In this document: piece by piece, positions 1-64,000 of the stretch
How the letters are laid out: every line of letters starts with the position of its first letter
How positions within the stretch are numbered: position 1 is the stretch's first letter
NCBI RefSeq assembly: GCF_019968605.1
Contig: NZ_CP082966.1
Coordinates: forward strand, 1,103,001-1,167,000
Direction of reading: 5' to 3'
From: Polaribacter litorisediminis
GTDB lineage: Bacteria; Bacteroidota; Bacteroidia; Flavobacteriales; Flavobacteriaceae
Length of the DNA: 64,000 bases
Position numbers and translations under genes: made by a program
The notes under the pieces: model-generated
The model's database searches: none
Told to the model about the DNA's origin: nothing
Seen by the model: the letters and a program-made list of their open reading frames with translations, nothing else

Positions 1-764
1 TTGGCAATATAGATCAGCTTCATTTAGAGGAACTATTATCAACTTCAGATGATACCACTTTAGTGAGTTTAATGCACATCAATAATGAAATTGGTAACCT
101 TTTAAAGGTTGATGAAATTAGCGCTATTTGTAAAAGATACGATGCTTTATTTCATTCAGATACTGTGCAGGTAATCGGTCATTATCCTTTAGATTTAAAA
201 AAGACTCCGATTGATTTTATTGTGGCTAGCGCTCACAAATTTCATGGACCAAAAGGGGTTGGTTTTGCTTATTTTAAAAAAGGATTCGGGATTTTACCCA
301 TGTTTCATGGAGGAGATCAAGAAAGAGGGGCTAGGTCTAGTACCGAAAATGTACATAGTATTTTAGGCATGGAAAAGGCGTTGTCCATAGCAATTTCTAA
401 TATGGAAAAAGACAGACATAAAATAGAATCTTTAAAATTATATTTTATTTCTAAATTAAAAAATATATCCGAAGCTATTGAATTTAACGGACATTCATCC
501 GACATACATAAAAGTAGTTATACCATTTTAAATGTGCGTTTTCCAGTAGCAAATGAGATGCTTTTATTTAGTTTAGATATGGCAGGAATCGCTGTTTCTG
601 GAGGTTCAGCTTGCCAGAGTGGCAGTAATAAGGGGTCTCATGTTTTAGACGAAATTTTAAATAAGGATGCAGCTGATAAAACAGCGGTTCGTTTTTCTTT
701 TTCTAAATTCACTACAAAAGAAGAAATTGATTTTACCATTACTAAAATTAGAGAACTATTGTAA
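1..764 (+). CDS. Cysteine desulfurase (NifS/IscS-like), 5'-truncated by window edge
   Basis: This is a PLP-dependent class V aminotransferase-fold enzyme that takes sulfur from L-cysteine for Fe-S cluster or thiolation pathways in the cytoplasm. The frame is open from base 3 and the residues before the GTG at 63 (ending in TTLVSLMHINNEIG) fit the family, so the gene starts upstream of the window. The PLP-binding lysine lies in SAHKFHGPKG (codon 237-239). The catalytic cysteine is in GGSACQSGS (codon 612-614). The C-terminus, ending IRELL, looks intact with TAA at 762-764. It converges on the alpha-amylase gene across 210 bases with no strong signal and has no evident tie to the polysaccharide loci. 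Which subgroup it belongs to (IscS, NifS or other) cannot be decided from this fragment. Confidence 0.93.
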   Translation, partial: GNIDQLHLEELLSTSDDTTLVSLMHINNEIGNLLKVDEISAICKRYDALFHSDTVQVIGHYPLDLKKTPIDFIVASAHKFHGPKGVGFAYFKKGFGILPMFHGGDQERGARSSTENVHSILGMEKALSIAISNMEKDRHKIESLKLYFISKLKNISEAIEFNGHSSDIHKSSYTILNVRFPVANEMLLFSLDMAGIAVSGGSACQSGSNKGSHVLDEILNKDAADKTAVRFSFSKFTTKEEIDFTITKIRELL

Positions 765-974
765 AATAGTAGCAGTGAATAGGATTGGTATTTTTAAATG
801 ATATACTACCAATTTAACCCTATAATGCAGTAATAAATCGTTTCTTTTTTACTTAATTTTTATAAAAAAATAGAACCATAAGAAAGTCCATAATCTTTAT
901 ATAAAGTTACTTAAAAAATCATCAATTGTGTACATTTCATTATAAAATTAAATTGGTATTTGTATCTTTTTAGT

Positions 975-3878
975 TTAATTGATCATTAATTTTCGTGTAC
1001 TTGTTGTATTGTTTTTTTCTTTTATTTTGATAAAATATACACCTGTATTTAAGCCTGTTACTGAAAAAATATTGCTTTTAAGATCATTTTCAGTAAACTG
1101 TTTTACTCGTTTTCCTGTTACATCAAAAACGCTAACTGCTACTGCATCTTTTGATAATGAAAAATTAGAAGAAGTAGGATTTGGATATACTTTTAAAAGA
1201 TCATTTATCATCGTAACATCATCCGTAGAAAGCGTTGCAACTTGATTTCCGAAAAGTTTAAATTCGCCAGGTTGTAAATTTATGGTGCTCGCGGAATATG
1301 TTGTATTACCGCTTGGATCCATTAAATCTACCCAAGCCCCAGCGGTTGGGAAATTAGTATTCACATTTTTTGCGACCACATCAAAATTTGCCAAAACAAT
1401 AACGTTTCTCAATTTAGTTTCTGGAATATTCGTATTAAAAATATCGATTCTAGGTGTTAAAGAGCCAGAGTTAATATTGTAATCGCCTTCAAAAACAGCT
1501 TCATTTATTTTTAAGGCATTTATTCGAGACCAATCATCATAAATTTTTCTTCTATTTGCATTAGACATCCAATTATCTGTCCATTGTGGTTGCTGTTTTG
1601 TAGCTAATTTACAATCACCATCAGTTCCACCTGGTTCGTTTACAGTACCATTATCACAGGTAAAAATAGAATTTTGCATACCAAGTGCTGCAAAATGCCA
1701 AATCATTTTTGGGCCAGGAATTGTTAAACTTACTGCACCAATGGCAGACATTCTTGATAAGGCTGTGCTTAAGTCTTTTACATTGTGACCAGAAATGGCG
1801 TCATTTCCATAGGCAACAGCTCTGTACATGATTCTTTCTTCATCATGACTTTCAGGATATCCTACAACTCTAGCACCACTAAAAGATCCACGAGATTTGT
1901 GTCCAATATTATTGATGTTCGAATTTGAAGCATATCCCATCATTAATTGGCTGTAAGGTCCATTTACATTTCCCCACATCATTACGCCTTTTCCTTCATT
2001 ATAACGATAATTTGCCCATTCTTTTTCTTCATTTTGTTCACCTAAATGCTCAAAAATCACATAATGTTCTGCGTCTAAAGACCAAGAATAATCAGCATAT
2101 TGTTTTAAAATATCAACTCTATCTTGTTGGTAACCGTTTGTACATCCATCATCACTACCAGAACAATTTTGAGTAAATCCTTTCGTTAAATCCCATCTAA
2201 AACCATCAATTTTAAAATTTTCAATCCAATGGTTAACTACTCTTTTTGTATATTGTTGCGTTAAACTACTTTGATGATTAAAATCGCTACCAACATTATA
2301 ACTATGTCTAGCAGTTTGATTAAAATAAGGATTCTCGCTACTTGGATCTCCCCATCCGTCATTATCTGGATCATTCATCCACATGCGAACCATTGGATTT
2401 CTGCCAAAAGCATGGTTTAAAGCAACATCTAAAATAACTGCAATTCCATTTTGATGACAAACATCAATGAACTCTTTGAATTTTTCTTCTGTTCCATAAA
2501 ATTTATCCAAAGCCATATGAAATGAAGTGTTATAACCCCAACTTTCATTTCCTTCATATTCCATTACAGGCATTAACTGAATGGCATTGATATTTAAATT
2601 TTTAAAATAATCTATTTTGTCGATTAAATCTTGATAATTTCTGTTAGCATCAAAATCTCTAATCAATACTTCATAAACAATTAAATCTTCTTTCTTTGGT
2701 TTTTCGAAATTTGTAACCGTCCAGTTATAAGGAGTTTGTGCAGTTTGTAAAACGGTAACTTCTCTATCTTGCCCTTCTGGATACGTCGGTAAATTAGGAT
2801 AGGTAGTTTCAGCAATCCAAGGATCATCAAAAGGAGATAATACTAATGTAGAAAAAGGATCTGCAGTTTTTACCAAACTAGGAGAGTTCGTTGCCGGAGA
2901 TTGATCAAATACCCAATATTGGTATGTTTCTATCTGATTGGATGTTAAACCTGAAATTTCTAACCAAAATTTTCCTGAATCCGCATCTTTTTTCATGATG
3001 TAATCATCCGTAGGGGTATAATTATTAAAACTTCCCGCCACTTGCACAAAATCTTTACCCGGAGCGTTTAAAACTAAAACTGCTTTTGTGGCATCAGTAA
3101 CATAATTAATTCCGTCAACCATACCTGCTGGCATTGTCTCATTGACAACTGTTGGTATTACGGTAACATTAAATTTTATTTCTCCAGTTTCTGAAGATTC
3201 TGGAGGCGTGCCTACTACTTTTACTTCTCCGTTTTCTGTAATATTTGTAATCGTAGCATTGCAAGATGGGAAACCACAATTACTAGTGGTTACCGATACA
3301 TCATTGTAAAAAACTTCGATAGAACCTTGTACAGTTGTACTTCCTTGAAATATAATTTCTACACTTAAGTCTAGATCATCACCAGAGTTTACAAGGACAA
3401 AATTACTTGTTGGTTTTGTTAATTCGAGTTGAACAGAGCCGATAGGAAAAATAAAATCTTGACAAGAACCATTTTCACTTAATTTTAATTCTTGTGTTCC
3501 GTCTGCATTTCTAAATACCATTCCTATTTGAGAAGCAGTATCTATTTGAGTTTGTGTTAAGTTGAAATAAGTTTGAGGAATTAGGGTAATACTATAGGTG
3601 CCGTTTCCGTTATTGGTCATTTCGCCAACGCCATCATCTTGCCCCCAATTGCCAATCACATTAAAACCAAAAGCATTGGCTTTATCTCCTATACCGGCGT
3701 GCATGTAAACTTTTGTAGGTTCAGACAATCCATTACAACTATTTTCATCGGAATTAATATCGACCGTAAAAGTTACAGGTTCGTCAATTTCTATTGAGTT
3801 TTTATTAAAAGTTACTTGTGCGTTAATTTTTATAGATGCTATGAAGAGTAGCATCAGAATAAGTAGCGTTTTCTTCAT
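975..3878 (-). CDS. T9SS-secreted GH13 alpha-amylase with N-terminal accessory domains
   Basis: This is a predicted extracellular endo-acting alpha-1,4-glucanase (967 aa) that starts starch breakdown. Residues 1-20 form a Sec signal peptide (cut before Q21). Residues 22-150 and 150-245 look like beta-sandwich domains, and 265-345 resemble an E-set/CBM48-like domain (VQVAGSFNNYTP). A GH13 TIM barrel runs from about 398 to 790. Catalytic candidates are the nucleophile D563 in GFRWDLTKG, the acid E610 in VIFEHLGE and the stabiliser D679 in ESHDEER; ILDVALNHAFG is region I. The last 75 residues form a type A T9SS sorting domain (VYPNPTSSNF, ending KLMIN). It is the distal gene of the susCDEF arm but is separated from susF by a hairpin, so it may be transcribed at a different level. 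The exact GH13 subfamily is not assignable by eye. Confidence 0.93.
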   Translation of the reverse strand: MKKTLLILMLLFIASIKINAQVTFNKNSIEIDEPVTFTVDINSDENSCNGLSEPTKVYMHAGIGDKANAFGFNVIGNWGQDDGVGEMTNNGNGTYSITLIPQTYFNLTQTQIDTASQIGMVFRNADGTQELKLSENGSCQDFIFPIGSVQLELTKPTSNFVLVNSGDDLDLSVEIIFQGSTTVQGSIEVFYNDVSVTTSNCGFPSCNATITNITENGEVKVVGTPPESSETGEIKFNVTVIPTVVNETMPAGMVDGINYVTDATKAVLVLNAPGKDFVQVAGSFNNYTPTDDYIMKKDADSGKFWLEISGLTSNQIETYQYWVFDQSPATNSPSLVKTADPFSTLVLSPFDDPWIAETTYPNLPTYPEGQDREVTVLQTAQTPYNWTVTNFEKPKKEDLIVYEVLIRDFDANRNYQDLIDKIDYFKNLNINAIQLMPVMEYEGNESWGYNTSFHMALDKFYGTEEKFKEFIDVCHQNGIAVILDVALNHAFGRNPMVRMWMNDPDNDGWGDPSSENPYFNQTARHSYNVGSDFNHQSSLTQQYTKRVVNHWIENFKIDGFRWDLTKGFTQNCSGSDDGCTNGYQQDRVDILKQYADYSWSLDAEHYVIFEHLGEQNEEKEWANYRYNEGKGVMMWGNVNGPYSQLMMGYASNSNINNIGHKSRGSFSGARVVGYPESHDEERIMYRAVAYGNDAISGHNVKDLSTALSRMSAIGAVSLTIPGPKMIWHFAALGMQNSIFTCDNGTVNEPGGTDGDCKLATKQQPQWTDNWMSNANRRKIYDDWSRINALKINEAVFEGDYNINSGSLTPRIDIFNTNIPETKLRNVIVLANFDVVAKNVNTNFPTAGAWVDLMDPSGNTTYSASTINLQPGEFKLFGNQVATLSTDDVTMINDLLKVYPNPTSSNFSLSKDAVAVSVFDVTGKRVKQFTENDLKSNIFSVTGLNTGVYFIKIKEKNNTTSTRKLMIN

Positions 3879-3900
3879 GAAGTTTTTTTTGGGTATAATA

Positions 3901-3932
3901 AAAGGCTATGTTTTTGAAAACATAGCCTTTTT
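3901..3932 (-). terminator. Intercistronic hairpin between susF-like and amylase genes
   Basis: A perfect 14-bp inverted repeat (3901-3914 with 3917-3930) has a 2-base loop and core AAAGGCTATG/CATAGCCTTT. On the minus strand it is followed only by a short T run (TTTTATTATA). It sits 12 bases after the susF-like stop and upstream of the amylase start at 3878. It may be a partial terminator or an mRNA-stabilising hairpin lowering amylase expression relative to susCDEF. Confidence 0.55.
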
Positions 3933-3942
3933 GATTTGTAGT

Positions 3943-5775
3943 TTAATTTAGAGTAATGGTTTTATTAACCGTATCTATGGTTAAAGTATAGGTCCCTGGA
4001 GTGCCTACAAAACTGAAGTTTTGATCACCATCAGCAGCATTTTGAAAATTAGCATCTATGGTATAACCTTCCCCTTCATAATAAGGATAATTATAACTTG
4101 GCGATCCCCATTCTAAAGTTCTGTCTGTAAAAAATCTGAATGCATCATTGGCAAAAGTTACATCTCCAGAGTATACTCCAGCTCCTGTACAAGGCAAAGC
4201 TACTGGAGAATCCCAACCCCAACCGGCATCGGGAACTCCTCCGCCAACTAACCAAAGTTGGTCAAATTCACAAAGTGATTGTTCTGGACCTAAAGTAATC
4301 GTTTTGTTAATATCATCAATGCTTAAGAAATAAGTTCCAGGAGTACCCACAAATCTAAAGTTTTGGTCTCCATCGGCAGCATTTTCAAAATTTGCATCTA
4401 TGGTATAACCAGCATCTGCATAATAAGGATAATTAAAACTTGGTGATCCCCATTCTAATGCTCTATCAGAGAAAAATCTGAAAGCATCATTTGTTAAGTT
4501 GATATTTCCTTGATATACTCCAGTTCCTGTACAACTAATTTCAACAGGAGATGCCCATCCCCAACCAGCGTCTACGGCACCTGCGCCAACAACCCAAAGT
4601 TGATCAAAGTTACAACTTGGTCCAACTACGGCGGGGCCTAAAGTAATCGTTTCTGCTTCTGTATCGATTTCAATAAAATAGCTACCGGCAGCTCCTGTAA
4701 ACAAGAAGTTATTATCACCATCATTGGCATCTTCAAAATTTGCATCTATGGTATAACCTCTGTCTTTAAAGTAAGGAAAGTTATAGCTAGGAGAACCCCA
4801 TTCTAAAGATTTATCTGTGAAAAATCTAAAGTTTCCGCCATTATCTGGAGATAGGTTAATGTTTCCTGACCATTTTTTTCCTTGTAATAAAAGCTCAACA
4901 GGAGAATCCCATCCCCATCCAGCATCTACAGCACCAGCACCTACAACATACAAAGCAGGAGGTAAGGCAACATCATAAGGTGTGATAGAAAGTGTTATTC
5001 CGTCTGAACTTCTAAATAAATCGCCAGCAGCAGTTTTTGCAATGGCTTTAATTCTAAAATCAAAATTTATTGCAGTTCCGGCAACGCCACTATTATCTAG
5101 AGCATATGAATTTAATTGACCATGTGTTAGATCTATAGAGTTTTCTTGAGTTTCTCCCAACGAAAATGCATTGGCAAAATTAGTACCTGCTTCAGCAGCT
5201 TCTAGCTCATAACTTACCTCAACCGTTGAAGTTGCAGTAATTTCTGGATCTTCCCATGTAATTGTTGCGATAACTAAATCTGGATCAACATCTGAAAGTA
5301 CAAAAGCATCTGCCGTATTTGGACTTGTGATGATTGGCACTTCTACAGCAAATTTAGAAACCTGAAATAAGATGGTATTAGACAATACACTACCCGTATT
5401 TATTCTCATATATACGGCAGTTGCTGAAAACGATTTGACATCAGCAGCGTTTAAAACATCATTAAATGCCGCAACAGTCATCGAAAAATTATCTCTATCG
5501 GTAGTCCCTAATGAAATAGGATTTGTAAATGCTGCATCTGTAGACATTTCTACATTATAAGTTGCAGTAGCATTCACTTCATCAACCCAATTGATGGTAA
5601 AAGCAGGGTTTTCTGGCACTTCAAAATTTAAAAATATAGTACTAATACCAGGCGTATTTAAAACAAATTCAGGTGCTGGATTTGTTATTGTTAAGCTTTC
5701 TTCTGCATCACACGCACCTAGCAATAAGGTAAGTGATAAAAGCAAATAGCTTAATTTTTTTAAATAAATTTTCAT
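3943..5775 (-). CDS. SusF/SusE-like surface starch-binding lipoprotein with three tandem binding modules
   Basis: This is a predicted outer-membrane, surface-facing starch-binding lipoprotein (610 aa). The lipobox LLLGAC places the acylated cysteine at 22, followed by the acidic stretch DAEES that suits surface export. Residues 25-140 and 145-268 look like Ig-like SusE N-terminal domains. Three closely related modules of about 105 residues follow at 275-381, 393-497 and 507-610. Each contains a GWGWDSPV-type segment, LEWGSPSYN, GYTIDANF and a terminal KTITL-type strand; the conserved aromatics are plausible sugar-stacking residues. The gene lies 28 bases after susE-like, in the order susC-susD-susE-susF. 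Its general role in binding alpha-glucan is strongly supported by context; the modules could not be placed in a specific CBM family. Confidence 0.88.
   Translation of the reverse strand: MKIYLKKLSYLLLSLTLLLGACDAEESLTITNPAPEFVLNTPGISTIFLNFEVPENPAFTINWVDEVNATATYNVEMSTDAAFTNPISLGTTDRDNFSMTVAAFNDVLNAADVKSFSATAVYMRINTGSVLSNTILFQVSKFAVEVPIITSPNTADAFVLSDVDPDLVIATITWEDPEITATSTVEVSYELEAAEAGTNFANAFSLGETQENSIDLTHGQLNSYALDNSGVAGTAINFDFRIKAIAKTAAGDLFRSSDGITLSITPYDVALPPALYVVGAGAVDAGWGWDSPVELLLQGKKWSGNINLSPDNGGNFRFFTDKSLEWGSPSYNFPYFKDRGYTIDANFEDANDGDNNFLFTGAAGSYFIEIDTEAETITLGPAVVGPSCNFDQLWVVGAGAVDAGWGWASPVEISCTGTGVYQGNINLTNDAFRFFSDRALEWGSPSFNYPYYADAGYTIDANFENAADGDQNFRFVGTPGTYFLSIDDINKTITLGPEQSLCEFDQLWLVGGGVPDAGWGWDSPVALPCTGAGVYSGDVTFANDAFRFFTDRTLEWGSPSYNYPYYEGEGYTIDANFQNAADGDQNFSFVGTPGTYTLTIDTVNKTITLN
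3946..4953 (-). repeat. Three tandem about 105-codon starch-binding repeats within susF-like gene
   Basis: The modules run 4953-4633, 4599-4285 and 4257-3946 on the minus strand. All share the segments DAGWGW, EWGSPS, YTIDANF and DGD-NF. The last two modules are most alike (both have NAADGDQNF and GTPGTY), which suggests a recent duplication of the C-terminal unit. Confidence 0.9.
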
Positions 5776-5803
5776 TTTTTATCTTTTTAAAATTAAATTG
5801 ATT

Positions 5804-6901
5804 TTATAAGTTTAATGGAATTAAGACATAACGACCTGTTAAATCATTAAACCACACATCGTAATCATCTTCAACAATTACAGGAATTGCGCCTCCACCA
5901 TCAGTTGCTACACCAGAAAAAGAAGTAGAACTTCCCCAATTGGCACCAGCACCTGTTACAAATTCAAAATTACCTGGAATTAATCTTACATTATTTGCGT
6001 ACCAGATATGACCATCAAAACCTAAAGCATTCATCGTAATATTTGCTGCACTTGAACCTTGAATGGTTAAGGAAGCCGGACTTGTGATTCCTGTTGCATC
6101 AAAAGGTTGAAAATCAAAAGTATTGGTAGCAAAGTCTATTGAAAACTGGTAATAACCTGGCGTTGAAATAGCAGTGTTATTATTAGGGAAAGTTCCAGGA
6201 TCTGAGCCATCTCCAGGATTCACATCAATACTTGAAGCATCATTAGTACCCCATTGTGGCTGCCATAGGCCTTTAGTTTCTAAAATTTTAAACTCTCCTT
6301 CGCCAAAATAGCCTGTATAATAGAATCTATTGCTATCATTAGCGTCTCTAAATAAAGCCGGATTGTTATTGTTATTATTCCAGTCTGGTGCTGTTGCATT
6401 TCCAACTAAATAATAATCATTAAAAACATAATTAAAGTATGGATATACATTAAAAGTTAAGGTATTAGAAGCCGATTCAATTTGATTTTGGGTACCTAAA
6501 GAAGAAACGATTCGTACATATAAAGGTTTCCATTCAAAAGGGTTTAAGCCAGCATTACCAGCAGAAGCATTTACTTCATTAATTGATAAAGTAATGGTTG
6601 TTCTACCGGTAGTTGTTGCAGCGATCACGGGGTCTGTAAATTCTGCATCTTTAGAGAATTCTATGGCATAGTTTATAGAGGTTTGTTGTCCATAATCCGC
6701 ATCATCCCAATTTAAGGTGATTGCAGGATTGCTTGTATTTATGGGGTCTAATTCTAAATCAGTAAAGTCTAATGCTGCTAAAACAGGAGCATCTGGCTGC
6801 ACTACAGTAAATAGATCAGAACTATCATCACATGCATGGAATAGTACCATGAATACACCGATGATTGTTATTGCTGAAAATCTTTTAATATTTTTCATCA
6901 T
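5804..6901 (-). CDS. susE: SusE-like starch-binding outer-membrane lipoprotein
   Basis: This is a predicted surface lipoprotein (365 aa) assisting SusCD in starch capture. The start is set at 6901 (MMKNIKRF), which gives a clean lipoprotein signal with lipobox LFHAC and cysteine 24 followed by DDSSD. A longer frame from 6934 begins inside the susD stop region and adds a charged stretch that would spoil the signal peptide. Residues about 30-145 match the SusE N-terminal Ig-like domain (AITLNWDDADYG, YAIEFSKDAEF). The rest forms two beta-sandwich carbohydrate-binding-like domains with aromatic segments (YYLVGNATAPDW, GLWQPQWG, GFDGHIWYANN). The gene begins 20 bases after susD and precedes the susF-like gene by 28 bases. 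Confidence 0.85.
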   Translation of the reverse strand: MMKNIKRFSAITIIGVFMVLFHACDDSSDLFTVVQPDAPVLAALDFTDLELDPINTSNPAITLNWDDADYGQQTSINYAIEFSKDAEFTDPVIAATTTGRTTITLSINEVNASAGNAGLNPFEWKPLYVRIVSSLGTQNQIESASNTLTFNVYPYFNYVFNDYYLVGNATAPDWNNNNNNPALFRDANDSNRFYYTGYFGEGEFKILETKGLWQPQWGTNDASSIDVNPGDGSDPGTFPNNNTAISTPGYYQFSIDFATNTFDFQPFDATGITSPASLTIQGSSAANITMNALGFDGHIWYANNVRLIPGNFEFVTGAGANWGSSTSFSGVATDGGGAIPVIVEDDYDVWFNDLTGRYVLIPLNL

Positions 6902-6920
6902 TTTTAAATTATTTTTAAAA

Positions 6921-8534
6921 TTAGTACCCTTCATTTTGAGTTAAATTTGGGTTAGAAGCTATACTTGCAGCAGGTATTGGATATAGTTTTAGATTGGCTG
7001 GTAATGCAATACCGTTTGTACCATTTCCTTTCCAAGCCCAATTGTAAGCGCCACCAGTAAATTTTCCATATCGGATTAAATCTTGTCTTCTATGTGCTTC
7101 CCAATGTAATTCTCTAGCTCTTTCATCCAAAATAAAGTCTAAGGTAATATCTGAAACCGATAAATTATTTTGAGGGTTGTTAGCTCTTGATCTTAAAGAA
7201 TTTATATATAAAGTAAGATCTGCAGGATTTGCACCTGAACCGCCTCTTAAATGTGCTTCTGCATACATTAAATATACATCTGCTAATCTAAATAAAGGGA
7301 AATCAGTATCTACAAAAGTTGGATCTACACCTAAATCTCCAGTAGATCTTGCATTTGAATATTTTCTTAAAATATAACCTTGATCTTGATCAGAAATATC
7401 AGTGATTTCAATATTTCTACCTTCAGAAATAATTGTATTTCTACTATCATTATTAAAAATGCTAGCGTCAAATAATTGCACAAATTGTTTTCTTAATCTT
7501 ATGGCGCCTCCCCAGCCACCAGCACTTACTCCTAAAGCAGCTCCGTTGGCTTCGATACTTCCAACAGAACCATTAATCATAACGGTGGTTGGCCCATAGT
7601 TTTGGGTAGCTGCACCATCTGAAATTAAAGGGAAAATAATTTCACTTGCCGCAGAGTTAACGTCATTATCTGCCATAAAATTATGCAAATAGTTGGTAGC
7701 CAAACTATATCCGCCAGCAATTATTTTCTTTGTATATTCTAAACATTCGGTATATTTAGGTTCTCCTATATATACTACTGCATTTAAATATATTTTAGAT
7801 AAAATCATCCAAGCCACACCTTTGTCAGCTCTACCATGTTCATTAGCCATAGGGTCTTTTAAATCAGCCTCAATTTCTAATAATTCAGTTTCCACAAAAT
7901 CAAATAATTGTGTTCTGTTATAGACAGGGGCTTCTGCATTGATAGCGTCATTTTCAGTGGTAAAATTAGCCTGTCCAAACAAGTCCATCATATAATAATA
8001 AGACATTGCTCTTAATAATCTTGCTTCTGCTCTATAGGTTACAATTTCTGTTCTCATGGCATCAGAAACATTTCTTTCCGCTAACTTAGCAGCCGTTGTT
8101 TCTCTTAAGAAATTGTTAGCAAAAGCAATAGTTACATGCGTTCTACCGAACATTCCTAATATAATAGGATCATCAGCATTCCATATATTACGTTGAATTT
8201 CACGTGTGCCAGGGTCATTTTCATACGACCAAATCATTTGATCTGCAGATAAAGTTTGTAAGTATAATAATACTCTACCAAACTGACTAGTTCCTGCATC
8301 TAAACCATCAATATTAGAAGAACCCGGTCCGTCTACTCCTGTTAAAGATAAATTGCCATAAACGCCTGCTAATAATTCTTTATAAGCAGTTTCATTTGCA
8401 AAGAATTCATCACCTAACAAATCTTGATCATCTTGAGGCGTAATATCTAAATCTTTTGTACAAGACGATATTGCTATAGCCAATACAAAAAGCAAGGTTG
8501 CTATTCTGTTTGTTTTTAATATTTTTTTCATCAT
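6921..8534 (-). CDS. susD: SusD/RagB-family nutrient-binding lipoprotein (starch locus)
   Basis: This surface lipoprotein (537 aa) caps the SusC barrel and binds oligosaccharide. The signal peptide ends at lipobox AISSC followed by TKDLDITP. Typical SusD features are an N-terminal segment with DEFFANETAYKELLAGVYGNL, the helical TPR-like segment with YRAEARLLRAMSYYYMMDLFG, and the C-terminal block with FILDERARELHWEAHRRQDL followed by KLYPIPAASIASNPNLTQN. Length is normal. It begins 14 bases after susC and lies in the same minus-strand operon. The substrate is assigned from context: flanking GH13, GH31 and GH65 genes. Confidence 0.95.
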   Translation of the reverse strand: MMKKILKTNRIATLLFVLAIAISSCTKDLDITPQDDQDLLGDEFFANETAYKELLAGVYGNLSLTGVDGPGSSNIDGLDAGTSQFGRVLLYLQTLSADQMIWSYENDPGTREIQRNIWNADDPIILGMFGRTHVTIAFANNFLRETTAAKLAERNVSDAMRTEIVTYRAEARLLRAMSYYYMMDLFGQANFTTENDAINAEAPVYNRTQLFDFVETELLEIEADLKDPMANEHGRADKGVAWMILSKIYLNAVVYIGEPKYTECLEYTKKIIAGGYSLATNYLHNFMADNDVNSAASEIIFPLISDGAATQNYGPTTVMINGSVGSIEANGAALGVSAGGWGGAIRLRKQFVQLFDASIFNNDSRNTIISEGRNIEITDISDQDQGYILRKYSNARSTGDLGVDPTFVDTDFPLFRLADVYLMYAEAHLRGGSGANPADLTLYINSLRSRANNPQNNLSVSDITLDFILDERARELHWEAHRRQDLIRYGKFTGGAYNWAWKGNGTNGIALPANLKLYPIPAASIASNPNLTQNEGY

Positions 8535-8548
8535 TAATTCTTTAAAGA

Positions 8549-11470
8549 TTAAAATTTAATGTTTGCGCCAACTAAAAGTGTTCTTGGCCTTGGGTAAATA
8601 GTATTATCGATACCATTAAAAACCTCAGGATCTAAACCAGAGTATTTTGTAAGTATAAATACGTTTTGCATACCCGCCCATAAACGAATACTACTAGATG
8701 CTAATTTTTTGAAAGGTTTATTGAAAGTGTACCCTAATGTAATGTTATCCATTCTTAAAAACGATGCATTTTCTAAATATAAGTCAGATAAAATTACATC
8801 TGAAGTTCTTTGAAAATTAGTCTCTAAAACACTTCTTGGGATATTTCCTAGAACGGCATTATCTTGCAGTAAATCATACTGTGCTAAAGAAGAGTTTACA
8901 TTATTATAAACATAGTTTCCTATTTGAGCTCTTAGGTTAAATGCTAAATCAAAATTCTTATAATTAAAGCTAGATTGAAAACCAAGGCTTACATCTGCTT
9001 GAGGGTTTTCTTTTAAGTATCGATCTTGTGTATTGATAATTCCATCACCATTTAAATCGGTATAGGCACCTTCAATTGGGTTACCAGTAGTATCGTATAG
9101 TTGTTTGTAAACAAAAAATGAATTGGGAGCAAAACCTTCTCTAAACAATTGGATAAAGTTTCCTGTACCTCCGGCAATTCCTCCAGTGGTTATATCTTGC
9201 CCTAATGCTAGTTCTTTAATTTCTCTATCTAAATAGGTTGCGTTAAAGTTAATATTCCAGTCGATATCTTCCGTTTTAAGGATATCAGCATTTACAGTAA
9301 ATTCGATACCATTTACCTGTAAATCTCCAATATTTTGTAAAACTCTATTGGTAAAGTTGGTGCCGTCTGCAACGGGCGCATCAGATAACAAGTCTGTGGA
9401 GTTTTTTTGGAATGCATTTATAGAACCCGTAATTTTATTATCGAATAAACCATAATCTACACCAACTTCAATAGTTGCTGTGTTTTCCCATTTTAAATTA
9501 CTTCTTTCAGAAGGAATTGTAGATTGAATTGGCACACCACCAAACATATACGTTGAACCTTGGTTTCCAAAACGATATCTATCTAAATACAAATCTCCTG
9601 CAATACCATCTTGCTGACCGTTAATTCCGTAAGATGCACGCAGTTTTAATTCAGAGATTACTTTACTATCTTTTAAGAAATCTTCATCGCTAATTCTCCA
9701 TCCTAAGGCAGCTCCACCAAAATTACCCCATCTATTTTCTGGACCAAATCTTGAGGTTCCGTCTCGTCTGTAATTTAAAGTTAGTAAGTATTTTTCATTA
9801 AAAGTTATGTTTGTTCTTGCTAAAAAACCAACCAAAACAACGGGCGTATTTACATAGCTGGTTGCACCCTGATCATTTGGGTTTCTAATGTTTCCGGTAT
9901 CATTTCCAAACCCATCAAATGTTTGGTAAGAATAACCGGCCATTGCATCTAATTTTGTTTTTCCGAATGTATTTTTATAATTTAAATAGCCATCCAAAGA
10001 TTCATTGAGAACTTCGTTTCTGTACGCGCTATCATTACCCACAAAAATATCGGTATAACTTGCGGGGCTATCTAAAGGACTAAAAGTAGTTCCTTCACCG
10101 ATAGACTTATCAAAACCAACATTTACGGTAGCGGTTAATTCTGGTAAAAAATGAAACTTATAATCAATATTTAAATTTCCATAATGTCTAAAAACTTCCG
10201 ATTCATTTCTGTTTTGTAATAAAGAAGCTACTGGGTTTCGTGTTCCGTTTTGAACAATAATTCCATTAGCATCTGTTAAAAGGTGTTGATAAAAGCCACC
10301 AAAAGGAGAGGTGCTATCAAAAACAGGTTGTGTAGGATCATAGCGCAAAGCTGCCCCTATTTGACCTGCATCTGCAAATCTATTATCTTCCGAAGCTCTA
10401 TTATAATTTAAGTTTACTTTTAAATGGTCATTAAAAAAGCTAGGATTCATAGATAATGAAACTGTAGCTCTATCATATTGAGAGGTTAAAATATTTCCTT
10501 CAATATTAGCAATACCAACAGATAACCTAGTTGGGATGGCACCAAAAATTTGACCTCTTGCCGTTACATTATGTTGGGTAGAAACCGATTTTTGAAAAAT
10601 TTCATTTTGCCAGTTTGTGTTTTCGGTTCCTAATAAACCAAGATCACTTGGTCTTCTTGCTGTCACAAGATCTCTAAAATCATCACCATTAAAAACATTT
10701 ACTCGGTCTCTAATTTCTCCAAATCCCATTTGATAATCATAATCTAAAGAATACTTAGTTCTACCTTTTTTAGTAGTAATAATAATCACACCGTTTGCAC
10801 CTCTAGAACCATAAATAGAAGTTGCAGAAGCATCTTTTAAGACAGAGAAAGATTCGATATCATTTGGGTTTATACTTGCTAAAACACCTCTAGAGCCGCC
10901 GGCAGTTCCTGCCATAGGTAAACCATCTATTACAATCAAAGGATTGTTTGATGCATTTAAAGAAGAGCCTCCACGAATTCTAATTTCTGAACCTGAACCA
11001 GGAGCACCGCTGGTTGTAATATTTACCCCAGCAACACGACCACTTAATAAGTTTTCAGGCGTTACAATATTACCTTTTGTAAATTCTTTGGCAGTAATTG
11101 CTTCTACAGAACCTGTTGCATCTTTAACGGTTGTAGTACCATACCCAACAACTACAATTTCTTGCAATTGTTCTGCGGATTCCTCTAAAGTAATGACTAA
11201 ATTGAAATTGTCTGTTATAACAACTTCCTTGCTAGCATAACCTAAATACATCAAAACGAGCGTGTCACCAGTTTTAACTTTTTCAAGTATAAAGTTTCCA
11301 TCAAAATCTGTTTCTGTACCTCTTTGGGTACCTTTAAGAACTACACTAACACCTGGTAAAACTGCGCCAGATGATTTTTCTTTAACCACACCTTTTAGTG
11401 TTTGTTGTGCAAACATGGTAAATGATGAGGACAAAAGAATTCCAATTAATAATAATTTAAATTTTTTCAT
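8549..11470 (-). CDS. susC: SusC/RagA-family TonB-dependent outer-membrane importer (starch locus)
   Basis: This is an energised outer-membrane channel (973 aa from the chosen start) that imports maltodextrins with SusD. The start at 11470 (MKKFKLLL) gives a signal peptide ending FAQ; an upstream in-frame start at 11575 would add 35 residues with no signal character. Next come a carboxypeptidase-regulatory-like domain (LKGVVKEKSSGAVLPGVSV), the SusC signature EIVVVGYGT, a plug domain (IRIRGGSSLNASNNPLIVID, VLKDASATSIYGSRGANG) and a 22-strand-type barrel ending in aromatic F (LLVGANIKF). It is the first gene of the minus-strand arm. A LacI-type operator lies 111 bases upstream of the start. 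Confidence 0.96.
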   Translation of the reverse strand: MKKFKLLLIGILLSSSFTMFAQQTLKGVVKEKSSGAVLPGVSVVLKGTQRGTETDFDGNFILEKVKTGDTLVLMYLGYASKEVVITDNFNLVITLEESAEQLQEIVVVGYGTTTVKDATGSVEAITAKEFTKGNIVTPENLLSGRVAGVNITTSGAPGSGSEIRIRGGSSLNASNNPLIVIDGLPMAGTAGGSRGVLASINPNDIESFSVLKDASATSIYGSRGANGVIIITTKKGRTKYSLDYDYQMGFGEIRDRVNVFNGDDFRDLVTARRPSDLGLLGTENTNWQNEIFQKSVSTQHNVTARGQIFGAIPTRLSVGIANIEGNILTSQYDRATVSLSMNPSFFNDHLKVNLNYNRASEDNRFADAGQIGAALRYDPTQPVFDSTSPFGGFYQHLLTDANGIIVQNGTRNPVASLLQNRNESEVFRHYGNLNIDYKFHFLPELTATVNVGFDKSIGEGTTFSPLDSPASYTDIFVGNDSAYRNEVLNESLDGYLNYKNTFGKTKLDAMAGYSYQTFDGFGNDTGNIRNPNDQGATSYVNTPVVLVGFLARTNITFNEKYLLTLNYRRDGTSRFGPENRWGNFGGAALGWRISDEDFLKDSKVISELKLRASYGINGQQDGIAGDLYLDRYRFGNQGSTYMFGGVPIQSTIPSERSNLKWENTATIEVGVDYGLFDNKITGSINAFQKNSTDLLSDAPVADGTNFTNRVLQNIGDLQVNGIEFTVNADILKTEDIDWNINFNATYLDREIKELALGQDITTGGIAGGTGNFIQLFREGFAPNSFFVYKQLYDTTGNPIEGAYTDLNGDGIINTQDRYLKENPQADVSLGFQSSFNYKNFDLAFNLRAQIGNYVYNNVNSSLAQYDLLQDNAVLGNIPRSVLETNFQRTSDVILSDLYLENASFLRMDNITLGYTFNKPFKKLASSSIRLWAGMQNVFILTKYSGLDPEVFNGIDNTIYPRPRTLLVGANIKF

Positions 11471-11537
11471 GTATAATTTGTTAAATAATAACTGTAAATT
11501 TGATTTTGATTTTACAATAAGTTTACATTCCACTTTG

Positions 11538-11545
11538 TAAAGATA
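11538..11545 (-). promoter_or_regulatory. Probable -7 element of susC (TATCTTTA)
   Basis: On the minus strand the sequence reads TATCTTTA, one base off the Bacteroidota -7 consensus TAnnTTTG, 68 bases upstream of the susC start. No TTG is found at the usual 17-23 base spacing upstream. The missing -33 and the operator just upstream suggest dependence on an activator. Confidence 0.5.
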
Positions 11546-11580
11546 GAAACTAATCCTTTGTTTGAAACATGACAAAAGTC

Positions 11581-11596
11581 ACGAAAACGGTTTCGT
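11581..11596. promoter_or_regulatory. LacI-type operator in the susC/lacI divergent region
   Basis: ACGAAAACGGTTTCGT is a near-perfect 16-bp palindrome with six-base arms ACGAAA/TTTCGT and a central CG, the classic architecture for LacI-family regulators. Read along the direction of susC transcription it is ACGAAACCGTTTTCGT, matching the two sites upstream of the importer gene at 14 of 16 positions. Its centre is about 44 bp upstream of the susC -7 element. Confidence 0.75.
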
Positions 11597-11668
11597 GTTG
11601 ACAACTTTATTTCTTAAAAATCATTAAATAACTAAAATAATGCAATTAAATTCGTTATTTCTTATAAA

Positions 11669-12691
11669 ATGAAGCAAAAAATTACTATTAAAACAATTGC
11701 CAAAGAATTAGGCGTTTCAACATCAACGGTTTCAAAAGCACTAAAAGACAGCCATGAAATTAGTACTGGAACAAAAGAAAAAATTCAAGCGTATGCTAAT
11801 TATTATAATTATAAACCCAATAATTTAGCCTTACAACTCCGTAATCAAAAGACAAAAGTAATTGGTGTTATTTTACCTAAAATAGTACACCATTTTTTTT
11901 CTACGGTGATTAGTGGTATTGAAGAAGGAGCCAATAAAAAAGGCTATAATATTATGGTCTGTTTTTCTAATGAATCTTACAAAAAAGAAGTAGAGACTTT
12001 AAAGGTTTTATCTAACGGAAGTGTCGATGGTTTAATTGTATCTATTGCTAATGAAACCCTTAAAAATAAGGATTTTAAACATTTTGTAGATTTGGTTACA
12101 GAAGAAATTCCGTTAGTTTTATTTGATCGAGTTGTTGATGAAATTCTATGTGATAAAGTAGTGGTAGATGATGTGGGTGCAGGCTACAAAGCTACGAGAC
12201 ATTTGTTAAAGAATGGCAGAAAAAAAATAGCTTTAATTACCACTCCAAATCATGTAAATGTAGGTGCTTTAAGAAGGCAAGGTTATGAAAAAGCGCTCAT
12301 TGAATCTTATATTAAAACAGATAAAAACTTGATTGTAGAAATTGATGAAAATCAAGATATCAAAAAACAGATAGAAAAAGTCTTTGAAGAGGACATTGAT
12401 GGGGTTTTTGCGGTGAACGAAATTTATGCTGCAAACTCAATGAGAATAGCTAAAGAGAAAGGATTTAGCATCCCCGAAGAGATGTCTATTATAGGTTTTA
12501 CAGATGGTTTAATCTCCGAATATTCTTCTCCATCTATTACAACAATAGCGCAGCATGGTTTTACCATGGGGCAACAAGCAGTAGCGGTTTTAATTGAAAG
12601 AATTGAAAATGAATCGGAAGTTTACAGCCCTAAAAAAATTGTTATCTCGAGTGATTTAAAATTGCGAGAATCTACGAAACCGTCGTCGTAA
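11669..12691 (+). CDS. LacI-family transcriptional regulator of the alpha-glucan locus
   Basis: This is a sugar-responsive DNA-binding regulator (340 aa). The N-terminal helix-turn-helix is clear (TIAKELGVSTSTVSKAL, residues about 8-25), followed by the hinge region and a periplasmic-binding-protein-like effector domain from residue 65 (KVIGVILPKI, VDGLIVSIA, ADG-type loops, IIGFTDGLISEYSSPSITTI). The gene is divergent from susC and is followed after 186 bases by the importer gene. Operator-like palindromes are found on both sides, and the last codons with the stop form part of one of them. The effector is probably maltose or a maltodextrin, by context only. The arrangement suggests it controls both arms of the locus. 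Confidence 0.93.
   Translation: MKQKITIKTIAKELGVSTSTVSKALKDSHEISTGTKEKIQAYANYYNYKPNNLALQLRNQKTKVIGVILPKIVHHFFSTVISGIEEGANKKGYNIMVCFSNESYKKEVETLKVLSNGSVDGLIVSIANETLKNKDFKHFVDLVTEEIPLVLFDRVVDEILCDKVVVDDVGAGYKATRHLLKNGRKKIALITTPNHVNVGALRRQGYEKALIESYIKTDKNLIVEIDENQDIKKQIEKVFEEDIDGVFAVNEIYAANSMRIAKEKGFSIPEEMSIIGFTDGLISEYSSPSITTIAQHGFTMGQQAVAVLIERIENESEVYSPKKIVISSDLKLRESTKPSS
12674..12691 (+). promoter_or_regulatory. LacI-type operator copy 1, overlapping the lacI stop codon
   Basis: ACGAAACCGTCGTCGTAA spans the last codons of the regulator gene, with TAA at 12689-12691. The first 16 bases are an imperfect palindrome with central CG and share 14 of 16 positions with the susC-side operator read in its transcription direction. 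An exact 18-base copy follows 42 bases downstream. Confidence 0.65.
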
Positions 12692-12715
12692 GTTTTTTAT
12701 ATTTTATCCATTTTA

Positions 12716-12733
12716 ACGAAACCGTCGTCGTAA
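12716..12733 (+). promoter_or_regulatory. LacI-type operator copy 2, upstream of the MFS importer operon
   Basis: This is an exact 18-base repeat of the site at 12674-12691, here in non-coding DNA. The 42-base period equals about four helical turns, so two regulator dimers would sit on the same DNA face. Its centre lies about 50 bp upstream of the -7 element at 12773. Confidence 0.7.
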
Positions 12734-12772
12734 ATTATTTTGTTAATTTTTATCAAAATTACAAAAAATACA

Positions 12773-12780
12773 TATCTTTG
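12773..12780 (+). promoter_or_regulatory. Promoter -7 element (TATCTTTG) of the maltose-uptake operon
   Basis: TATCTTTG matches the Bacteroidota -7 consensus TAnnTTTG exactly and lies 98 bases upstream of the importer start codon. No TTG is present 17-23 bases upstream, the same defect as in the susC promoter, which fits activation from the upstream operators. Confidence 0.65.
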
Positions 12781-12877
12781 TTCCCATATTAGGATTTATC
12801 AATAAATTATATTCCACAATTTATAATAAAAGATAAGTCTAATACACTTATCGTATATTCATTAATTATATTCGATA

Positions 12878-14227
12878 ATGGAAAAGCGTAAATTAAGCTT
12901 CTGGCAAATTTGGAACATGAGTTTCGGGTTTCTAGGAATACAAATGGGCTTTGCTCTTCAAAATGCAAACGCAAGTAGAATCTTACAAATCTTTGGAGCA
13001 GATGTTCATGAACTTTCATGGTTCTGGATCATAGCTCCCTTAATGGGCCTAATCGTCCAACCCATAATAGGGTATTATAGCGATAAAACTTGGGGTAAAT
13101 TTGGTCGAAGAAAACCTTATTTTTTAGTAGGTGCTATTTTAGCCTCTATTGGTTTAGTTTTAATGCCACAAGCAGATATTTTTATTGCTTTTTTACCAGC
13201 ACTTTGGGTAGGAGCAGGTTTTTTAATGATTATGGATGCTTCTTTTAATATTGCCATGGAGCCTTTTAGGGCTTTAGTAGGCGATAATTTAAGAACCGAT
13301 CAAAGAACAGCGGGTTTTAGTATTCAAACAGCTTTAATTGGTTTTGGAGCCGTAATGGGTTCTTGGCTTCCTTACGCATTAACAAATTGGTTTGGTGTTT
13401 CTAATGAAACGTCAGCGGGTGTTGTTCCTTCAAATTTAATTTGGTCTTTTATTATAGGAGCCATCATTTTAATTATTTCAATTTTAATTACGGTTACCAC
13501 CACCAAAGAATACTCACCAGAAGAATTAGCAAGTTTTGATAATGAATCCTTAGAAAGCGAAGAAGAAAAAGAAAGTTCTAGCTTATGGGATATTGTTGAC
13601 GATTTTAAAAAAATGCCAGTAACAATGCGCCAACTAAGTTGGGTGCAGTTTTTTTCATGGTTCGGTCTTTTTGGAATGTGGGTTTTTGCAACACCAGCCA
13701 TAGCCCAGCACATTTATGGTTTACCGCATACGGATAGTGCTAGTAAGGGGTATCAAAATGCGGGAGATTGGGTCGGAATTTTATTTGGAATTTACAATTT
13801 AGTATCCGCTTTCTATGCTTTTGCATTGCCTTATATTGCAATGAAACTAGGTCGAAAACGAACACACGCAATTTCTTTAATTATTGGTGGACTAGGATTG
13901 TTATCAATTTATATTATGCCAAATGAAAATTGGTTAATTGTATCGATGATAGGAGTCGGAATTGCATGGGCAAGTATTTTAGCCATGCCTTACGCAATTT
14001 TAGCGGGTTCAATTTCTGCTAAAAAAATGGGGGTTTACATGGGGATTTTTAATTTCTTTATTGTAATTCCACAGATTATCAATGCACTAATTGGTGGTCC
14101 ATTAGTAAAATACGCATACAATAATGAAGCAATTTTTGCTTTGATGATTAGCGGAATCAGTTTCTTAATTGCTGCTGTGCTAGTTTACAAAGTAAAAGAT
14201 GTAGATGATGTTGTTCAGGCTGTTTAA
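12878..14227 (+). CDS. MFS sugar transporter, predicted inner-membrane maltose/maltodextrin importer
   Basis: This is a predicted 12-helix inner-membrane symporter (449 aa) of the GPH/SLC45-like branch of the major facilitator superfamily. After helix 2 the segment YYSDKTWGKFGRRKPYFLVG matches the conserved MFS loop, and the second half has MKLGRKRTHAISLIIGG. A charged cytoplasmic loop (about 218-242, rich in E and S) separates the two six-helix halves. It is the first gene of the plus-strand arm and is followed by pgmB and GH65, which implies import of intact maltose for cytosolic phosphorolysis. Substrate assignment is by context. Confidence 0.9.
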   Translation: MEKRKLSFWQIWNMSFGFLGIQMGFALQNANASRILQIFGADVHELSWFWIIAPLMGLIVQPIIGYYSDKTWGKFGRRKPYFLVGAILASIGLVLMPQADIFIAFLPALWVGAGFLMIMDASFNIAMEPFRALVGDNLRTDQRTAGFSIQTALIGFGAVMGSWLPYALTNWFGVSNETSAGVVPSNLIWSFIIGAIILIISILITVTTTKEYSPEELASFDNESLESEEEKESSSLWDIVDDFKKMPVTMRQLSWVQFFSWFGLFGMWVFATPAIAQHIYGLPHTDSASKGYQNAGDWVGILFGIYNLVSAFYAFALPYIAMKLGRKRTHAISLIIGGLGLLSIYIMPNENWLIVSMIGVGIAWASILAMPYAILAGSISAKKMGVYMGIFNFFIVIPQIINALIGGPLVKYAYNNEAIFALMISGISFLIAAVLVYKVKDVDDVVQAV

Positions 14228-14292
14228 GTATTTTAAAATCAACTAAAAATAACATTTTATTCATTTTAGTAAAAATGAAAAATTATAAGTAC

Positions 14293-14940
14293 ATGAAAAA
14301 AGCATTTATATTCGATTTGGATGGTGTGATTGTAGACACTGCCAAGTATCACTATTTAGCTTGGAAAAAATTAGCAAATCAATTAGGGTTTGAATTTACA
14401 AAAGAGCAAAACGAGCTTTTTAAAGGTGTTAGTAGAAAACGATGTTTAGAAATTTTACTAGACATTGCTAAGATTGAAGCAACACAAGAAGATTTTAATC
14501 GATGGATGATTGAAAAAAATGTAGATTATCTCAAATTTATCGAAAATATGGATGCCTCTGAAATTTTAGCAGATGTTCCAAGAGTTTTACAGTTTTTAAA
14601 AGATCATAAGATTCCGATTGGGCTAGGTTCTGCAAGTAAAAATGCAAAACCAATTTTAGAAAAAGTTGGGTTATTATCCTATTTTGATGCCATTGTAGAT
14701 GGTAATAATGTAACAAAAGCAAAACCAGATCCAGAAGTTTTTCTTTTGGCAGCCAATCATTTAGGTGTTAAAGCGCAAGATTGTGTGGTTTTTGAAGATG
14801 CTGTTGCAGGTATTGAAGCTGCCAATGCAGCGAACATGACAAGTATAGGTATTGGAGATGCAAATGTGCTTTCTAAAGCACAATTTAATTTCACAGATTT
14901 CACAGAAATCAGTACCGATTTTATGAATGATTTAATATAG
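14293..14940 (+). CDS. pgmB: Beta-phosphoglucomutase
   Basis: This HAD-superfamily enzyme (215 aa) converts beta-D-glucose-1-phosphate to glucose-6-phosphate in the cytoplasm. The start at 14293 gives the canonical N-terminus MKKAFIFDLDGVIVDTA with nucleophile D8 and acid/base D10; an alternative start at 14275 adds six residues. Other motifs are the phosphate-binding GLGSASKN, the cap-domain K-rich segment (FKGVSRKRCLEILL) and the metal-binding VFEDAVAGIEAA. The GH65 gene follows eight bases later. Inverting maltose phosphorylase makes beta-glucose-1-phosphate, exactly this enzyme's substrate. Confidence 0.94.
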   Translation: MKKAFIFDLDGVIVDTAKYHYLAWKKLANQLGFEFTKEQNELFKGVSRKRCLEILLDIAKIEATQEDFNRWMIEKNVDYLKFIENMDASEILADVPRVLQFLKDHKIPIGLGSASKNAKPILEKVGLLSYFDAIVDGNNVTKAKPDPEVFLLAANHLGVKAQDCVVFEDAVAGIEAANAANMTSIGIGDANVLSKAQFNFTDFTEISTDFMNDLI

Positions 14941-14947
14941 AATTAAA

Positions 14948-17254
14948 ATGAATCAAGATTATATAAAGCCAGATACGTGGTCTCTTATTGAAGAAGGTTT
15001 TAACGCAGATAAAGTAAAATCTTCAGAAAGTTTATTTAGCATTGGGAATGGTGCTATGGGACAAAGAGCAAATTTTGAAGAACAATATACAGGGGATACG
15101 TTTCAAGGAAGTTATATTGCCGGAGTTTATTACCCAGATAAAACTCGCGTGGGTTGGTGGAAAAATGGCTATCCAGAATATTTTGCAAAAGTTTTAAATG
15201 CACCCAATTGGATAGGAATTAACGTTGTTATAAACGACGAAAAATTAGACTTATTTACCTGTAAAAAAGTATCAAAATTTAGAAGAGAACTCAACATGAA
15301 AGAAGGTTGGTTGTCTAGAAGTTTTGAAGCTGTTTTACAAAATGGAGTTAAAATTAAAGTGGATGCAAAACGTTTTTTAAGTTTAGAAATTGATGCGTTA
15401 GGAGCTATCGAATATCAGGTAACTCCTTTAAATTCAGACGCAAAAATTACGTATAAACCCTATTTAGATGCGGGGATTACCAATGAAGATACCAACTGGG
15501 ATGACCAATTTTGGGATATTTTAAACCTTACTCAACATAAAAAGCAATCCTATATTGAAGCAAGAACCATGAAAACACATTTTTATACGTGTACTTTTAT
15601 GGAGTCTCGTTTGTTTTTAAATGATGCTGTAATAGAAATAGAGGGCGCTTATCAACAAACAAAAGATTTAATTTCTTGCACGTATCAACAAGAAATCAAT
15701 AAAAAAGACACGTTTACCATCCATAAATTTGGAGGTTATGTTGTTGATAGAAATCATAAAAAAGAAGAATTAGTCACAGCTGCTAAAGATATTTTAGACC
15801 AAGCGTTAAATGTTGGTTTTAAGGCATTGTTAGAAATGCAAAAGGAATCTTGGGCGCAAATCTGGAAAATGTCAGATATTACCATTGAAGGTGATGTAAA
15901 AGCGCAACAAGGAATCCGTTTTAATATTTTTCAGCTCAACCAAACCTATTTGGGTACAGACGCTTCTCTAAATATCGGTCCGAAAGGATTTACAGGGGAA
16001 AAATATGGAGGAAGCACGTATTGGGATACAGAAGCGTATTGTATTCCTTTTTATATGGCTACCAAAAATCAATCTGTAGCAAGAACTTTACTAGAGTATA
16101 GATACAATCATCTAGGTAAAGCCATTGAAAATGCCGAGAAACTTGGCTTTAAAAACGGCGCTGCCTTATACCCAATGGTAACTATGAATGGCGAAGAGTG
16201 CCATAATGAGTGGGAAATTACTTTTGAAGAAATTCATAGAAATGGAGCCATCGCTTTTGCAATATTTAACTACCATCGTTTTACAGATGATTATGCTTAC
16301 ATTCCTGAAAAAGGATTGGAAGTTTTAATTGGTATTGCACGTTTTTGGCAGCAAAGAGCAACATTTTCATCCGATAAAAATAAATTTATGATTTTGGGGG
16401 TTACAGGTCCCAATGAATATGAAAATAATATCAATAATAATTGGTACACAAACTATATTGCAAAGTGGTGTATTAACTATGCTTTAGAAAATATAGATCT
16501 TGTACAAGTGGATCATATTTCTGATTATCTAAGGATTAAAGAAAAAACTAATTTTACGGATAACGAGTTAAAAGATTGGAAAAAAGTTGCTGATAATATG
16601 TACTTCCCGTATTCAGAAAAACACAATATTTTCTTGCAGCAAGATGGCTTTTTAGACAAGGAATTAATTACAGTTAAAAATTTAGATGAGAGCCAAAGAC
16701 CGATTAACCAAAAATGGAGTTGGGATCGTATTTTACGTTCGCCATATATAAAACAGGCAGATACTTTACAAGGTTTCTATATGTTTGAAAGTGATTTTTC
16801 TACAGAAGAATTAGAACGTCATTTCGATTTTTATGAGCCATTTACGGTTCATGAAAGTTCACTTTCTCCATGTGTGCACAGTATTCAGGCAGCAAAATTA
16901 AATAGAATGGAACAAGCTTATCAATTCTATTTAAGAACTTCTCGTTTAGATCTAGATGATTACAATCATGAGGTAGAAGAAGGTTTGCACATTACTTCTA
17001 TGGCAGGAACTTGGATGAGTATTGTAGAGGGGTTTGGAGGTATGAGAATTGTAAATAATGCACTTTCGTTTTCGCCTAAAATTCCGAAAGAATGGAAATC
17101 ATATTCTTTTAAAGTTAATTTTAGACATCAAATGATCACTATAAACGTGACCCAAAAAGGAGCTTATTTTGAATTAGACGGAAAGCAAGACATTCGTATT
17201 TTGGTAGATGGAGAATTGGTAACGGTTTCTCCAAATAAATTGTTAACGGTTTAA
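14948..17254 (+). CDS. GH65 glycoside phosphorylase, probable maltose phosphorylase
   Basis: This cytoplasmic inverting phosphorylase (768 aa, no signal peptide) is predicted to turn maltose plus phosphate into beta-glucose-1-phosphate and glucose. The N-terminal beta-sandwich (about 1-270) has the family start region (SLFSIGNGAMGQRANFEEQY). The (alpha/alpha)6 barrel carries YGGSTYWDTEAY (354-364) and GEECHNEWEITFEEIHRNGA (415-434), with the likely general acid at E428. Phosphate-loop-like residues HESSLSPCVHSI lie near 640. Length matches known maltose phosphorylases. Adjacency to pgmB supports maltose, but kojibiose or trehalose specificity cannot be excluded by eye. Confidence 0.92.
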   Translation: MNQDYIKPDTWSLIEEGFNADKVKSSESLFSIGNGAMGQRANFEEQYTGDTFQGSYIAGVYYPDKTRVGWWKNGYPEYFAKVLNAPNWIGINVVINDEKLDLFTCKKVSKFRRELNMKEGWLSRSFEAVLQNGVKIKVDAKRFLSLEIDALGAIEYQVTPLNSDAKITYKPYLDAGITNEDTNWDDQFWDILNLTQHKKQSYIEARTMKTHFYTCTFMESRLFLNDAVIEIEGAYQQTKDLISCTYQQEINKKDTFTIHKFGGYVVDRNHKKEELVTAAKDILDQALNVGFKALLEMQKESWAQIWKMSDITIEGDVKAQQGIRFNIFQLNQTYLGTDASLNIGPKGFTGEKYGGSTYWDTEAYCIPFYMATKNQSVARTLLEYRYNHLGKAIENAEKLGFKNGAALYPMVTMNGEECHNEWEITFEEIHRNGAIAFAIFNYHRFTDDYAYIPEKGLEVLIGIARFWQQRATFSSDKNKFMILGVTGPNEYENNINNNWYTNYIAKWCINYALENIDLVQVDHISDYLRIKEKTNFTDNELKDWKKVADNMYFPYSEKHNIFLQQDGFLDKELITVKNLDESQRPINQKWSWDRILRSPYIKQADTLQGFYMFESDFSTEELERHFDFYEPFTVHESSLSPCVHSIQAAKLNRMEQAYQFYLRTSRLDLDDYNHEVEEGLHITSMAGTWMSIVEGFGGMRIVNNALSFSPKIPKEWKSYSFKVNFRHQMITINVTQKGAYFELDGKQDIRILVDGELVTVSPNKLLTV

Positions 17255-17258
17255 AATA

Positions 17259-19130
17259 ATGAATACTAATTTGTTAAAAAGAACAATTTTTTACAAGCTC
17301 TTACTTGCGTTTTTTCTACTTACAATAAGTTGTAATCAAGATAAAGAAAAGATTAAACAAGTAGTTCAAAATGAAGAATTTGTGCCAGAATGGGCTAAAA
17401 AGGTTGTTTGGTATCAAATTTTTCCAGAGCGTTTTAGAGATGGTGATATAAGCAACAACCCAAAAGTTAGCGACTTAAAAGGAGCTGATCCTAAGGAGGT
17501 GCCAAAATCATGGAAAATTCATCCATGGGAAAGTGATTGGTATCAACTTCAAGAGTACGAGAAGACTAACGGAGAACCAGAAAAGTGGAAGCATATTTTA
17601 AGAAGACGATATGGAGGAGATCTTCAAGGGGTGATTAATAAATTAGATTATTTACAAGATTTAGGAATTACGGCAATTTATTTAAATCCAATTTTTCAAG
17701 CACCATCATTGCATAAATACGATGGGGAAAGCTATCATCATATTGACCCAAATTTTGGACCAGATCCAGAGGGAGATCGAAAATTAATAGCTACTGAAAA
17801 TCCGATACAGCCAGCTACTTGGGTCTGGACAAGTGCTGATGAATTAGCCTTGGAACTAATCGATAAAGCTCATAAAAAAGGAATTAAAATTATCTTCGAT
17901 GGTGTATTTAATCATCTAGGATATAATAGTTTTGCTTTTCAAGATGTATTAAAAAATCAACAAAAATCAGCATATAAAGATTGGTTTATTGTCAACTCTT
18001 GGAATAATCCAGAAACGGGTTCTAAATTTGATTATGAAGGCTGGTTTGGTGTAAAGTCTCTGCCTGAATTAAGGGAAGATAGTACAGGTATCGTTTCTGG
18101 TCCGAAACAGTATATTTTTAATGCTACTAAAAGATGGATGAACCCTAAAAATAAAGGAACAGCATTCGGAATTGATGGATGGAGATTAGACGTAGCTTTT
18201 TGTATCGCACATCCATTTTGGAAAAAATGGAGAAAACATGTTAGATCAATTAATCCTGAAGCCTATTTGACCGCGGAAATTGTTGATACTCCTGAGAAAG
18301 TAAAACCATATATGCAAGGCGATGAATTTGATGGAGAAATGAATTACAATTTTGCTTTTGCATCGGCAGAATTCTTTTTTAATCCAGATGCTACCAATAT
18401 TTCAGCAAGTATGTATGATCAAAATTTAAAAGAACTTAGAAATTTATATCCTAAAGGGGTTGCCTATGTGTCACAAAACCTTTTTGGCAGTCATGATTCT
18501 AATAGAATTGGTTCGCATATTGTAAATCGAGGTATTGGTAATTTTAGAAATTGGGGAGCTTATTTTAACATTTCAAATGCACTCAATAATCTAGATTATT
18601 CTACTAGAAAACCACAAGACAAAGATATTCAGTTGCAGAAATTATTTGTCATTATGCAAATGACCTATGTTGGTGCACCTATGATTTATTATGGCGATGA
18701 GGTAGGTATGTGGGGAGGTAATGATCCAGACTCCAGAAAACCCATGCTTTGGGATGATTTTAGTTATGAAGATGAGGTATTTAATGCCGATGGATCTACT
18801 CATGAGCCAGATAAAGTAGCAGTAAATGTAAGTTTATTCAATCATTACAAAAAGCTAATACATATAAGAAATGAGCACCTAGAGTTGCAATTAGGATCTT
18901 ACAAAACGTTACTTACAGATGATAAGAATAAGGTTTTTGTATTTGAAAGAGCCTATGAAAATCAAAAAATAATAGTTGTCATTAATAATAGCAATAAAGC
19001 GCAAACTGTTTCTATTTCAGATTTAAAAGGAAAGTGTTTTAAAGATGTTCTAAATCAAACAACGATAAAACCGAATAATGATATTGTGGTGGCAGAAAAA
19101 TGGGGATTAATATTAAAAGAATGTCCCTAA
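17259..19130 (+). CDS. GH13 lipoprotein, alpha-glucanase (neopullulanase/cyclomaltodextrinase-like)
   Basis: This alpha-glucan hydrolase (623 aa) is anchored as a lipoprotein with lipobox LTISC (C25). The barrel starts near residue 44 (WAKKVVWYQIFPERFRDGD). Region I is DGVFNHLGYN; catalytic candidates are D311 (GWRLDVAF), E340 (LTAEIVD) and D413 (FGSHDSNR). A C-terminal beta-domain follows from about 535. The gene starts four bases after the GH65 stop, so translation is probably coupled. It lacks the separate N-terminal domain seen in the next gene. It may act in the periplasm on imported maltodextrins or at the surface; the residues after the cysteine (NQDKEK) are mixed in charge and do not decide this. 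Confidence 0.9.
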   Translation: MNTNLLKRTIFYKLLLAFFLLTISCNQDKEKIKQVVQNEEFVPEWAKKVVWYQIFPERFRDGDISNNPKVSDLKGADPKEVPKSWKIHPWESDWYQLQEYEKTNGEPEKWKHILRRRYGGDLQGVINKLDYLQDLGITAIYLNPIFQAPSLHKYDGESYHHIDPNFGPDPEGDRKLIATENPIQPATWVWTSADELALELIDKAHKKGIKIIFDGVFNHLGYNSFAFQDVLKNQQKSAYKDWFIVNSWNNPETGSKFDYEGWFGVKSLPELREDSTGIVSGPKQYIFNATKRWMNPKNKGTAFGIDGWRLDVAFCIAHPFWKKWRKHVRSINPEAYLTAEIVDTPEKVKPYMQGDEFDGEMNYNFAFASAEFFFNPDATNISASMYDQNLKELRNLYPKGVAYVSQNLFGSHDSNRIGSHIVNRGIGNFRNWGAYFNISNALNNLDYSTRKPQDKDIQLQKLFVIMQMTYVGAPMIYYGDEVGMWGGNDPDSRKPMLWDDFSYEDEVFNADGSTHEPDKVAVNVSLFNHYKKLIHIRNEHLELQLGSYKTLLTDDKNKVFVFERAYENQKIIVVINNSNKAQTVSISDLKGKCFKDVLNQTTIKPNNDIVVAEKWGLILKECP

Positions 19131-19162
19131 AATTACACTTAATTTTTAAAAAAGCAGAAAAA

Positions 19163-21094
19163 ATGAAACTCATTCAAAGTATTTTTTTACTATTTCTCAT
19201 AGCCTTATTTTCATGTGATAGTGAAAAAACCATAAAAAATATTTCTGAAGTTTCTCTTTCTAATACGTCTTTAGAAAGAGTAGAACCTTCTAATTGGTGG
19301 GTTAATTTTAAAGACACTTCGCTTCAACTTTTGGTAAAAGAAGAGAATATTGGTAACGCAACTCCAAAGATTTCTTATGCAGGTGTTACCATTCAAAAAG
19401 TAAATAAAGCGAAGAGTAAAAACTACCTATTTATCGATTTAAACATTGATAAAAACACAAAACCAGGAAAGTTTGATATTCTTTTTACTTTTGAAGATGG
19501 AAGCAAAAGAACACATACGTATCAACTAAAAGAAAGACAAAAACCTGCAGAAGCTTATAAAGGTTTTGATAGTTCGGATGCTATTTATTTAATCACTCCT
19601 GATCGTTTTTCAAATGGGGATGAAACAAATGATATCAACAAAAACTTAAAAGAAACAACGATTGATAGAACGGACGGTTATCAACGACATGGAGGCGATT
19701 TACAAGGAATTATCAATCATGTAGATTATATTGCCGACCTCGGTTTTACAGCAGTTTGGCCTACTCCTGTTTTAACAAATGATATGCCCAAAGGTTCTTA
19801 TCATGGGTATGCAATTACAGATTATTATCAGGTAGATCCTCGTTTCGGGACATTAGAGGATTACAAAAAGTTAGCAGATGATTTAAGAAAAAAAGGAATG
19901 AAATTAATCATGGATCAAGTGGCAAATCATTGTGGTTTAGAACATTGGTGGATGAAAGATATTCCTTTTGATGATTGGGTGAATCATCAAAAAAACTTCG
20001 AGAAAAATATTGAAAACTGGACGGAAAAAACCAATATTAATTCCAATCATAGAAGAACTACAAATCAAGATCGCTATGCTTCAAAAATTGATAAAAAAGG
20101 CAATAATGAAGGTTGGTTTGTGGCTACCATGCCAGATTTAAACCAACGAAATCCATTTATGGCAAAATACATCATTCAGAATAGTATTTGGTGGATCGAA
20201 ACAATTGGTTTCGGTGGAATTAGACAAGACACCTACCCTTATCCAGACAAGCAATTTATGAGCGATTGGGCGGGCGCGATTATGCAAGAATACCCTAATT
20301 TTTCTATTGTTGGTGAAGAATGGAGTTATAATCCGTTATTAATTGGGTATTGGCAAAAAGGCGCTAATAATAGAGATGGTTACGAATCTAATTTAAAATC
20401 TACCATGGATTTTGCCATGCAACAAAATGTTGTAGCAGCTTTAAAAGAGGAGGAATCTTGGGATAATGGTTTGGTGAAAATTTATGAGGGCTTGGCAAAT
20501 GATTTTCATTATGCATCGCCTAAAGATATTATGATTTTTCCAGACAATCATGATATGAGCAGAATTTACACACAATTGAATGGAAATGTTGCAGCTACTA
20601 AAATGGCATTGTCTATTTATTTAATGTTGCCAAGAATTCCACAGATTTATTACGGAACAGAAATATTAATGGACGATTTTAAGAATCCTGGAGATCATGG
20701 TTTGATTCGGACTGATTTTCCTGGAGGATGGAAAGATGATAAGACCGATGCGTTTTCAGGAAATGGATTGTCTGATGCTCAAAAAGACATGCAATTTTTC
20801 ATGACCAAGGTATTGAATTATCGTAAAAATTCTAAAGCAATACAAGAGGGTAAAACGATTCATTTTGTGCCTTTTCAAGGAACTTATTTTTTATTCAGAA
20901 TTTTAGAAGATGAAGTTGTGGTTCATGTTATCAATAAAAATGACCAACCAATAACCATCGATTTAGGACGATATTCAGAAATAGGATTACAAGGAAAAAC
21001 GCTAAAAAATATAATTACGGATGAAAATTTTATTTGGAACCAGGAAATCACGTTATCAGGAAAAGGTAGCTTTATGTTCACAACAAAAATATAA
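19163..21094 (+). CDS. SusA-like GH13 lipoprotein with cyclomaltodextrinase N-terminal domain
   Basis: This alpha-amylase-family enzyme (643 aa from 19163) resembles neopullulanase SusA. The start MKLIQSIF gives lipobox ALFSC (C18); the frame also opens from 19100, overlapping the previous gene, but that would bury the signal. Residues 25-120 match the cyclomaltodextrinase N-terminal domain (LERVEPSNWWVNF, KNYLFIDLNI, KPGKFDILF). The barrel begins near 138 (AIYLITPDRFSNGD). Catalytic candidates are D356 (GGIRQDTY), E385 (SIVGEEW) and D464 (PDNHDMSR). A C-terminal beta-domain ends the protein. Predicted role: cleaving maltodextrins and cyclodextrins or pullulan-type oligosaccharides in the periplasm. 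Confidence 0.9.
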   Translation: MKLIQSIFLLFLIALFSCDSEKTIKNISEVSLSNTSLERVEPSNWWVNFKDTSLQLLVKEENIGNATPKISYAGVTIQKVNKAKSKNYLFIDLNIDKNTKPGKFDILFTFEDGSKRTHTYQLKERQKPAEAYKGFDSSDAIYLITPDRFSNGDETNDINKNLKETTIDRTDGYQRHGGDLQGIINHVDYIADLGFTAVWPTPVLTNDMPKGSYHGYAITDYYQVDPRFGTLEDYKKLADDLRKKGMKLIMDQVANHCGLEHWWMKDIPFDDWVNHQKNFEKNIENWTEKTNINSNHRRTTNQDRYASKIDKKGNNEGWFVATMPDLNQRNPFMAKYIIQNSIWWIETIGFGGIRQDTYPYPDKQFMSDWAGAIMQEYPNFSIVGEEWSYNPLLIGYWQKGANNRDGYESNLKSTMDFAMQQNVVAALKEEESWDNGLVKIYEGLANDFHYASPKDIMIFPDNHDMSRIYTQLNGNVAATKMALSIYLMLPRIPQIYYGTEILMDDFKNPGDHGLIRTDFPGGWKDDKTDAFSGNGLSDAQKDMQFFMTKVLNYRKNSKAIQEGKTIHFVPFQGTYFLFRILEDEVVVHVINKNDQPITIDLGRYSEIGLQGKTLKNIITDENFIWNQEITLSGKGSFMFTTKI

Positions 21095-21095
21095 T

Positions 21096-22049
21096 ATGAA
21101 AAAGATGCTTCTTTTTTTGGCTGTTTGTAGCTTGTTTAGTTCTTGCGATTTAGCAGGTAAACATGAATTGAAAACTTTGAAATCCGCAGTGGTAAAAAAT
21201 GCCGTTTTATCATCTGGGAAACTAATCAGAATAGATAGTTTTCCGTCTAAATACATTACGCCAAGACCTGTAGATGTTTGGTTACCAGAAAATTATTCAT
21301 CAGAAAAAAAATATGCCGTTTTATATATGCATGATGGTCAAATGCTATTTGACTCCACAGCAACTTGGAATAAACAAGAATGGATGATTGATGAGGTAGC
21401 TACTTCTTTAATGACACAAAAAATCACGAAAGATTTTATAGTGGTGGGTGTACACAACATAGCAGAAATTAGATGGCAAGATTTATTTCCAGAAAAGGTA
21501 GTTAATTTTTTATCAGAAGAAGATAAAAGCACATTAAAAAATATATCAGGAAAACCAAATGCTATAGAAAAACTATTTGGAGATGAATATTTAAAATTTA
21601 TCGTTTCTGAATTAAAACCTTACATCGACGCTACATATGCCGTGTATGATGATAAAGAAAATACATTTATTGCAGGCTCTTCGATGGGTGGTTTAATGTC
21701 TATGTATGCAATTTCAGAATATCCTGACATATTTCAAGGAGCGGCATGCCTTTCTACGCATTGGGTGGGGGCTTTACCAAGGGAAAACAATCCATATCCA
21801 AATGCTATTTTTAAGTATATGGAAGCCAATATTCCGGCTTCAAAAAATCATAAAATCTATTTTGATCATGGAGATAAAACGTTAGATCAATATTATCCGA
21901 AATACGGCTCTAAGGTGGATGCTATTTTTACTAAAAATGGGTATTCTGTAGCTAATTATAGAAACTTATTTTTTCCAGGTGCAAATCATTCAGAGAAATC
22001 TTGGCAATCTAGAATACATATTCCGTTAACGTTTTTATTAAAAAAATAA
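21096..22049 (+). CDS. Esterase-D-like alpha/beta-hydrolase lipoprotein
   Basis: This is a predicted serine hydrolase (317 aa) of the putative-esterase (PF00756-like) family. The start at 21096, two bases after the preceding stop, yields lipobox LFSSC (C17). The nucleophile elbow is GSSMGG with S196; the acid is probably D257 or D260 in FDHGDKT, and the histidine is H298 in PGANHSEK. VDVWLPENY and LYMHDGQ are typical of the family. Its place between GH13 and GH31 genes implies action on alpha-glucan or a substituent of it, such as an acyl group, but no substrate can be read from the sequence. An amylolytic role has been proposed for some relatives, so hydrolysis of an ester is not certain. 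Confidence 0.82.
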   Translation: MKKMLLFLAVCSLFSSCDLAGKHELKTLKSAVVKNAVLSSGKLIRIDSFPSKYITPRPVDVWLPENYSSEKKYAVLYMHDGQMLFDSTATWNKQEWMIDEVATSLMTQKITKDFIVVGVHNIAEIRWQDLFPEKVVNFLSEEDKSTLKNISGKPNAIEKLFGDEYLKFIVSELKPYIDATYAVYDDKENTFIAGSSMGGLMSMYAISEYPDIFQGAACLSTHWVGALPRENNPYPNAIFKYMEANIPASKNHKIYFDHGDKTLDQYYPKYGSKVDAIFTKNGYSVANYRNLFFPGANHSEKSWQSRIHIPLTFLLKK

Positions 22050-22086
22050 TACTTTATAAAAGATTTAAAATTATTACGAATGATCA

Positions 22087-22128
22087 GTTCGAGTCATTTC
22101 GATTTTTCTACGAAATGGTTTCAAGAAC
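22087..22128. repeat. Dispersed hairpin repeat between esterase and GH31 genes
   Basis: The arms GTTCGAGTCATTTCG and CGAAATGGTTTCAAGAAC flank a short T-rich loop. The same family occurs at 63589-63674, beginning with the same GTTCGAGT. It occupies most of the 94-base gap, the longest in this operon after the first genes. Confidence 0.6.
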
Positions 22129-22143
22129 TTTTAAAAACTACAC

Positions 22144-24570
22144 ATGAAAAATTATAGAATTCTTTTTTTACTACTTTTTATCTCGGTTTTTTCTTTTGCC
22201 CAAAATTCAAATCGAATTTTTAAAAGTGCAAAGCTTCAAAAAGGTACTATTTTAAAAGTAGAAGTAGATGAAGGAATGTATCTAATTAAATTTTACACAA
22301 ATAAAATTATAGAAACTTCTTTTATTCCAGAAAATGAAACATTTTCAAAATCATCTCACGCAGTTGTATTAGAACCTATAGCTTTAAAACCAACATTTAA
22401 AGAAACTGAAAATGATGTATTTTTTTTCTTGGATGATTTGAAATTGACCATTCAAAAATCGCCATTTCAACTTCAATATTTTTATAAAGACCAACTCATT
22501 ACCTCAGAAAAGAGAGGGTACTTTAAGTCGAAACATGAACCTATGGATTTGGTAAAAGGCAATCTTGTTGCCGACCAAACCGAAAAGATAGAATTTAATT
22601 TAACTTCAGATGAAATTTTATATGGGGGAGGAGCAAGAGCTTTAGGCATGAATAGAAGAGGTAATCGATTGCCTTTATATAACAGAGCACATTATGGGTA
22701 TGAAACACATTCAGAATTAATGAATTTTACCATGCCAATTGTAATATCCTCTAAAAAATACATGCTTCACTTTGACAATTCGCCAATTGGTTATGTAGAT
22801 TTAGACAGTAAAAAAAAGAACTCTTTAATCTATGAAACCATTTCCGGACGAAAAACTTACCAAGTAATTGTAGGTAATTCTTGGATTGACTTAATTGATA
22901 ATTATACCGATTTAACAGGGAAACAGCCTTTACCAGCAAGGTGGACTTTAGGTAATTTTTCGAGCAGATTTGGCTATCATTCACAAAAAGAAACAGAAGA
23001 AACTATTGAGAAATTTAAAGAAGAAAAAATTCCTGTAGATGCTGTAATTCTTGATTTATATTGGTTTGGTAAAGAATTAAAAGGAACTATGGGAAATCTG
23101 GAGGTGTTTACAGATTCTTTTCCTGATATGAAAGGAATGATTTCTCGTTTAAAAAATAAAGGTGTAAAAACAGTTTTAATAACAGAACCATTTGTTTTAT
23201 CAAATTCTAAAAAATGGACGGAAGCTGTAAAAAATGAGGTTTTGGCTAAAGACTCTATAGGAAACCCTGCAAAATATGATTTTTATTTTGGTAATACAGG
23301 CATCGTAGATATTTATAAAAAAGAAGGTAAAAATTGGTTTTGGAACATTTATAAAGACATTTTAAATTTAGGTGTAAAAGGTTTATGGGGAGATTTAGGC
23401 GAGCCAGAAGTGTTGCCTTCTTGGGTACGTTTTAATGATCATAAAAAAGCAGATGAAATACACAATATTTATGGACATGATTGGGCAAGATTGATTTTTG
23501 AAGGATATCAAAAAGAATTTCCAACGGAAAGACCCTTTATTTTAATGCGAGCAGGATCTTCTGGTTCGCAACGATTTGGTATGATTCCTTGGTCGGGAGA
23601 TGTAAACAGAACTTGGGGAGGTTTGCAGTCTCAGCCAGAAATTGCCTTACAAATGGGCATGCAAGGTTTGGGCTATATGCATTCTGATTTAGGCGGATTT
23701 GCAGGTGCAAATTTAGACGATAATTTGTATACCCGTTGGTTGCAATACGGAGTTTTTCAGCCAATTTATAGACCTCATGCGCAAGAAGATGTGCCAAGTG
23801 AACCTGTTTTTAGAAGCGAAAAAGCAAAGATATTAGCAAAGAAATCTATAGAATTACGGTATAAATTATTGCCTTATAATTACAATGTAGCATTCCAAAA
23901 TAATCAAAAAGGAACACCATTAATGCGCCCTATTTTCTTTGAAGAAGACAATGCAAATTTAATGACAAATTCATCCACTTACTTATGGGGAAAAGATTTT
24001 TTAATTACACCCATTTTAAAAGATTCTATCACATCAAAAGAAATGTATTTTCCTAAAACAGCCAATTGGTTTAATTTTTATACGGATGAACAAGTGCAAG
24101 GCGGACAAATAAAAACAGTAAAAGTTGAAGAAAATTCCATTCCCACCTTTGTTAGAAGTGGTGCATTTATTTTGATGTCAGAACTCGTACAAACTACAGA
24201 TGCTTATAAAGCAGATCAATTAGAACTTCATTATTATTTTGATGCTTCGAAAAAAGAAAGTAAAAGACAATTCTATCATGATGACGGAATTACAGCAAAT
24301 GCTTTTGAAAAAGGAAAATTTGAAATTTTAGAATTCGTAGCAGAATTTTCTAAACGGTATTTAAAAATAAATTTAGAGGCAGCATTGGGCAGTAATTGGA
24401 ATTCATCAAAAAAAGAAATTACTTTGATACTGCATAATATGAATTGGGACCCCAATAAGATAAAAGTGGATGGAAAAAGACAAAGAATTTCATCAGAAAA
24501 TAATACGCTTAAAATTCCTATGAAATGGAATACAAAAAGAAACCTTACAGTAAAAATTAGATTAAAATAA
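22144..24570 (+). CDS. GH31 alpha-glucosidase, secreted
   Basis: This retaining alpha-glucosidase (808 aa) releases glucose from maltodextrin non-reducing ends, probably in the periplasm. The Sec signal peptide ends SVFSFAQ (residue 20); there is no lipobox. The N-terminal beta-sandwich (about 25-260) is followed by the (beta/alpha)8 barrel from LPARWTLGNFSSRFGY. The nucleophile candidate is D417 in GLWGDLGEPE and the acid/base is D486 in PWSGDVNRTWGG; HSDLGGF follows. The C-terminal beta-domains include the DUF5110-like end with YHDDGITANAFEKG. It takes the place held by a GH97 enzyme (SusB) in the Bacteroides thetaiotaomicron starch system. The GH31 subgroup, and so alpha-1,4 versus alpha-1,6 preference, is unresolved. 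Confidence 0.93.
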   Translation: MKNYRILFLLLFISVFSFAQNSNRIFKSAKLQKGTILKVEVDEGMYLIKFYTNKIIETSFIPENETFSKSSHAVVLEPIALKPTFKETENDVFFFLDDLKLTIQKSPFQLQYFYKDQLITSEKRGYFKSKHEPMDLVKGNLVADQTEKIEFNLTSDEILYGGGARALGMNRRGNRLPLYNRAHYGYETHSELMNFTMPIVISSKKYMLHFDNSPIGYVDLDSKKKNSLIYETISGRKTYQVIVGNSWIDLIDNYTDLTGKQPLPARWTLGNFSSRFGYHSQKETEETIEKFKEEKIPVDAVILDLYWFGKELKGTMGNLEVFTDSFPDMKGMISRLKNKGVKTVLITEPFVLSNSKKWTEAVKNEVLAKDSIGNPAKYDFYFGNTGIVDIYKKEGKNWFWNIYKDILNLGVKGLWGDLGEPEVLPSWVRFNDHKKADEIHNIYGHDWARLIFEGYQKEFPTERPFILMRAGSSGSQRFGMIPWSGDVNRTWGGLQSQPEIALQMGMQGLGYMHSDLGGFAGANLDDNLYTRWLQYGVFQPIYRPHAQEDVPSEPVFRSEKAKILAKKSIELRYKLLPYNYNVAFQNNQKGTPLMRPIFFEEDNANLMTNSSTYLWGKDFLITPILKDSITSKEMYFPKTANWFNFYTDEQVQGGQIKTVKVEENSIPTFVRSGAFILMSELVQTTDAYKADQLELHYYFDASKKESKRQFYHDDGITANAFEKGKFEILEFVAEFSKRYLKINLEAALGSNWNSSKKEITLILHNMNWDPNKIKVDGKRQRISSENNTLKIPMKWNTKRNLTVKIRLK

Positions 24571-24579
24571 CCTCCAATT

Positions 24580-26454
24580 ATGAAAAAAATATACATTTTT
24601 ATATTCGTAGCAATTTTAGCAATTCTCATTGGTTGTGCAACAGAAAAAGCTCCACAAAGGGAATTAACATTAAAAACGGTACACAAAAAAACAGTTGTTT
24701 ATCAAGTTTTTACACGTTTGTTCGGGAATACAAATACAACGAACAAACTTTGGGGAAGTATTGAAGAAAACGGTGTAGGAAAATTTAACGATTTTACAGA
24801 TAAGGCACTTTCAGAAATAAAAGATTTAGGAGTTACACATATTTGGTATACAGGTGTTCCGCATCATGATGTAATTCGAGATTACACAGCATATGGTATT
24901 TCAAATGACGATCCGGATGTTGTAAAAGGGATTGCAGGTTCTCCTTATGCTGTAAAAGATTATTATAATGTAAATCCTGATTTAGCTGTCAATGTAGCAA
25001 ATCGTTTGCAAGAATTTGAAGCGCTAATTGAGCGTTCTCATAAAAATGGTTTAAAAGTAATTATTGATATTGTTCCCAATCATGTAGCAAGAAATTATCA
25101 AAGTATTTCAAAGCCAGCAGGAACAAAAGATTTTGGGTCAGAAGATGACATATCTAAAGTTTATGATGTAAATAATAACTTTTATTACGTACCGAATGAA
25201 GTTTTTGAAGTTCCTGATTTTTTGAATGGTTATTTGCCTTTAGGAGGAAAAAAGCATCCTTTATCCGATAAGAAATTTGATGAAAATCCGGCAAAATGGA
25301 CAGGCAATGGATCGCGTTCGCCAAAGCCTAACTTTTATGATTGGTATGAAACGGTTAAAGTAAATTATGGAGTTTCTCCTACAGGAAAAAAGGATTTTGA
25401 TACATTACCACCAGGATTTGAAAATAAAGATTACAAAAAACATTTTGAATTTTGGCAGGATAAAATCATCCCAAATTCTTGGATAAAATTTAGAGATATT
25501 GCTTTGTATTGGCTGTCTAAAGGAGTGGATGGTTTTCGTTTTGACATGGCAGAAATGGTTCCTGTAGAATTTTGGAGTTTCATGAATTCATCGATCAAAA
25601 TGAAAAATCCAAACGCTTTTTTATTGGCAGAGGTTTACAATCCTAATTTGTATAGAGATTACATTAAAAAGGGTAAAATGGATTATTTGTATGACAAGGT
25701 TCAATTGTACGATACGCTAAAGAATGTGATGCAAGGCAGAGGTTTCACAGATCATATTCCGCCGATTCTAGAAGATTTAAAAGATATTGAGCACCATATG
25801 TTGCATTTTTTAGAAAATCATGATGAACAGAGAATTGCAAGTCTAGATTTTGCAGGCAATCCAGAAAAAGCGAAGCCAGCAATGGTGGTTTCTGCAACGA
25901 TTTCAACGGCACCTACCATGATTTATTTTGGGCAAGAATTTGGAGAGGATGGTTCTGAAAATGCTGGTTTTGGAAACCCTTCAAGAACATCAATTTTTGA
26001 TTATGTTGGAGTTCCTTCAGTACAAAGATGGGTAAATAACAAAAAATTTGATGGAGGGCAATCAACTCAAGAAGAATTAAATTTAAGAGATTTTTACAAA
26101 CGTTTGTTAAACTTTACAATTAATAGTGATGCTTTGATGGGGGAATATCAAGATATCCATCAGTTTAATAGAGAAAATACACTTCATTATAATGCAAAAA
26201 CGTTGTCTTTTGTAAGATATTCGGAAGATGAAAAATTAATTATTGTTTTAAATTTTGATGCCCAAGATGCCCAAAAATTTGTTTTAGAAATCCCCGAAAA
26301 TATTATTAAAAAATGGAATTTAAAAGATGGATCCTATCCACTAAAAGACCAGTTATATCAAAAAGAAAATGTTACTTTAGAAGTACATCAATCTAAAGGG
26401 TTTGTAGCGATGAAGTTAAAACCATTAGAGTCAGTTATATTAAAACTTCAATAA
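24580..26454 (+). CDS. GH13 lipoprotein, alpha-amylase family
   Basis: This alpha-glucan-active enzyme (624 aa) is anchored through lipobox LIGC (C19). The barrel opens with VVYQVFTRLFGNTN and carries region I IIDIVPNHVARNY. Catalytic candidates are D322 (GFRFDMAE), E351 (LLAEVYNP) and D415 (LENHDEQR). The B domain (about 172-300) is long and differs from those of the two earlier GH13 enzymes of the operon, so a distinct cleavage pattern is likely. The residues after the cysteine (ATEKAPQ) lack a run of acidic residues. It follows GH31 by 9 bases and precedes another GH13 by 9 bases. Confidence 0.9.
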   Translation: MKKIYIFIFVAILAILIGCATEKAPQRELTLKTVHKKTVVYQVFTRLFGNTNTTNKLWGSIEENGVGKFNDFTDKALSEIKDLGVTHIWYTGVPHHDVIRDYTAYGISNDDPDVVKGIAGSPYAVKDYYNVNPDLAVNVANRLQEFEALIERSHKNGLKVIIDIVPNHVARNYQSISKPAGTKDFGSEDDISKVYDVNNNFYYVPNEVFEVPDFLNGYLPLGGKKHPLSDKKFDENPAKWTGNGSRSPKPNFYDWYETVKVNYGVSPTGKKDFDTLPPGFENKDYKKHFEFWQDKIIPNSWIKFRDIALYWLSKGVDGFRFDMAEMVPVEFWSFMNSSIKMKNPNAFLLAEVYNPNLYRDYIKKGKMDYLYDKVQLYDTLKNVMQGRGFTDHIPPILEDLKDIEHHMLHFLENHDEQRIASLDFAGNPEKAKPAMVVSATISTAPTMIYFGQEFGEDGSENAGFGNPSRTSIFDYVGVPSVQRWVNNKKFDGGQSTQEELNLRDFYKRLLNFTINSDALMGEYQDIHQFNRENTLHYNAKTLSFVRYSEDEKLIIVLNFDAQDAQKFVLEIPENIIKKWNLKDGSYPLKDQLYQKENVTLEVHQSKGFVAMKLKPLESVILKLQ

Positions 26455-26463
26455 AATTTTAAG

Positions 26464-28116
26464 ATGAAAAAAATCATATTATTTTTCACTTTTTTAGCTT
26501 TTTTAAGTTGTAAAGAAAAAGCACCAGCACAGCTATCTTTGACAGGAAATACACAAAAAGAGTTTGTTTGGGAAGGAGCAAATATCTATTTCTTGCTTAC
26601 AGACAGGTTTCATAACGGAGATAAAAGCAATGACCTTAATTTTGAAAGAAATAAAGAAGCTGGGGTTTTGCGTGGTTTCGAAGGAGGGGATTTCAAAGGA
26701 ATTACCCAAAAAATTAAAGAAGGTTATTTTACAGAATTAGGAATTAATGCTATTTGGATGACACCTGTAGTAGAGCAAATTCATGGTGCTACAGATGAAG
26801 GTACAGGAGTTTCTTATGGTTACCATGGTTATTGGGCAAAAGACTGGACAAAGATAGACCCCAATTACGGAACGAAAGATGATTTAAAAGAATTGGTTGC
26901 CATTGCACATAAAAACGGAATACGAATCTTGTTAGATGCGGTGATTAATCATACCGGACCAAGTACAGAAAAAGATCCTGTTTGGCCCTCTGAATGGGTA
27001 AGAACTGAGCCGCAATGTGAATACAATAATTATAAAAATACCATTTCTTGTACATTAGTAAAAAATTTACCAGACATTAAAACTGAAAGTAATGAAGAAG
27101 TAGCGTTGCCACCACAATTGGTTAAAAAATGGAAAACAGAAGGTCGTTATGAGCAAGAAGTAAGAGAATTAGACGAGTTTTTTACGAGAACTGGCCATAT
27201 AAGAGCACCTCGTTTTTATATTATGAAATGGTTAACAGATTATATTACAGAATTCGGAATTGATGGTTACCGAATAGATACCGTAAAACACACAGAAGAA
27301 TTTGTTTGGCAAGAATTTAAAGAAATATGTGATGCTACTTTTGCGGAGTACAAAAAAGATAATCCTGAAAAAGTTATAGATAATAATGATTTTTATTTGG
27401 TAGGTGAAGTGTATAATTATGCAATTTCTAACGGAAAAGCTTTTGATTTTGGGGATAAAAAAGTAAATTATTTTGATAAAGCGTTCCATAGTTTAATCAA
27501 TTTTGAAATTAAATGGAATGCGAAACAAATGGCAGAAAAGGATATTTTTAATAAATATGATTCCATTTTACGAACAACATTAAAAGGATATGGAATTTTA
27601 AATTATATGACCTCTCATGATGATGGTCAGCCTTTTGATAAAGACAGAGAAATGCCCATAAAAACGGCAACCACATTATTATTAACCCCGGGAACCTCGC
27701 AGGTTTATTATGGAGATGAATCTGCAAGAGATTTAACAATTAATGGGGCTATTGGAGATGCAACTTTACGTTCTTTTATGAATTGGGATGACATTAATAA
27801 GAATAAAAATACACAACATATCTTACAGCATTGGCAAAAATTAGGGCAGTTTCGGGCAAATCACATGGCTATAGGAGCAGGGAAACATCAACTTATTTCT
27901 GAGGAAAATGGATTGGTTTTTTCAAGAATTAGAAAAGATGATAAAATAATTGCAGGCATAAATTTACCAAAAGGCAAAAAAGAGCTTACTGTATCATCCA
28001 TATTTAAAAATGGCGAAAAATTAAATGAGTTCTATTCCAAACAAACATTAGAAGTTAAAGATGGAAAAGTTATTGTAAATTCAGAATTTAATATTGTTTT
28101 ATTAGAAAAGAATTAA
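26464..28116 (+). CDS. GH13 lipoprotein, alpha-amylase family
   Basis: This is the last gene of the alpha-glucan operon (550 aa), with lipobox FLSC (C16). The barrel begins IYFLLTDRFHNGDKSND, shows region I LLDAVINHTGP and has catalytic candidates D272 (GYRIDTVKH), E315 (YLVGEVYN) and D386 (TSHDDGQP). It ends in a short C-terminal beta-domain. The Asp-Gly after the region IV aspartate is a variation on the usual pattern seen in its operon partners. It converges on two small minus-strand membrane-protein genes. Specificity (maltogenic, alpha-1,6 or other) cannot be read by eye. Confidence 0.9.
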   Translation: MKKIILFFTFLAFLSCKEKAPAQLSLTGNTQKEFVWEGANIYFLLTDRFHNGDKSNDLNFERNKEAGVLRGFEGGDFKGITQKIKEGYFTELGINAIWMTPVVEQIHGATDEGTGVSYGYHGYWAKDWTKIDPNYGTKDDLKELVAIAHKNGIRILLDAVINHTGPSTEKDPVWPSEWVRTEPQCEYNNYKNTISCTLVKNLPDIKTESNEEVALPPQLVKKWKTEGRYEQEVRELDEFFTRTGHIRAPRFYIMKWLTDYITEFGIDGYRIDTVKHTEEFVWQEFKEICDATFAEYKKDNPEKVIDNNDFYLVGEVYNYAISNGKAFDFGDKKVNYFDKAFHSLINFEIKWNAKQMAEKDIFNKYDSILRTTLKGYGILNYMTSHDDGQPFDKDREMPIKTATTLLLTPGTSQVYYGDESARDLTINGAIGDATLRSFMNWDDINKNKNTQHILQHWQKLGQFRANHMAIGAGKHQLISEENGLVFSRIRKDDKIIAGINLPKGKKELTVSSIFKNGEKLNEFYSKQTLEVKDGKVIVNSEFNIVLLEKN

Positions 28117-28146
28117 CACTATTCTAGCCATCGGTTCAAAAAAAAA

Positions 28147-28254
28147 TTAATTTTTGCCTATTTTATTAAATTCATTGATAAAAACATAGGCCCAAATGAG
28201 TACGCATATTCCTACAAAAACCGAAAAATAAAGAACTATATCATTTGCGCTCAT
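28147..28254 (-). CDS. Small single-pass membrane protein, 35 aa
   Basis: A 35-codon frame begins with ATG at 28254, inside the last codons of the upstream small gene, and ends in TAA at 28147-28149. The product starts MSANDIVLYFSVFVGICVLI and has one hydrophobic helix followed by a polar, basic end (NEFNKIGKN). The stop-start overlap points to coupled translation. It has the look of a transporter accessory peptide, but no transporter gene adjoins on its strand. Function unknown. Confidence 0.55.
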   Translation of the reverse strand: MSANDIVLYFSVFVGICVLIWAYVFINEFNKIGKN

Positions 28255-28429
28255 TTCTTATCAATTTTAAGTAAATAATAAGGCCTAATAAAGTTGGTGC
28301 CCATAGACCAATAAAGATGCCATGTAATTCTTTTCCGGTTAAGAAAAGATACTCTGAAGTCAGTATAATTAGAGCGCATAAGCCTAATATTAAGACATTG
28401 GCAATTCCTAATTTTCTAATTAAATTCAT
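28241..28429 (-). CDS. Small two-helix membrane protein, 62 aa
   Basis: This is a 62-residue protein starting MNLIRKLGIANVLILGL, with two strongly hydrophobic segments (about 9-32 and 36-56) joined by FLTGKELHG and a basic tail (KLIRNERK). The gene stands in an intergenic island between the two polysaccharide loci, divergent from the large regulator, and overlaps the 35-codon gene downstream. It is probably a real gene because the hydrophobic profile is coherent and the pair is overlapped in a translation-coupled way. No family was recognised. Confidence 0.65.
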   Translation of the reverse strand: MNLIRKLGIANVLILGLCALIILTSEYLFLTGKELHGIFIGLWAPTLLGLIIYLKLIRNERK

Positions 28430-28616
28430 ATAGTTGTTAAATATTTGGTAAAGTTAATCAAAAAATTTCAGAAAAATAAATGGTTTAAAATCTTATTTGC
28501 TAGACTTTTATTCCTTATTTGTATAGGTAAACCTTAATATTGTAACAATACACAACTATTGTAATTTGTTAGTTATAAGTAATTTGCGTAATATTGACAA
28601 CCAAACATCAATATAT

Positions 28617-31424
28617 ATGTCATTTAATTACTTAAGAAAGCTCATATTTGGATTTATGTTTTTTTGTTGTAATAGCATTTTTTCTCAAGAAGTTCCTCCA
28701 ATAAATATTTTTTCCACGGAAGATTATGGAGCTGAAAATCAAAATTGGGCAATTTCTCAAGATTCAAATAAACTTATTTATATTGCAAATAATAAAGGTT
28801 TATTAGAATATAATGGCGCAAACTGGCAATTATATCCTACACCTAATGAAACCATTATGCGTTCTGTGAAATGTCTAGATGATAAAATCTATACAGGATT
28901 TTATATGGATTTTGGCTTTTGGACCAAAAATGAATTCGGACTTTTAGATTATACCTCTATTGTTAAAGAGAATGATATTGAAATGCTTGAAGATGAGCAG
29001 ATTTGGGAAATATTTGAATTAGATGGTTGGTTGCTTTTTAAGTCTTTACAGCGAATTTATCTATACAATTTAACCACTCAATCTTTTAAAATAATAAAGG
29101 CAACAAAAAATATTATAAAATTATCTAGAGTAGAAAATGTAATTTATTTTCAAGAATTAGGAAAAGGAGTTTTTCTGATAGAAAATGGAGTTCCTAAATT
29201 GGTTTCGGATGATGAAGTTTTAAAACAAAATAAAATTGTCGAAATATTTTTAAAAAATGATAAATTATTTTTTATCACTCAAAAAAAGGGTTTTTTCTTT
29301 CTTGATGGTCAAAAGTTAAAAAAATGGAACACTCAGATTGATGAATCGCTGGCAAAAAATACGATTTATAGCGCAAGACAATTAAAAAATGGGAATCTTG
29401 TTTTAGGTACAATTTCTAATGGTTTTATAAAATTAGATAAAAACGGAGAAATTAATTACCAAATGACGCAAGGTTTAGGGTTAAGTAATAACACAGTTTT
29501 GTCTATTTTTGAAGATATAGATGAAAATATTTGGTTAGGTTTAGATAACGGAATTAATGTTATAAACCTTTCATCTCCTTTTAGGCGTTTTGTGAATAAA
29601 ACAAGTTATTGGGGTACAATTTATGCATCCATAGTTCACAAAGATTATTTATACATAGGCACCAACCAAGGTTTATTTTATAAGGAAAAAACATCTGAAG
29701 ACGATTTTAAATTTATAGACAATACCCAAGGGCAGGTATGGAATATACAAGAAATAGACGGTGCTCTTTTTTGCAGTCATGATTCGGGTACATTTGTTAT
29801 TGAAAACAAGAAAGCAAAATTTATTGAAGGTACTCAAGGAACTTGGGGCGTAAAAAAAATAGACGAAAAAACTTTAATACAAGGAAGTTATGATGGATTG
29901 TATGTTTTAACAAATGATGGTACATCTTGGAAATTAAAAAATAAGCTACAAGGATTTTCTAATTCTAGTAAGTATTTTATTGTAAAAGAAAACCATAAAA
30001 TTTTTGTAAATCATGAATATAAAGGTGTTTTTAAATTAGAAATTGATAAAGAGTTTCAAAACGTAACAAAAATTAGCAAAGATAATTCGGTCGCAAAAGG
30101 CATTCACTCAAGTTTAATTGAGTATAATAATAACATTTTTTATGCCTGTAAAAGAGGAGTGTATCGCTATATTGATGAAAAAGATTATTTTGAATTAGAC
30201 ACTATATACAGTAAATTAATTCCAAAAGATAAATTTCTTTCTGCAAAATTATTGTTAGATACCTCTAGTAATAAATTATGGTCCTTTACAAAAGATGATA
30301 TCCGCTATTATGCGCCTGGCAAATTAAGTTTAAAACCAAATTTAGAAATTATTCCAATAAAGGGAGATATTTATAAAGGCGCTTCGGGTTATGAAAATAT
30401 AATGTTTTTAGAAGATAAAAAGTACTTGATAGGTACTTCTGACGGTTATGTAATATTAGACTTAAATAGCATCACCGAACCTAAAAATTTTAATACAACC
30501 ATCAATAGCGTTTTTTATAATAAACTAGATGGAATACAAAATAAGGTCAGTTTGTTAAAAAAGAGGTTATTTCAAAAAGATGAAAATAATTTAGGCTTTG
30601 TGTATAGCATCTCTAATTATAATAAAACTTCTTCTATTAAATATCAATATAAATTAGATGGGCTTCATGAGAAGTGGAGTAAGCTTTCTAAAAATAATTC
30701 TTTTTTGTTTGAAAATTTACCTTCTGGTGAATACATCTTTAAGGTAAGAGGATCTATAGATAATAAATTAAGTGACAATATTGCAGAATACGCCTTTAAA
30801 ATATCCAAGCCATGGTATCTTTCAAATGTATTTATTTTTATATATGCTCTTGTTTTTATCATTTTATTTTTTACCATCCACTATGCTTCAAAAGTGTACT
30901 ACAGAAAACAAAGAAAAAATTTATTAGAAAAAACGCAACGAGATTTAGAGTTAAAAGAACTTGAGAGTTCCCAGAAAATTATAAAATTAAATAATGATAA
31001 ATTAAGAAGTGATATTGAAAGTAAAAATCGAGAATTAGCGACTTCTACAATGAGTATTATCAAGAAAAACGAATTTTTAAATTCAATTAAAACAGAACTT
31101 ATTTCAAAAGGAAAAGAAGGTATCGAAAAAGTGGTTAAGATAATTGACCAAAACTTAAACAATACGGATGATTGGAAATTGTTTCAAGAAGCATTTAACA
31201 ACGCAGATAAAAATTTTCTTAAAAAAATAAAATCCAAACACTCAGAATTAACCCCGAATGATTTAAGATTATGTGCATATCTTCGACTTAATCTATCTTC
31301 AAAAGAAATAGCACCATTATTAAATATTTCACCTAGAAGTGTAGAAGTAAAACGATACAGACTTCGTAAAAAAATGAATTTACCTCATAACACCAATTTA
31401 ACCAATTACATATTAGAAGTTTAA
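28617..31424 (+). CDS. SusR-like membrane-spanning regulator: propeller sensor, Y_Y_Y, TM, coiled coil, LuxR-type HTH
   Basis: This one-component glycan sensor/regulator (935 aa from 28617) binds a ligand in the periplasm and DNA in the cytoplasm. The start MSFNYLRK gives a signal sequence ending SIFSQ; an in-frame start 51 bases upstream is less likely. Residues 25-660 form a beta-propeller with two-component-regulator repeats (IYIANNKGLLEYNG, NIWLGLDNGINVIN, YIGTNQGLFY). A Y_Y_Y domain follows (about 665-725), then a transmembrane helix near 735-757, a charged coiled coil (about 760-830) and a C-terminal LuxR-like helix-turn-helix (LSSKEIAPLLNISPRSVEVK). There is no histidine kinase or receiver domain. 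It directly precedes the laminarin susC, so it most likely controls that locus. Confidence 0.9.
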   Translation: MSFNYLRKLIFGFMFFCCNSIFSQEVPPINIFSTEDYGAENQNWAISQDSNKLIYIANNKGLLEYNGANWQLYPTPNETIMRSVKCLDDKIYTGFYMDFGFWTKNEFGLLDYTSIVKENDIEMLEDEQIWEIFELDGWLLFKSLQRIYLYNLTTQSFKIIKATKNIIKLSRVENVIYFQELGKGVFLIENGVPKLVSDDEVLKQNKIVEIFLKNDKLFFITQKKGFFFLDGQKLKKWNTQIDESLAKNTIYSARQLKNGNLVLGTISNGFIKLDKNGEINYQMTQGLGLSNNTVLSIFEDIDENIWLGLDNGINVINLSSPFRRFVNKTSYWGTIYASIVHKDYLYIGTNQGLFYKEKTSEDDFKFIDNTQGQVWNIQEIDGALFCSHDSGTFVIENKKAKFIEGTQGTWGVKKIDEKTLIQGSYDGLYVLTNDGTSWKLKNKLQGFSNSSKYFIVKENHKIFVNHEYKGVFKLEIDKEFQNVTKISKDNSVAKGIHSSLIEYNNNIFYACKRGVYRYIDEKDYFELDTIYSKLIPKDKFLSAKLLLDTSSNKLWSFTKDDIRYYAPGKLSLKPNLEIIPIKGDIYKGASGYENIMFLEDKKYLIGTSDGYVILDLNSITEPKNFNTTINSVFYNKLDGIQNKVSLLKKRLFQKDENNLGFVYSISNYNKTSSIKYQYKLDGLHEKWSKLSKNNSFLFENLPSGEYIFKVRGSIDNKLSDNIAEYAFKISKPWYLSNVFIFIYALVFIILFFTIHYASKVYYRKQRKNLLEKTQRDLELKELESSQKIIKLNNDKLRSDIESKNRELATSTMSIIKKNEFLNSIKTELISKGKEGIEKVVKIIDQNLNNTDDWKLFQEAFNNADKNFLKKIKSKHSELTPNDLRLCAYLRLNLSSKEIAPLLNISPRSVEVKRYRLRKKMNLPHNTNLTNYILEV

Positions 31425-31636
31425 AAGTAGTAAAATGGGACTCTAAAATCCTAAAGAAAGGTTAAAAAAGTTTAATAAAGGGTAAAAAAGCCATACATAA
31501 CTACAACATTTCCACAACAGGATCATTATAATAGCTTTTTTTTAGTATTTGGTCTGTTTAGTTTAGCAAAGGCTTTCCTTTAATTTACAGTGTTTTGTAT
31601 TGCTTTCTTGCGATGTATGTTTTTTGTTCAGGCTTT

Positions 31637-31671
31637 TTTGTTAATTTAACAAAATATTAGCGGTATTTTTG
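31637..31671 (+). promoter_or_regulatory. Promoter of the laminarin susC operon (-33 TTTG, -7 TATTTTTG)
   Basis: TTTG at 31637-31640 is followed after 23 bases by TATTTTTG at 31664-31671, an exact match to the Bacteroidota -7 consensus TAnnTTTG. The -7 element lies 31 bases upstream of the susC start codon. A near-palindrome TTGTTAATTTAACAA (31638-31652) overlaps the -33 region and may be a regulator site. Confidence 0.65.
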
Positions 31672-31702
31672 TTAAAATTATAATCCAAAAAAAACTTTAT
31701 TC

Positions 31703-34700
31703 ATGAGAAAAAAAATGATGTTGCTACTCTTTTTACTCGCTGGTTTTTGCTTAAATGCACAAACTATAGATGTAAAAGGTGTTGTTAAAGATGCTAAAAC
31801 TGGAGATCCACTTCCAGGAGTTAGTGTAAGTATTAAAGGAACTATTTCAGGAACAGAAACTGATTTTGATGGACTTTTTATTCTTTCAAAAGTAGAAAAA
31901 GGAGCTGTATTAGTATTTAATTACTTAGGGTATGCCCAAAAAGAAGTAACTGTAAATCAACCAAACCTAGAGGTTACATTAGAAGAGTCGGCAGAGTCTT
32001 TAGATGAAATTGTAGTGGTTGGTTATGGTTCGCAGAAAAGAAAGGATGTAACAGGTTCTGTATCTATTGTAGGTGAAGCAACTTTAGAGGCTTTAAGGCC
32101 AGTAGATGCAACAAGTGCATTGCAAGGAACAACCTCGGGTGTTGCTGTAAACCTTTCATCAGGTGCACCTGGTGCTAAAGTAAATATTTTAATTAGGGGT
32201 GTTAGTTCTAACACAAACAATCAACCTTTAACAATTGTTGATGGTTATGAAGGAGATTTAAATAGTATAAATCCGAATGACATTGAAACTATTACTGTTT
32301 TAAAAGATGCACAAGCTGCAATTTACGGTATTAAAGGTGCAAACGGGGTGGTTTTAGTTACTACTAAAATTGGTAGAAAGAATAAAAAACCAACTGTTAA
32401 ATATGATACTTATGCAGCTGTACAACAAACGACTAGGAAATTAGACTATTTAAATGCAACTGAGTACGCGTTGGTTTTAAATGAAGCGTATGCTTCAAGT
32501 GGTCAAACATTGCCGTTTAATAATGTAGGGCAATTAGGTAGAGGTACCAATTGGCAAGATCAACTATTTAATGATGCTATTTTAATGAATCATAACATTA
32601 GTTTATCTGGCGGTGGAGAAAATGTAAGATATTTTGTAAGTGCTTCTCGTACCGAGCAAGATGGTATTATCGCTAAAGAGAAATCTAATTTTGTTAGAAA
32701 TAATATCAAATTAAATTTAGCAGTAGATATCAATGAAAAACTTAATTTTTCTTTAATTGCAAACTATTTTACTAGTCAATCTCAAGGTTTTGACGGTTCA
32801 CTATTATTTAATGGTTTAAATTATGCACCAACTTTTGGTTTAAACGAAGATGATACAAATAACTTTTTAGGAATAGAAGTTGTGAATCCTTTATCATTAT
32901 TAGACAATACATTTGGTCAAAATAATGGAAACGGAATTGAAGGGAATTTTAAGTTGGAATATAAACCAATTGAAGGTTTAAATGTTGTATCCCGTGTTGG
33001 ATATAAGATTTACAATGAAAAGCAACGTTCATTTACACCGATCCAGGAGTATGGTTTGGCAAAAGTATACAACCAAACACAAAGTTCTGTGTATCAATTT
33101 AAAGCTACATCAACAAGAGTAGTTTGGGAAACTTTTGCTACCTATGCTAAAACTTTTAATGAAGACCATAATGCTACTTTTACGGCAGGTACAAGTGTTC
33201 AGAATGATTTATTTGATGGTATTTATGCTACAGGTTTTGATGTACCAAATAATTCTTATGCCTTTGCAGATATTAGCTTAACAAATTCTCAAAGTGAGCA
33301 AAGAAGCATAAATACTGGTAATGGTGATATTAGACTTACTTCTTTTTTTGGTAGAGCTCAATATGATTATAAAGGAAAATATTTATTTTCTGGATTAGTT
33401 AGAAGAGACGGCGCTTCAGTTTTTGCTGAAGACCAAAGAGTAGATAATTTCTGGTCGGTAACAACAGGTTGGAAAATTTCTGACGAAGACTTTTTAAAAG
33501 ATAATAAAACCATTAGCTTTTTAAAATTAAGAGGAAGTTATGGTACGCTAGGAAACCTTGTTGGAGATAATTTATTTAGATCCTTATTAAATGGTGAAGC
33601 AGAATATGTATTTGATGGAAGTCTTGTTGATGGTACTGCTCAAGGAGGTTTACCAAACCCGATTGCAACTTGGGAAACAGCTGAGAAATTAGATATTGGT
33701 TTAGATATTAATTTATTTGATGACAAGTTATCTTTCGTAGCAGATTATTTTGTAGAAACTAGAAAAGATTTATTAATTCAAAATTTTCCAGTCTCTGGTT
33801 TATTAGGTTCTGGAGCTCCTGGAGGAGCAAATCCAACTGTAAATGCAGGTACATCTAGAAATACGGGTGGGGAATTGGCCATTAATTATAGAGCTTATTC
33901 ATCTGAAGATACTTCTTTAAACTTCTCGTATAACGTTACCTATGTAAAAAATGAAGTTACTGACGTTTTAGACAACGCTTTTGTAGAAGGTGGAGCCTTT
34001 GCTATTGGAAACTTACCTCCATCAAGAATGGAAGTTGGTCAACCAATTGGGTACTTTTTAGGGTTACAAACCGATGGTATTTTCCAATCACAAGCAGAAA
34101 TAGATGCGCATCCTTCTCAGTCAGGATTAGGGGCTTCTAGCACTGCTCCTGGTGATATCAGATATAAAGATACGAATGGAGATGGTGTTTTAAACTTTGA
34201 AGATAGAGTGAATATTGGAAATCCACAAGCAGATTTTTATATGGGCTTTAATATTTCTGGTACCTATAAAAATTGGGATTTTGCAACCTACTTATATGCT
34301 GAATTAGGGAAAGACATGGTTAGAAATTTTGAACGTTTTTTACCAAATGTTAATAAACCAGCTTCTTATTTAGGAAGATGGACCGGACCAGGAACAAGTA
34401 ATTCTATTCCTAGATTAACAAATGATGCAACAAATAATCAACTATTTTCTGATTTCTTTGTAGAGGATGCATCATTCTTACGTTTACAAAATATTCAAAT
34501 CGGATATAACTTTTCTCCAGAAACCCTGAAAAAAGTAGGTTTGGCCAAAGTGAGATTGTATACATCAATCAACAATTTATTTACATTAACTGAATACACT
34601 GGATTTGATCCAACAGTGAATGGAGGTGCAATTGGTGCTGGTATAGATGGAGGTACTTATCCATCAGCAAGACAATTTTTATTAGGTTTAAATGTTGAAT

Positions 34701-34705
34701 TTTAA
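31703..34705 (+). CDS. susC: SusC/RagA-family TonB-dependent importer (laminarin locus)
   Basis: This is an outer-membrane active importer (1000 aa) for beta-glucan oligosaccharides. The signal peptide ends FCLNAQ (residue 20), followed by a carboxypeptidase-regulatory-like domain (VKGVVKDAKTGDPLPGVSV), the SusC signature EIVVVGYGS, the plug domain (ILIRGVSSNTNNQPLTIVDG, VLKDAQAAIYGIKGANG) and a long TonB barrel ending LLGLNVEF. It is about as long as the starch SusC but clearly divergent from it. It is first in an operon with susD 11 bases on. Substrate comes from context: GH16, GH17, GH30, GH3 and GH149 genes downstream. Confidence 0.96.
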   Translation: MRKKMMLLLFLLAGFCLNAQTIDVKGVVKDAKTGDPLPGVSVSIKGTISGTETDFDGLFILSKVEKGAVLVFNYLGYAQKEVTVNQPNLEVTLEESAESLDEIVVVGYGSQKRKDVTGSVSIVGEATLEALRPVDATSALQGTTSGVAVNLSSGAPGAKVNILIRGVSSNTNNQPLTIVDGYEGDLNSINPNDIETITVLKDAQAAIYGIKGANGVVLVTTKIGRKNKKPTVKYDTYAAVQQTTRKLDYLNATEYALVLNEAYASSGQTLPFNNVGQLGRGTNWQDQLFNDAILMNHNISLSGGGENVRYFVSASRTEQDGIIAKEKSNFVRNNIKLNLAVDINEKLNFSLIANYFTSQSQGFDGSLLFNGLNYAPTFGLNEDDTNNFLGIEVVNPLSLLDNTFGQNNGNGIEGNFKLEYKPIEGLNVVSRVGYKIYNEKQRSFTPIQEYGLAKVYNQTQSSVYQFKATSTRVVWETFATYAKTFNEDHNATFTAGTSVQNDLFDGIYATGFDVPNNSYAFADISLTNSQSEQRSINTGNGDIRLTSFFGRAQYDYKGKYLFSGLVRRDGASVFAEDQRVDNFWSVTTGWKISDEDFLKDNKTISFLKLRGSYGTLGNLVGDNLFRSLLNGEAEYVFDGSLVDGTAQGGLPNPIATWETAEKLDIGLDINLFDDKLSFVADYFVETRKDLLIQNFPVSGLLGSGAPGGANPTVNAGTSRNTGGELAINYRAYSSEDTSLNFSYNVTYVKNEVTDVLDNAFVEGGAFAIGNLPPSRMEVGQPIGYFLGLQTDGIFQSQAEIDAHPSQSGLGASSTAPGDIRYKDTNGDGVLNFEDRVNIGNPQADFYMGFNISGTYKNWDFATYLYAELGKDMVRNFERFLPNVNKPASYLGRWTGPGTSNSIPRLTNDATNNQLFSDFFVEDASFLRLQNIQIGYNFSPETLKKVGLAKVRLYTSINNLFTLTEYTGFDPTVNGGAIGAGIDGGTYPSARQFLLGLNVEF

Positions 34706-34716
34706 TACATAAAAAG

Positions 34717-36201
34717 ATGAGAAATTACAAACAAAAAATAAAATTAGGATTCATCTTTATGGCAAGTTTATTTGTTATAACTTCATGTTCAGATGAATAC
34801 TTAGACAATTCTAAACTTTATGCAGAAGATTCTGAATCTTTTTTCAATTCAGAAACCGATTATTACAATGCGTTAGTAGCAGCGTATGATCCTTTACAAT
34901 CTTCATATATAAATGTATTGATGGGAGAAATAGCTTCTAATAATACCTTATGTGGTGGTGAAAGTGCAACAGACGTTCCTGGATTTCAGCAGATTGATGA
35001 TATGATTCATACTCCGGTGAACGCTCAACTACAAGCTCTTTGGAGCTGGATGTACGGAGGTGTTAACAGAGCTGCATACATTATAGAGTTTCAAGATAAA
35101 ACAGAATTTGCTGGCAATGAGATCATCATTGCGGAAGCTCATTTTTTAAGAGCCTACTATAATTTCGAATTGGTAAAATGGTTTGGAGACATTCCTATTA
35201 AACCAGAAGGTCGTTTTGTTTTAGGGGATGAAAAATCAATTCCAAGATCGCCTAAGGCAGAAGTTTATGCTTTAATAGAACAAGATTTAAAAAATGCAGT
35301 CGATAATTTGTCTTATACAGCTCCTCAAATTGGGAGAGCAACAAAAGGATCTGCACAAGCTTTATTAGGTAAAGTATATTTATTTCAAGATAAATTTTCT
35401 GATGCAGCTACTGTATTAGAAGATTTAATTCAGAATGGTCCTTACATGTTAGAGCCGGATTATAACAAAATTTTTGAATTTGCAGGTGAAAACGGAGTAG
35501 GTTCTGTGTTTGAAATTCAGTATACAGACATTCAAGGTGCTGGTTTTGGTTGTTTACAATGTAGTGAAGGTAATGTTGCTGTAGGTTTTCAAGGAGTTAG
35601 AGGGTATAAAGGAGACTTGTTTACATCAGGATTTAGTTTTAACGTGCCAACGCAAGATGTAGTAGATGAATTTGAACCTGGAGATATTCGTAAAGACGTA
35701 GCTATTTTAGATATAGATGCTTGGGCTGCATCAACAGGAGCTGAATTTACAACAGGCTTTGAGCACACTGGTTATTTTAATAGAAAATACATTCCAAGAG
35801 TTCGAAGTGAAAATGCTGCAGGAGATTTAAACTTAACAAACCCAAATAATTACAGAGCAATTCGTTTTGCAGATGTGTTATTAATGGCAGCAGAATCTCT
35901 TAATAGAAAACCGAGTCCAGATGATGCACAGGCATTGATATATTTAAACTTGGTAAGAGAAAGAGCGTTTGGTAATACAGACAATAACATTACAACAACG
36001 GGTACTAATTTAACAGCTGTAATTTATAAAGAGCGTAGAGTTGAATTAGTTGGAGAAGGTCATCACTTTTTTGACTTGGTAAGAACAGGAAGAGGAACAC
36101 AAATACCAGGGTTTACAGCAGGCAAAAATGATGTATTTCCTATTCCTTTAGAAGAAATACAATTTTCTCAAGGAAATTGGTCACAAAATCAAGGATATTA
36201 A
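34717..36201 (+). CDS. susD: SusD/RagB-family lipoprotein (laminarin locus)
   Basis: This surface glycan-binding lid of the SusC channel (494 aa) has lipobox FVITSC (C24) followed by SDEYLD, acidic as expected for surface lipoproteins. It has the typical SusD N-terminal segment (ESFFNSETDYYNALVAAYDP), the TPR-like core (AEAHFLRAYYNFELVKWFGD, ATKGSAQALLGKVYLFQ) and the C-terminal block with YKERRVELVGEGHHFFDLVR followed by VFPIPLEEIQFSQGNWSQNQ. Length is normal. The next gene starts 11 bases after its stop. Confidence 0.95.
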   Translation: MRNYKQKIKLGFIFMASLFVITSCSDEYLDNSKLYAEDSESFFNSETDYYNALVAAYDPLQSSYINVLMGEIASNNTLCGGESATDVPGFQQIDDMIHTPVNAQLQALWSWMYGGVNRAAYIIEFQDKTEFAGNEIIIAEAHFLRAYYNFELVKWFGDIPIKPEGRFVLGDEKSIPRSPKAEVYALIEQDLKNAVDNLSYTAPQIGRATKGSAQALLGKVYLFQDKFSDAATVLEDLIQNGPYMLEPDYNKIFEFAGENGVGSVFEIQYTDIQGAGFGCLQCSEGNVAVGFQGVRGYKGDLFTSGFSFNVPTQDVVDEFEPGDIRKDVAILDIDAWAASTGAEFTTGFEHTGYFNRKYIPRVRSENAAGDLNLTNPNNYRAIRFADVLLMAAESLNRKPSPDDAQALIYLNLVRERAFGNTDNNITTTGTNLTAVIYKERRVELVGEGHHFFDLVRTGRGTQIPGFTAGKNDVFPIPLEEIQFSQGNWSQNQGY

Positions 36202-36212
36202 TTTATAGAAAT

Positions 36213-38369
36213 ATGAAAAAATTGAAAACAATATATAAAGCATTGATAATTTTTTTAGTGATCAATGCATGTACAGAAGATAGGTCGTTAGACTTTATCA
36301 ATAACATTGCAGCCCCTTCAAATGTAGCTGCTGTGTATAATTTAACGCAAGATAACTCAGGGATGGTAACAATTTCACCAACTGCAGAGGGAGCAATATC
36401 CTTTGATGTTGATTTTGGAGATTCTTCTGAGACACAAACAGGAATTGAACAAGGTAAGAGCGTTCAACATACATACGTAGAAGGTACGTACCAGGTGAAA
36501 GTTGTAGCGTACAACTCTAAAGGAGATGCTACAGAAGTAACGCAAGCATTAGTAGTTTCATTTAATGCACCAGAAAATTTAGTAGTAACTATAGAAAATG
36601 ATGCCGCCAAATCAAAACAAGTAAACATAACGGCGATAGCTGATTTTGCTGCGACCTATGAATTTTATTCAGGTGAAGAGGGAGTAGATCAACCAGTAGC
36701 AACGGCTAATATTGGAGATCCAATAAATTATCAGTATGCAGTTGCAGGCAGTTACGCTGTAAAAGTAGTGGCTAAAGGAGCTGCGATTGCTACAACAGAA
36801 TATGCAGTAGATTTTGAAGTTACTGAAATTTTAGCACCTATACAATCGGCAATTACACCGTCTGCTAGGAATGCTGAAGATGTAGTTTCTATTTATACCA
36901 GTGTATACACGAATATAAACGCTGATATTTTACCAGATTGGGGACAAAGCCAATTTGGAAGTAGTTATGCGGAATTTGACTTAAATGGAGATAAAATGTT
37001 ACAATACATTAATCTTTCTTATCAAGGTCTTGCTTTTGATGGAGATATTCAAGATGTTTCAGATATGGAATTTTTACATTTAGATGTTTGGACTCCAGAT
37101 TTAACGAAGCTAAAAACTTTTCTAATTAACGCTTCAGGAGAGGCATCAATAGAAACTGAATTAAAAGTAAATCAATGGAATAGCATTACTATTCCGCTTT
37201 CTGCATTTTCAGATCAAGGTTTAACATTAGATACAATTCGTCAGTTTAAGTTTGAGTCCGAAGGACCATGGCCAAGAGAAGGTTCGGTATTTGTAGATAA
37301 TATTTATTTCTATAAATCGCCAACTCCAACAGGTACTCCAATAATTTTTGATGATTTTGAAGGAAATGGAAACATTACTACTTGGGCAGGAGATGATTGT
37401 GGGATTAATACAGCCTTTGCAAATCCTTTTAAAGGGGCGTTAAATGATTCTGATACGGTATTAGAGTATAATGATACTGGAGGACAATATGCAAACATCC
37501 GTTTTGATAAAGATTCTAATTTTGATTTAACAGGCGGTAATAGCACTTTTAAATTAAAAATTTATATGCCTTCTTCAAGTATCACAGGAAGTCAAACGAA
37601 TCAGATTTCTTTAAAATTACAAGACGGTACAGCTGCTGAACCTTGGGCCTTGCAATCAGAAATTGTAAAAACGGTTGCATTAGATACTTGGCAAGAAGTT
37701 AGTTTCGATTTTGCAAATGATGTAGTAGGTGGGCAACAAAATCCTTTAGATAGAACAGATTTTAACAGAGTTGTTTTACAATTAAATTCAGAGAATAATA
37801 ACGATGCTGTAATCGCTTATATAGATGATTTAACCTATGGTACTATGGCAGCGGTAGACACTGCTCCTTTTGTTAAGGATGATTTTGAAGGAAATGGCAC
37901 GATTACAACTTGGGCTGGAGATGACTGTGGAATAAACACTGCGTTAGCAAACCCTGTTAGTGGTGCACTAAATAGTTCAGCAACAGTTCTAGAATATAAT
38001 GATACTGGAGGACAGTATGCAAACATTCGTTTTGATGTAGATCCTGATTTCGATTTAACAGCGAAATCCAAGTTTTCATTAAAAATTTATGTTCCTTCAT
38101 CAAGTGTTTCAGGAAGTCAACCCAACCAGATTTCTCTAAAATTACAAGATGCAAATGCGAATCCTTGGGAAAGACAGTCAGAGATTATAAAAGAAATTGC
38201 CTTAGATACTTGGCAAGAAGTTACGTTTGATTTTGCAGTTGATACGGTATTAGGACAAAGTGATCCATTAAGTATTACAAACTTTAGTAGAGTTGTTTTA
38301 CAGGTGAATTCTGAGAATAATAACGACACTGTAATTGCATATATTGATGACATTAATTATTTTAAATAA
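36213..38369 (+). CDS. Multidomain surface glycan-binding lipoprotein with PKD domains and duplicated C-terminal modules
   Basis: This is a predicted SGBP (718 aa), with lipobox VINAC (C20) followed by TEDRSLD. The start at 36213 excludes 12 residues of read-through from within susD. Two PKD-like domains occupy about 30-115 and 120-205 (FDVDFGDSSETQTG, VQHTYVEGTYQVKVVAYN). Residues 221-368 carry a module that begins VVSIYTSVYTN and ends VDNIYFYK, shared with three other proteins of the locus. Two copies of a 176-residue module follow (DDFEGNGNITTWAGDDCGIN and DDFEGNGTITTWAGDDCGIN), each ending AYIDD-Y. No catalytic residues were found. It likely binds beta-glucan at the surface beside SusCD. 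Confidence 0.87.
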   Translation: MKKLKTIYKALIIFLVINACTEDRSLDFINNIAAPSNVAAVYNLTQDNSGMVTISPTAEGAISFDVDFGDSSETQTGIEQGKSVQHTYVEGTYQVKVVAYNSKGDATEVTQALVVSFNAPENLVVTIENDAAKSKQVNITAIADFAATYEFYSGEEGVDQPVATANIGDPINYQYAVAGSYAVKVVAKGAAIATTEYAVDFEVTEILAPIQSAITPSARNAEDVVSIYTSVYTNINADILPDWGQSQFGSSYAEFDLNGDKMLQYINLSYQGLAFDGDIQDVSDMEFLHLDVWTPDLTKLKTFLINASGEASIETELKVNQWNSITIPLSAFSDQGLTLDTIRQFKFESEGPWPREGSVFVDNIYFYKSPTPTGTPIIFDDFEGNGNITTWAGDDCGINTAFANPFKGALNDSDTVLEYNDTGGQYANIRFDKDSNFDLTGGNSTFKLKIYMPSSSITGSQTNQISLKLQDGTAAEPWALQSEIVKTVALDTWQEVSFDFANDVVGGQQNPLDRTDFNRVVLQLNSENNNDAVIAYIDDLTYGTMAAVDTAPFVKDDFEGNGTITTWAGDDCGINTALANPVSGALNSSATVLEYNDTGGQYANIRFDVDPDFDLTAKSKFSLKIYVPSSSVSGSQPNQISLKLQDANANPWERQSEIIKEIALDTWQEVTFDFAVDTVLGQSDPLSITNFSRVVLQVNSENNNDTVIAYIDDINYFK
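37350..38366 (+). repeat. Tandem duplication of a 528-bp binding module inside the SGBP gene
   Basis: Copies begin at 37350 and 37878 (period 528 bp, 176 codons) and both start GATGATTTTGAAGGAAATGG. Long near-identical stretches, such as AATGATACTGGAGGACA in both, show recent duplication or ongoing homogenisation. Confidence 0.9.
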
Positions 38370-38372
38370 AAA

Positions 38373-40043
38373 ATGATAAAAATGAAAAAAACAAGAAATA
38401 TTTATTTAATGTTATTTTCTGTGATTTTAACCTTTTTAGGTTGTCAAGAAAATGATTATAAGTTTGGAGACATCGTAACTCCAACGAATATTACAATTAC
38501 TGCAGACGTAGTCGGAGCAGATGCTGATAATCCTTTCGGAGATGGAAGTGGTACCGTTAACTTTACGGTATCAGCTGCTAATAGTTCTTCTTATGTGTTT
38601 TATTTTGATGGAGCTCCAGAGGCTGCACCATCTGGTACCATCACAAAAAGATTTTCTAAAGTAGGTGTAAACACCTATACCGTTATTGTGAAGGCAAATG
38701 GTACAGGTGGTGTATCATCCACAAAGTCAATAGATGTAGAGGTTTTTAGTTCTTTTTCTGATGTAGAAGCCGAAGACTTTTTAAGTGGGGCTAATGTGGG
38801 CGACAGTAAAAAGTGGTACTGGCAAGCGGATCAAGATTTGCATGTTGGTTTAGGACCCGTTGCTGATGATTATGGTAATGGTGAGTTTGCTTACGAAGCT
38901 TGGTGGAATGGAATTAGAGCTTGGGATGCAGAAAAATCATGTATGTATGATAATGAGTTTGTTTTTACAAGAACAGCTAATGGTCTTACTTTTGAGCAAA
39001 CTACTGGACCCGCTTTTGTACCTGGTACCTATGCAGGATATCTAGGTGTTGATGGAGATCAATGTCATGATGAATCGGTTACACCTAATATTTACGGTGT
39101 AAAAACAGTATCTTTTGGGCCTTCTACTTCAAAAGCAGCTTTAGAAGGATCGTATAACGAAAATCCATATAGAGGTACAACATTTGATATTTCTGAAGGT
39201 GGTTTTATGGGATGGTTTGTAGGTTCTGGAACGTATGATATTATTTCAGTTTCTAGTACAGAATTAATCGTTAGAGTAATAGAAGATCCATCTTCTGGAA
39301 CTGGCGCTGCATGGTATCATAAATTTACATCGACAAAACCAACTCAAAGTGCAGGTTATACTTTTAATGATTTAGCTTGGGAAGATGATTTTAATACTGA
39401 TGGAGCACCAGATGCAACAAAATGGACGTATGACCTTGGTGCAGGTGGCTGGGGTAATGGAGAGCTACAAACGTATACAAATGAATCAGAAAATGTTATC
39501 GTAGAAAACGGTTCCTTAAAGATAATAGCAAAAGCCAATGGCGCAGCGTATACCTCTGCAAGATTAAAATCTCAAGGTTTATACGAGTTTACTTATGGTA
39601 GAGTAGAAGTAAGAGCTAAACTACCGGCAAGTCAAGGTACTTGGCCTGCAATTTGGATGTTAGGGTCTAATTTTACAACAGTAGGTTGGCCAGAATCTGG
39701 AGAAATAGACATTATGGAGCAAAAAGGACAGGATAAAAATACTGTTTTAAGCACGATACATTATCCAGAAAATTCTGCTGGTAATGGTCCATCTCAATCA
39801 ATAGAATTGTCTACTTCAACTACAGAATTTCATAATTATTCGGTAGAATGGACAGATACTAAAATAGAATTCTATGTAGATGATGTATCCTATCACGTAT
39901 TAAGCAATGACGAGTCATTACCTTTTAACGCAGATTTCTTTTTAATATTAAATGTTGCCATGGGAGGTACTTTAGGTGGAGATGTAGATCCTGGTTTTAC
40001 AGAGGATTTAATGGAAATAGATTACGTTAAAGTATTTCAATAA
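38373..40043 (+). CDS. GH16 beta-1,3-glucanase (laminarinase) lipoprotein with PKD and uncharacterised middle domain
   Basis: This is an endo-acting laminarinase (556 aa), predicted on the outer surface. Lipobox TFLGC (C24) is followed by QENDYK; a start three codons in (38382) is equally possible. Residues about 35-122 are PKD-like (SSYVFYFDGAPE). Residues 127-318 form an unidentified domain (KKWYWQADQDLHVGLGP, GGFMGWFVGSGTYDIISV). The GH16 jelly roll covers 333-556 with catalytic signature E444-I-D446-I-M-E449 in SGEIDIMEQKG and WPAIWMLGSN just upstream. It ends YVKVFQ. It is the last gene of block A, followed by a strong terminator. Confidence 0.93.
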   Translation: MIKMKKTRNIYLMLFSVILTFLGCQENDYKFGDIVTPTNITITADVVGADADNPFGDGSGTVNFTVSAANSSSYVFYFDGAPEAAPSGTITKRFSKVGVNTYTVIVKANGTGGVSSTKSIDVEVFSSFSDVEAEDFLSGANVGDSKKWYWQADQDLHVGLGPVADDYGNGEFAYEAWWNGIRAWDAEKSCMYDNEFVFTRTANGLTFEQTTGPAFVPGTYAGYLGVDGDQCHDESVTPNIYGVKTVSFGPSTSKAALEGSYNENPYRGTTFDISEGGFMGWFVGSGTYDIISVSSTELIVRVIEDPSSGTGAAWYHKFTSTKPTQSAGYTFNDLAWEDDFNTDGAPDATKWTYDLGAGGWGNGELQTYTNESENVIVENGSLKIIAKANGAAYTSARLKSQGLYEFTYGRVEVRAKLPASQGTWPAIWMLGSNFTTVGWPESGEIDIMEQKGQDKNTVLSTIHYPENSAGNGPSQSIELSTSTTEFHNYSVEWTDTKIEFYVDDVSYHVLSNDESLPFNADFFLILNVAMGGTLGGDVDPGFTEDLMEIDYVKVFQ

Positions 40044-40065
40044 AAGACTCATAATTTATGATATT

Positions 40066-40098
40066 AAAAAGGTCGAGCTTTATGCTCGACCTTTTTTT
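40066..40098 (+). terminator. Rho-independent terminator after the GH16 gene
   Basis: A perfect 13-bp stem (AAAAAGGTCGAGC with GCTCGACCTTTTT) has a 5-base loop and is followed by further T residues. It lies 22 bases after the GH16 stop and closes the susC-susD-SGBP-GH16 unit. Confidence 0.9.
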
Positions 40099-40130
40099 AT
40101 GCAATGCCACAAGTAAAATTTGATTGTATA

Positions 40131-40286
40131 CCAATTCTGTATTGAAATGACCGCAATAAAACGCTATTTTTTCTCTCTATGTCAACAGAAATAGAAACTG
40201 TAACGAATGTGATGCTTTATTTTTCTATTTTCTATAAAGAAAAAAAATCATCATTTAAGGTTACAGTAATTTCAAAACAGAATTGG
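40131..40286. repeat. Imperfect 21-bp inverted repeats bounding 156 bp (possible degenerate MITE)
   Basis: CCAATTCTGTATTGAAATGAC (40131-40151) and its counterpart at 40266-40286 agree at 19 of 21 positions as inverted repeats. No coding frame lies between them and no clear target duplication flanks them. The 3' arm runs into a second hairpin at 40281-40311. Confidence 0.5.
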
Positions 40287-40311
40287 AATTATTAAATACA
40301 TAATTCCAATT
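40281..40311. repeat. Perfect 12-bp hairpin overlapping the inverted-repeat unit
   Basis: AATTGGAATTAT (40281-40292) pairs perfectly with ATAATTCCAATT (40300-40311) across a 7-base loop. There is no T tract, so it is not an evident terminator; it is probably part of the repeat next to it. Confidence 0.5.
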
Positions 40312-40764
40312 TGATTAATTGTACTAGTATTTCTTATAATGCGATGTAACTAAATTGATTTTTTTTTGATTCATTTAAATTATAACAGAATGAACATAAG
40401 CTTTGTTACCGTCATTTTTTAATACAAATAGACGGAAAAGAAACGATTTGTAGCTGTTTTATAGGTTTATAAAGTTAAACAGTATTCAAGCTATTAAATT
40501 TAGTCTAAATATTGATATATTATCTTAATTTAAATCTATTTTTATAGGATGCAATAAGAATTGTACTAATGACAATTTACGGGTATTTAACCATCTCCAA
40601 ATTTAAATTTCATTGCCTCTTATGAGCAAGTTTTTAAAAAAATCTATCTAAATGGAAGGTAATTTTCATCCCTTAATGAAAGGTTTTTTTGTTTGGGAAT
40701 TAAACTATTGATACAACTATATTTGAATTCTACATACAAATGTTCGCATAAACATCAAATAAAT

Positions 40765-40991
40765 TAGTGTTGTCCGATAAAAGATAAAAAGACCGCTTTC
40801 GCTGTTAGAATCAAGAACAAAGACTTGAATGTAACTAACTGAAAAACAAAATTATTACGAGTTTAAATTTTTCGATACATCATAAATTCTAAAGCGGTTT
40901 TAATAGCAAGGTATACTACTTTAAAAACTCTTTAAAATCAAGACTATCAATACTTTAAAACACTTTAGCTAATTTTAATCGGACAACACTA
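40765..40991. mobile_element. 227-bp MITE-like element with perfect 14-bp terminal inverted repeats and 9-bp target duplication
   Basis: TAGTGTTGTCCGAT (40765-40778) and ATCGGACAACACTA (40978-40991) are exact inverted repeats. The 9-base sequence CAAATAAAT directly flanks both ends (40756-40764 and 40992-41000), a textbook target-site duplication. The interior has no frame long enough for a transposase, so movement would need one encoded elsewhere. It has subterminal partly complementary stretches (GACCGCTTTCG near the left, AAAGCGGTTT inside). It is probably an internally deleted derivative of an insertion sequence making 9-bp duplications; the family is not determined. Confidence 0.88.
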
Positions 40992-41000
40992 CAAATAAAT

Positions 41001-41653
41001 ATAAAATTTTGACTCTGCACAAGATTGATTTTATTCAAAAAAAAAGTAAGTCTATATTTTAATTTGATATCGTAAGAACTGCAAATCTCATATCTATAGG
41101 GATAAAAATATGATACTCATGATACATATTCATATCTCAAAATACTATTTTAAATGCACGTAATTCTAAAAGTAGGTATGCGCTTTACTTTTATTATTGA
41201 TTCATTTTATAATAAGTTTAATGCCCAAAATACATCTGATAAAGTATTTTCTGTATTATGATTAACAATCCATTGTATTTATAGAAAAATGAATTTAAGA
41301 TATACAATGATCTAAATCAATAATTCCGAATTTTTACAATCTAACAATATTGTTAAAAAAAGCAATAATTCTGTTAAATTAGACTATAATATTTCGAAAT
41401 TAACTATACAATACCACTACATTTTATTTTATTGAAATAAAAAACATATAGTAATTATGGCCTTAAGTCCTTTATTTGCAACAAATATTGGTGTAATTTG
41501 TTTTGTATAACTTTTGTTGAGGTTGCTTTTATCAAATTCGTAAAAAAATTGAATTAGTTTTATCAAAAATATATTAATTAAACTTATCCAGTCAATTTTG
41601 CTTGCCGTAAGACATAATCGTTGAGCACAATTTTTAATTCTAAAAAGAAAATT
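41001..41653. other. Gene-free AT-rich region before the glycosidase/beta-barrel gene
   Basis: No credible coding frame, RNA gene or clean TAnnTTTG promoter was found here. The region is strongly AT-rich, with a small hairpin at about 41345-41358 (AACAATATTGTT). It presumably holds the promoter and leader of block B. Confidence 0.6.
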
Positions 41654-44600
41654 ATGAAGAACACTTTTTTGAGATTATTACTTTTGTTATTTACTTTTAG
41701 CTTTTATGCACAAGGGCCAAAGGTTTCTGTAATGAAAGATTCTAATGGTATGAAATTAATTATTGATGGAAAACCAACAATGATTAATGGTATAAATTGG
41801 GATTACGTTCCAATCGGCTACAATGTATTAGACGCTAAATTTTGGGAAAAACCAGATGACATTATCAAAGCCGGTTTAGATGGTGAAATGCCTTTATGGC
41901 AAAATATGGGGGTTAATGCGATTAGAACATATATAGGAATGCCTCCTAAATGGATCACATATATTTACGAAAACTTTGGTATTTATACCATGATAAACCA
42001 TCAATTTGGGGCTTATGGTTTAACCTTAGATGGTGTTTGGTATCCACAAACTGACTATGCAGACCCTAAAGTACGTAAGCACTTACTGGATGCAACTTTA
42101 GAGATGGCTAAAACCTATGAAAATACGCCAGGTTTATTACTATTTATGTTGGGTAACGAAAACAACTATCACTTAACATGGGAAGGCGCAGAAACTGATG
42201 AAGGTGTAATTATAAGTGATGACGATCCAGCAAAAAGAGCACAGGCAAGAGCGATGTATAAGTTATTTAACGATGCCACTGTAGCGATGAAAACAATTGT
42301 AAAAAATCATCCTATTGGTATTTGTAATGGGGACTTGTTGTATTTAGATATAGTTGCAGAAGAATGTAAGGATATAGATATTTATGGTACAAATATGTAT
42401 CGTGGAGAATCTTTTTATGATGCTTTCGATAAAGTTAGTGCAGTGTTTAATAAGCCAATTTTGTTTACAGAGTTTGGTTCAGATGCTTTTAACGCAAGAG
42501 ACAATAAAGAAGACCAATTAATGCAAGCGTATTATATGGTGAACAACTGGAAAGAAATTTATGCAAATGCCTATGGATTAGGTAAGGCAGAAAATTCTAT
42601 TGGTGGTTTTACTTTCCAATCTAGTGATGGTTGGTTTAAAGCTGGTTTTAATGAAAGAAAAAATGCAGATGTACACGATACGAAAGCTTCTTGGCCAAGT
42701 AATGGGTATAATAGAGATCAAGCAAAGCAGGATGACAAAAATATGAATGAAGAGTGGTTTGGTATTGCTGCAAAAGGCCCAACCGATGTTAGGGGTCTAT
42801 ATACTTTATACCCTAGAGCTGCGTACTATGCTTTAAAACAAGCACATTCTTTAAACACTTTTAACACTACAAAAGAATCTGTAGAAAATCACTTCAAAAA
42901 TATTAATTTAATGGATGCTGTTCTTAAGGCTAGAGGCGATAAAGCAGCAATGGGAAGTGAGAAAAAAATTGAAATAAGTAATTTAAGAGCAGAGTTTACA
43001 ACCTTTAATACGGGAGGCTCTTTAGTAACAACACCAGAATTTGCAGATGGTTCAGGAGATGTTTATCCGGATAGAATAGGGTTCGATCATATGCAATCTT
43101 ATTTTGTAGGTGTTAAAGGGCAACCTTCTGCTAATATTAAAGCCGAAGTTAATTTTAATATTCTAGGTAATGTCGCGGGCAATCCTATAGATGATATTTT
43201 CTATGAAAATGTAGGTAGACCAATTCAGGTTGATTCTCCTAACGGAATTTTAACGCTAGTGGACAATAATAGATTAAGAGTTTATAATGCAGAATTCGAA
43301 TGGAATGCCGAGGATTTTGATATGAGAGGTTTTTACAGAACGGGTCACTATCACTGGGGTTATGAAGGAGATTTTTTCGGAATTTATCCTGAAGCATATT
43401 ATGGACCGAATTTAGATATTTACAACGGTGAAATTTTAGGAGTTGAAGTAGATGGTAAAGGGGCTTTATCTGGATTAAAAGCTGCCTTTGGACCACAACT
43501 TTGGTGGGGAGCAAACCCTGCGGTATTATTAAAATATCAAAATAGCTTTAAAGGTTATGACTTCTCTGCTGTTTATCATAAAGATATCGTGTCAGGTGGT
43601 GGTTTTGACGAAAATGGAAATAGGGTATTAGACCCAACTCAATTAAGAACAGGGGTGATACCTGCAATACCTACTGAAAGGGCTACTGTAGCAGTGCAAA
43701 GAAAAGGAGATCACTTTGGTTTTCAGCTTGGTGCAATTTTTGGAGGTAGACCTTTAAATGGAAGTGCTTACCAAGATATAGATGATAATGGTCAGGTGGT
43801 GACAGATAAAATTCAATCAAAAGACAATTGGGGTGGTAAGGCAAAAATTACGTATAGTAATGGAGGTTTTAACTGGTATGCTCAGGGTTCTGTTATGGGC
43901 TTAGTTGCCAATGGTGGAGGAGATCCAACATTAACTTTTACTGGTTGGAAATTGAAAGATTCTGGAAGTGGGAACATGCAAAACATTTTATCAGGTATAT
44001 CATATAATTTCGGGGGTAAATTTCAAATTGCACCAAATTTTATGTATCAAAAACCATTGGTTGCAGCAATGCCAAATGGAGGTGCTGCTCCAGGTAGATT
44101 AAGAAATTTTGTTGATGATCCTTTTGTAGTAAGAGCAGGAAATAGAGAAATGACAGCAGGAGAAATCTTATTCACATTCGATCCAACTCCGGCTACATAT
44201 ATGTATGAGTTTGATAATGATATGGCAGAAGATGCTAAATTTGCAATGAATTTAGGTTTTGTATATCGTAGTTTACCAACTACGCAAGATGCAGCAATTG
44301 GTTTCTTAGCAAATCGTTCTTCTTTTGCATTTGCACAATCGGCTCCAGCGGCAGACTTGTGGGAAATTAATTCAAGAATAGTCTCTAAGGCTAGACCAAG
44401 TTTAGGATTAATTGCAAATCTTTACTATGGTACAGGTCAAGCAAATGGAGATAGCGAGAGATTAATTTATAGAGGTGGTGCAGATTTAAGAATGATTTAC
44501 AACAAGATGAAAATTATGGGTATGGTAAAAGTTAATGATTGGGGTCCTTTTGATTATCATAGAGATTTCAACTTAACATTTCCATTACAATTAATGTTAG

Positions 44601-44821
44601 ATATTTCTACATCTGTAGGTAAACCAAATTGGCTTATTTTACCAGATACTAAAGTTGGTCTTAGAGGTACATGGAGATCCTTAAACGAGTTTTCACCAAG
44701 GTATTCACCAACCCAAACGGCAGATGCCTTTGCGACAGAAACTAGATTAAGTCCTGTAGGTTTTCCAAATGGTTCTGAATGGGAAATTAGAACTTATATT
44801 CATATTAATATAGGAAAATAG
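41654..44821 (+). CDS. Clan GH-A glycosidase fused to a C-terminal outer-membrane beta-barrel-like domain
   Basis: This is a two-part protein of 1055 aa from 41654 (an upstream TTG frame start is rejected because this ATG gives the signal peptide ending FSFYAQ). Residues 25-405 form a TIM barrel like GH2/GH5-type clan-A enzymes: GVNAIRTYIG, acid/base E169 in MLGNENNYH, IYGTNMYRG, nucleophile E273 in LFTEFGSDA and FQSSDGWFKAG. Residues about 435-1055 are a run of alternating aromatic/polar strands with short turns (VYNAEFEWNAEDFDMRGFYR, FGFQLGAIFGG, ISYNFGGKFQIAPNFMYQ), typical of an outer-membrane barrel. There is no lipobox. It heads block B. The catalytic half is homologous to the lipoprotein at 56367. 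Substrate beta-1,3-glucan is inferred from context; the barrel call is by inspection. Confidence 0.72.
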   Translation: MKNTFLRLLLLLFTFSFYAQGPKVSVMKDSNGMKLIIDGKPTMINGINWDYVPIGYNVLDAKFWEKPDDIIKAGLDGEMPLWQNMGVNAIRTYIGMPPKWITYIYENFGIYTMINHQFGAYGLTLDGVWYPQTDYADPKVRKHLLDATLEMAKTYENTPGLLLFMLGNENNYHLTWEGAETDEGVIISDDDPAKRAQARAMYKLFNDATVAMKTIVKNHPIGICNGDLLYLDIVAEECKDIDIYGTNMYRGESFYDAFDKVSAVFNKPILFTEFGSDAFNARDNKEDQLMQAYYMVNNWKEIYANAYGLGKAENSIGGFTFQSSDGWFKAGFNERKNADVHDTKASWPSNGYNRDQAKQDDKNMNEEWFGIAAKGPTDVRGLYTLYPRAAYYALKQAHSLNTFNTTKESVENHFKNINLMDAVLKARGDKAAMGSEKKIEISNLRAEFTTFNTGGSLVTTPEFADGSGDVYPDRIGFDHMQSYFVGVKGQPSANIKAEVNFNILGNVAGNPIDDIFYENVGRPIQVDSPNGILTLVDNNRLRVYNAEFEWNAEDFDMRGFYRTGHYHWGYEGDFFGIYPEAYYGPNLDIYNGEILGVEVDGKGALSGLKAAFGPQLWWGANPAVLLKYQNSFKGYDFSAVYHKDIVSGGGFDENGNRVLDPTQLRTGVIPAIPTERATVAVQRKGDHFGFQLGAIFGGRPLNGSAYQDIDDNGQVVTDKIQSKDNWGGKAKITYSNGGFNWYAQGSVMGLVANGGGDPTLTFTGWKLKDSGSGNMQNILSGISYNFGGKFQIAPNFMYQKPLVAAMPNGGAAPGRLRNFVDDPFVVRAGNREMTAGEILFTFDPTPATYMYEFDNDMAEDAKFAMNLGFVYRSLPTTQDAAIGFLANRSSFAFAQSAPAADLWEINSRIVSKARPSLGLIANLYYGTGQANGDSERLIYRGGADLRMIYNKMKIMGMVKVNDWGPFDYHRDFNLTFPLQLMLDISTSVGKPNWLILPDTKVGLRGTWRSLNEFSPRYSPTQTADAFATETRLSPVGFPNGSEWEIRTYIHINIGK

Positions 44822-44834
44822 AAAATTTCAGTAA

Positions 44835-46235
44835 ATGAAAACAAAAATAGAAACATATTTAAAGTCCTCGTTTTTTATAATGTTGATGATAAGTTTATCT
44901 AGTTGCGAAAGAGATATTTCAGTAGATGCAACGATAGCTTCTTATCCCTCAACGGCAGAAGTCTTTATAGATGGTTTTAGTGGAGGCTTGGAATATTATC
45001 CGTATGCTGATTCTAAATTTACTGCTTTTTCAGTCGATACTGAAACTAAATACCTAGGAGCTGCTTCTATGCGTTTTGATGTACCAAATGTAGATGATCC
45101 GGAAGGAGCATACGCAGGTGCAATCTTTAGGGATGATAATGGTGGTAGAGATTTATCTAATTATGATGCACTTACTTTTTGGGCAAAGGCAACAACAGCA
45201 GCGACTATTAACGATATAGGTTTTGGTCAAGATTTTGGAGAGAACAAATTTCAAGTAAGTAAAAGGGGTTTGCGGTTAACTACAAACTGGGTCAAATATA
45301 CGATCCCAATTCCAATACCTTCTAAACTTACCAAAGAAAGTGGTATGATGTGGTTTGCGGAAGGTCCTGAAAACGGAGATGGCTATACTTTTTGGATAGA
45401 TGAATTGAAATTCGAGAAGCTAGGAACTATTGGGCAGCCAAGACCTGCAATTCAGAATGGTCAAGATATTATTACGGATTCTTTTATAGGAGTAAATGTA
45501 ACGGTTGCAGACTTAGTGCAAACCTTCAATTTAGGTTCGGGCATAAATGAAACGATAGCAATAGCGCCTAGTTATTTTGAATTTTCATCGTCAGATTCAA
45601 GCGTTGCAGAAGTAAGTTCATCGGGTTCTATACAAGTACTTTCGGATGGTTTAACAGTAATTAGTGCTACTTTAGATGGGTTAGATGCTTTAGGTTCTTT
45701 AACCATAAATTCAAGCGGTGCTTTTGTTTTAGCACCAACTCCAGAAAGAGATCCAGATAAGGTTACTTCTATTTTTAGTGACTACTATGAAAATACTACA
45801 GTAGATTTTTATAATGGATATTGGCAACCCTACCAAGAAACTTTATCAGCTGATTTTAGCATTGATGGTGATCATATTTTAAATTATACAAACTTCAATT
45901 TTGTTGGAATTCAATTTGCCAACCCAACGATAGATACAACGGTAAAGTCTAATTTACACTTTAATATGTATATTCCAGGAGAGGTTCCATCTAATTTTGA
46001 CTTTTTAATATCCATCGTAGATTTTGGTCCCGATCAGGTTGGTGGTGGAGGCGATGACAGCAGAGAGCAATTATTTATAAGAAGGTCTTCTAGGGTTGTC
46101 GCAAATGAATGGATGACTTTTGAATTTCCTTTAACCTCAGGAAATAGATCAAATGTTGGACAAATAATTTTTGAAAATATTAATTTTTCATCATTAAGAA
46201 ATATTTATTTAGATAATATTTATTTTTATGAGTAA
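44835..46235 (+). CDS. Surface glycan-binding lipoprotein (CBM-like, Big-like and shared C-terminal module)
   Basis: This is a predicted laminarin-binding surface lipoprotein (466 aa), lipobox SLSSC (C24) followed by the acidic ERDISVD. Residues about 30-205 form a beta-sandwich resembling carbohydrate-binding domains (FTAFSVDTETKYLGAASMRF, GGRDLSNYDALTFWAKA, YTFWIDELKFEKLG). Residues about 235-300 look like a bacterial Ig-like domain (FSSSDSSVAEVSSSGSI, VISATLDGLDA). Residues 308-466 carry the shared module, beginning VTSIFSDYYEN and ending LDNIYFYE. It is 13 bases after the fusion gene and is paralogous over its full length with the next gene. No enzyme motif is visible. Confidence 0.82.
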   Translation: MKTKIETYLKSSFFIMLMISLSSCERDISVDATIASYPSTAEVFIDGFSGGLEYYPYADSKFTAFSVDTETKYLGAASMRFDVPNVDDPEGAYAGAIFRDDNGGRDLSNYDALTFWAKATTAATINDIGFGQDFGENKFQVSKRGLRLTTNWVKYTIPIPIPSKLTKESGMMWFAEGPENGDGYTFWIDELKFEKLGTIGQPRPAIQNGQDIITDSFIGVNVTVADLVQTFNLGSGINETIAIAPSYFEFSSSDSSVAEVSSSGSIQVLSDGLTVISATLDGLDALGSLTINSSGAFVLAPTPERDPDKVTSIFSDYYENTTVDFYNGYWQPYQETLSADFSIDGDHILNYTNFNFVGIQFANPTIDTTVKSNLHFNMYIPGEVPSNFDFLISIVDFGPDQVGGGGDDSREQLFIRRSSRVVANEWMTFEFPLTSGNRSNVGQIIFENINFSSLRNIYLDNIYFYE

Positions 46236-46297
46236 TCAATATTATGCTGTTTTTAAGCATAATTTTAACATACAAAATATATAAAACATAAAAAAAA

Positions 46298-47785
46298 ATG
46301 AAAAAAACGAAATTTATAAATGCGAAAATAACTCTTTTATTGGGGTTGGGTTTTATACTTTTTACAAGTTGTGAAAGAGAGATTTCAGATCAAGCCCTTC
46401 CTGCAACATTTAACTCTTCAGGTGAAATATTTGGAGATGCTCCTTCTGGCTTAACAGACGATTTCTTTATTTCTTTCGATCCTGCGGGTGGCGCAAATAC
46501 AGAAGGATTTGGAACGGATGAGACTATATTTTATGAAGGTACAAGTTCTATCAAAATAGCTGTACCAGCACCAAATGACCCAAATGGAGGTTTTATTGGT
46601 GGAATTTTTAGAGATAGAGGAGAGGGTAGAGATTTATCTGGTTATGATGCATTAACATTTTACGCCAAAGGTTCTACAACAGGTACCATTGGTCAAGTTG
46701 GTTTTGGAACAGATTTCTTAGACGGTCAATATCCTGTTACTCGTTCTAATATTCAATTAACAACAGATTGGAAAAAATATGTAATTCCAATACCAGATCC
46801 AAGCAAATTGACTCAAGAAAAAGGAATGTTTCTATTTGCAGCAGGTGGATTAGATATCATCGATAACGTTCCTAATGGAAATGAAATTGGTTGGACTTTT
46901 TGGTTAGACGAAATCAGATTCGAAAAATTAGGTACAATAGGTCAAGCAAGACCAATGATTTATAATGGTCAAGACGTGGCTGAAGATGTTTTTACAGGCT
47001 CTCAAATATTCTTAAATGATTTAAAAGAATCATTTCAGTTAGGTACAGGAGAAGTAGTTACTGTGAATCCTTCTTATAATTATTTTACATTCAGTTCTTC
47101 TGATTCTAATATCATAAACACAGATAATTTATTATTCGACCCATCAGGTAATCCCTATGTAGAAGTACTTGATGCAGGGAGTACTACTATTTCAGCAACG
47201 TTAAACAATGTGGCTGCAGAAGGTTCGTTTACAGCCAATTCTTTAGGGGAATTTGTGACAGCTCCAGATCCAACAAGGCCACAAGAAGATGTAATTTCGA
47301 TATTTAGTGATGCTTATCCAGGAGGAGTAACAAATTTAAATATTGCCGCGTATAACGATAGTAACATTACTATTAGTGCTCCCATAGCTAACGGTAACCA
47401 ATATATAAATTATGAAAACTTAAACTTTGTTGGTTTGGGTTGGGATGGAACTGTAAACGCATCTCAAATGACACATTTACATGTAGATGTGCAAATAACG
47501 AGTTCAAATGCTAAAAACTTTATAGTAGAAATTATTGATTTTGGACCGAATAATGAAAATAATGGTTTTGGAGGTACGGATGATTCTGCAGGAGGCTTTT
47601 TAGTCTCAAGTAATCAGTTAATTGAAGGTCAGTGGATAAGTTTAGACATACCTTTAACTTCTTTTACAAGAAGTACTGGTGGCGGTGGCGGTGGTAGACC
47701 CAATGTGAGTAACATAGGGCATGTTGGTTTTGTATCACTTTCTTTAGATTCTTTTTTAATCGATAATGTATATTTCTACAAATAA
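46298..47785 (+). CDS. Surface glycan-binding lipoprotein, paralogue of the preceding gene
   Basis: This predicted surface lipoprotein (495 aa) has lipobox FTSC (C25) followed by EREISD. Its domain order equals that of the preceding gene: CBM-like sandwich (GFGTDETIFYEGTSSIKI, GRDLSGYDALTFYAKG, FWLDEIRFEKLGTIG), Ig-like segment (FSSSDSNIINTD, TTISATLNNVAAEG) and the shared module at 330-495 (VISIFSDAYPG to IDNVYFYK). A glycine-rich loop (STGGGGGGRPN) lies near the end. The pair clearly arose by tandem duplication, and the sequences have since diverged, so binding preferences may differ, for example backbone versus branch points. Confidence 0.82.
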   Translation: MKKTKFINAKITLLLGLGFILFTSCEREISDQALPATFNSSGEIFGDAPSGLTDDFFISFDPAGGANTEGFGTDETIFYEGTSSIKIAVPAPNDPNGGFIGGIFRDRGEGRDLSGYDALTFYAKGSTTGTIGQVGFGTDFLDGQYPVTRSNIQLTTDWKKYVIPIPDPSKLTQEKGMFLFAAGGLDIIDNVPNGNEIGWTFWLDEIRFEKLGTIGQARPMIYNGQDVAEDVFTGSQIFLNDLKESFQLGTGEVVTVNPSYNYFTFSSSDSNIINTDNLLFDPSGNPYVEVLDAGSTTISATLNNVAAEGSFTANSLGEFVTAPDPTRPQEDVISIFSDAYPGGVTNLNIAAYNDSNITISAPIANGNQYINYENLNFVGLGWDGTVNASQMTHLHVDVQITSSNAKNFIVEIIDFGPNNENNGFGGTDDSAGGFLVSSNQLIEGQWISLDIPLTSFTRSTGGGGGGRPNVSNIGHVGFVSLSLDSFLIDNVYFYK

Positions 47786-47833
47786 TAACGGACTCTTGCT
47801 TATTTATAATTAAGTAAATTTAATTTAAAACAA

Positions 47834-48673
47834 ATGAAAATAAAAAATATAATATTTAAAGTATCGGCAATATTTTCAATAGCGTTATTGATGAGTTGTG
47901 ATACAGACGAAACGCAAACAGTAGCAACGCTTAATACGTTGGTTTGGGCAGATGAGTTTGATTCAAATGGAACTCCAGATGCAGCAAATTGGAATCTTTT
48001 AACTGGTGATGGCACGGCACAAGGTATTCCTGGCTGGGGTAATAATGAATTACAGAGCTATACGGATAGAGCGGATAATGTTACAGTTCAAGACGGAGTT
48101 TTAATTATTACAGCAAAAGAAGAAAATTATGAAGGTAAAAACTATACTTCTGCAAGAATTACTACCAAAGGAAAACTCGATCAACAATATGGAAGATTCG
48201 AAGCAAGAATAAAATTACCTACAGGTAAAGGTATTTTTCCAGCATTTTGGCTTTTAGGTGATGATGCTAATGGAAGTCTTGTTTGGCCTCAAATAGGTGA
48301 AATTGATATTATGGAATATTTAGGTGATGAACCTACTTCTGTTTTCGGTACCATTCATGGACCAGGTTATTCTGGAGGAAATTCCATTACAAAGAAATAT
48401 GATATCTTAAATGATAGGTTTGATAATGGCTTTCATGTATTTGGTGTAGAGTGGACTCCAAACAGAATTAATTGGTATGTAGATGGAGATTTGTATCAAT
48501 CAATTACGCCTGCAGATGTTGATAAAGAAACAGGAGGAGCAGAATGGGTGTTTAACAGACCCTTTCACATCATACTAAACGTTGCAGTTGGTGGTAATTT
48601 ACCAGGTTCACCAGATTCAAATACCATTTTTCCACAAAGAATGTTAGTGGACTATGTAAGAGTTTATAATTAA
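47834..48673 (+). CDS. GH16 beta-1,3-glucanase (laminarinase) lipoprotein, single-domain
   Basis: This endo-beta-1,3-glucanase (279 aa) has lipobox LLMSC (C22) followed by DTDET. It consists only of the GH16 jelly roll: VWADEFDSNGTPDAANW, WGNNELQSYTDR, GIFPAFWLLGDD and the catalytic signature E156-I-D158-I-M-E161 in GEIDIMEYLG. It ends VDYVRVYN. It lacks the PKD and middle domains of the block A GH16, so the two enzymes may divide work, one held near the SGBP/SusCD complex and one on shorter or different chains. It lies in block B between binding lipoproteins. Confidence 0.94.
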   Translation: MKIKNIIFKVSAIFSIALLMSCDTDETQTVATLNTLVWADEFDSNGTPDAANWNLLTGDGTAQGIPGWGNNELQSYTDRADNVTVQDGVLIITAKEENYEGKNYTSARITTKGKLDQQYGRFEARIKLPTGKGIFPAFWLLGDDANGSLVWPQIGEIDIMEYLGDEPTSVFGTIHGPGYSGGNSITKKYDILNDRFDNGFHVFGVEWTPNRINWYVDGDLYQSITPADVDKETGGAEWVFNRPFHIILNVAVGGNLPGSPDSNTIFPQRMLVDYVRVYN

Positions 48674-48684
48674 TAAAAAAAGAT

Positions 48685-49539
48685 ATGAAGGATATATTCA
48701 AAAAAATAAGTGTGTATACACTGTCAATTTTGTCGTTTTTTGTAATGGTATCATGTGAAAATAACGACGATGGTGTTACCAATCCTGGAGAAATAGGATC
48801 TGCAGTTACAGCTAGATTTACATTGGCAAAAGAAGGTAAAACAGTAACCTTTATCAATATTTCAGAAAATGCTACAAATTATATGTGGAATCTAGGAGAT
48901 GGTACAACATCAACCTTAATAAACCCTGAACGAAGATACGATAATGGCACTTATACAGTTACTTTAACAGCTTCTAATGATCATGGCGAGTCGAGTACAG
49001 CAAGTAGTTCTTTTGTAGTGGATGGTTGTATAGATGAAACATCCGAAAATGTCGATCCAGCTAATGGGGATTTAAATATGACTTTTTTAAATGCCAATGG
49101 AAATGGGGCGTTTGGTGCTTTTGGAAATATTGGAGGCGGTATTGTTAGTAATCCAGTTTTAGATGCTGTAAATTCAAGTTGCAATGTTTTTCAGTATGTA
49201 AAAGCTGCTGGGTGCGAAACTTGGTCAGGTGCAGGTTATGCATTAAATACGGCCCTAGATTTTTCAACCATGACCAACAAGGTGTTTAAAATTAAAGTGT
49301 TGGCACAAACTCAAATTACAGAGGTTACTTTGCTTTTAGAAAGAGAACCTTTTCCAAATAATAATCCATTTGTTCAACGTGTAGCTAGTATCACTCAAGT
49401 TGGCGAATGGCAAGAGTTAACATTCGATTTTTCTGATGTAAATTCGGGTGCATTTAAAAATATGATTATCTATTTCGAAAGAGATGCAGCTTGTGATGGA
49501 GATGTTTACTATTTTGATGATCTCATTCAAGCACAATAA
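48685..49539 (+). CDS. PKD-domain lipoprotein with C-terminal carbohydrate-binding-like domain
   Basis: This is a 284-aa lipoprotein, lipobox MVSC (C24) followed by ENNDDG, strongly acidic as for surface lipoproteins. Residues about 40-115 form a PKD domain (TFINISENATNYMWNLGDGT, NGTYTVTLTASNDHG). Residues 118-284 form a beta-sandwich (FQYVKAAGCETWSGAGYALN, MIIYFERDAACDGDVYYFDD) similar in style to galactose-binding or CBM4-like domains. No catalytic residues are evident. It follows GH16 by 11 bases and ends block B. It probably helps bind beta-glucan at the surface. Confidence 0.78.
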   Translation: MKDIFKKISVYTLSILSFFVMVSCENNDDGVTNPGEIGSAVTARFTLAKEGKTVTFINISENATNYMWNLGDGTTSTLINPERRYDNGTYTVTLTASNDHGESSTASSSFVVDGCIDETSENVDPANGDLNMTFLNANGNGAFGAFGNIGGGIVSNPVLDAVNSSCNVFQYVKAAGCETWSGAGYALNTALDFSTMTNKVFKIKVLAQTQITEVTLLLEREPFPNNNPFVQRVASITQVGEWQELTFDFSDVNSGAFKNMIIYFERDAACDGDVYYFDDLIQAQ

Positions 49540-49552
49540 AAAATCAATATAG

Positions 49553-49596
49553 AATAGAATATCGTTAATTTTCATTAGGGGTATTCTATTTTTTAA
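49553..49596 (+). terminator. Possible terminator after the PKD lipoprotein gene
   Basis: A 9-bp perfect stem (AATAGAATA with TATTCTATT) has a 20-base loop and is followed by a T run. The long loop and AT-only character make it weaker than the other terminators here, but it is well placed between blocks B and C. Confidence 0.5.
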
Positions 49597-49736
49597 AAAT
49601 ATTTTCGCTAAAAATTTTTATTTAAGTCTTTTTTTAAGTTGCTTAAATTTAATTCTTTTATAAAAAAATAGTTCTTAAAAATTTCATTAGAACTACTTTC
49701 AAAGGGAAAAATATTAATATAATTAAGATAAAATAC

Positions 49737-52700
49737 ATGAGTAAAACTGTTTCTTACCAAGACAATGTATCCTCTAAAAGTGTCGATGGGATTACTGGGG
49801 AGTTAGTGAATTATCAAAACGAATCTTATTACAAAATATCCAATAGCCATGCAATGCGGCCGTTTTTTATGAGCGTTGTATCAGATTCCAATCACTGGAT
49901 GTTTATTTCTAGTAATGGAGGTCTTACGGCAGGAAGAAAAAATGCAGATTTTGCACTTTTTCCATACTATACGGATGATAAACTAACTGAACTAGCAGAA
50001 ACTACAGGGTGTAAATCTATTTTTAGAATTCAAAAAAATGATAAAACATATCTATGGGAACCTTTTTCAGAAAGGCAAGCTGGTTTGTATACTATCAGAA
50101 GAAATTTATACAAGAATATTTACGGAAATAAAATTGTTTTTGAAGAAATAAATGAAGATTTAAACTTAATCTTTAAATATCAATGGAACTCTAGTGACGA
50201 ATTTGGTTTTGTTAGAAAAGCTACATTGATTAATAATGCAGATGAAGATTTAGAGATCTCTTTAATAGACGGATTACAAAATCTTTTACCTTATGGAGTA
50301 GGTTCTGATATTCAAGGCATTCGAAGTAATTTAGTAGATGCCTACAAAAAATGTGAGTTAGAAGCAGATTCTGGTGTTGGTATTTACGCATTAAGTGCAA
50401 TTATTGTTGATAAAGCAGAGCCAAGTGAGGCTCTAAAAGCAAATTTGGTTTGGTCTTTAGGATTAGAAAATCCTACCTATCTGCTATCTTCTTTGCAATT
50501 AGATAATTTTAGAAGAGGAATTGACATACATCAAGAGGTAGATATAAAAGCAGAAAAAGGTGCTTACCTTTTAAATGCTACCATTCAATTGCCGTCTAAA
50601 CAAGAAAAAACTTGGTCGCAAGTGGCAAATGTAAATCAAACAGTTTCTGATGTTGTCAGTATTTCTGAAATGATTAAAAGTAATAATCATGTAGAAGAAA
50701 CTTTGAACAAAAGTATACAAGAAGGGACTAAAAAATTAATCAATTTAGTAGCCGCTTCAGATGGTTTACAATTATCAAATGACGAGTTAGTTAATACAAG
50801 ACATTTTTCAAATACACTTTTTAATATTATGAGAGGTGGTATTTTTGATGATAATTATAACATTGGTAAACAAGATTTTATTACATACGTATCAAAAGCA
50901 AACAAAAAATTATTTACAAAAATAAAAGCATCTTTACAGAATCTACCAAATGAATTTACGGTAGAATTTATTAAAGATTTAGCAGATAAAGATGAAGACA
51001 AAGACTTTAAAAGATTGTGTTTAGAGTATTTGCCATTAAAATTTAGTAGAAGACATGGAGATCCGAGTAGACCTTGGAACAAGTTTTCTATCAACACAAA
51101 AAGTGAAGTTGATGGTTCTAAACTATTAGATTATGAAGGGAATTGGAGAGATATTTTTCAAAACTGGGAAGTATTAGCAAATTCATATCCTCAATTTATT
51201 GAGAGTATGATTCATAAGTTTTTGAACGCAACAACTTTTGAAGGATATAATCCTTATAGAGTTACGAAAGATGGTTTCGATTGGGAAATTATAGAAGAAC
51301 ATGACCCCTGGTCTTACATTGGGTATTGGGGAGATCACCAGATTATTTATTTATTAAAGTTTTTAGAGTTTATCGAAAAACATTACCCGTCTAAGTTAGC
51401 AGAATTATTTAATGACGACATTTTTGTATATGCAAACGTGCCGTATAAAATAAAATCATATGCAGACATTGTTAAGAACTCGAAAGATACCATTGATTTT
51501 GACCATCAACTAAATGCTAAGATTGATGAGAGAAGAGCAAATATTGGTGCAGATGGTTCTTTGTTAACAGATAAAAACGATAATGTCTATAAAGTAAATC
51601 TTATTGAAAAATTATTAGTAACTGTTTTGGCAAAAGTGGCCAACTTTATTCCTGAAGGCGGAATTTGGTTAAACACGCAACGTCCGGAATGGAATGATGC
51701 CAACAATGCTTTAGTGGGTAATGGGGTTTCTATGGTAACCTTATATTACTTAAGACGCTTTATCAATTTCTTTGAGGGTATCGTAGAAAATTCTGATGTT
51801 AATGATATTGAAATTTCTGCTGAAGTTGCTTCTTTATTCAAAGAAATCTTAAAAACATTAGATGATAATGCTGCTATTTTATCTAAAAAAGTATCAGATA
51901 AAGATAGAAAAACGGTTTTAGATGGTTTGGGAAATCCTTCAAGTGACTACCGAGAATTTATTTATGAAAACGGCTTTTCAACAGATAAAACTTCTGTGAC
52001 CAAATCTTCATTGTTACACTTTTTTGCCATCACTAAAAATTATTTAGATCATAGTATTAGAGCCAACAAGCGTGCTGATAATATGTATCACGCTTATAAT
52101 TTAATGACGATTGAAAATGAGGATGAAGTTTCTATTTCATACTTATCAGAAATGTTAGAAGGGCAGGTTTCAGCATTAAGTTCCGGATATTTAACGCCTC
52201 AACAAGCGTTAGATTTATTAGACGGTTTAAAAGCATCGGCTTTATTCAGACCAGATCAATATAGTTATATCTTATATCCAAATAAAAATTTACCAAGATT
52301 TACAGATAAAAACAATATTCCTTCAGATAAAGTAGAAAATTCTGAACTATTACAAAAATTGGTAGAAGATGGAAACCGTACGATTATAGAAAAAGATATT
52401 TTAGGAAATTATCATTTTAATGGGAATTTCAATAATGCAGAGAGCGTTAAAGTAGCTTTGCATACTCTTTCAGATGAATACGATTCTTTAGTGAAAACCG
52501 GATCAAAAACGGTATTGGATATTTTTGAAGAAATCTTTGATCATAAATCTTTTACAGGCCGTTCAGGTACTTTCTTTGGTTATGAAGGTTTAGGTTCTAT
52601 TTATTGGCATATGGTATCTAAACTGTTATTGGCAGTGCAAGAAAACTGTTTATTAGCCATAAATTCTAATGAAAATGAAGTGGTTATTGGTAAGCTTTTA

Positions 52701-53192
52701 GACCACTATTACGAGATATATGCCGGAGTTGGTTTACATAAATCACCTGAATTGTATGGTGCTTTTCCTACAGATGCATATTCTCATACTCCTGCTACAA
52801 AAGGAGCACAACAGCCAGGAATGACAGGTCAAGTAAAAGAAGATTTGTTAAGCAGATTTGGAGAATTAGGTATCTTTGTAGAAGATGGTAAAGTGGTTTT
52901 TAAACCCCGATTATTAAAAATATCTGAGTTTTTAGAAGAAGCAAAAGTCTTTGATTACATCGACGTGTATAACAACAAACAACAATTAAATGTTGATAAA
53001 AATCAGTTATGTTATACCTATTGTCAAGTACCAATTATTTATAGTTTATCGAATGAAGAAAAGGTTGAAGTAGCTTTCAATGATGGTTCAAATATAGTGT
53101 TTGATTCCTTAATTTTAGATGAAGCAACCAGTACAAATCTGTTTAATAGAAACCATAAAATAAACCACATAAAAGTTTCAATCATAAAATAA
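49737..53192 (+). CDS. GH149 beta-1,3-glucan phosphorylase (cytosolic)
   Basis: This 1151-aa protein without a signal peptide is predicted to phosphorolyse beta-1,3-gluco-oligosaccharides to alpha-glucose-1-phosphate. Its N-terminal region resembles GH94 phosphorylases (AMRPFFMSVVSDSNHWMFIS, WEPFSERQAGLYTIRRN), and the barrel carries GYWGDHQIIYLLKFLE and the RPEWNDANNALVG segment, whose aspartate D654 aligns with the catalytic WND motif of GH94. Length far exceeds a GH94 cellobiose phosphorylase (about 800) and fits GH149, the family with known beta-1,3-oligoglucan phosphorylases in algae and bacteria. It is first in block C. It is the functional counterpart of GH65 in the starch locus. Confidence 0.85.
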   Translation: MSKTVSYQDNVSSKSVDGITGELVNYQNESYYKISNSHAMRPFFMSVVSDSNHWMFISSNGGLTAGRKNADFALFPYYTDDKLTELAETTGCKSIFRIQKNDKTYLWEPFSERQAGLYTIRRNLYKNIYGNKIVFEEINEDLNLIFKYQWNSSDEFGFVRKATLINNADEDLEISLIDGLQNLLPYGVGSDIQGIRSNLVDAYKKCELEADSGVGIYALSAIIVDKAEPSEALKANLVWSLGLENPTYLLSSLQLDNFRRGIDIHQEVDIKAEKGAYLLNATIQLPSKQEKTWSQVANVNQTVSDVVSISEMIKSNNHVEETLNKSIQEGTKKLINLVAASDGLQLSNDELVNTRHFSNTLFNIMRGGIFDDNYNIGKQDFITYVSKANKKLFTKIKASLQNLPNEFTVEFIKDLADKDEDKDFKRLCLEYLPLKFSRRHGDPSRPWNKFSINTKSEVDGSKLLDYEGNWRDIFQNWEVLANSYPQFIESMIHKFLNATTFEGYNPYRVTKDGFDWEIIEEHDPWSYIGYWGDHQIIYLLKFLEFIEKHYPSKLAELFNDDIFVYANVPYKIKSYADIVKNSKDTIDFDHQLNAKIDERRANIGADGSLLTDKNDNVYKVNLIEKLLVTVLAKVANFIPEGGIWLNTQRPEWNDANNALVGNGVSMVTLYYLRRFINFFEGIVENSDVNDIEISAEVASLFKEILKTLDDNAAILSKKVSDKDRKTVLDGLGNPSSDYREFIYENGFSTDKTSVTKSSLLHFFAITKNYLDHSIRANKRADNMYHAYNLMTIENEDEVSISYLSEMLEGQVSALSSGYLTPQQALDLLDGLKASALFRPDQYSYILYPNKNLPRFTDKNNIPSDKVENSELLQKLVEDGNRTIIEKDILGNYHFNGNFNNAESVKVALHTLSDEYDSLVKTGSKTVLDIFEEIFDHKSFTGRSGTFFGYEGLGSIYWHMVSKLLLAVQENCLLAINSNENEVVIGKLLDHYYEIYAGVGLHKSPELYGAFPTDAYSHTPATKGAQQPGMTGQVKEDLLSRFGELGIFVEDGKVVFKPRLLKISEFLEEAKVFDYIDVYNNKQQLNVDKNQLCYTYCQVPIIYSLSNEEKVEVAFNDGSNIVFDSLILDEATSTNLFNRNHKINHIKVSIIK

Positions 53193-53197
53193 AATTG

Positions 53198-55000
53198 ATG
53201 CAAAACAACTATACCAAGTGCGTAGTCTGTTGTTTTTTGTTGGTTTTTTTATCCTGTAATAAAGAAATGAACGTAAGTAAAGAGGTTCAAATAGAACAAA
53301 AGGTAGATGCTCTTCTAAAGTTAATGACTTTAGAAGAGAAAATCGGACAAATGTCTCAAATAAGACATTTTGAAGAATCTGCAGACGAACATATTACTGA
53401 AAAATTGATAGGTTCTATAATTCATACAGAAGGTCCTACTCCCGGAAAAACTGCTTTAGATTGGCAAAAGCGCTTTACAGAATTGCAAAAGAAAGCACTT
53501 GCGACAAGATTGGGTATTCCTTTATTATTTGCTGTAGATGCTGTTCATGGTCAAAACACCTATGAAGGTGCTACCATTTTTCCGCATAATATAGGTTTAG
53601 GAGCTACTCAAAATGAAGAATTGGTAGAGAAAATTGCTTCAATTACAGCCTTAGAAAGCCAAGCAACAGGTTTTAATTGGGTTTTTTCTCCTTGTATTGC
53701 AATTCCTTTTAATGAAAAATGGGGAAGAGTTTATGAAGCTTTTTCAGAAAGTACCGAATTAACAGAAAAATTAACCAAAGCTTCGGTAAAAGGACATCAA
53801 GGTAATTTATCTGATCCAACTACGGTAATGGCAACAGCGAAACATTTTATCGGGGATGGTGCTACCGATTTTGGGGTTGAAGGAGGAGAAACTTCTTTAG
53901 ATTCAAAACAAATTCAAAATCGTCTTTTAGCACCGTATAAAATTGCTGTTAAAGAAAATATTGGTGCAGTTATGGCGTCTTTTAATACGGTATCAGGTAT
54001 TTCAATGCATGCGCATAAAGCATTAATTACGGATACATTAAAAGTTGGGATGAACTTTGATGGTATTGTAGTTTCTGATTGGAAAGGATATTCTCGTTTT
54101 GGAGAAAATGATATTATCAATGCAGGGATAGACGTGATTATGGCTGTCGATGGCGATTTAGAAGATTTTCAAGATGGATTAAAGGCCGGAGTTGAAAATA
54201 AAACTGTTAAAATGTCTAGAATTGATGATGCGGTAAAAAGAATTTTACGTCAGAAATTTAGGTTAGGACTTTTTGAAAATCCTTTTCCTGAGGCAAGTTT
54301 AATTTCTAAAATAGGGATTAAAGAGCACAGAGATATCGCAAGGCAAGCGGTAAGAGAATCCTTGGTTTTGTTAAAAAATGAAAAGAATGTTTTGCCTTTA
54401 TCAAAAGAAATCAAGAAAATTGTAGTGGTTGGCGAACATGCGAATTCTTCAGGATTACAATCTGGAGGTTGGACGATACATTGGCAAGGAACTAAAGAAA
54501 ATTATAAAGGAGCAACTACAATTTTAGACGGAATTAAAAAGCAGGCTAAAGGCCAGGTCGTGTACGATAAAGATGCTACTAAAAAATATTTTGATGCAGA
54601 TATCGCTATTATCGTTGTGGGTGAACTGCCTTATGCAGAGTTTTTTGGCGATATAGACCATGAATCTAATCAACTAAAATTAACATTAACAGAAACGCAT
54701 CAAAAATATATAAAAACCTATCAAGAAAAAGGCATAAAAACAGTCGTTGTTTTAGTTTCAGGAAGACCATTGGTAGTTACTGATGAAATAGCACAATCAG
54801 ATGCTTTTATTGCAGCTTGGTTATTAGGTTCTGAAGGAGATGGAGTTGCAGAAGTACTTTTCGGAGATTTTAATTTCTCGGGGAAATTACCGCACTCTTG
54901 GCCAAAAGGAATCAAAGATTATCAAAGTAAATATGGTCCTAATTTTTGGGACAATACAAAAGAACCATTATTTAAATTTGGTTACGGCTTAAAATATTAA
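53198..55000 (+). CDS. GH3 beta-glucosidase lipoprotein
   Basis: This retaining exo-beta-glucosidase (600 aa) releases glucose from laminari-oligosaccharides. The ATG at 53198, five bases after the GH149 stop, is preferred to the in-frame TTG just upstream. Lipobox VFLSC (C20) is followed by NKEMN, which is basic rather than acidic and so more consistent with a periplasm-facing lipoprotein. GH3 motifs are FAVDAVHGQNTYEGATIFPH, ATAKHFIGDG and nucleophile D294 in GIVVSDWKGY. The second alpha/beta domain (about 390-600) ends LFKFGYGLKY. There is no PA14 or fibronectin-III extension, a compact form of the family. Confidence 0.94.
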   Translation: MQNNYTKCVVCCFLLVFLSCNKEMNVSKEVQIEQKVDALLKLMTLEEKIGQMSQIRHFEESADEHITEKLIGSIIHTEGPTPGKTALDWQKRFTELQKKALATRLGIPLLFAVDAVHGQNTYEGATIFPHNIGLGATQNEELVEKIASITALESQATGFNWVFSPCIAIPFNEKWGRVYEAFSESTELTEKLTKASVKGHQGNLSDPTTVMATAKHFIGDGATDFGVEGGETSLDSKQIQNRLLAPYKIAVKENIGAVMASFNTVSGISMHAHKALITDTLKVGMNFDGIVVSDWKGYSRFGENDIINAGIDVIMAVDGDLEDFQDGLKAGVENKTVKMSRIDDAVKRILRQKFRLGLFENPFPEASLISKIGIKEHRDIARQAVRESLVLLKNEKNVLPLSKEIKKIVVVGEHANSSGLQSGGWTIHWQGTKENYKGATTILDGIKKQAKGQVVYDKDATKKYFDADIAIIVVGELPYAEFFGDIDHESNQLKLTLTETHQKYIKTYQEKGIKTVVVLVSGRPLVVTDEIAQSDAFIAAWLLGSEGDGVAEVLFGDFNFSGKLPHSWPKGIKDYQSKYGPNFWDNTKEPLFKFGYGLKY

Positions 55001-55067
55001 AAATAGAATTAGCTTAAATTATTATAGATTATTTAGCAGATTTTATCATACATTAAATAAGACAAAA

Positions 55068-56354
55068 ATGAAAAATAAAATACAAACATTTCTAGTTATT
55101 GGATTCTTAATTTTTATGATATCATGTGTAAAAACAGAAAAAAAAGACGATAAAATTTTGAATACAAAGAAAGAATTAACAGCAGCAGATATTTTAGGAA
55201 ATCCTGATTATTTAGCTATTTCTTATGGTGGTTACAGAGAAAAATCGAGAGAAGAAGGGCAACCTACTATTGCTCAATTGAAAGAAGATTTAAAGTTGAT
55301 GCATACCATGGGTATTAGAATTATTCGTACGTACAATGTACAACCTAAATTGCCTCATGCCGCAAATATTTTAGAAGCAATTTCTCAATTAAAGAAAGAA
55401 GATACAAGCTTTGAAATGTATGTAATGTTAGGTGCATGGATAGACTGCTTAAATGCTTGGACAGATAAAACTCCAAATCATGATGTAGAAAGTCCACAAA
55501 ATGAAGGGGAAATCGCAAGAGCCGTTGCTTTAGCGAATAAATACCCAGGTATTGTAAAGGTTATTGCTGTAGGTAATGAAGCTATGGTAAAATGGGCAAC
55601 TAGTTATTTTGTACAGCCAGATGTAATTTTAAAATGGGTAAACCATCTACAAAACCTTAAAAAAGAAGGAAAGCTTTCTAAAGATTTATGGATTACTTCA
55701 TCAGATGATTTTTCTTCTTGGGGTGGAGGTGATGAAAACTATAGAGTTCCAGCTTTAAAGGAGTTAATAAAGGCTGTAGACTATGTTTCTATGCATACAT
55801 ATCCTTATCACTATTCGCATTATATGCCAGGTTTTTGGAGAGTTCCTGAGAACGAACAAAACCTTACTGATATAGAAAAAGTGGACAAAGCTATGTTGCG
55901 TGCAGCTGCGAAAGCGAAACAATTATATCAAAAGGTGGTTGATTATGTGCATTCTATTGATGCTTCAAAAACTATCCATATTGGCGAAACTGGTTGGGCA
56001 ACAACTTCAAGTGGTCATTATGGAGTCAATGGATCTAGAGCTACGGATGAGTATAAGCAAGCCTTATATTATAAGCATTTAAGAGAATGGACTAATAAAG
56101 AAGGTATTTCTTGTTTCTATTTTGAGGCTTTTGATGAGCAATGGAAAGATGCACAAAACCCAAAAGGTTCAGAAAACCACTTTGGATTATTTACGTTAAA
56201 TGGAGAAGCTAAATATCCTATTTGGGATTTAGTGGATAAAGGTATCTTTAATGGTTTAACAAGAGATGGTCATAAAATTAAAAAAACGTTTGAAGGAGAT
56301 AAAGAAGCTTTAATGAAAACAGTTTTAGTTCCCAATACAGAATATCCAAGATAA
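55068..56354 (+). CDS. GH17 beta-1,3-glucanase/glucanosyltransferase lipoprotein
   Basis: This clan-A enzyme (428 aa) acts on beta-1,3-glucan, with lipobox FMISC (C20) followed by VKTEKKDD. The acid/base candidate is E171 in IAVGNEAMVKW and the nucleophile is E307 in IHIGETGWATTS. Family features include MGIRIIRTYNVQP, VSMHTYPYHYSHYMPG and the aromatic YFEAFDEQWKD. The lysine at +2 from the cysteine suggests a periplasmic location. It is followed at 12 bases by the clan-A lipoprotein gene. Hydrolysis versus transglycosylation cannot be told from sequence. Confidence 0.92.
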   Translation: MKNKIQTFLVIGFLIFMISCVKTEKKDDKILNTKKELTAADILGNPDYLAISYGGYREKSREEGQPTIAQLKEDLKLMHTMGIRIIRTYNVQPKLPHAANILEAISQLKKEDTSFEMYVMLGAWIDCLNAWTDKTPNHDVESPQNEGEIARAVALANKYPGIVKVIAVGNEAMVKWATSYFVQPDVILKWVNHLQNLKKEGKLSKDLWITSSDDFSSWGGGDENYRVPALKELIKAVDYVSMHTYPYHYSHYMPGFWRVPENEQNLTDIEKVDKAMLRAAAKAKQLYQKVVDYVHSIDASKTIHIGETGWATTSSGHYGVNGSRATDEYKQALYYKHLREWTNKEGISCFYFEAFDEQWKDAQNPKGSENHFGLFTLNGEAKYPIWDLVDKGIFNGLTRDGHKIKKTFEGDKEALMKTVLVPNTEYPR

Positions 56355-56366
56355 AGATTATTAAAC

Positions 56367-57383
56367 ATGAAGTACATTACTTTCATACTACTTTTTGCTT
56401 TCACTTTTACGGCTTGTAAAAGTGAACTAAAAAATGATGTCGTTTCCATTTCTGGCAGAAAACTTATGGTAAATGAAAAACCGTATTTAATAAAAGGAAT
56501 CTGTTATCATCCTGTACCGAAAGGAAGTGATAAAGTTAGTTTTGACAATCTATCGAAAGATTTAGCTTTAATGACTGAAGCTGGTATCAATACAATTAGA
56601 GTGTATGCTCCAATCGAAGATGCAAAAGTTTTAGATCAAATAAGCGATGCAGGAATCAAAGTAGTGCTTGGTTTTGGCTATAACCAAGGAGGTAAAAATG
56701 ATATTCTCTCAGGTTCCTTTATCAACTATGTAAACAAGTTTAAGAATCATAAGGCAATTCTGATGTGGGAGCTAGGAAACGAGTATAATTATCATCCTGA
56801 ATGGTTTGATGGCGATATTAAGAATTGGTATAAAGCCATGAATAGTGCCGCAGATTTAATCCATCAAAATGATTCAAATCATCCCACAACAACTGCTCAC
56901 GGAGAGTTACCAGATTCCCTCGCACTGTCAATGAGTCCAAATATAGATGTTTGGGGAATGAATGTATATCGATGGGACAATCCAGAAGAAATTTTTCAAC
57001 AGTGGAAATCCATTAGTGAAAAACCTATGTATTTGTCTGAAGCTGGCGGCGATAGTTATATGACCATTGCAAAAGCTGGTTTTGAAAAAGGAAGGAATGA
57101 AAAAGCGCAAGCTGCTGCTACTTCTAAAATTTTAACGAAAACTTTTGCGAATACCAATATCAATTCTGGTGTAACACTATTTTCATTTACAGACGGATGG
57201 TGGAAAGCAGGAAACAATACCACACAAGATGTTGGTGGATGGGCGCCAAATAGTTCAGGGGTTCCTTATGATGGAGCTCCGAATGAAGAGTTTTGGGGAA
57301 TTGTAGATATTGATAGAAATAAGAAGGAAGCATATACGATTCTTAAAGAACAATATTTGAATTTAAATAAAAAGGATTATTAA
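56367..57383 (+). CDS. Clan GH-A glycosidase lipoprotein, homologue of the fusion protein's catalytic half
   Basis: This is a 338-aa lipoprotein enzyme, lipobox TFTAC (C17) followed by KSELKND. A single TIM barrel holds INTIRVYAPIEDAKVLDQI, acid/base E139 in WELGNEYNYHPEWF, VWGMNVYRWDN, nucleophile E225 in MYLSEAGGDS and FSFTDGWWKAGN. Each of these blocks has a counterpart in the same order in the gene at 41654. The N-terminal GICYHPVPKG and GINTIRVY segments also recall GH72 beta-1,3-glucanosyltransferases and GH2 barrels; the CAZy family is not settled by eye. It stands between GH17 and GH30 genes. A role in cutting or remodelling beta-1,3-glucan oligosaccharides in the periplasm is inferred from context. 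Confidence 0.78.
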   Translation: MKYITFILLFAFTFTACKSELKNDVVSISGRKLMVNEKPYLIKGICYHPVPKGSDKVSFDNLSKDLALMTEAGINTIRVYAPIEDAKVLDQISDAGIKVVLGFGYNQGGKNDILSGSFINYVNKFKNHKAILMWELGNEYNYHPEWFDGDIKNWYKAMNSAADLIHQNDSNHPTTTAHGELPDSLALSMSPNIDVWGMNVYRWDNPEEIFQQWKSISEKPMYLSEAGGDSYMTIAKAGFEKGRNEKAQAAATSKILTKTFANTNINSGVTLFSFTDGWWKAGNNTTQDVGGWAPNSSGVPYDGAPNEEFWGIVDIDRNKKEAYTILKEQYLNLNKKDY

Positions 57384-57395
57384 AAAAAGTATATT

Positions 57396-58901
57396 ATGAA
57401 AATACCTACAAATTACATATATTTTTTTTTACTATTTTTAATTATGAGTTGCACAAAAGATATAGTACAATTATCTGTGGAAGTTTATGAAACTTCCGCT
57501 AGTGGAAATAATTTAATGAAATTAGATGATTTTTCTTCGGATGTAAATCAGCAAGAAATTATTCAAATAAAATTATTGCCAGAGCAAAAACGCCAAACAA
57601 TTTCGGGTTTTGGAGGCTCTTTTACAGAATCATCCGCTTATTTGTTGAACAAGCTAAGCAAAAAAAATAGAGATGTTATTATCGAAGCCTATTTTGGAGA
57701 AAGCGGTGCTAAATACTCGCTAACCAGAACACACATGAATTCTTGCGATTTTTCTTTAGGGCAATATTCCTATGCACCTATAGCGGGCGATAAAGAATTA
57801 GAACATTTTACAATTGAAGAAGATAAGGATGATATTATCCCATTTATTAAAGATGCCATGGCGGTATCTAAAGACGGATTTAAAATTTTATCCTCTCCTT
57901 GGACAGCTTCTCCTTGGATGAAAGATAATAGTGCTTGGACCGGTGGAAAATTATTACCAGAATATTATGATACTTGGGCATTATTTTTCTCTAAATATGT
58001 AACCGCCTACAAAAATGAAGGCATTGATATTTGGGGTTTTACGGTAGAAAATGAACCTTTGGGTAATGACAGCAACTGGGAAAGTATGCATTATTCGCCA
58101 GATGAAATGACCAATTTTGTTCAACATCACCTGGGTCCAAAATTAGAAGCCGATTATCCAAACATTAAAATCTTAGGATATGATCAAAACAGAGAACATT
58201 TAAAAGAATGGGTAGATTCTCAATTTAAAAATGAACAAACCTCGAAATATTTTGATGGAACCGCAATTCATTGGTATGCGAGTACGTTTGATTATTTTCC
58301 GGAAGAATTGCAATATGCACATCATAAAGCACCAAATAAATATTTAATACAGTCAGAAGCTTGCATCGATGCTCAGGTTCCCGTTTGGAAAGACGATGCT
58401 TGGTATTGGAAAAAAGAAGCGACCGATTGGGGATGGGATTGGGCTCCTGAAAAGGACAAACATATGCATCCTAAATATGCTCCGGTAAATAGATATGCTA
58501 GAGATATTATTGGTTGTTTAAATAATTATGTAGATGGTTGGATCGATTGGAACATGGTGTTAGATACACAAGGCGGACCAAACTGGTTTAAGAATTGGTG
58601 TATCGCCCCAGTAATCGTAAATCCTGAAACAGATGAAGTTTATTTTACACCACTATATTATACCCTTGCTCATTTTAGCAGATATATAAGACCAGAAGCT
58701 AAAGTAATTACTTTAGAAAATTCTGATAAAGAATTAATGGTAACTGCGGCTGAAAATCCTGATGGATCTATTGCAGTAGTGGTTTTTAACGAACAAGAAG
58801 TGCCAAAAAATATAAGTTTAAATCTAAATGATAAAAGCGTAGATATCAAAATAAAGGGGCAATCTATTCAAACGATTATGATTGAGAATACTAATTACTA
58901 A
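57396..58901 (+). CDS. GH30 beta-glucosidase/beta-1,6-glucanase lipoprotein
   Basis: This GH30 enzyme (501 aa), lipobox LIMSC (C19) followed by TKDIVQ, probably removes beta-1,6-linked glucose branches of laminarin or cleaves beta-1,6 links. The barrel shows ISGFGGSFTESSAYLLN, YSLTRTHMNSCDFSLGQYSY and ILSSPWTASPWMKDN. The acid/base is E220 in FTVENEP and the nucleophile is E321 in IQSEACID. The C-terminal beta-domain (about 420-501) is typical for the family (LAHFSRYIRPEA, VVVFNEQE). It begins 12 bases after the clan-A gene. The glucosidase/endoglucanase split is not resolved by eye; the branch-cutting role is from knowledge of laminarin loci. Confidence 0.92.
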   Translation: MKIPTNYIYFFLLFLIMSCTKDIVQLSVEVYETSASGNNLMKLDDFSSDVNQQEIIQIKLLPEQKRQTISGFGGSFTESSAYLLNKLSKKNRDVIIEAYFGESGAKYSLTRTHMNSCDFSLGQYSYAPIAGDKELEHFTIEEDKDDIIPFIKDAMAVSKDGFKILSSPWTASPWMKDNSAWTGGKLLPEYYDTWALFFSKYVTAYKNEGIDIWGFTVENEPLGNDSNWESMHYSPDEMTNFVQHHLGPKLEADYPNIKILGYDQNREHLKEWVDSQFKNEQTSKYFDGTAIHWYASTFDYFPEELQYAHHKAPNKYLIQSEACIDAQVPVWKDDAWYWKKEATDWGWDWAPEKDKHMHPKYAPVNRYARDIIGCLNNYVDGWIDWNMVLDTQGGPNWFKNWCIAPVIVNPETDEVYFTPLYYTLAHFSRYIRPEAKVITLENSDKELMVTAAENPDGSIAVVVFNEQEVPKNISLNLNDKSVDIKIKGQSIQTIMIENTNY

Positions 58902-58928
58902 CTAATAACTAATAAATACCAGAATTAT

Positions 58929-60437
58929 ATGAAAAATTATGTTACGCCATTAAAAGATAAAGTGCCATTAGGTCAAAAGGCTGCTTTCGGAGCAGGTCAT
59001 TTAGTTTTAAATTTACTTCCTGGCGCATTAGGGGTTTTTATGTTTTTTCTATTAACAGCCTTTGGAATGGATCCTTTTTTAGCTGGTTTATTAGGAGGAC
59101 TTCCTCGAATTTTTGATGCAATAACAGATCCAATTATGGGTTTTATTACGGATAATACAAAATCTAAATGGGGACGTAGAAGACCTTATATTTTTGTAGG
59201 TGCTATTTTAAGTGGACTTTTATTTGCCTTATTATGGCAATTAGATCCAGAAAATACGCAAGATTATAATTTTTGGTATTTCCTAATTATGTCGATGGTA
59301 TTTTTAATTGGTAATACCATGTTTGCAACACCATTGGTTGGTTTAGGATATGAAATGACTTCAGATTACAATGAAAGAACTAGATTGATGGCATTTTCTC
59401 AAACGATTGGTCAAATAGCTTGGATGATAGTTCCTTGGTTTTGGGTAATTATTAGTGATCCAGATATGCTACCTATTTCTGCAGAAGAAATAAGTAGAAT
59501 CGCAGCATTAGGCTTAAACGATGCGGATGCAGCAAAAACAACTTTAGAGGCGGTGCAAGCAAATGGGGTTAGAAAACTTTCCATACTTGTAGGTATTGCT
59601 TGTATCATTTTAGGTGTTTTACCAGCTTTTTTCTGTAAAGGTATGGACTCTGGAAATATGGAGAACAGAAAAGAAATATCGCTAAAATCTTTAGGTTCTA
59701 ACTTAATGGATCTTTTTAGAGGGATAGCTCAAGTTGCTAAAAATAAACCTTTTACAAGACTTTGTGGCGCTACATTTTTAGTTTTTAACGGATTTCAAAT
59801 GGTTGCTGCCTTTAGTGTATACATTATCGTTTTTTACATGTACAATGGTAGTTACGCAGATGCAGGTACATTACCAGCTTGGTTTTCTACAATAACGGCA
59901 TTAATTACAGCATTTGGAGTAATTCCTATTGTTTCTTGGATGGCTGGTAAATGGGGGAAACGAAGAGCGTTTATATACTCTACAGCAATTTCAATTGTAG
60001 GATATGGTCTAAAATGGTGGGCATTTGATCCTGAAAATGTGTATTTATTATTCATGCCAATTCCATTTATGGCTTTTGGTTTAGGAGGTTTGTTTACATT
60101 AATGATGTCTATGACAGCAGATGTTTGTGATTTAGATGAATTAGAAAACGGAATGCCAAGAAAAGAAGGTACTTTCGGAGCAATTTACTGGTGGATGGTA
60201 AAATTAGGGCAAGCTTTAGCCTTGGTATTAGGGGGTGCAGTTTTAAAATTGGTAGGTTTTGATGGTGCGGCAATTCAGCAATCTGCAGAAACCATGACGA
60301 GTTTAAGACTTGCAGACGTTTTTATCCCAGCGACTACGGCGGGTATTGCAATTTGGATTATGTGGAAATATAGTCTAAACGAAGATAGAGCAAGAAAAAT
60401 TAAAGAACAATTAATAGAACGAAGAGGAGAATTATAA
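58929..60437 (+). CDS. GPH-type sugar:cation symporter (MFS), predicted laminari-oligosaccharide importer
   Basis: This is a predicted 12-helix inner-membrane symporter (502 aa) of the glycoside-pentoside-hexuronide branch. The characteristic loop after helix 2 is DNTKSKWGRRRPYIFVGA, with ITDPIMGFITDN just before it. A cytoplasmic central loop (about 235-260) precedes the second half, whose GKWGKRRAFIYSTAIS segment is the paired loop. It ends in a basic tail (ARKIKEQLIERRGEL). It sits between the periplasmic GH30 and the signal-less GH17, so it probably carries di- or oligosaccharides to cytosolic GH17 and GH149. Only the direction and class are supported; substrate is by context. Confidence 0.9.
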   Translation: MKNYVTPLKDKVPLGQKAAFGAGHLVLNLLPGALGVFMFFLLTAFGMDPFLAGLLGGLPRIFDAITDPIMGFITDNTKSKWGRRRPYIFVGAILSGLLFALLWQLDPENTQDYNFWYFLIMSMVFLIGNTMFATPLVGLGYEMTSDYNERTRLMAFSQTIGQIAWMIVPWFWVIISDPDMLPISAEEISRIAALGLNDADAAKTTLEAVQANGVRKLSILVGIACIILGVLPAFFCKGMDSGNMENRKEISLKSLGSNLMDLFRGIAQVAKNKPFTRLCGATFLVFNGFQMVAAFSVYIIVFYMYNGSYADAGTLPAWFSTITALITAFGVIPIVSWMAGKWGKRRAFIYSTAISIVGYGLKWWAFDPENVYLLFMPIPFMAFGLGGLFTLMMSMTADVCDLDELENGMPRKEGTFGAIYWWMVKLGQALALVLGGAVLKLVGFDGAAIQQSAETMTSLRLADVFIPATTAGIAIWIMWKYSLNEDRARKIKEQLIERRGEL

Positions 60438-60455
60438 TAATTAAAAGAATAACAA

Positions 60456-61373
60456 ATGTCATATAGAGAAGAACGTAAGTTTTCATTAGATAAAGCTAAT
60501 TTTAGTGGAAGCGCAGGAGTAGATTTTAGTAAATATGAATCTATTGAAGATTTAAAAGAGTTATGGAATGATACCTTAGAAAAGGGTATGCACGGAATTT
60601 GTTTTAGTATGTATGAAGATGGTCAAGAGCCAGGAGATACCATTACTGAAGAACAGGTGGAAAGAAGAGTTAAAATTTTAAAACCTTATACAAAATGGAT
60701 ACGTTCTTTTTCTTGTATAGAAGGTAATGAGCACATTCCTAGAATGGCAAAAAAACACGGAATTAAAAATCTTGCTGGTGCTTGGTTAGGAGACGATTTT
60801 GAAAAAAATGAGCTAGAGATAGCAGGTCTAATTCAATTAGCTAAAGAAGGTTGCGTAGATATTGCCGCTGTGGGTAATGAGGTGATGTATCGTAAAGATT
60901 TAACAGAAGATCAATTGTTAGAATACATATATCGAGTTAAAGATGCTTTAAAAGGTATGGATATTCCGGTAGGTTATGTAGATGCTTATTATGAATTTTC
61001 ACACAGACCAAGAATTACAGAGGCTTGTGATGTTATTTTATCGAACTGTTATCCTTATTGGGAAGGTTGTAGCATAGAACATTCATTAAGTCATATGCAA
61101 CAAATGTTTGGGCAAGCTGCTGCTGCAGGAAATGGAAAAAAAATAATTATTACCGAAACAGGTTGGCCAAGTAAAGGCGAAAGTTTAAGAGGTGCACATT
61201 CTACCGAAGAAAATGCAATGAAATACTTTATAAACGCGCAGGCATGGTCCGCCAAAGACAACGTAGATATTTTCTATTTTTCTTCTTTTGATGAATCTTG
61301 GAAAGTAGGAGCAGAAGGAGTCGTTGGGGCTTACTGGGGACTTTGGGATAAGCACGAAAAATTAAAATTTTAA
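60456..61373 (+). CDS. GH17 enzyme without signal peptide, predicted cytosolic
   Basis: This 305-aa GH17 barrel has no signal peptide, lipobox or membrane segment (start MSYREERKFSLDKANFSG). The acid/base is E142 in IAAVGNEVMYRK and the nucleophile is E234 in IITETGWPSKG; SNCYPYWEG and YFSSFDESWKVG are typical. GH17 enzymes of bacterial laminarin loci are usually exported, as is its relative at 55068, so this one probably works on imported oligosaccharides beside GH149. Possible roles are trimming to sizes the phosphorylase accepts, or transglycosylation. It is the last gene of block C, 18 bases after the importer and followed by a strong terminator. Confidence 0.9.
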   Translation: MSYREERKFSLDKANFSGSAGVDFSKYESIEDLKELWNDTLEKGMHGICFSMYEDGQEPGDTITEEQVERRVKILKPYTKWIRSFSCIEGNEHIPRMAKKHGIKNLAGAWLGDDFEKNELEIAGLIQLAKEGCVDIAAVGNEVMYRKDLTEDQLLEYIYRVKDALKGMDIPVGYVDAYYEFSHRPRITEACDVILSNCYPYWEGCSIEHSLSHMQQMFGQAAAAGNGKKIIITETGWPSKGESLRGAHSTEENAMKYFINAQAWSAKDNVDIFYFSSFDESWKVGAEGVVGAYWGLWDKHEKLKF

Positions 61374-61395
61374 GAAATAATTAAAATTTTTCTCT

Positions 61396-61427
61396 AAAAG
61401 CTTCTGTACTAGTACAGAAGCTTTTTA
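61396..61427 (+). terminator. Strong terminator after block C
   Basis: AAAAGCTTCTGTACT and its exact complement AGTACAGAAGCTTTT form a perfect 30-base palindrome (61396-61425) followed by T and AT-rich sequence. It lies 22 bases after the GH17 stop and closes the GH149-to-GH17 operon. The palindrome can serve transcripts from either side. Confidence 0.9.
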
Positions 61428-61478
61428 ATTGAAAAGAATTCCTCGATGGGCTGCGTTGGGGTTTCCGTTGAAATTGTT

Positions 61479-61498
61479 ATTCCCGTGAAAACGGGAAT
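61479..61498. repeat. Small hairpin ATTCCCGT-GAAA-ACGGGAAT
   Basis: An 8-bp perfect stem is closed by a GAAA tetraloop. It has the form of dispersed intergenic repeats common in flavobacterial genomes. No gene function is seen. Confidence 0.5.
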
Positions 61499-61565
61499 CT
61501 AAATAATAGAATTTTGGTTTTTGACTTTTTTAGGTTAAAATTTGTGCTCAACTTGATTGCGTAAC

Positions 61566-61633
61566 AAACGAGCGAAACCGGCCTGCAGGCAGGCAGGGTA
61601 ACTCTATGGGGCTGCCTCGAGCATCGTTCGTTT
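61566..61633. repeat. GC-rich inverted-repeat island with CCTGCAGGCAGGCAGG core
   Basis: AAACGAGCGA (61566-61575) and TCGTTCGTTT (61624-61633) agree at 9 of 10 positions as inverted repeats. Between them lies CCTGCAGGCAGGCAGG (61582-61597), far more GC-rich than the surrounding DNA. It looks like an inserted dispersed repeat, not a regulatory site. Confidence 0.45.
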
Positions 61634-61896
61634 CAAGAAATACTTTTTTTTTGAAACCTATTTACTACCTATACAAATCTAAAAGAACCTATACATAAAC
61701 CATACACGATAAAATTGATAGATGAATCTTTCATTAAAGTATGTAAATAATAATTTTTAGTAAAGTGCATTAAATCAAAGTATACATTAAAAAATGATGA
61801 AATAATTTCGTTGTATATAGTTTGTTGTGGTCTTTTTTATGGATTATTTAAAAAAAACATTTAAATTTGAATATAATTAATTTAAAACAATATAAC
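61634..61896. other. Leader region of the last gene, no further gene
   Basis: AT-rich non-coding DNA that must hold the promoter of the gene at 61897. TATATAGTTTG at 61815-61825 resembles the -7 element but with altered spacing, so no firm promoter is called. Confidence 0.5.
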
Positions 61897-63222
61897 ATGA
61901 AAAAAATTACCTTATTAGTAGCTTTATTGATTTCGTCAATTGGCTTTTCTCAAGAAGTTTTACAAGACTTCGAAAACGGAGGGTTAGGAGATCCTTTTGG
62001 TGATGCTGCAGCATCTTTAGTAGCTGATCCAGAAACTGGTGGATCAAGAGGAACTGTTGCAATGTTATCTTCAAATCCAAATGGTACAGTTTGGCAAGGT
62101 ATCAACATTTCTTTAACAAAAAATGTTGATTTAACAAGCGAATTAACAATGACTATGGATGTTTACTCAACTGTTGCCATCACAATTGCACCAAAAGTAG
62201 TAAATGGTAGTGGAGCTCCAGATTCTACTACATCAGTTTCTCACACAGGTTCTGGTTGGGAGACTTTAACGATGACTTTTGATCAAGGTTTAGACGCAAC
62301 TGGTCCTGCAAATGGAAAGTATTCAGGTTTTGTAATTTATTACAACTGGAATTCGGGTACTAACGGTTTTGGAGCGCAAGATAGTAGAGTTTTTTATGTT
62401 GATAATATTTCCGGTATTGGAGCCGATCCTGTGGTTTCGGCAGCTCCTACGGATGCACCACCAACTCCACCAAGTTATGACGCAGAAAATGTGATTTCTT
62501 TATTTAGTGATGCTTATGCAGATGTGAGTAATATTACTTGGGGAACTTCTTGGGATACAGCAGATATTGATGATGAAGTAGCCGCTGGCAATAATGTGAA
62601 AAAAGTTAATATTAGTGGTTTTTTAGGTGTTGATTTTAGCTCAACTCCATTAAATTTAAATGATTTCACGCATTTTCACATAGATGTTTGGACTGAGGCT
62701 GAAACATTAGATAAAAGTCTTAATCATAAATTATCTAACCACGCTGCAGGTGCAGGGGAAACTAGTGCTATAGAGTTTACAACAACAAATGTAAGTACCC
62801 CAGCTTTGCCAGATCCTAATCCTGGTACTTGGATCTCTTATGATATTCCTTTAGCAAGTTTTACTATTGCTGGTGCTAGCTTGGATAGAGAGGCAATTGC
62901 ACAATACCTTTTAACTTCTAATTTAGGTATAGTTTACATAGATAATGTATATTTTTATAAAGAAGGTACTGCAAGTGTAGCAAACAATGAATTATTAGGG
63001 TTCTCTATGTATCCAAACCCAACAAAAAATTTATTAAATATTTCTGCTAAGGAAACTATTCAAAAAGCAGATATCTTTAACGTATTGGGTAAAAAAGTAA
63101 TGAGTGTTAATGTAAATGATACTCAAGCTTCTGTAGACGTTTCTAATTTATCATCTGGTATTTACTTAATTAAATACAACGTAAATGATGCAGTAGGTAC
63201 TGCAAAATTTGTAAAAGAATAA
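61897..63222 (+). CDS. T9SS-secreted protein with two carbohydrate-binding-like domains
   Basis: This 441-aa protein from 61897 has a signal peptide ending IGFSQ (an upstream in-frame start is rejected because it would bury it). Residues 20-180 form a beta-sandwich starting VLQDFENGG and containing FYVDNISG. Residues 195-353 are the shared module of this locus (VISLFSDAYAD, FHIDVWTEAE, YIDNVYFYKEG). Residues about 365-441 form a type A T9SS sorting domain (FSMYPNPTKNLLNIS, ending GTAKFVKE). No catalytic motif was found. It is probably a secreted or surface-attached beta-glucan-binding protein, produced from its own unit with flanking terminators. Its short non-enzymatic design with a T9SS tag is unusual. 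Confidence 0.83.
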   Translation: MKKITLLVALLISSIGFSQEVLQDFENGGLGDPFGDAAASLVADPETGGSRGTVAMLSSNPNGTVWQGINISLTKNVDLTSELTMTMDVYSTVAITIAPKVVNGSGAPDSTTSVSHTGSGWETLTMTFDQGLDATGPANGKYSGFVIYYNWNSGTNGFGAQDSRVFYVDNISGIGADPVVSAAPTDAPPTPPSYDAENVISLFSDAYADVSNITWGTSWDTADIDDEVAAGNNVKKVNISGFLGVDFSSTPLNLNDFTHFHIDVWTEAETLDKSLNHKLSNHAAGAGETSAIEFTTTNVSTPALPDPNPGTWISYDIPLASFTIAGASLDREAIAQYLLTSNLGIVYIDNVYFYKEGTASVANNELLGFSMYPNPTKNLLNISAKETIQKADIFNVLGKKVMSVNVNDTQASVDVSNLSSGIYLIKYNVNDAVGTAKFVKE

Positions 63223-63255
63223 GTTTAAAAATAGTTTAAACGAATTCCATAATAT

Positions 63256-63288
63256 AAAGAACCGAACAGCAATGTTCGGTTCTTTTTT
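63256..63288 (+). terminator. Rho-independent terminator after the T9SS protein gene
   Basis: A perfect 13-bp stem (AAAGAACCGAACA with TGTTCGGTTCTTT) encloses the loop GCAA and is followed by T residues, 33 bases after the stop codon. Confidence 0.92.
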
Positions 63289-63588
63289 GTGGTTATAATT
63301 CCTGTAATTCTTTAGTGTAGGATGAACTATGAATTATCTTTATAGAGGTCAGTAGATAAACACTTATAAATTTAATTTTTAGGTAATTTTAAGTCAGTTG
63401 TTAATAAAGTGTTGGTTGTCAGTTCGAGACCCAAGAAAAAAATTTTTACAAGCGTAGAAGATGACGTAAATTTGTTTTAAATATACTGAATTGCAAAATA
63501 ATTGTAAAAATACAAGTAACTTTAATCGATCTTTAAATCACTGAAAAACAATTATTTAATAAAGACGTCAATGATAATCCAGGTGTCA

Positions 63589-63674
63589 GTTCGAGTGATT
63601 TCAATTTTTCATTGAAATTGTATCGAGAACTCATTGAAATTGTATCGAGAACTCATTGAAATTGTATCGAGAAC
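63589..63674. repeat. Dispersed hairpin repeat with three exact tandem 22-bp copies of its 3' arm
   Basis: The 5' arm GTTCGAGTGATTTCAAT (from 63589) pairs with ATTGAAATTGTATCGAGAAC. The unit beginning TCATTGAAATTGTATCGAGA then occurs three times in a row without mismatch (63609-63630, 63631-63652, 63653-63674). A related single hairpin is at 22087-22128, and a lone 5' arm (GTCAGTTCGAG) lies at about 63419-63429. Confidence 0.85.
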
Positions 63675-63714
63675 CTATATACCAAAAAACAATCTTTTGA
63701 TTTAGCATATCCAA

Positions 63715-63796
63715 AAAAGAGATAGCTTCGTTATTAGCAATGACGGTTCTAGGGACAGCACGTCATTGCGAAAGATGCACGATTGAAGCAATCTTT
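63715..63796. repeat. Dispersed inverted repeat with CGTCATTGCG / GAAGCAATC arms
   Basis: GATAGCTTCG...AGCAATGACG at 63721-63745 is inverted as CGTCATTGCG...GAAGCAATC at 63761-63792. CGTCATTGCGA and GAAGCAATCT are familiar cores of palindromic intergenic repeats in many bacterial genomes. No gene is present. Confidence 0.6.
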
Positions 63797-64000
63797 TAGT
63801 TTAAAAAACCCTAATAATGTTTTTACATAAACTAGTTAAAAGTATATTTTTCTTTTATTCTTCTTTTCTTTTCCATTGATGAATACTGAATCCAGTTCAG
63901 CACAGGCTTCACCAAAAATCTAGACTTACTTTTTCGCTATGCGAGTTACCTACAACCAAAATATATTTTGGTTTTGGTAGTCTTGAATTCTACAAGCGAT
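63797..64000. other. Right-edge region without a supported gene
   Basis: No credible complete frame. On the minus strand a short run (VKPVLNWIQYSSMEKKRRI) ends at a stop near 63830; upstream it is interrupted by stops, so it is at most a decayed fragment. The palindromic CCAAAATATATTTTGG lies near 63957-63972. Confidence 0.4.

Follow-up and report, generated by a model that had tools for sequence, protein, structure and literature searches.

Among the storage glucans of algae, laminarin is a major one, and SusCD genes are the common sign by which its uptake is recognised in marine Bacteroidota. A locus of Polaribacter litorisediminis raises the question of what else might carry such a glucan across the outer membrane, as it encodes a glycosidase and a putative outer-membrane beta-barrel as one protein. 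We considered this fusion within the 64,000-nucleotide stretch of genome that contains it (the window), and then in relatives within and beyond the family Flavobacteriaceae.

The fusion gene and its two halves

A regulator, SusC, SusD, a PKD protein and a GH16 lie 5' of a perfect hairpin that was not listed by a consensus terminator scan. With this hairpin read as a terminator, the fusion, beyond a gap of 1.6 kb, heads a separate unit in the order fusion, two FAM482 lipoproteins, GH16, PKD protein, GH149, GH3, GH17, GH2-type TIM, GH30, MFS transporter and GH17. The features referred to below are:

28566..31424, + strand: regulator with Reg_prop, Y_Y_Y and LuxR-type HTH (domain matches)
31703..36201, + strand: SusC and SusD of the window locus (domain matches)
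40066..40096, + strand: putative terminator, a perfect 13-bp hairpin and T-run 3' of the upstream GH16 gene
41654..41713, + strand: signal peptide, residues 1-20, of plain type without a lipobox (sequence reading)
41714..42949, + strand: clan GH-A TIM-barrel enzyme domain, residues 21-432 (model, conservation, GH158 profile match)
42158-42160, + strand: codon of E169 in the enzyme domain
42470-42472, + strand: codon of E273 in the enzyme domain
42950..42967, + strand: linker of about 6 residues from the enzyme to strand 1 (secondary structure of the full-length model)
42968..44812, + strand: predicted 24-strand outer-membrane beta-barrel, residues 439-1053 (structure models, fold matches, loop analysis)
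44835..46235, + strand: FAM482 lipoprotein copy 1, 466 aa, ...SSCERDIS (sequence, clustering)
46298..47785, + strand: FAM482 lipoprotein copy 2, 495 aa, ...TSCEREIS (sequence, clustering)
47834..48673, + strand: GH16, the conserved third cassette gene (domain match, gene order)
49737..53192, + strand: GH149 beta-1,3-glucan phosphorylase (NF058639)

A Bacteroidota-type promoter pattern was uninformative, with 8 occurrences against 7 expected, and an RNA element in the gap before the fusion was rejected, all matches falling below the gathering score and sitting on the hairpin. The gap also holds a MITE-like element of about 227 bp with 18-bp terminal inverted repeats (40765-40991), matched at 92-100% by 40 places in the genome, itself included, with 40 of 126 candidates scored. 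Elsewhere in the window, a neighbouring alpha-glucan locus (3943-28116) encodes a SusE-type protein, an MFS transporter, GH65, several alpha-amylases and GH31.

The fusion itself runs uninterrupted from the ATG at 41654 to the stop at 44821 on the + strand, encoding 1055 residues; this reading frame and the structure models bear out the original prediction of a single protein joining a clan-A TIM barrel to a porin-like half. E169 and E273, named there, are invariant across 56 full-length relatives, and in the model and alignment they place the acid/base after strand 4 and the nucleophile after strand 7, as in clan GH-A. The top profile match of the TIM domain is GH158, a weak one (E 2e-6 to 5e-5, about 20% identity) in which the GNE and TE[WF]G glutamates line up with both glutamates of the fusion. 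GH158 structures are also the leading Foldseek matches of the full-length model; in VIA-align, GH157, GH158, GH2 and GH5 structures tie for the TIM domain. The GH158 endo-beta-1,3-glucanases (BuGH158, PMC7157763) share these aligned glutamates, but their structures have no barrel. The PF02836 label is carried by many relatives in the database and the Pfam GH2 TIM domain lies below its gathering score in P0001 (16.8 bits vs 21); 'GH2' is a misleading name for the barrel-fusion family. From genomic context and weak homology, activity on beta-1,3-glucan is probable.

Two other TIM proteins were seen along the way. One, a 338-aa protein of the window without a barrel (56367-57383), is 27% identical to the fusion enzyme and has a GH2 match and a GH72 glucanosyltransferase match just above the cut-off. 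The other, P0213 (695 aa, from a metagenome), joins the TIM enzyme to a GH16 domain rather than a barrel. A lipobox in the fusion was set aside: among the best 80 of at least 572 relatives, a loose pattern flagged 7 fusions and the strict AQ signal-peptide pattern was found in 55, and we read the remaining fusions as probably having plain signal peptides, with [AGST]Q-like sites of another kind or with starts called too late.

For the C-terminal half of about 620 residues, proposed earlier as an outer-membrane barrel, structure prediction had been set beforehand as the test, with tandem beta-sandwiches as the outcome against it. These were not obtained; for residues ~439-1053 the structure models and the fold matches give a barrel. 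The matches are OprD-type porins, a chitoporin, a sucrose porin, AlgE and chaperone ushers, at 6-11% identity, and prediction gives the usual attributes of an outer-membrane barrel: a signal peptide and amphipathic strands in even number, joined by long loops on the outside and short turns on the inside. We regard a barrel fold, with 24 strands predicted, as nearly certain from models that have alignment rows in common; the arrangement of enzyme relative to barrel is uncertain, the full-length model having a pTM of only 0.52.

Sequence searches assigned the barrel to no known family. Among 64 members, Pfam gave only weak matches (best E 0.042) and NCBIfam one TonB-receptor match in 3 (best E 0.0064), while a PDB profile search gave no match up to E 10. 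The fusion lacks the plug, carboxypeptidase-like and TIGR04056 matches that the window's own SusC shows. Of 8,000 candidates scored against the barrel query, 5,001 reached E <= 0.001 (the best 120 of 5,001 being viewed), and by these searches this is a large barrel family for which no Pfam or NCBIfam model was found. Co-occurrence of the two halves, suggested as a check on the fusion, held up across the phylum: 35 of 395 genomes gave barrel matches, 32 of them whole fusions, one a fusion split over contigs (G259) and two fragments (G174, G290). None of these genomes had an intact barrel without the enzyme. The full-length profile matched 45 of the 395, comprising 33 whole fusions (one contig-split) and 12 enzyme-only or partial proteins.

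In the predicted barrel, the loops that follow odd strands are 7-36 residues long (median 27) and the turns that follow even strands are 2-21 residues long (median 3), a difference with a Mann-Whitney p of 9e-5, with greater length variation among relatives in the odd-strand loops (p 0.03). Such alternation is usual for barrels whose two ends are periplasmic, as the ends of this barrel should therefore be. Since the last TIM helix of the full-length model ends at residue 432 and strand 1 starts at 439, the enzyme should lie on the same side, and on these models we consider its periplasmic location very likely. This disfavours one of the alternatives originally offered, a surface anchor: the predicted even strand number, the alternation of loops and turns and the short linker all put the enzyme in the periplasm. 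In the 56 loci with TIM, barrel, GH149 and GH16 together, the median identity measured against the window copy is 65.5% for the barrel, 62.0% for the TIM domain, 63.2% for GH149 and 59.2% for GH16; for FAM482 it is 41-42%, and for SusC 43.6% (17 loci). Within the barrel, the long loops (76%) match the strands (77%) in conservation. Conservation of the barrel and its long loops is more in keeping with a specific function than with passive anchoring.

FAM482 and the gene order of related loci

The two FAM482 lipoproteins of the window are 41% identical; most other loci have one copy, and in some loci FAM482 carries extra C-terminal modules. The motif C[EDT]Rx[LIVFY][ST] follows a lipobox-like stretch in 76 of 80 FAM482 proteins, the other four comprising three with missing or misplaced starts and one with a variant motif. 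We take the acidic residues after the cysteine to resemble Bacteroidota surface export signals, and FAM482 is probably surface-exposed, as judged from the lipobox neighbourhood alone. Searches for SusD_RagB and SusD-like domains gave no match in FAM482, only sub-threshold Big_2 or nothing, and no solved structure matched.

In the best 80 of at least 572 relatives, mostly Flavobacteriaceae, the fusion is a called gene in 79 loci, with L028 truncated at the end of its contig. FAM482 is the gene right after the fusion in 78 of the 79, the other one reaching a contig end there, and GH16 comes second in 72. A set of 59 relatives including the window's own genome, with nearly all candidates scored, holds the fusion in 12 and the enzyme alone in 8. 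Full-length FAM482 is present in exactly the 12 and in none of the 8; outside the 12, only its C-terminal module was matched. Across the phylum, with at most 4 candidates scored per genome, so that matches may be missed, full-length FAM482 occurs in 33 of 33 whole-fusion genomes (one in two pieces) and in 1 of the other 362 (G181, a weak match of 242 bits). Adjacency fails in G199, where the two genes are 9.5 kb apart, and at contig breaks. FAM482 may act as a surface ligand-binding partner of the fusion.

The original prediction had remarked in passing that glycan passage normally uses SusCD, and this became the main point. SusC or SusD was seen in the flanks of 23 of the 79 loci from the best 80; another 43, with 9 kb or more of sequence upstream, show neither gene, and 13 are too short, so that 43 of the 66 loci long enough to judge have no flanking SusC/D. 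In 48 of 79 other loci the regulator is the gene immediately 5' of the fusion, and in 39 of the 43 SusCD-free loci the fusion and FAM482 directly follow it, in the SusC-SusD slot. The flank profiles for SusC/D were built from clusters of the same loci and could therefore miss diverged members. In 18 distant loci from ten other families, drawn from the 33 whole-fusion genomes, neither SusC nor SusD was seen, and FAM482 is directly 3' of the fusion in 17. Ten large ORFs picked from ten of these 18 loci gave no TonB-receptor family match (two match nothing), and hidden TonB receptors were set aside to that extent. The one locus without that adjacency, L151, has a rearranged cassette with GH18 after the fusion; in another distant genome, a T9SS-sorted GH81 protein (L146:7648-10227) adjoins the fusion.

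We considered whether a SusC might be encoded elsewhere in such genomes, using the window's SusC as query and scoring at most 26 or 46 candidates per genome, so that matches may be missed. In 11 of 11 controls taken from the 23 SusCD-bearing loci, the best match is at the locus, at 42-49% and 702-915 bits. Of the 38 genomes searched from the 39 SusCD-free loci (L073 was left out), 33 have no match above 506 bits or 38%. Four (L030, L061, L072 and L092) have matches of 46-48% and 890-922 bits, which in three cases lie roughly 22-30 kb away from the fusion, provided that contigs are numbered as the nodes are, and L034 has a partial match of 46%. Among the 18 distant genomes the best match reaches 37% and 566 bits; 7 of them show no match at 1e-50. 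A more diverged transporter may exist elsewhere in SusCD-free genomes. In Maribacter, one study reports induction by laminarin of SusC/D genes at scattered genomic positions (PMC11345257), and a SusC outside the locus may likewise serve.

Enzyme genes that lack the barrel have a different setting. Their 15 fusion-free loci include no FAM482; 9 of them show SusCD, and the 6 that do not include two short pieces. Same-genus loci have SusC and SusD in 7 of 7, typically in the order regulator-SusC-SusD-PKD-GH16-TIM-GH149 (in L144 the TIM gene runs off the piece), and by sequence reading a lipobox is present in 8 of 13 enzyme-only proteins with an intact start, one more being ambiguous. Comparison with the fusion loci suggests that enzyme plus SusCD and enzyme-barrel plus FAM482 are alternative modules around one glucan core. 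The 6 exceptions mean that this rule is not strict and that an enzyme-only gene need not have SusCD nearby.

A possible uptake role and its alternatives

We suggest, with a probability of roughly one half, that the fusion and FAM482 form a module for glucan uptake, operating in the manner of SusCD, with entry through the barrel coupled to periplasmic cleavage. Surface FAM482 would capture laminarin or GH16-cut oligosaccharides and pass them to the 24-strand barrel, an outer-membrane uptake channel whose long conserved loops would line or gate the lumen and whose own digestive enzyme would sit at the periplasmic mouth. The emerging chain would be cut there by the tethered TIM domain, acting as a retaining beta-1,3-glucan hydrolase or transglycosylase, and this cutting would stop back-diffusion and pull entry without TonB. 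Such a module would do the work of SusCD without being related to it. In loci that have both, the window's among them, it could be a parallel or later route, and the presence of SusCD in 23 of 79 loci and the window means that, on this evidence, it cannot be essential for entry there. A channel coupled to cleavage was the other alternative of the original prediction. It is indirectly favoured by FAM482 and the SusCD-free loci, while we infer transport itself, its direction and coupling, the beta-1,3-glucan substrate, and the activity and periplasmic position of the enzyme. A role in uptake, broadly put, is the somewhat likelier part, and substitution for SusCD is slightly less likely than not. 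Only tentatively would we extend the proposal to a new class of glycan transporter: a cleavage-driven, TonB-independent importer of laminarin-type beta-1,3-glucan, unrelated to and interchangeable with SusCD, in at least ten Bacteroidota families.

Two less ambitious roles can be set against this. The barrel might simply hold a periplasmic glucanase at the outer membrane beside another transporter, as would suit the recurrence of tethering in the enzyme family (the enzyme-only lipoboxes) and the loci where SusCD coexists with the fusion. An anchor would, however, leave a barrel as conserved as its enzyme, with loops as conserved as strands, always accompanied by FAM482 where enzyme-only genomes lack it; it would spend some 620 residues on a job that a lipid does elsewhere, and in 33 of 38 SusCD-free genomes the search found no control-like SusC for it to stand beside. 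We consider it unlikely. An ordinary diffusion channel for short oligosaccharides, equipped with an enzyme and aiding SusCD or a distant SusC rather than serving as the main entry, would agree with the OprD-type, chitoporin and sucrose porin fold matches, with the same 23 loci and with laminarin SusC genes lying elsewhere, as in the Maribacter report. The SusCD-free gene order of 39 loci and all 18 distant loci argues against this auxiliary role, as does a strict lipoprotein pairing that resembles a SusCD-type capture system, and we hold it to be quite unlikely.

Movement in the outward direction is harder to reconcile with the data. Classical and patatin-type autotransporters have the enzyme first and the barrel last, as the fusion does, and the barrel could in principle export its enzyme to the cell surface. 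In type V systems the passenger is linked through the pore; in the model, the linker of about 6 residues between the TIM domain and strand 1 is too short to cross it, the strands number 24, and strand 1 begins on the short-turn, periplasmic side, making display of this kind very improbable. The enzyme might instead transglycosylate a glucan leaving through the barrel, a notion to which the exporter AlgE among the fold matches, the GH72 match of the 338-aa TIM gene of the unit and a GH17 transglycosylase in a Muricauda laminarin PUL (PMC13188888, in its accessible part) lend some colour. No glucan synthase was found in the fusion's unit, however, and its named neighbours are degradative, together with a sugar importer; we give export the least credence of all.

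Relation to known systems

As in SusC/SusD pairs, a barrel gene and then a lipoprotein gene come right after the PUL regulator, with GH16 and GH149 downstream. Unlike them, the fusion has no plug or SusC match, carries an enzyme and is predicted to have 24 strands rather than 22, and FAM482 has no SusD match. OprD-type porins, AlgE and chaperone ushers (about 24 strands in ushers) have a similar fold, but they differ in their loops, lack an enzyme and show no sequence-level match. The SpmT sphingomyelinase (TC 1.B.79; PMC4827864, accessible part) likewise combines an enzyme and a putative pore in one chain, but its enzyme is at the other end, of another kind and from another phylum.

The accessible open-licence literature yielded no description of a glycosidase-barrel fusion, and the accessible parts of several papers touch on its setting. 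The Muricauda laminarin PUL has a 'GH2 beta-glycosidase' with LuxR, GH16, GH149 or GH3, GH17, GH30 and MFS genes (PMC13188888); locus L070 comes from a record listed there and its gene order matches, so this 'GH2' very probably belongs to the same family. The main text of that paper has no occurrence of 'outer membrane', 'TonB' or 'SusD' and describes no barrel. Kappelmann et al. report a laminarin-inducible PUL in Polaribacter Hel1_33_49, a strain that has a homologue (P0062), and count PULs without susCD as incomplete (PMC6298971). Sidhu et al. describe GH149-GH0 laminarin PULs, with the GH0 of one genome in the top 10% expressed, and count PULs without susCD as CAZyme clusters (PMC10108472); that GH0 may be a fusion-type TIM. 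Selfish uptake depends on SusCD-like transporters according to Unfried et al. (PMC6246565).

If the fusion and FAM482 are an importer, SusCD-free loci may be complete PULs, and surveys based on SusCD undercount laminarin users. A barrel with its own enzyme would then be an alternative to TonB-driven glycan uptake, and possibly a different route by which marine bacteria take up laminarin.
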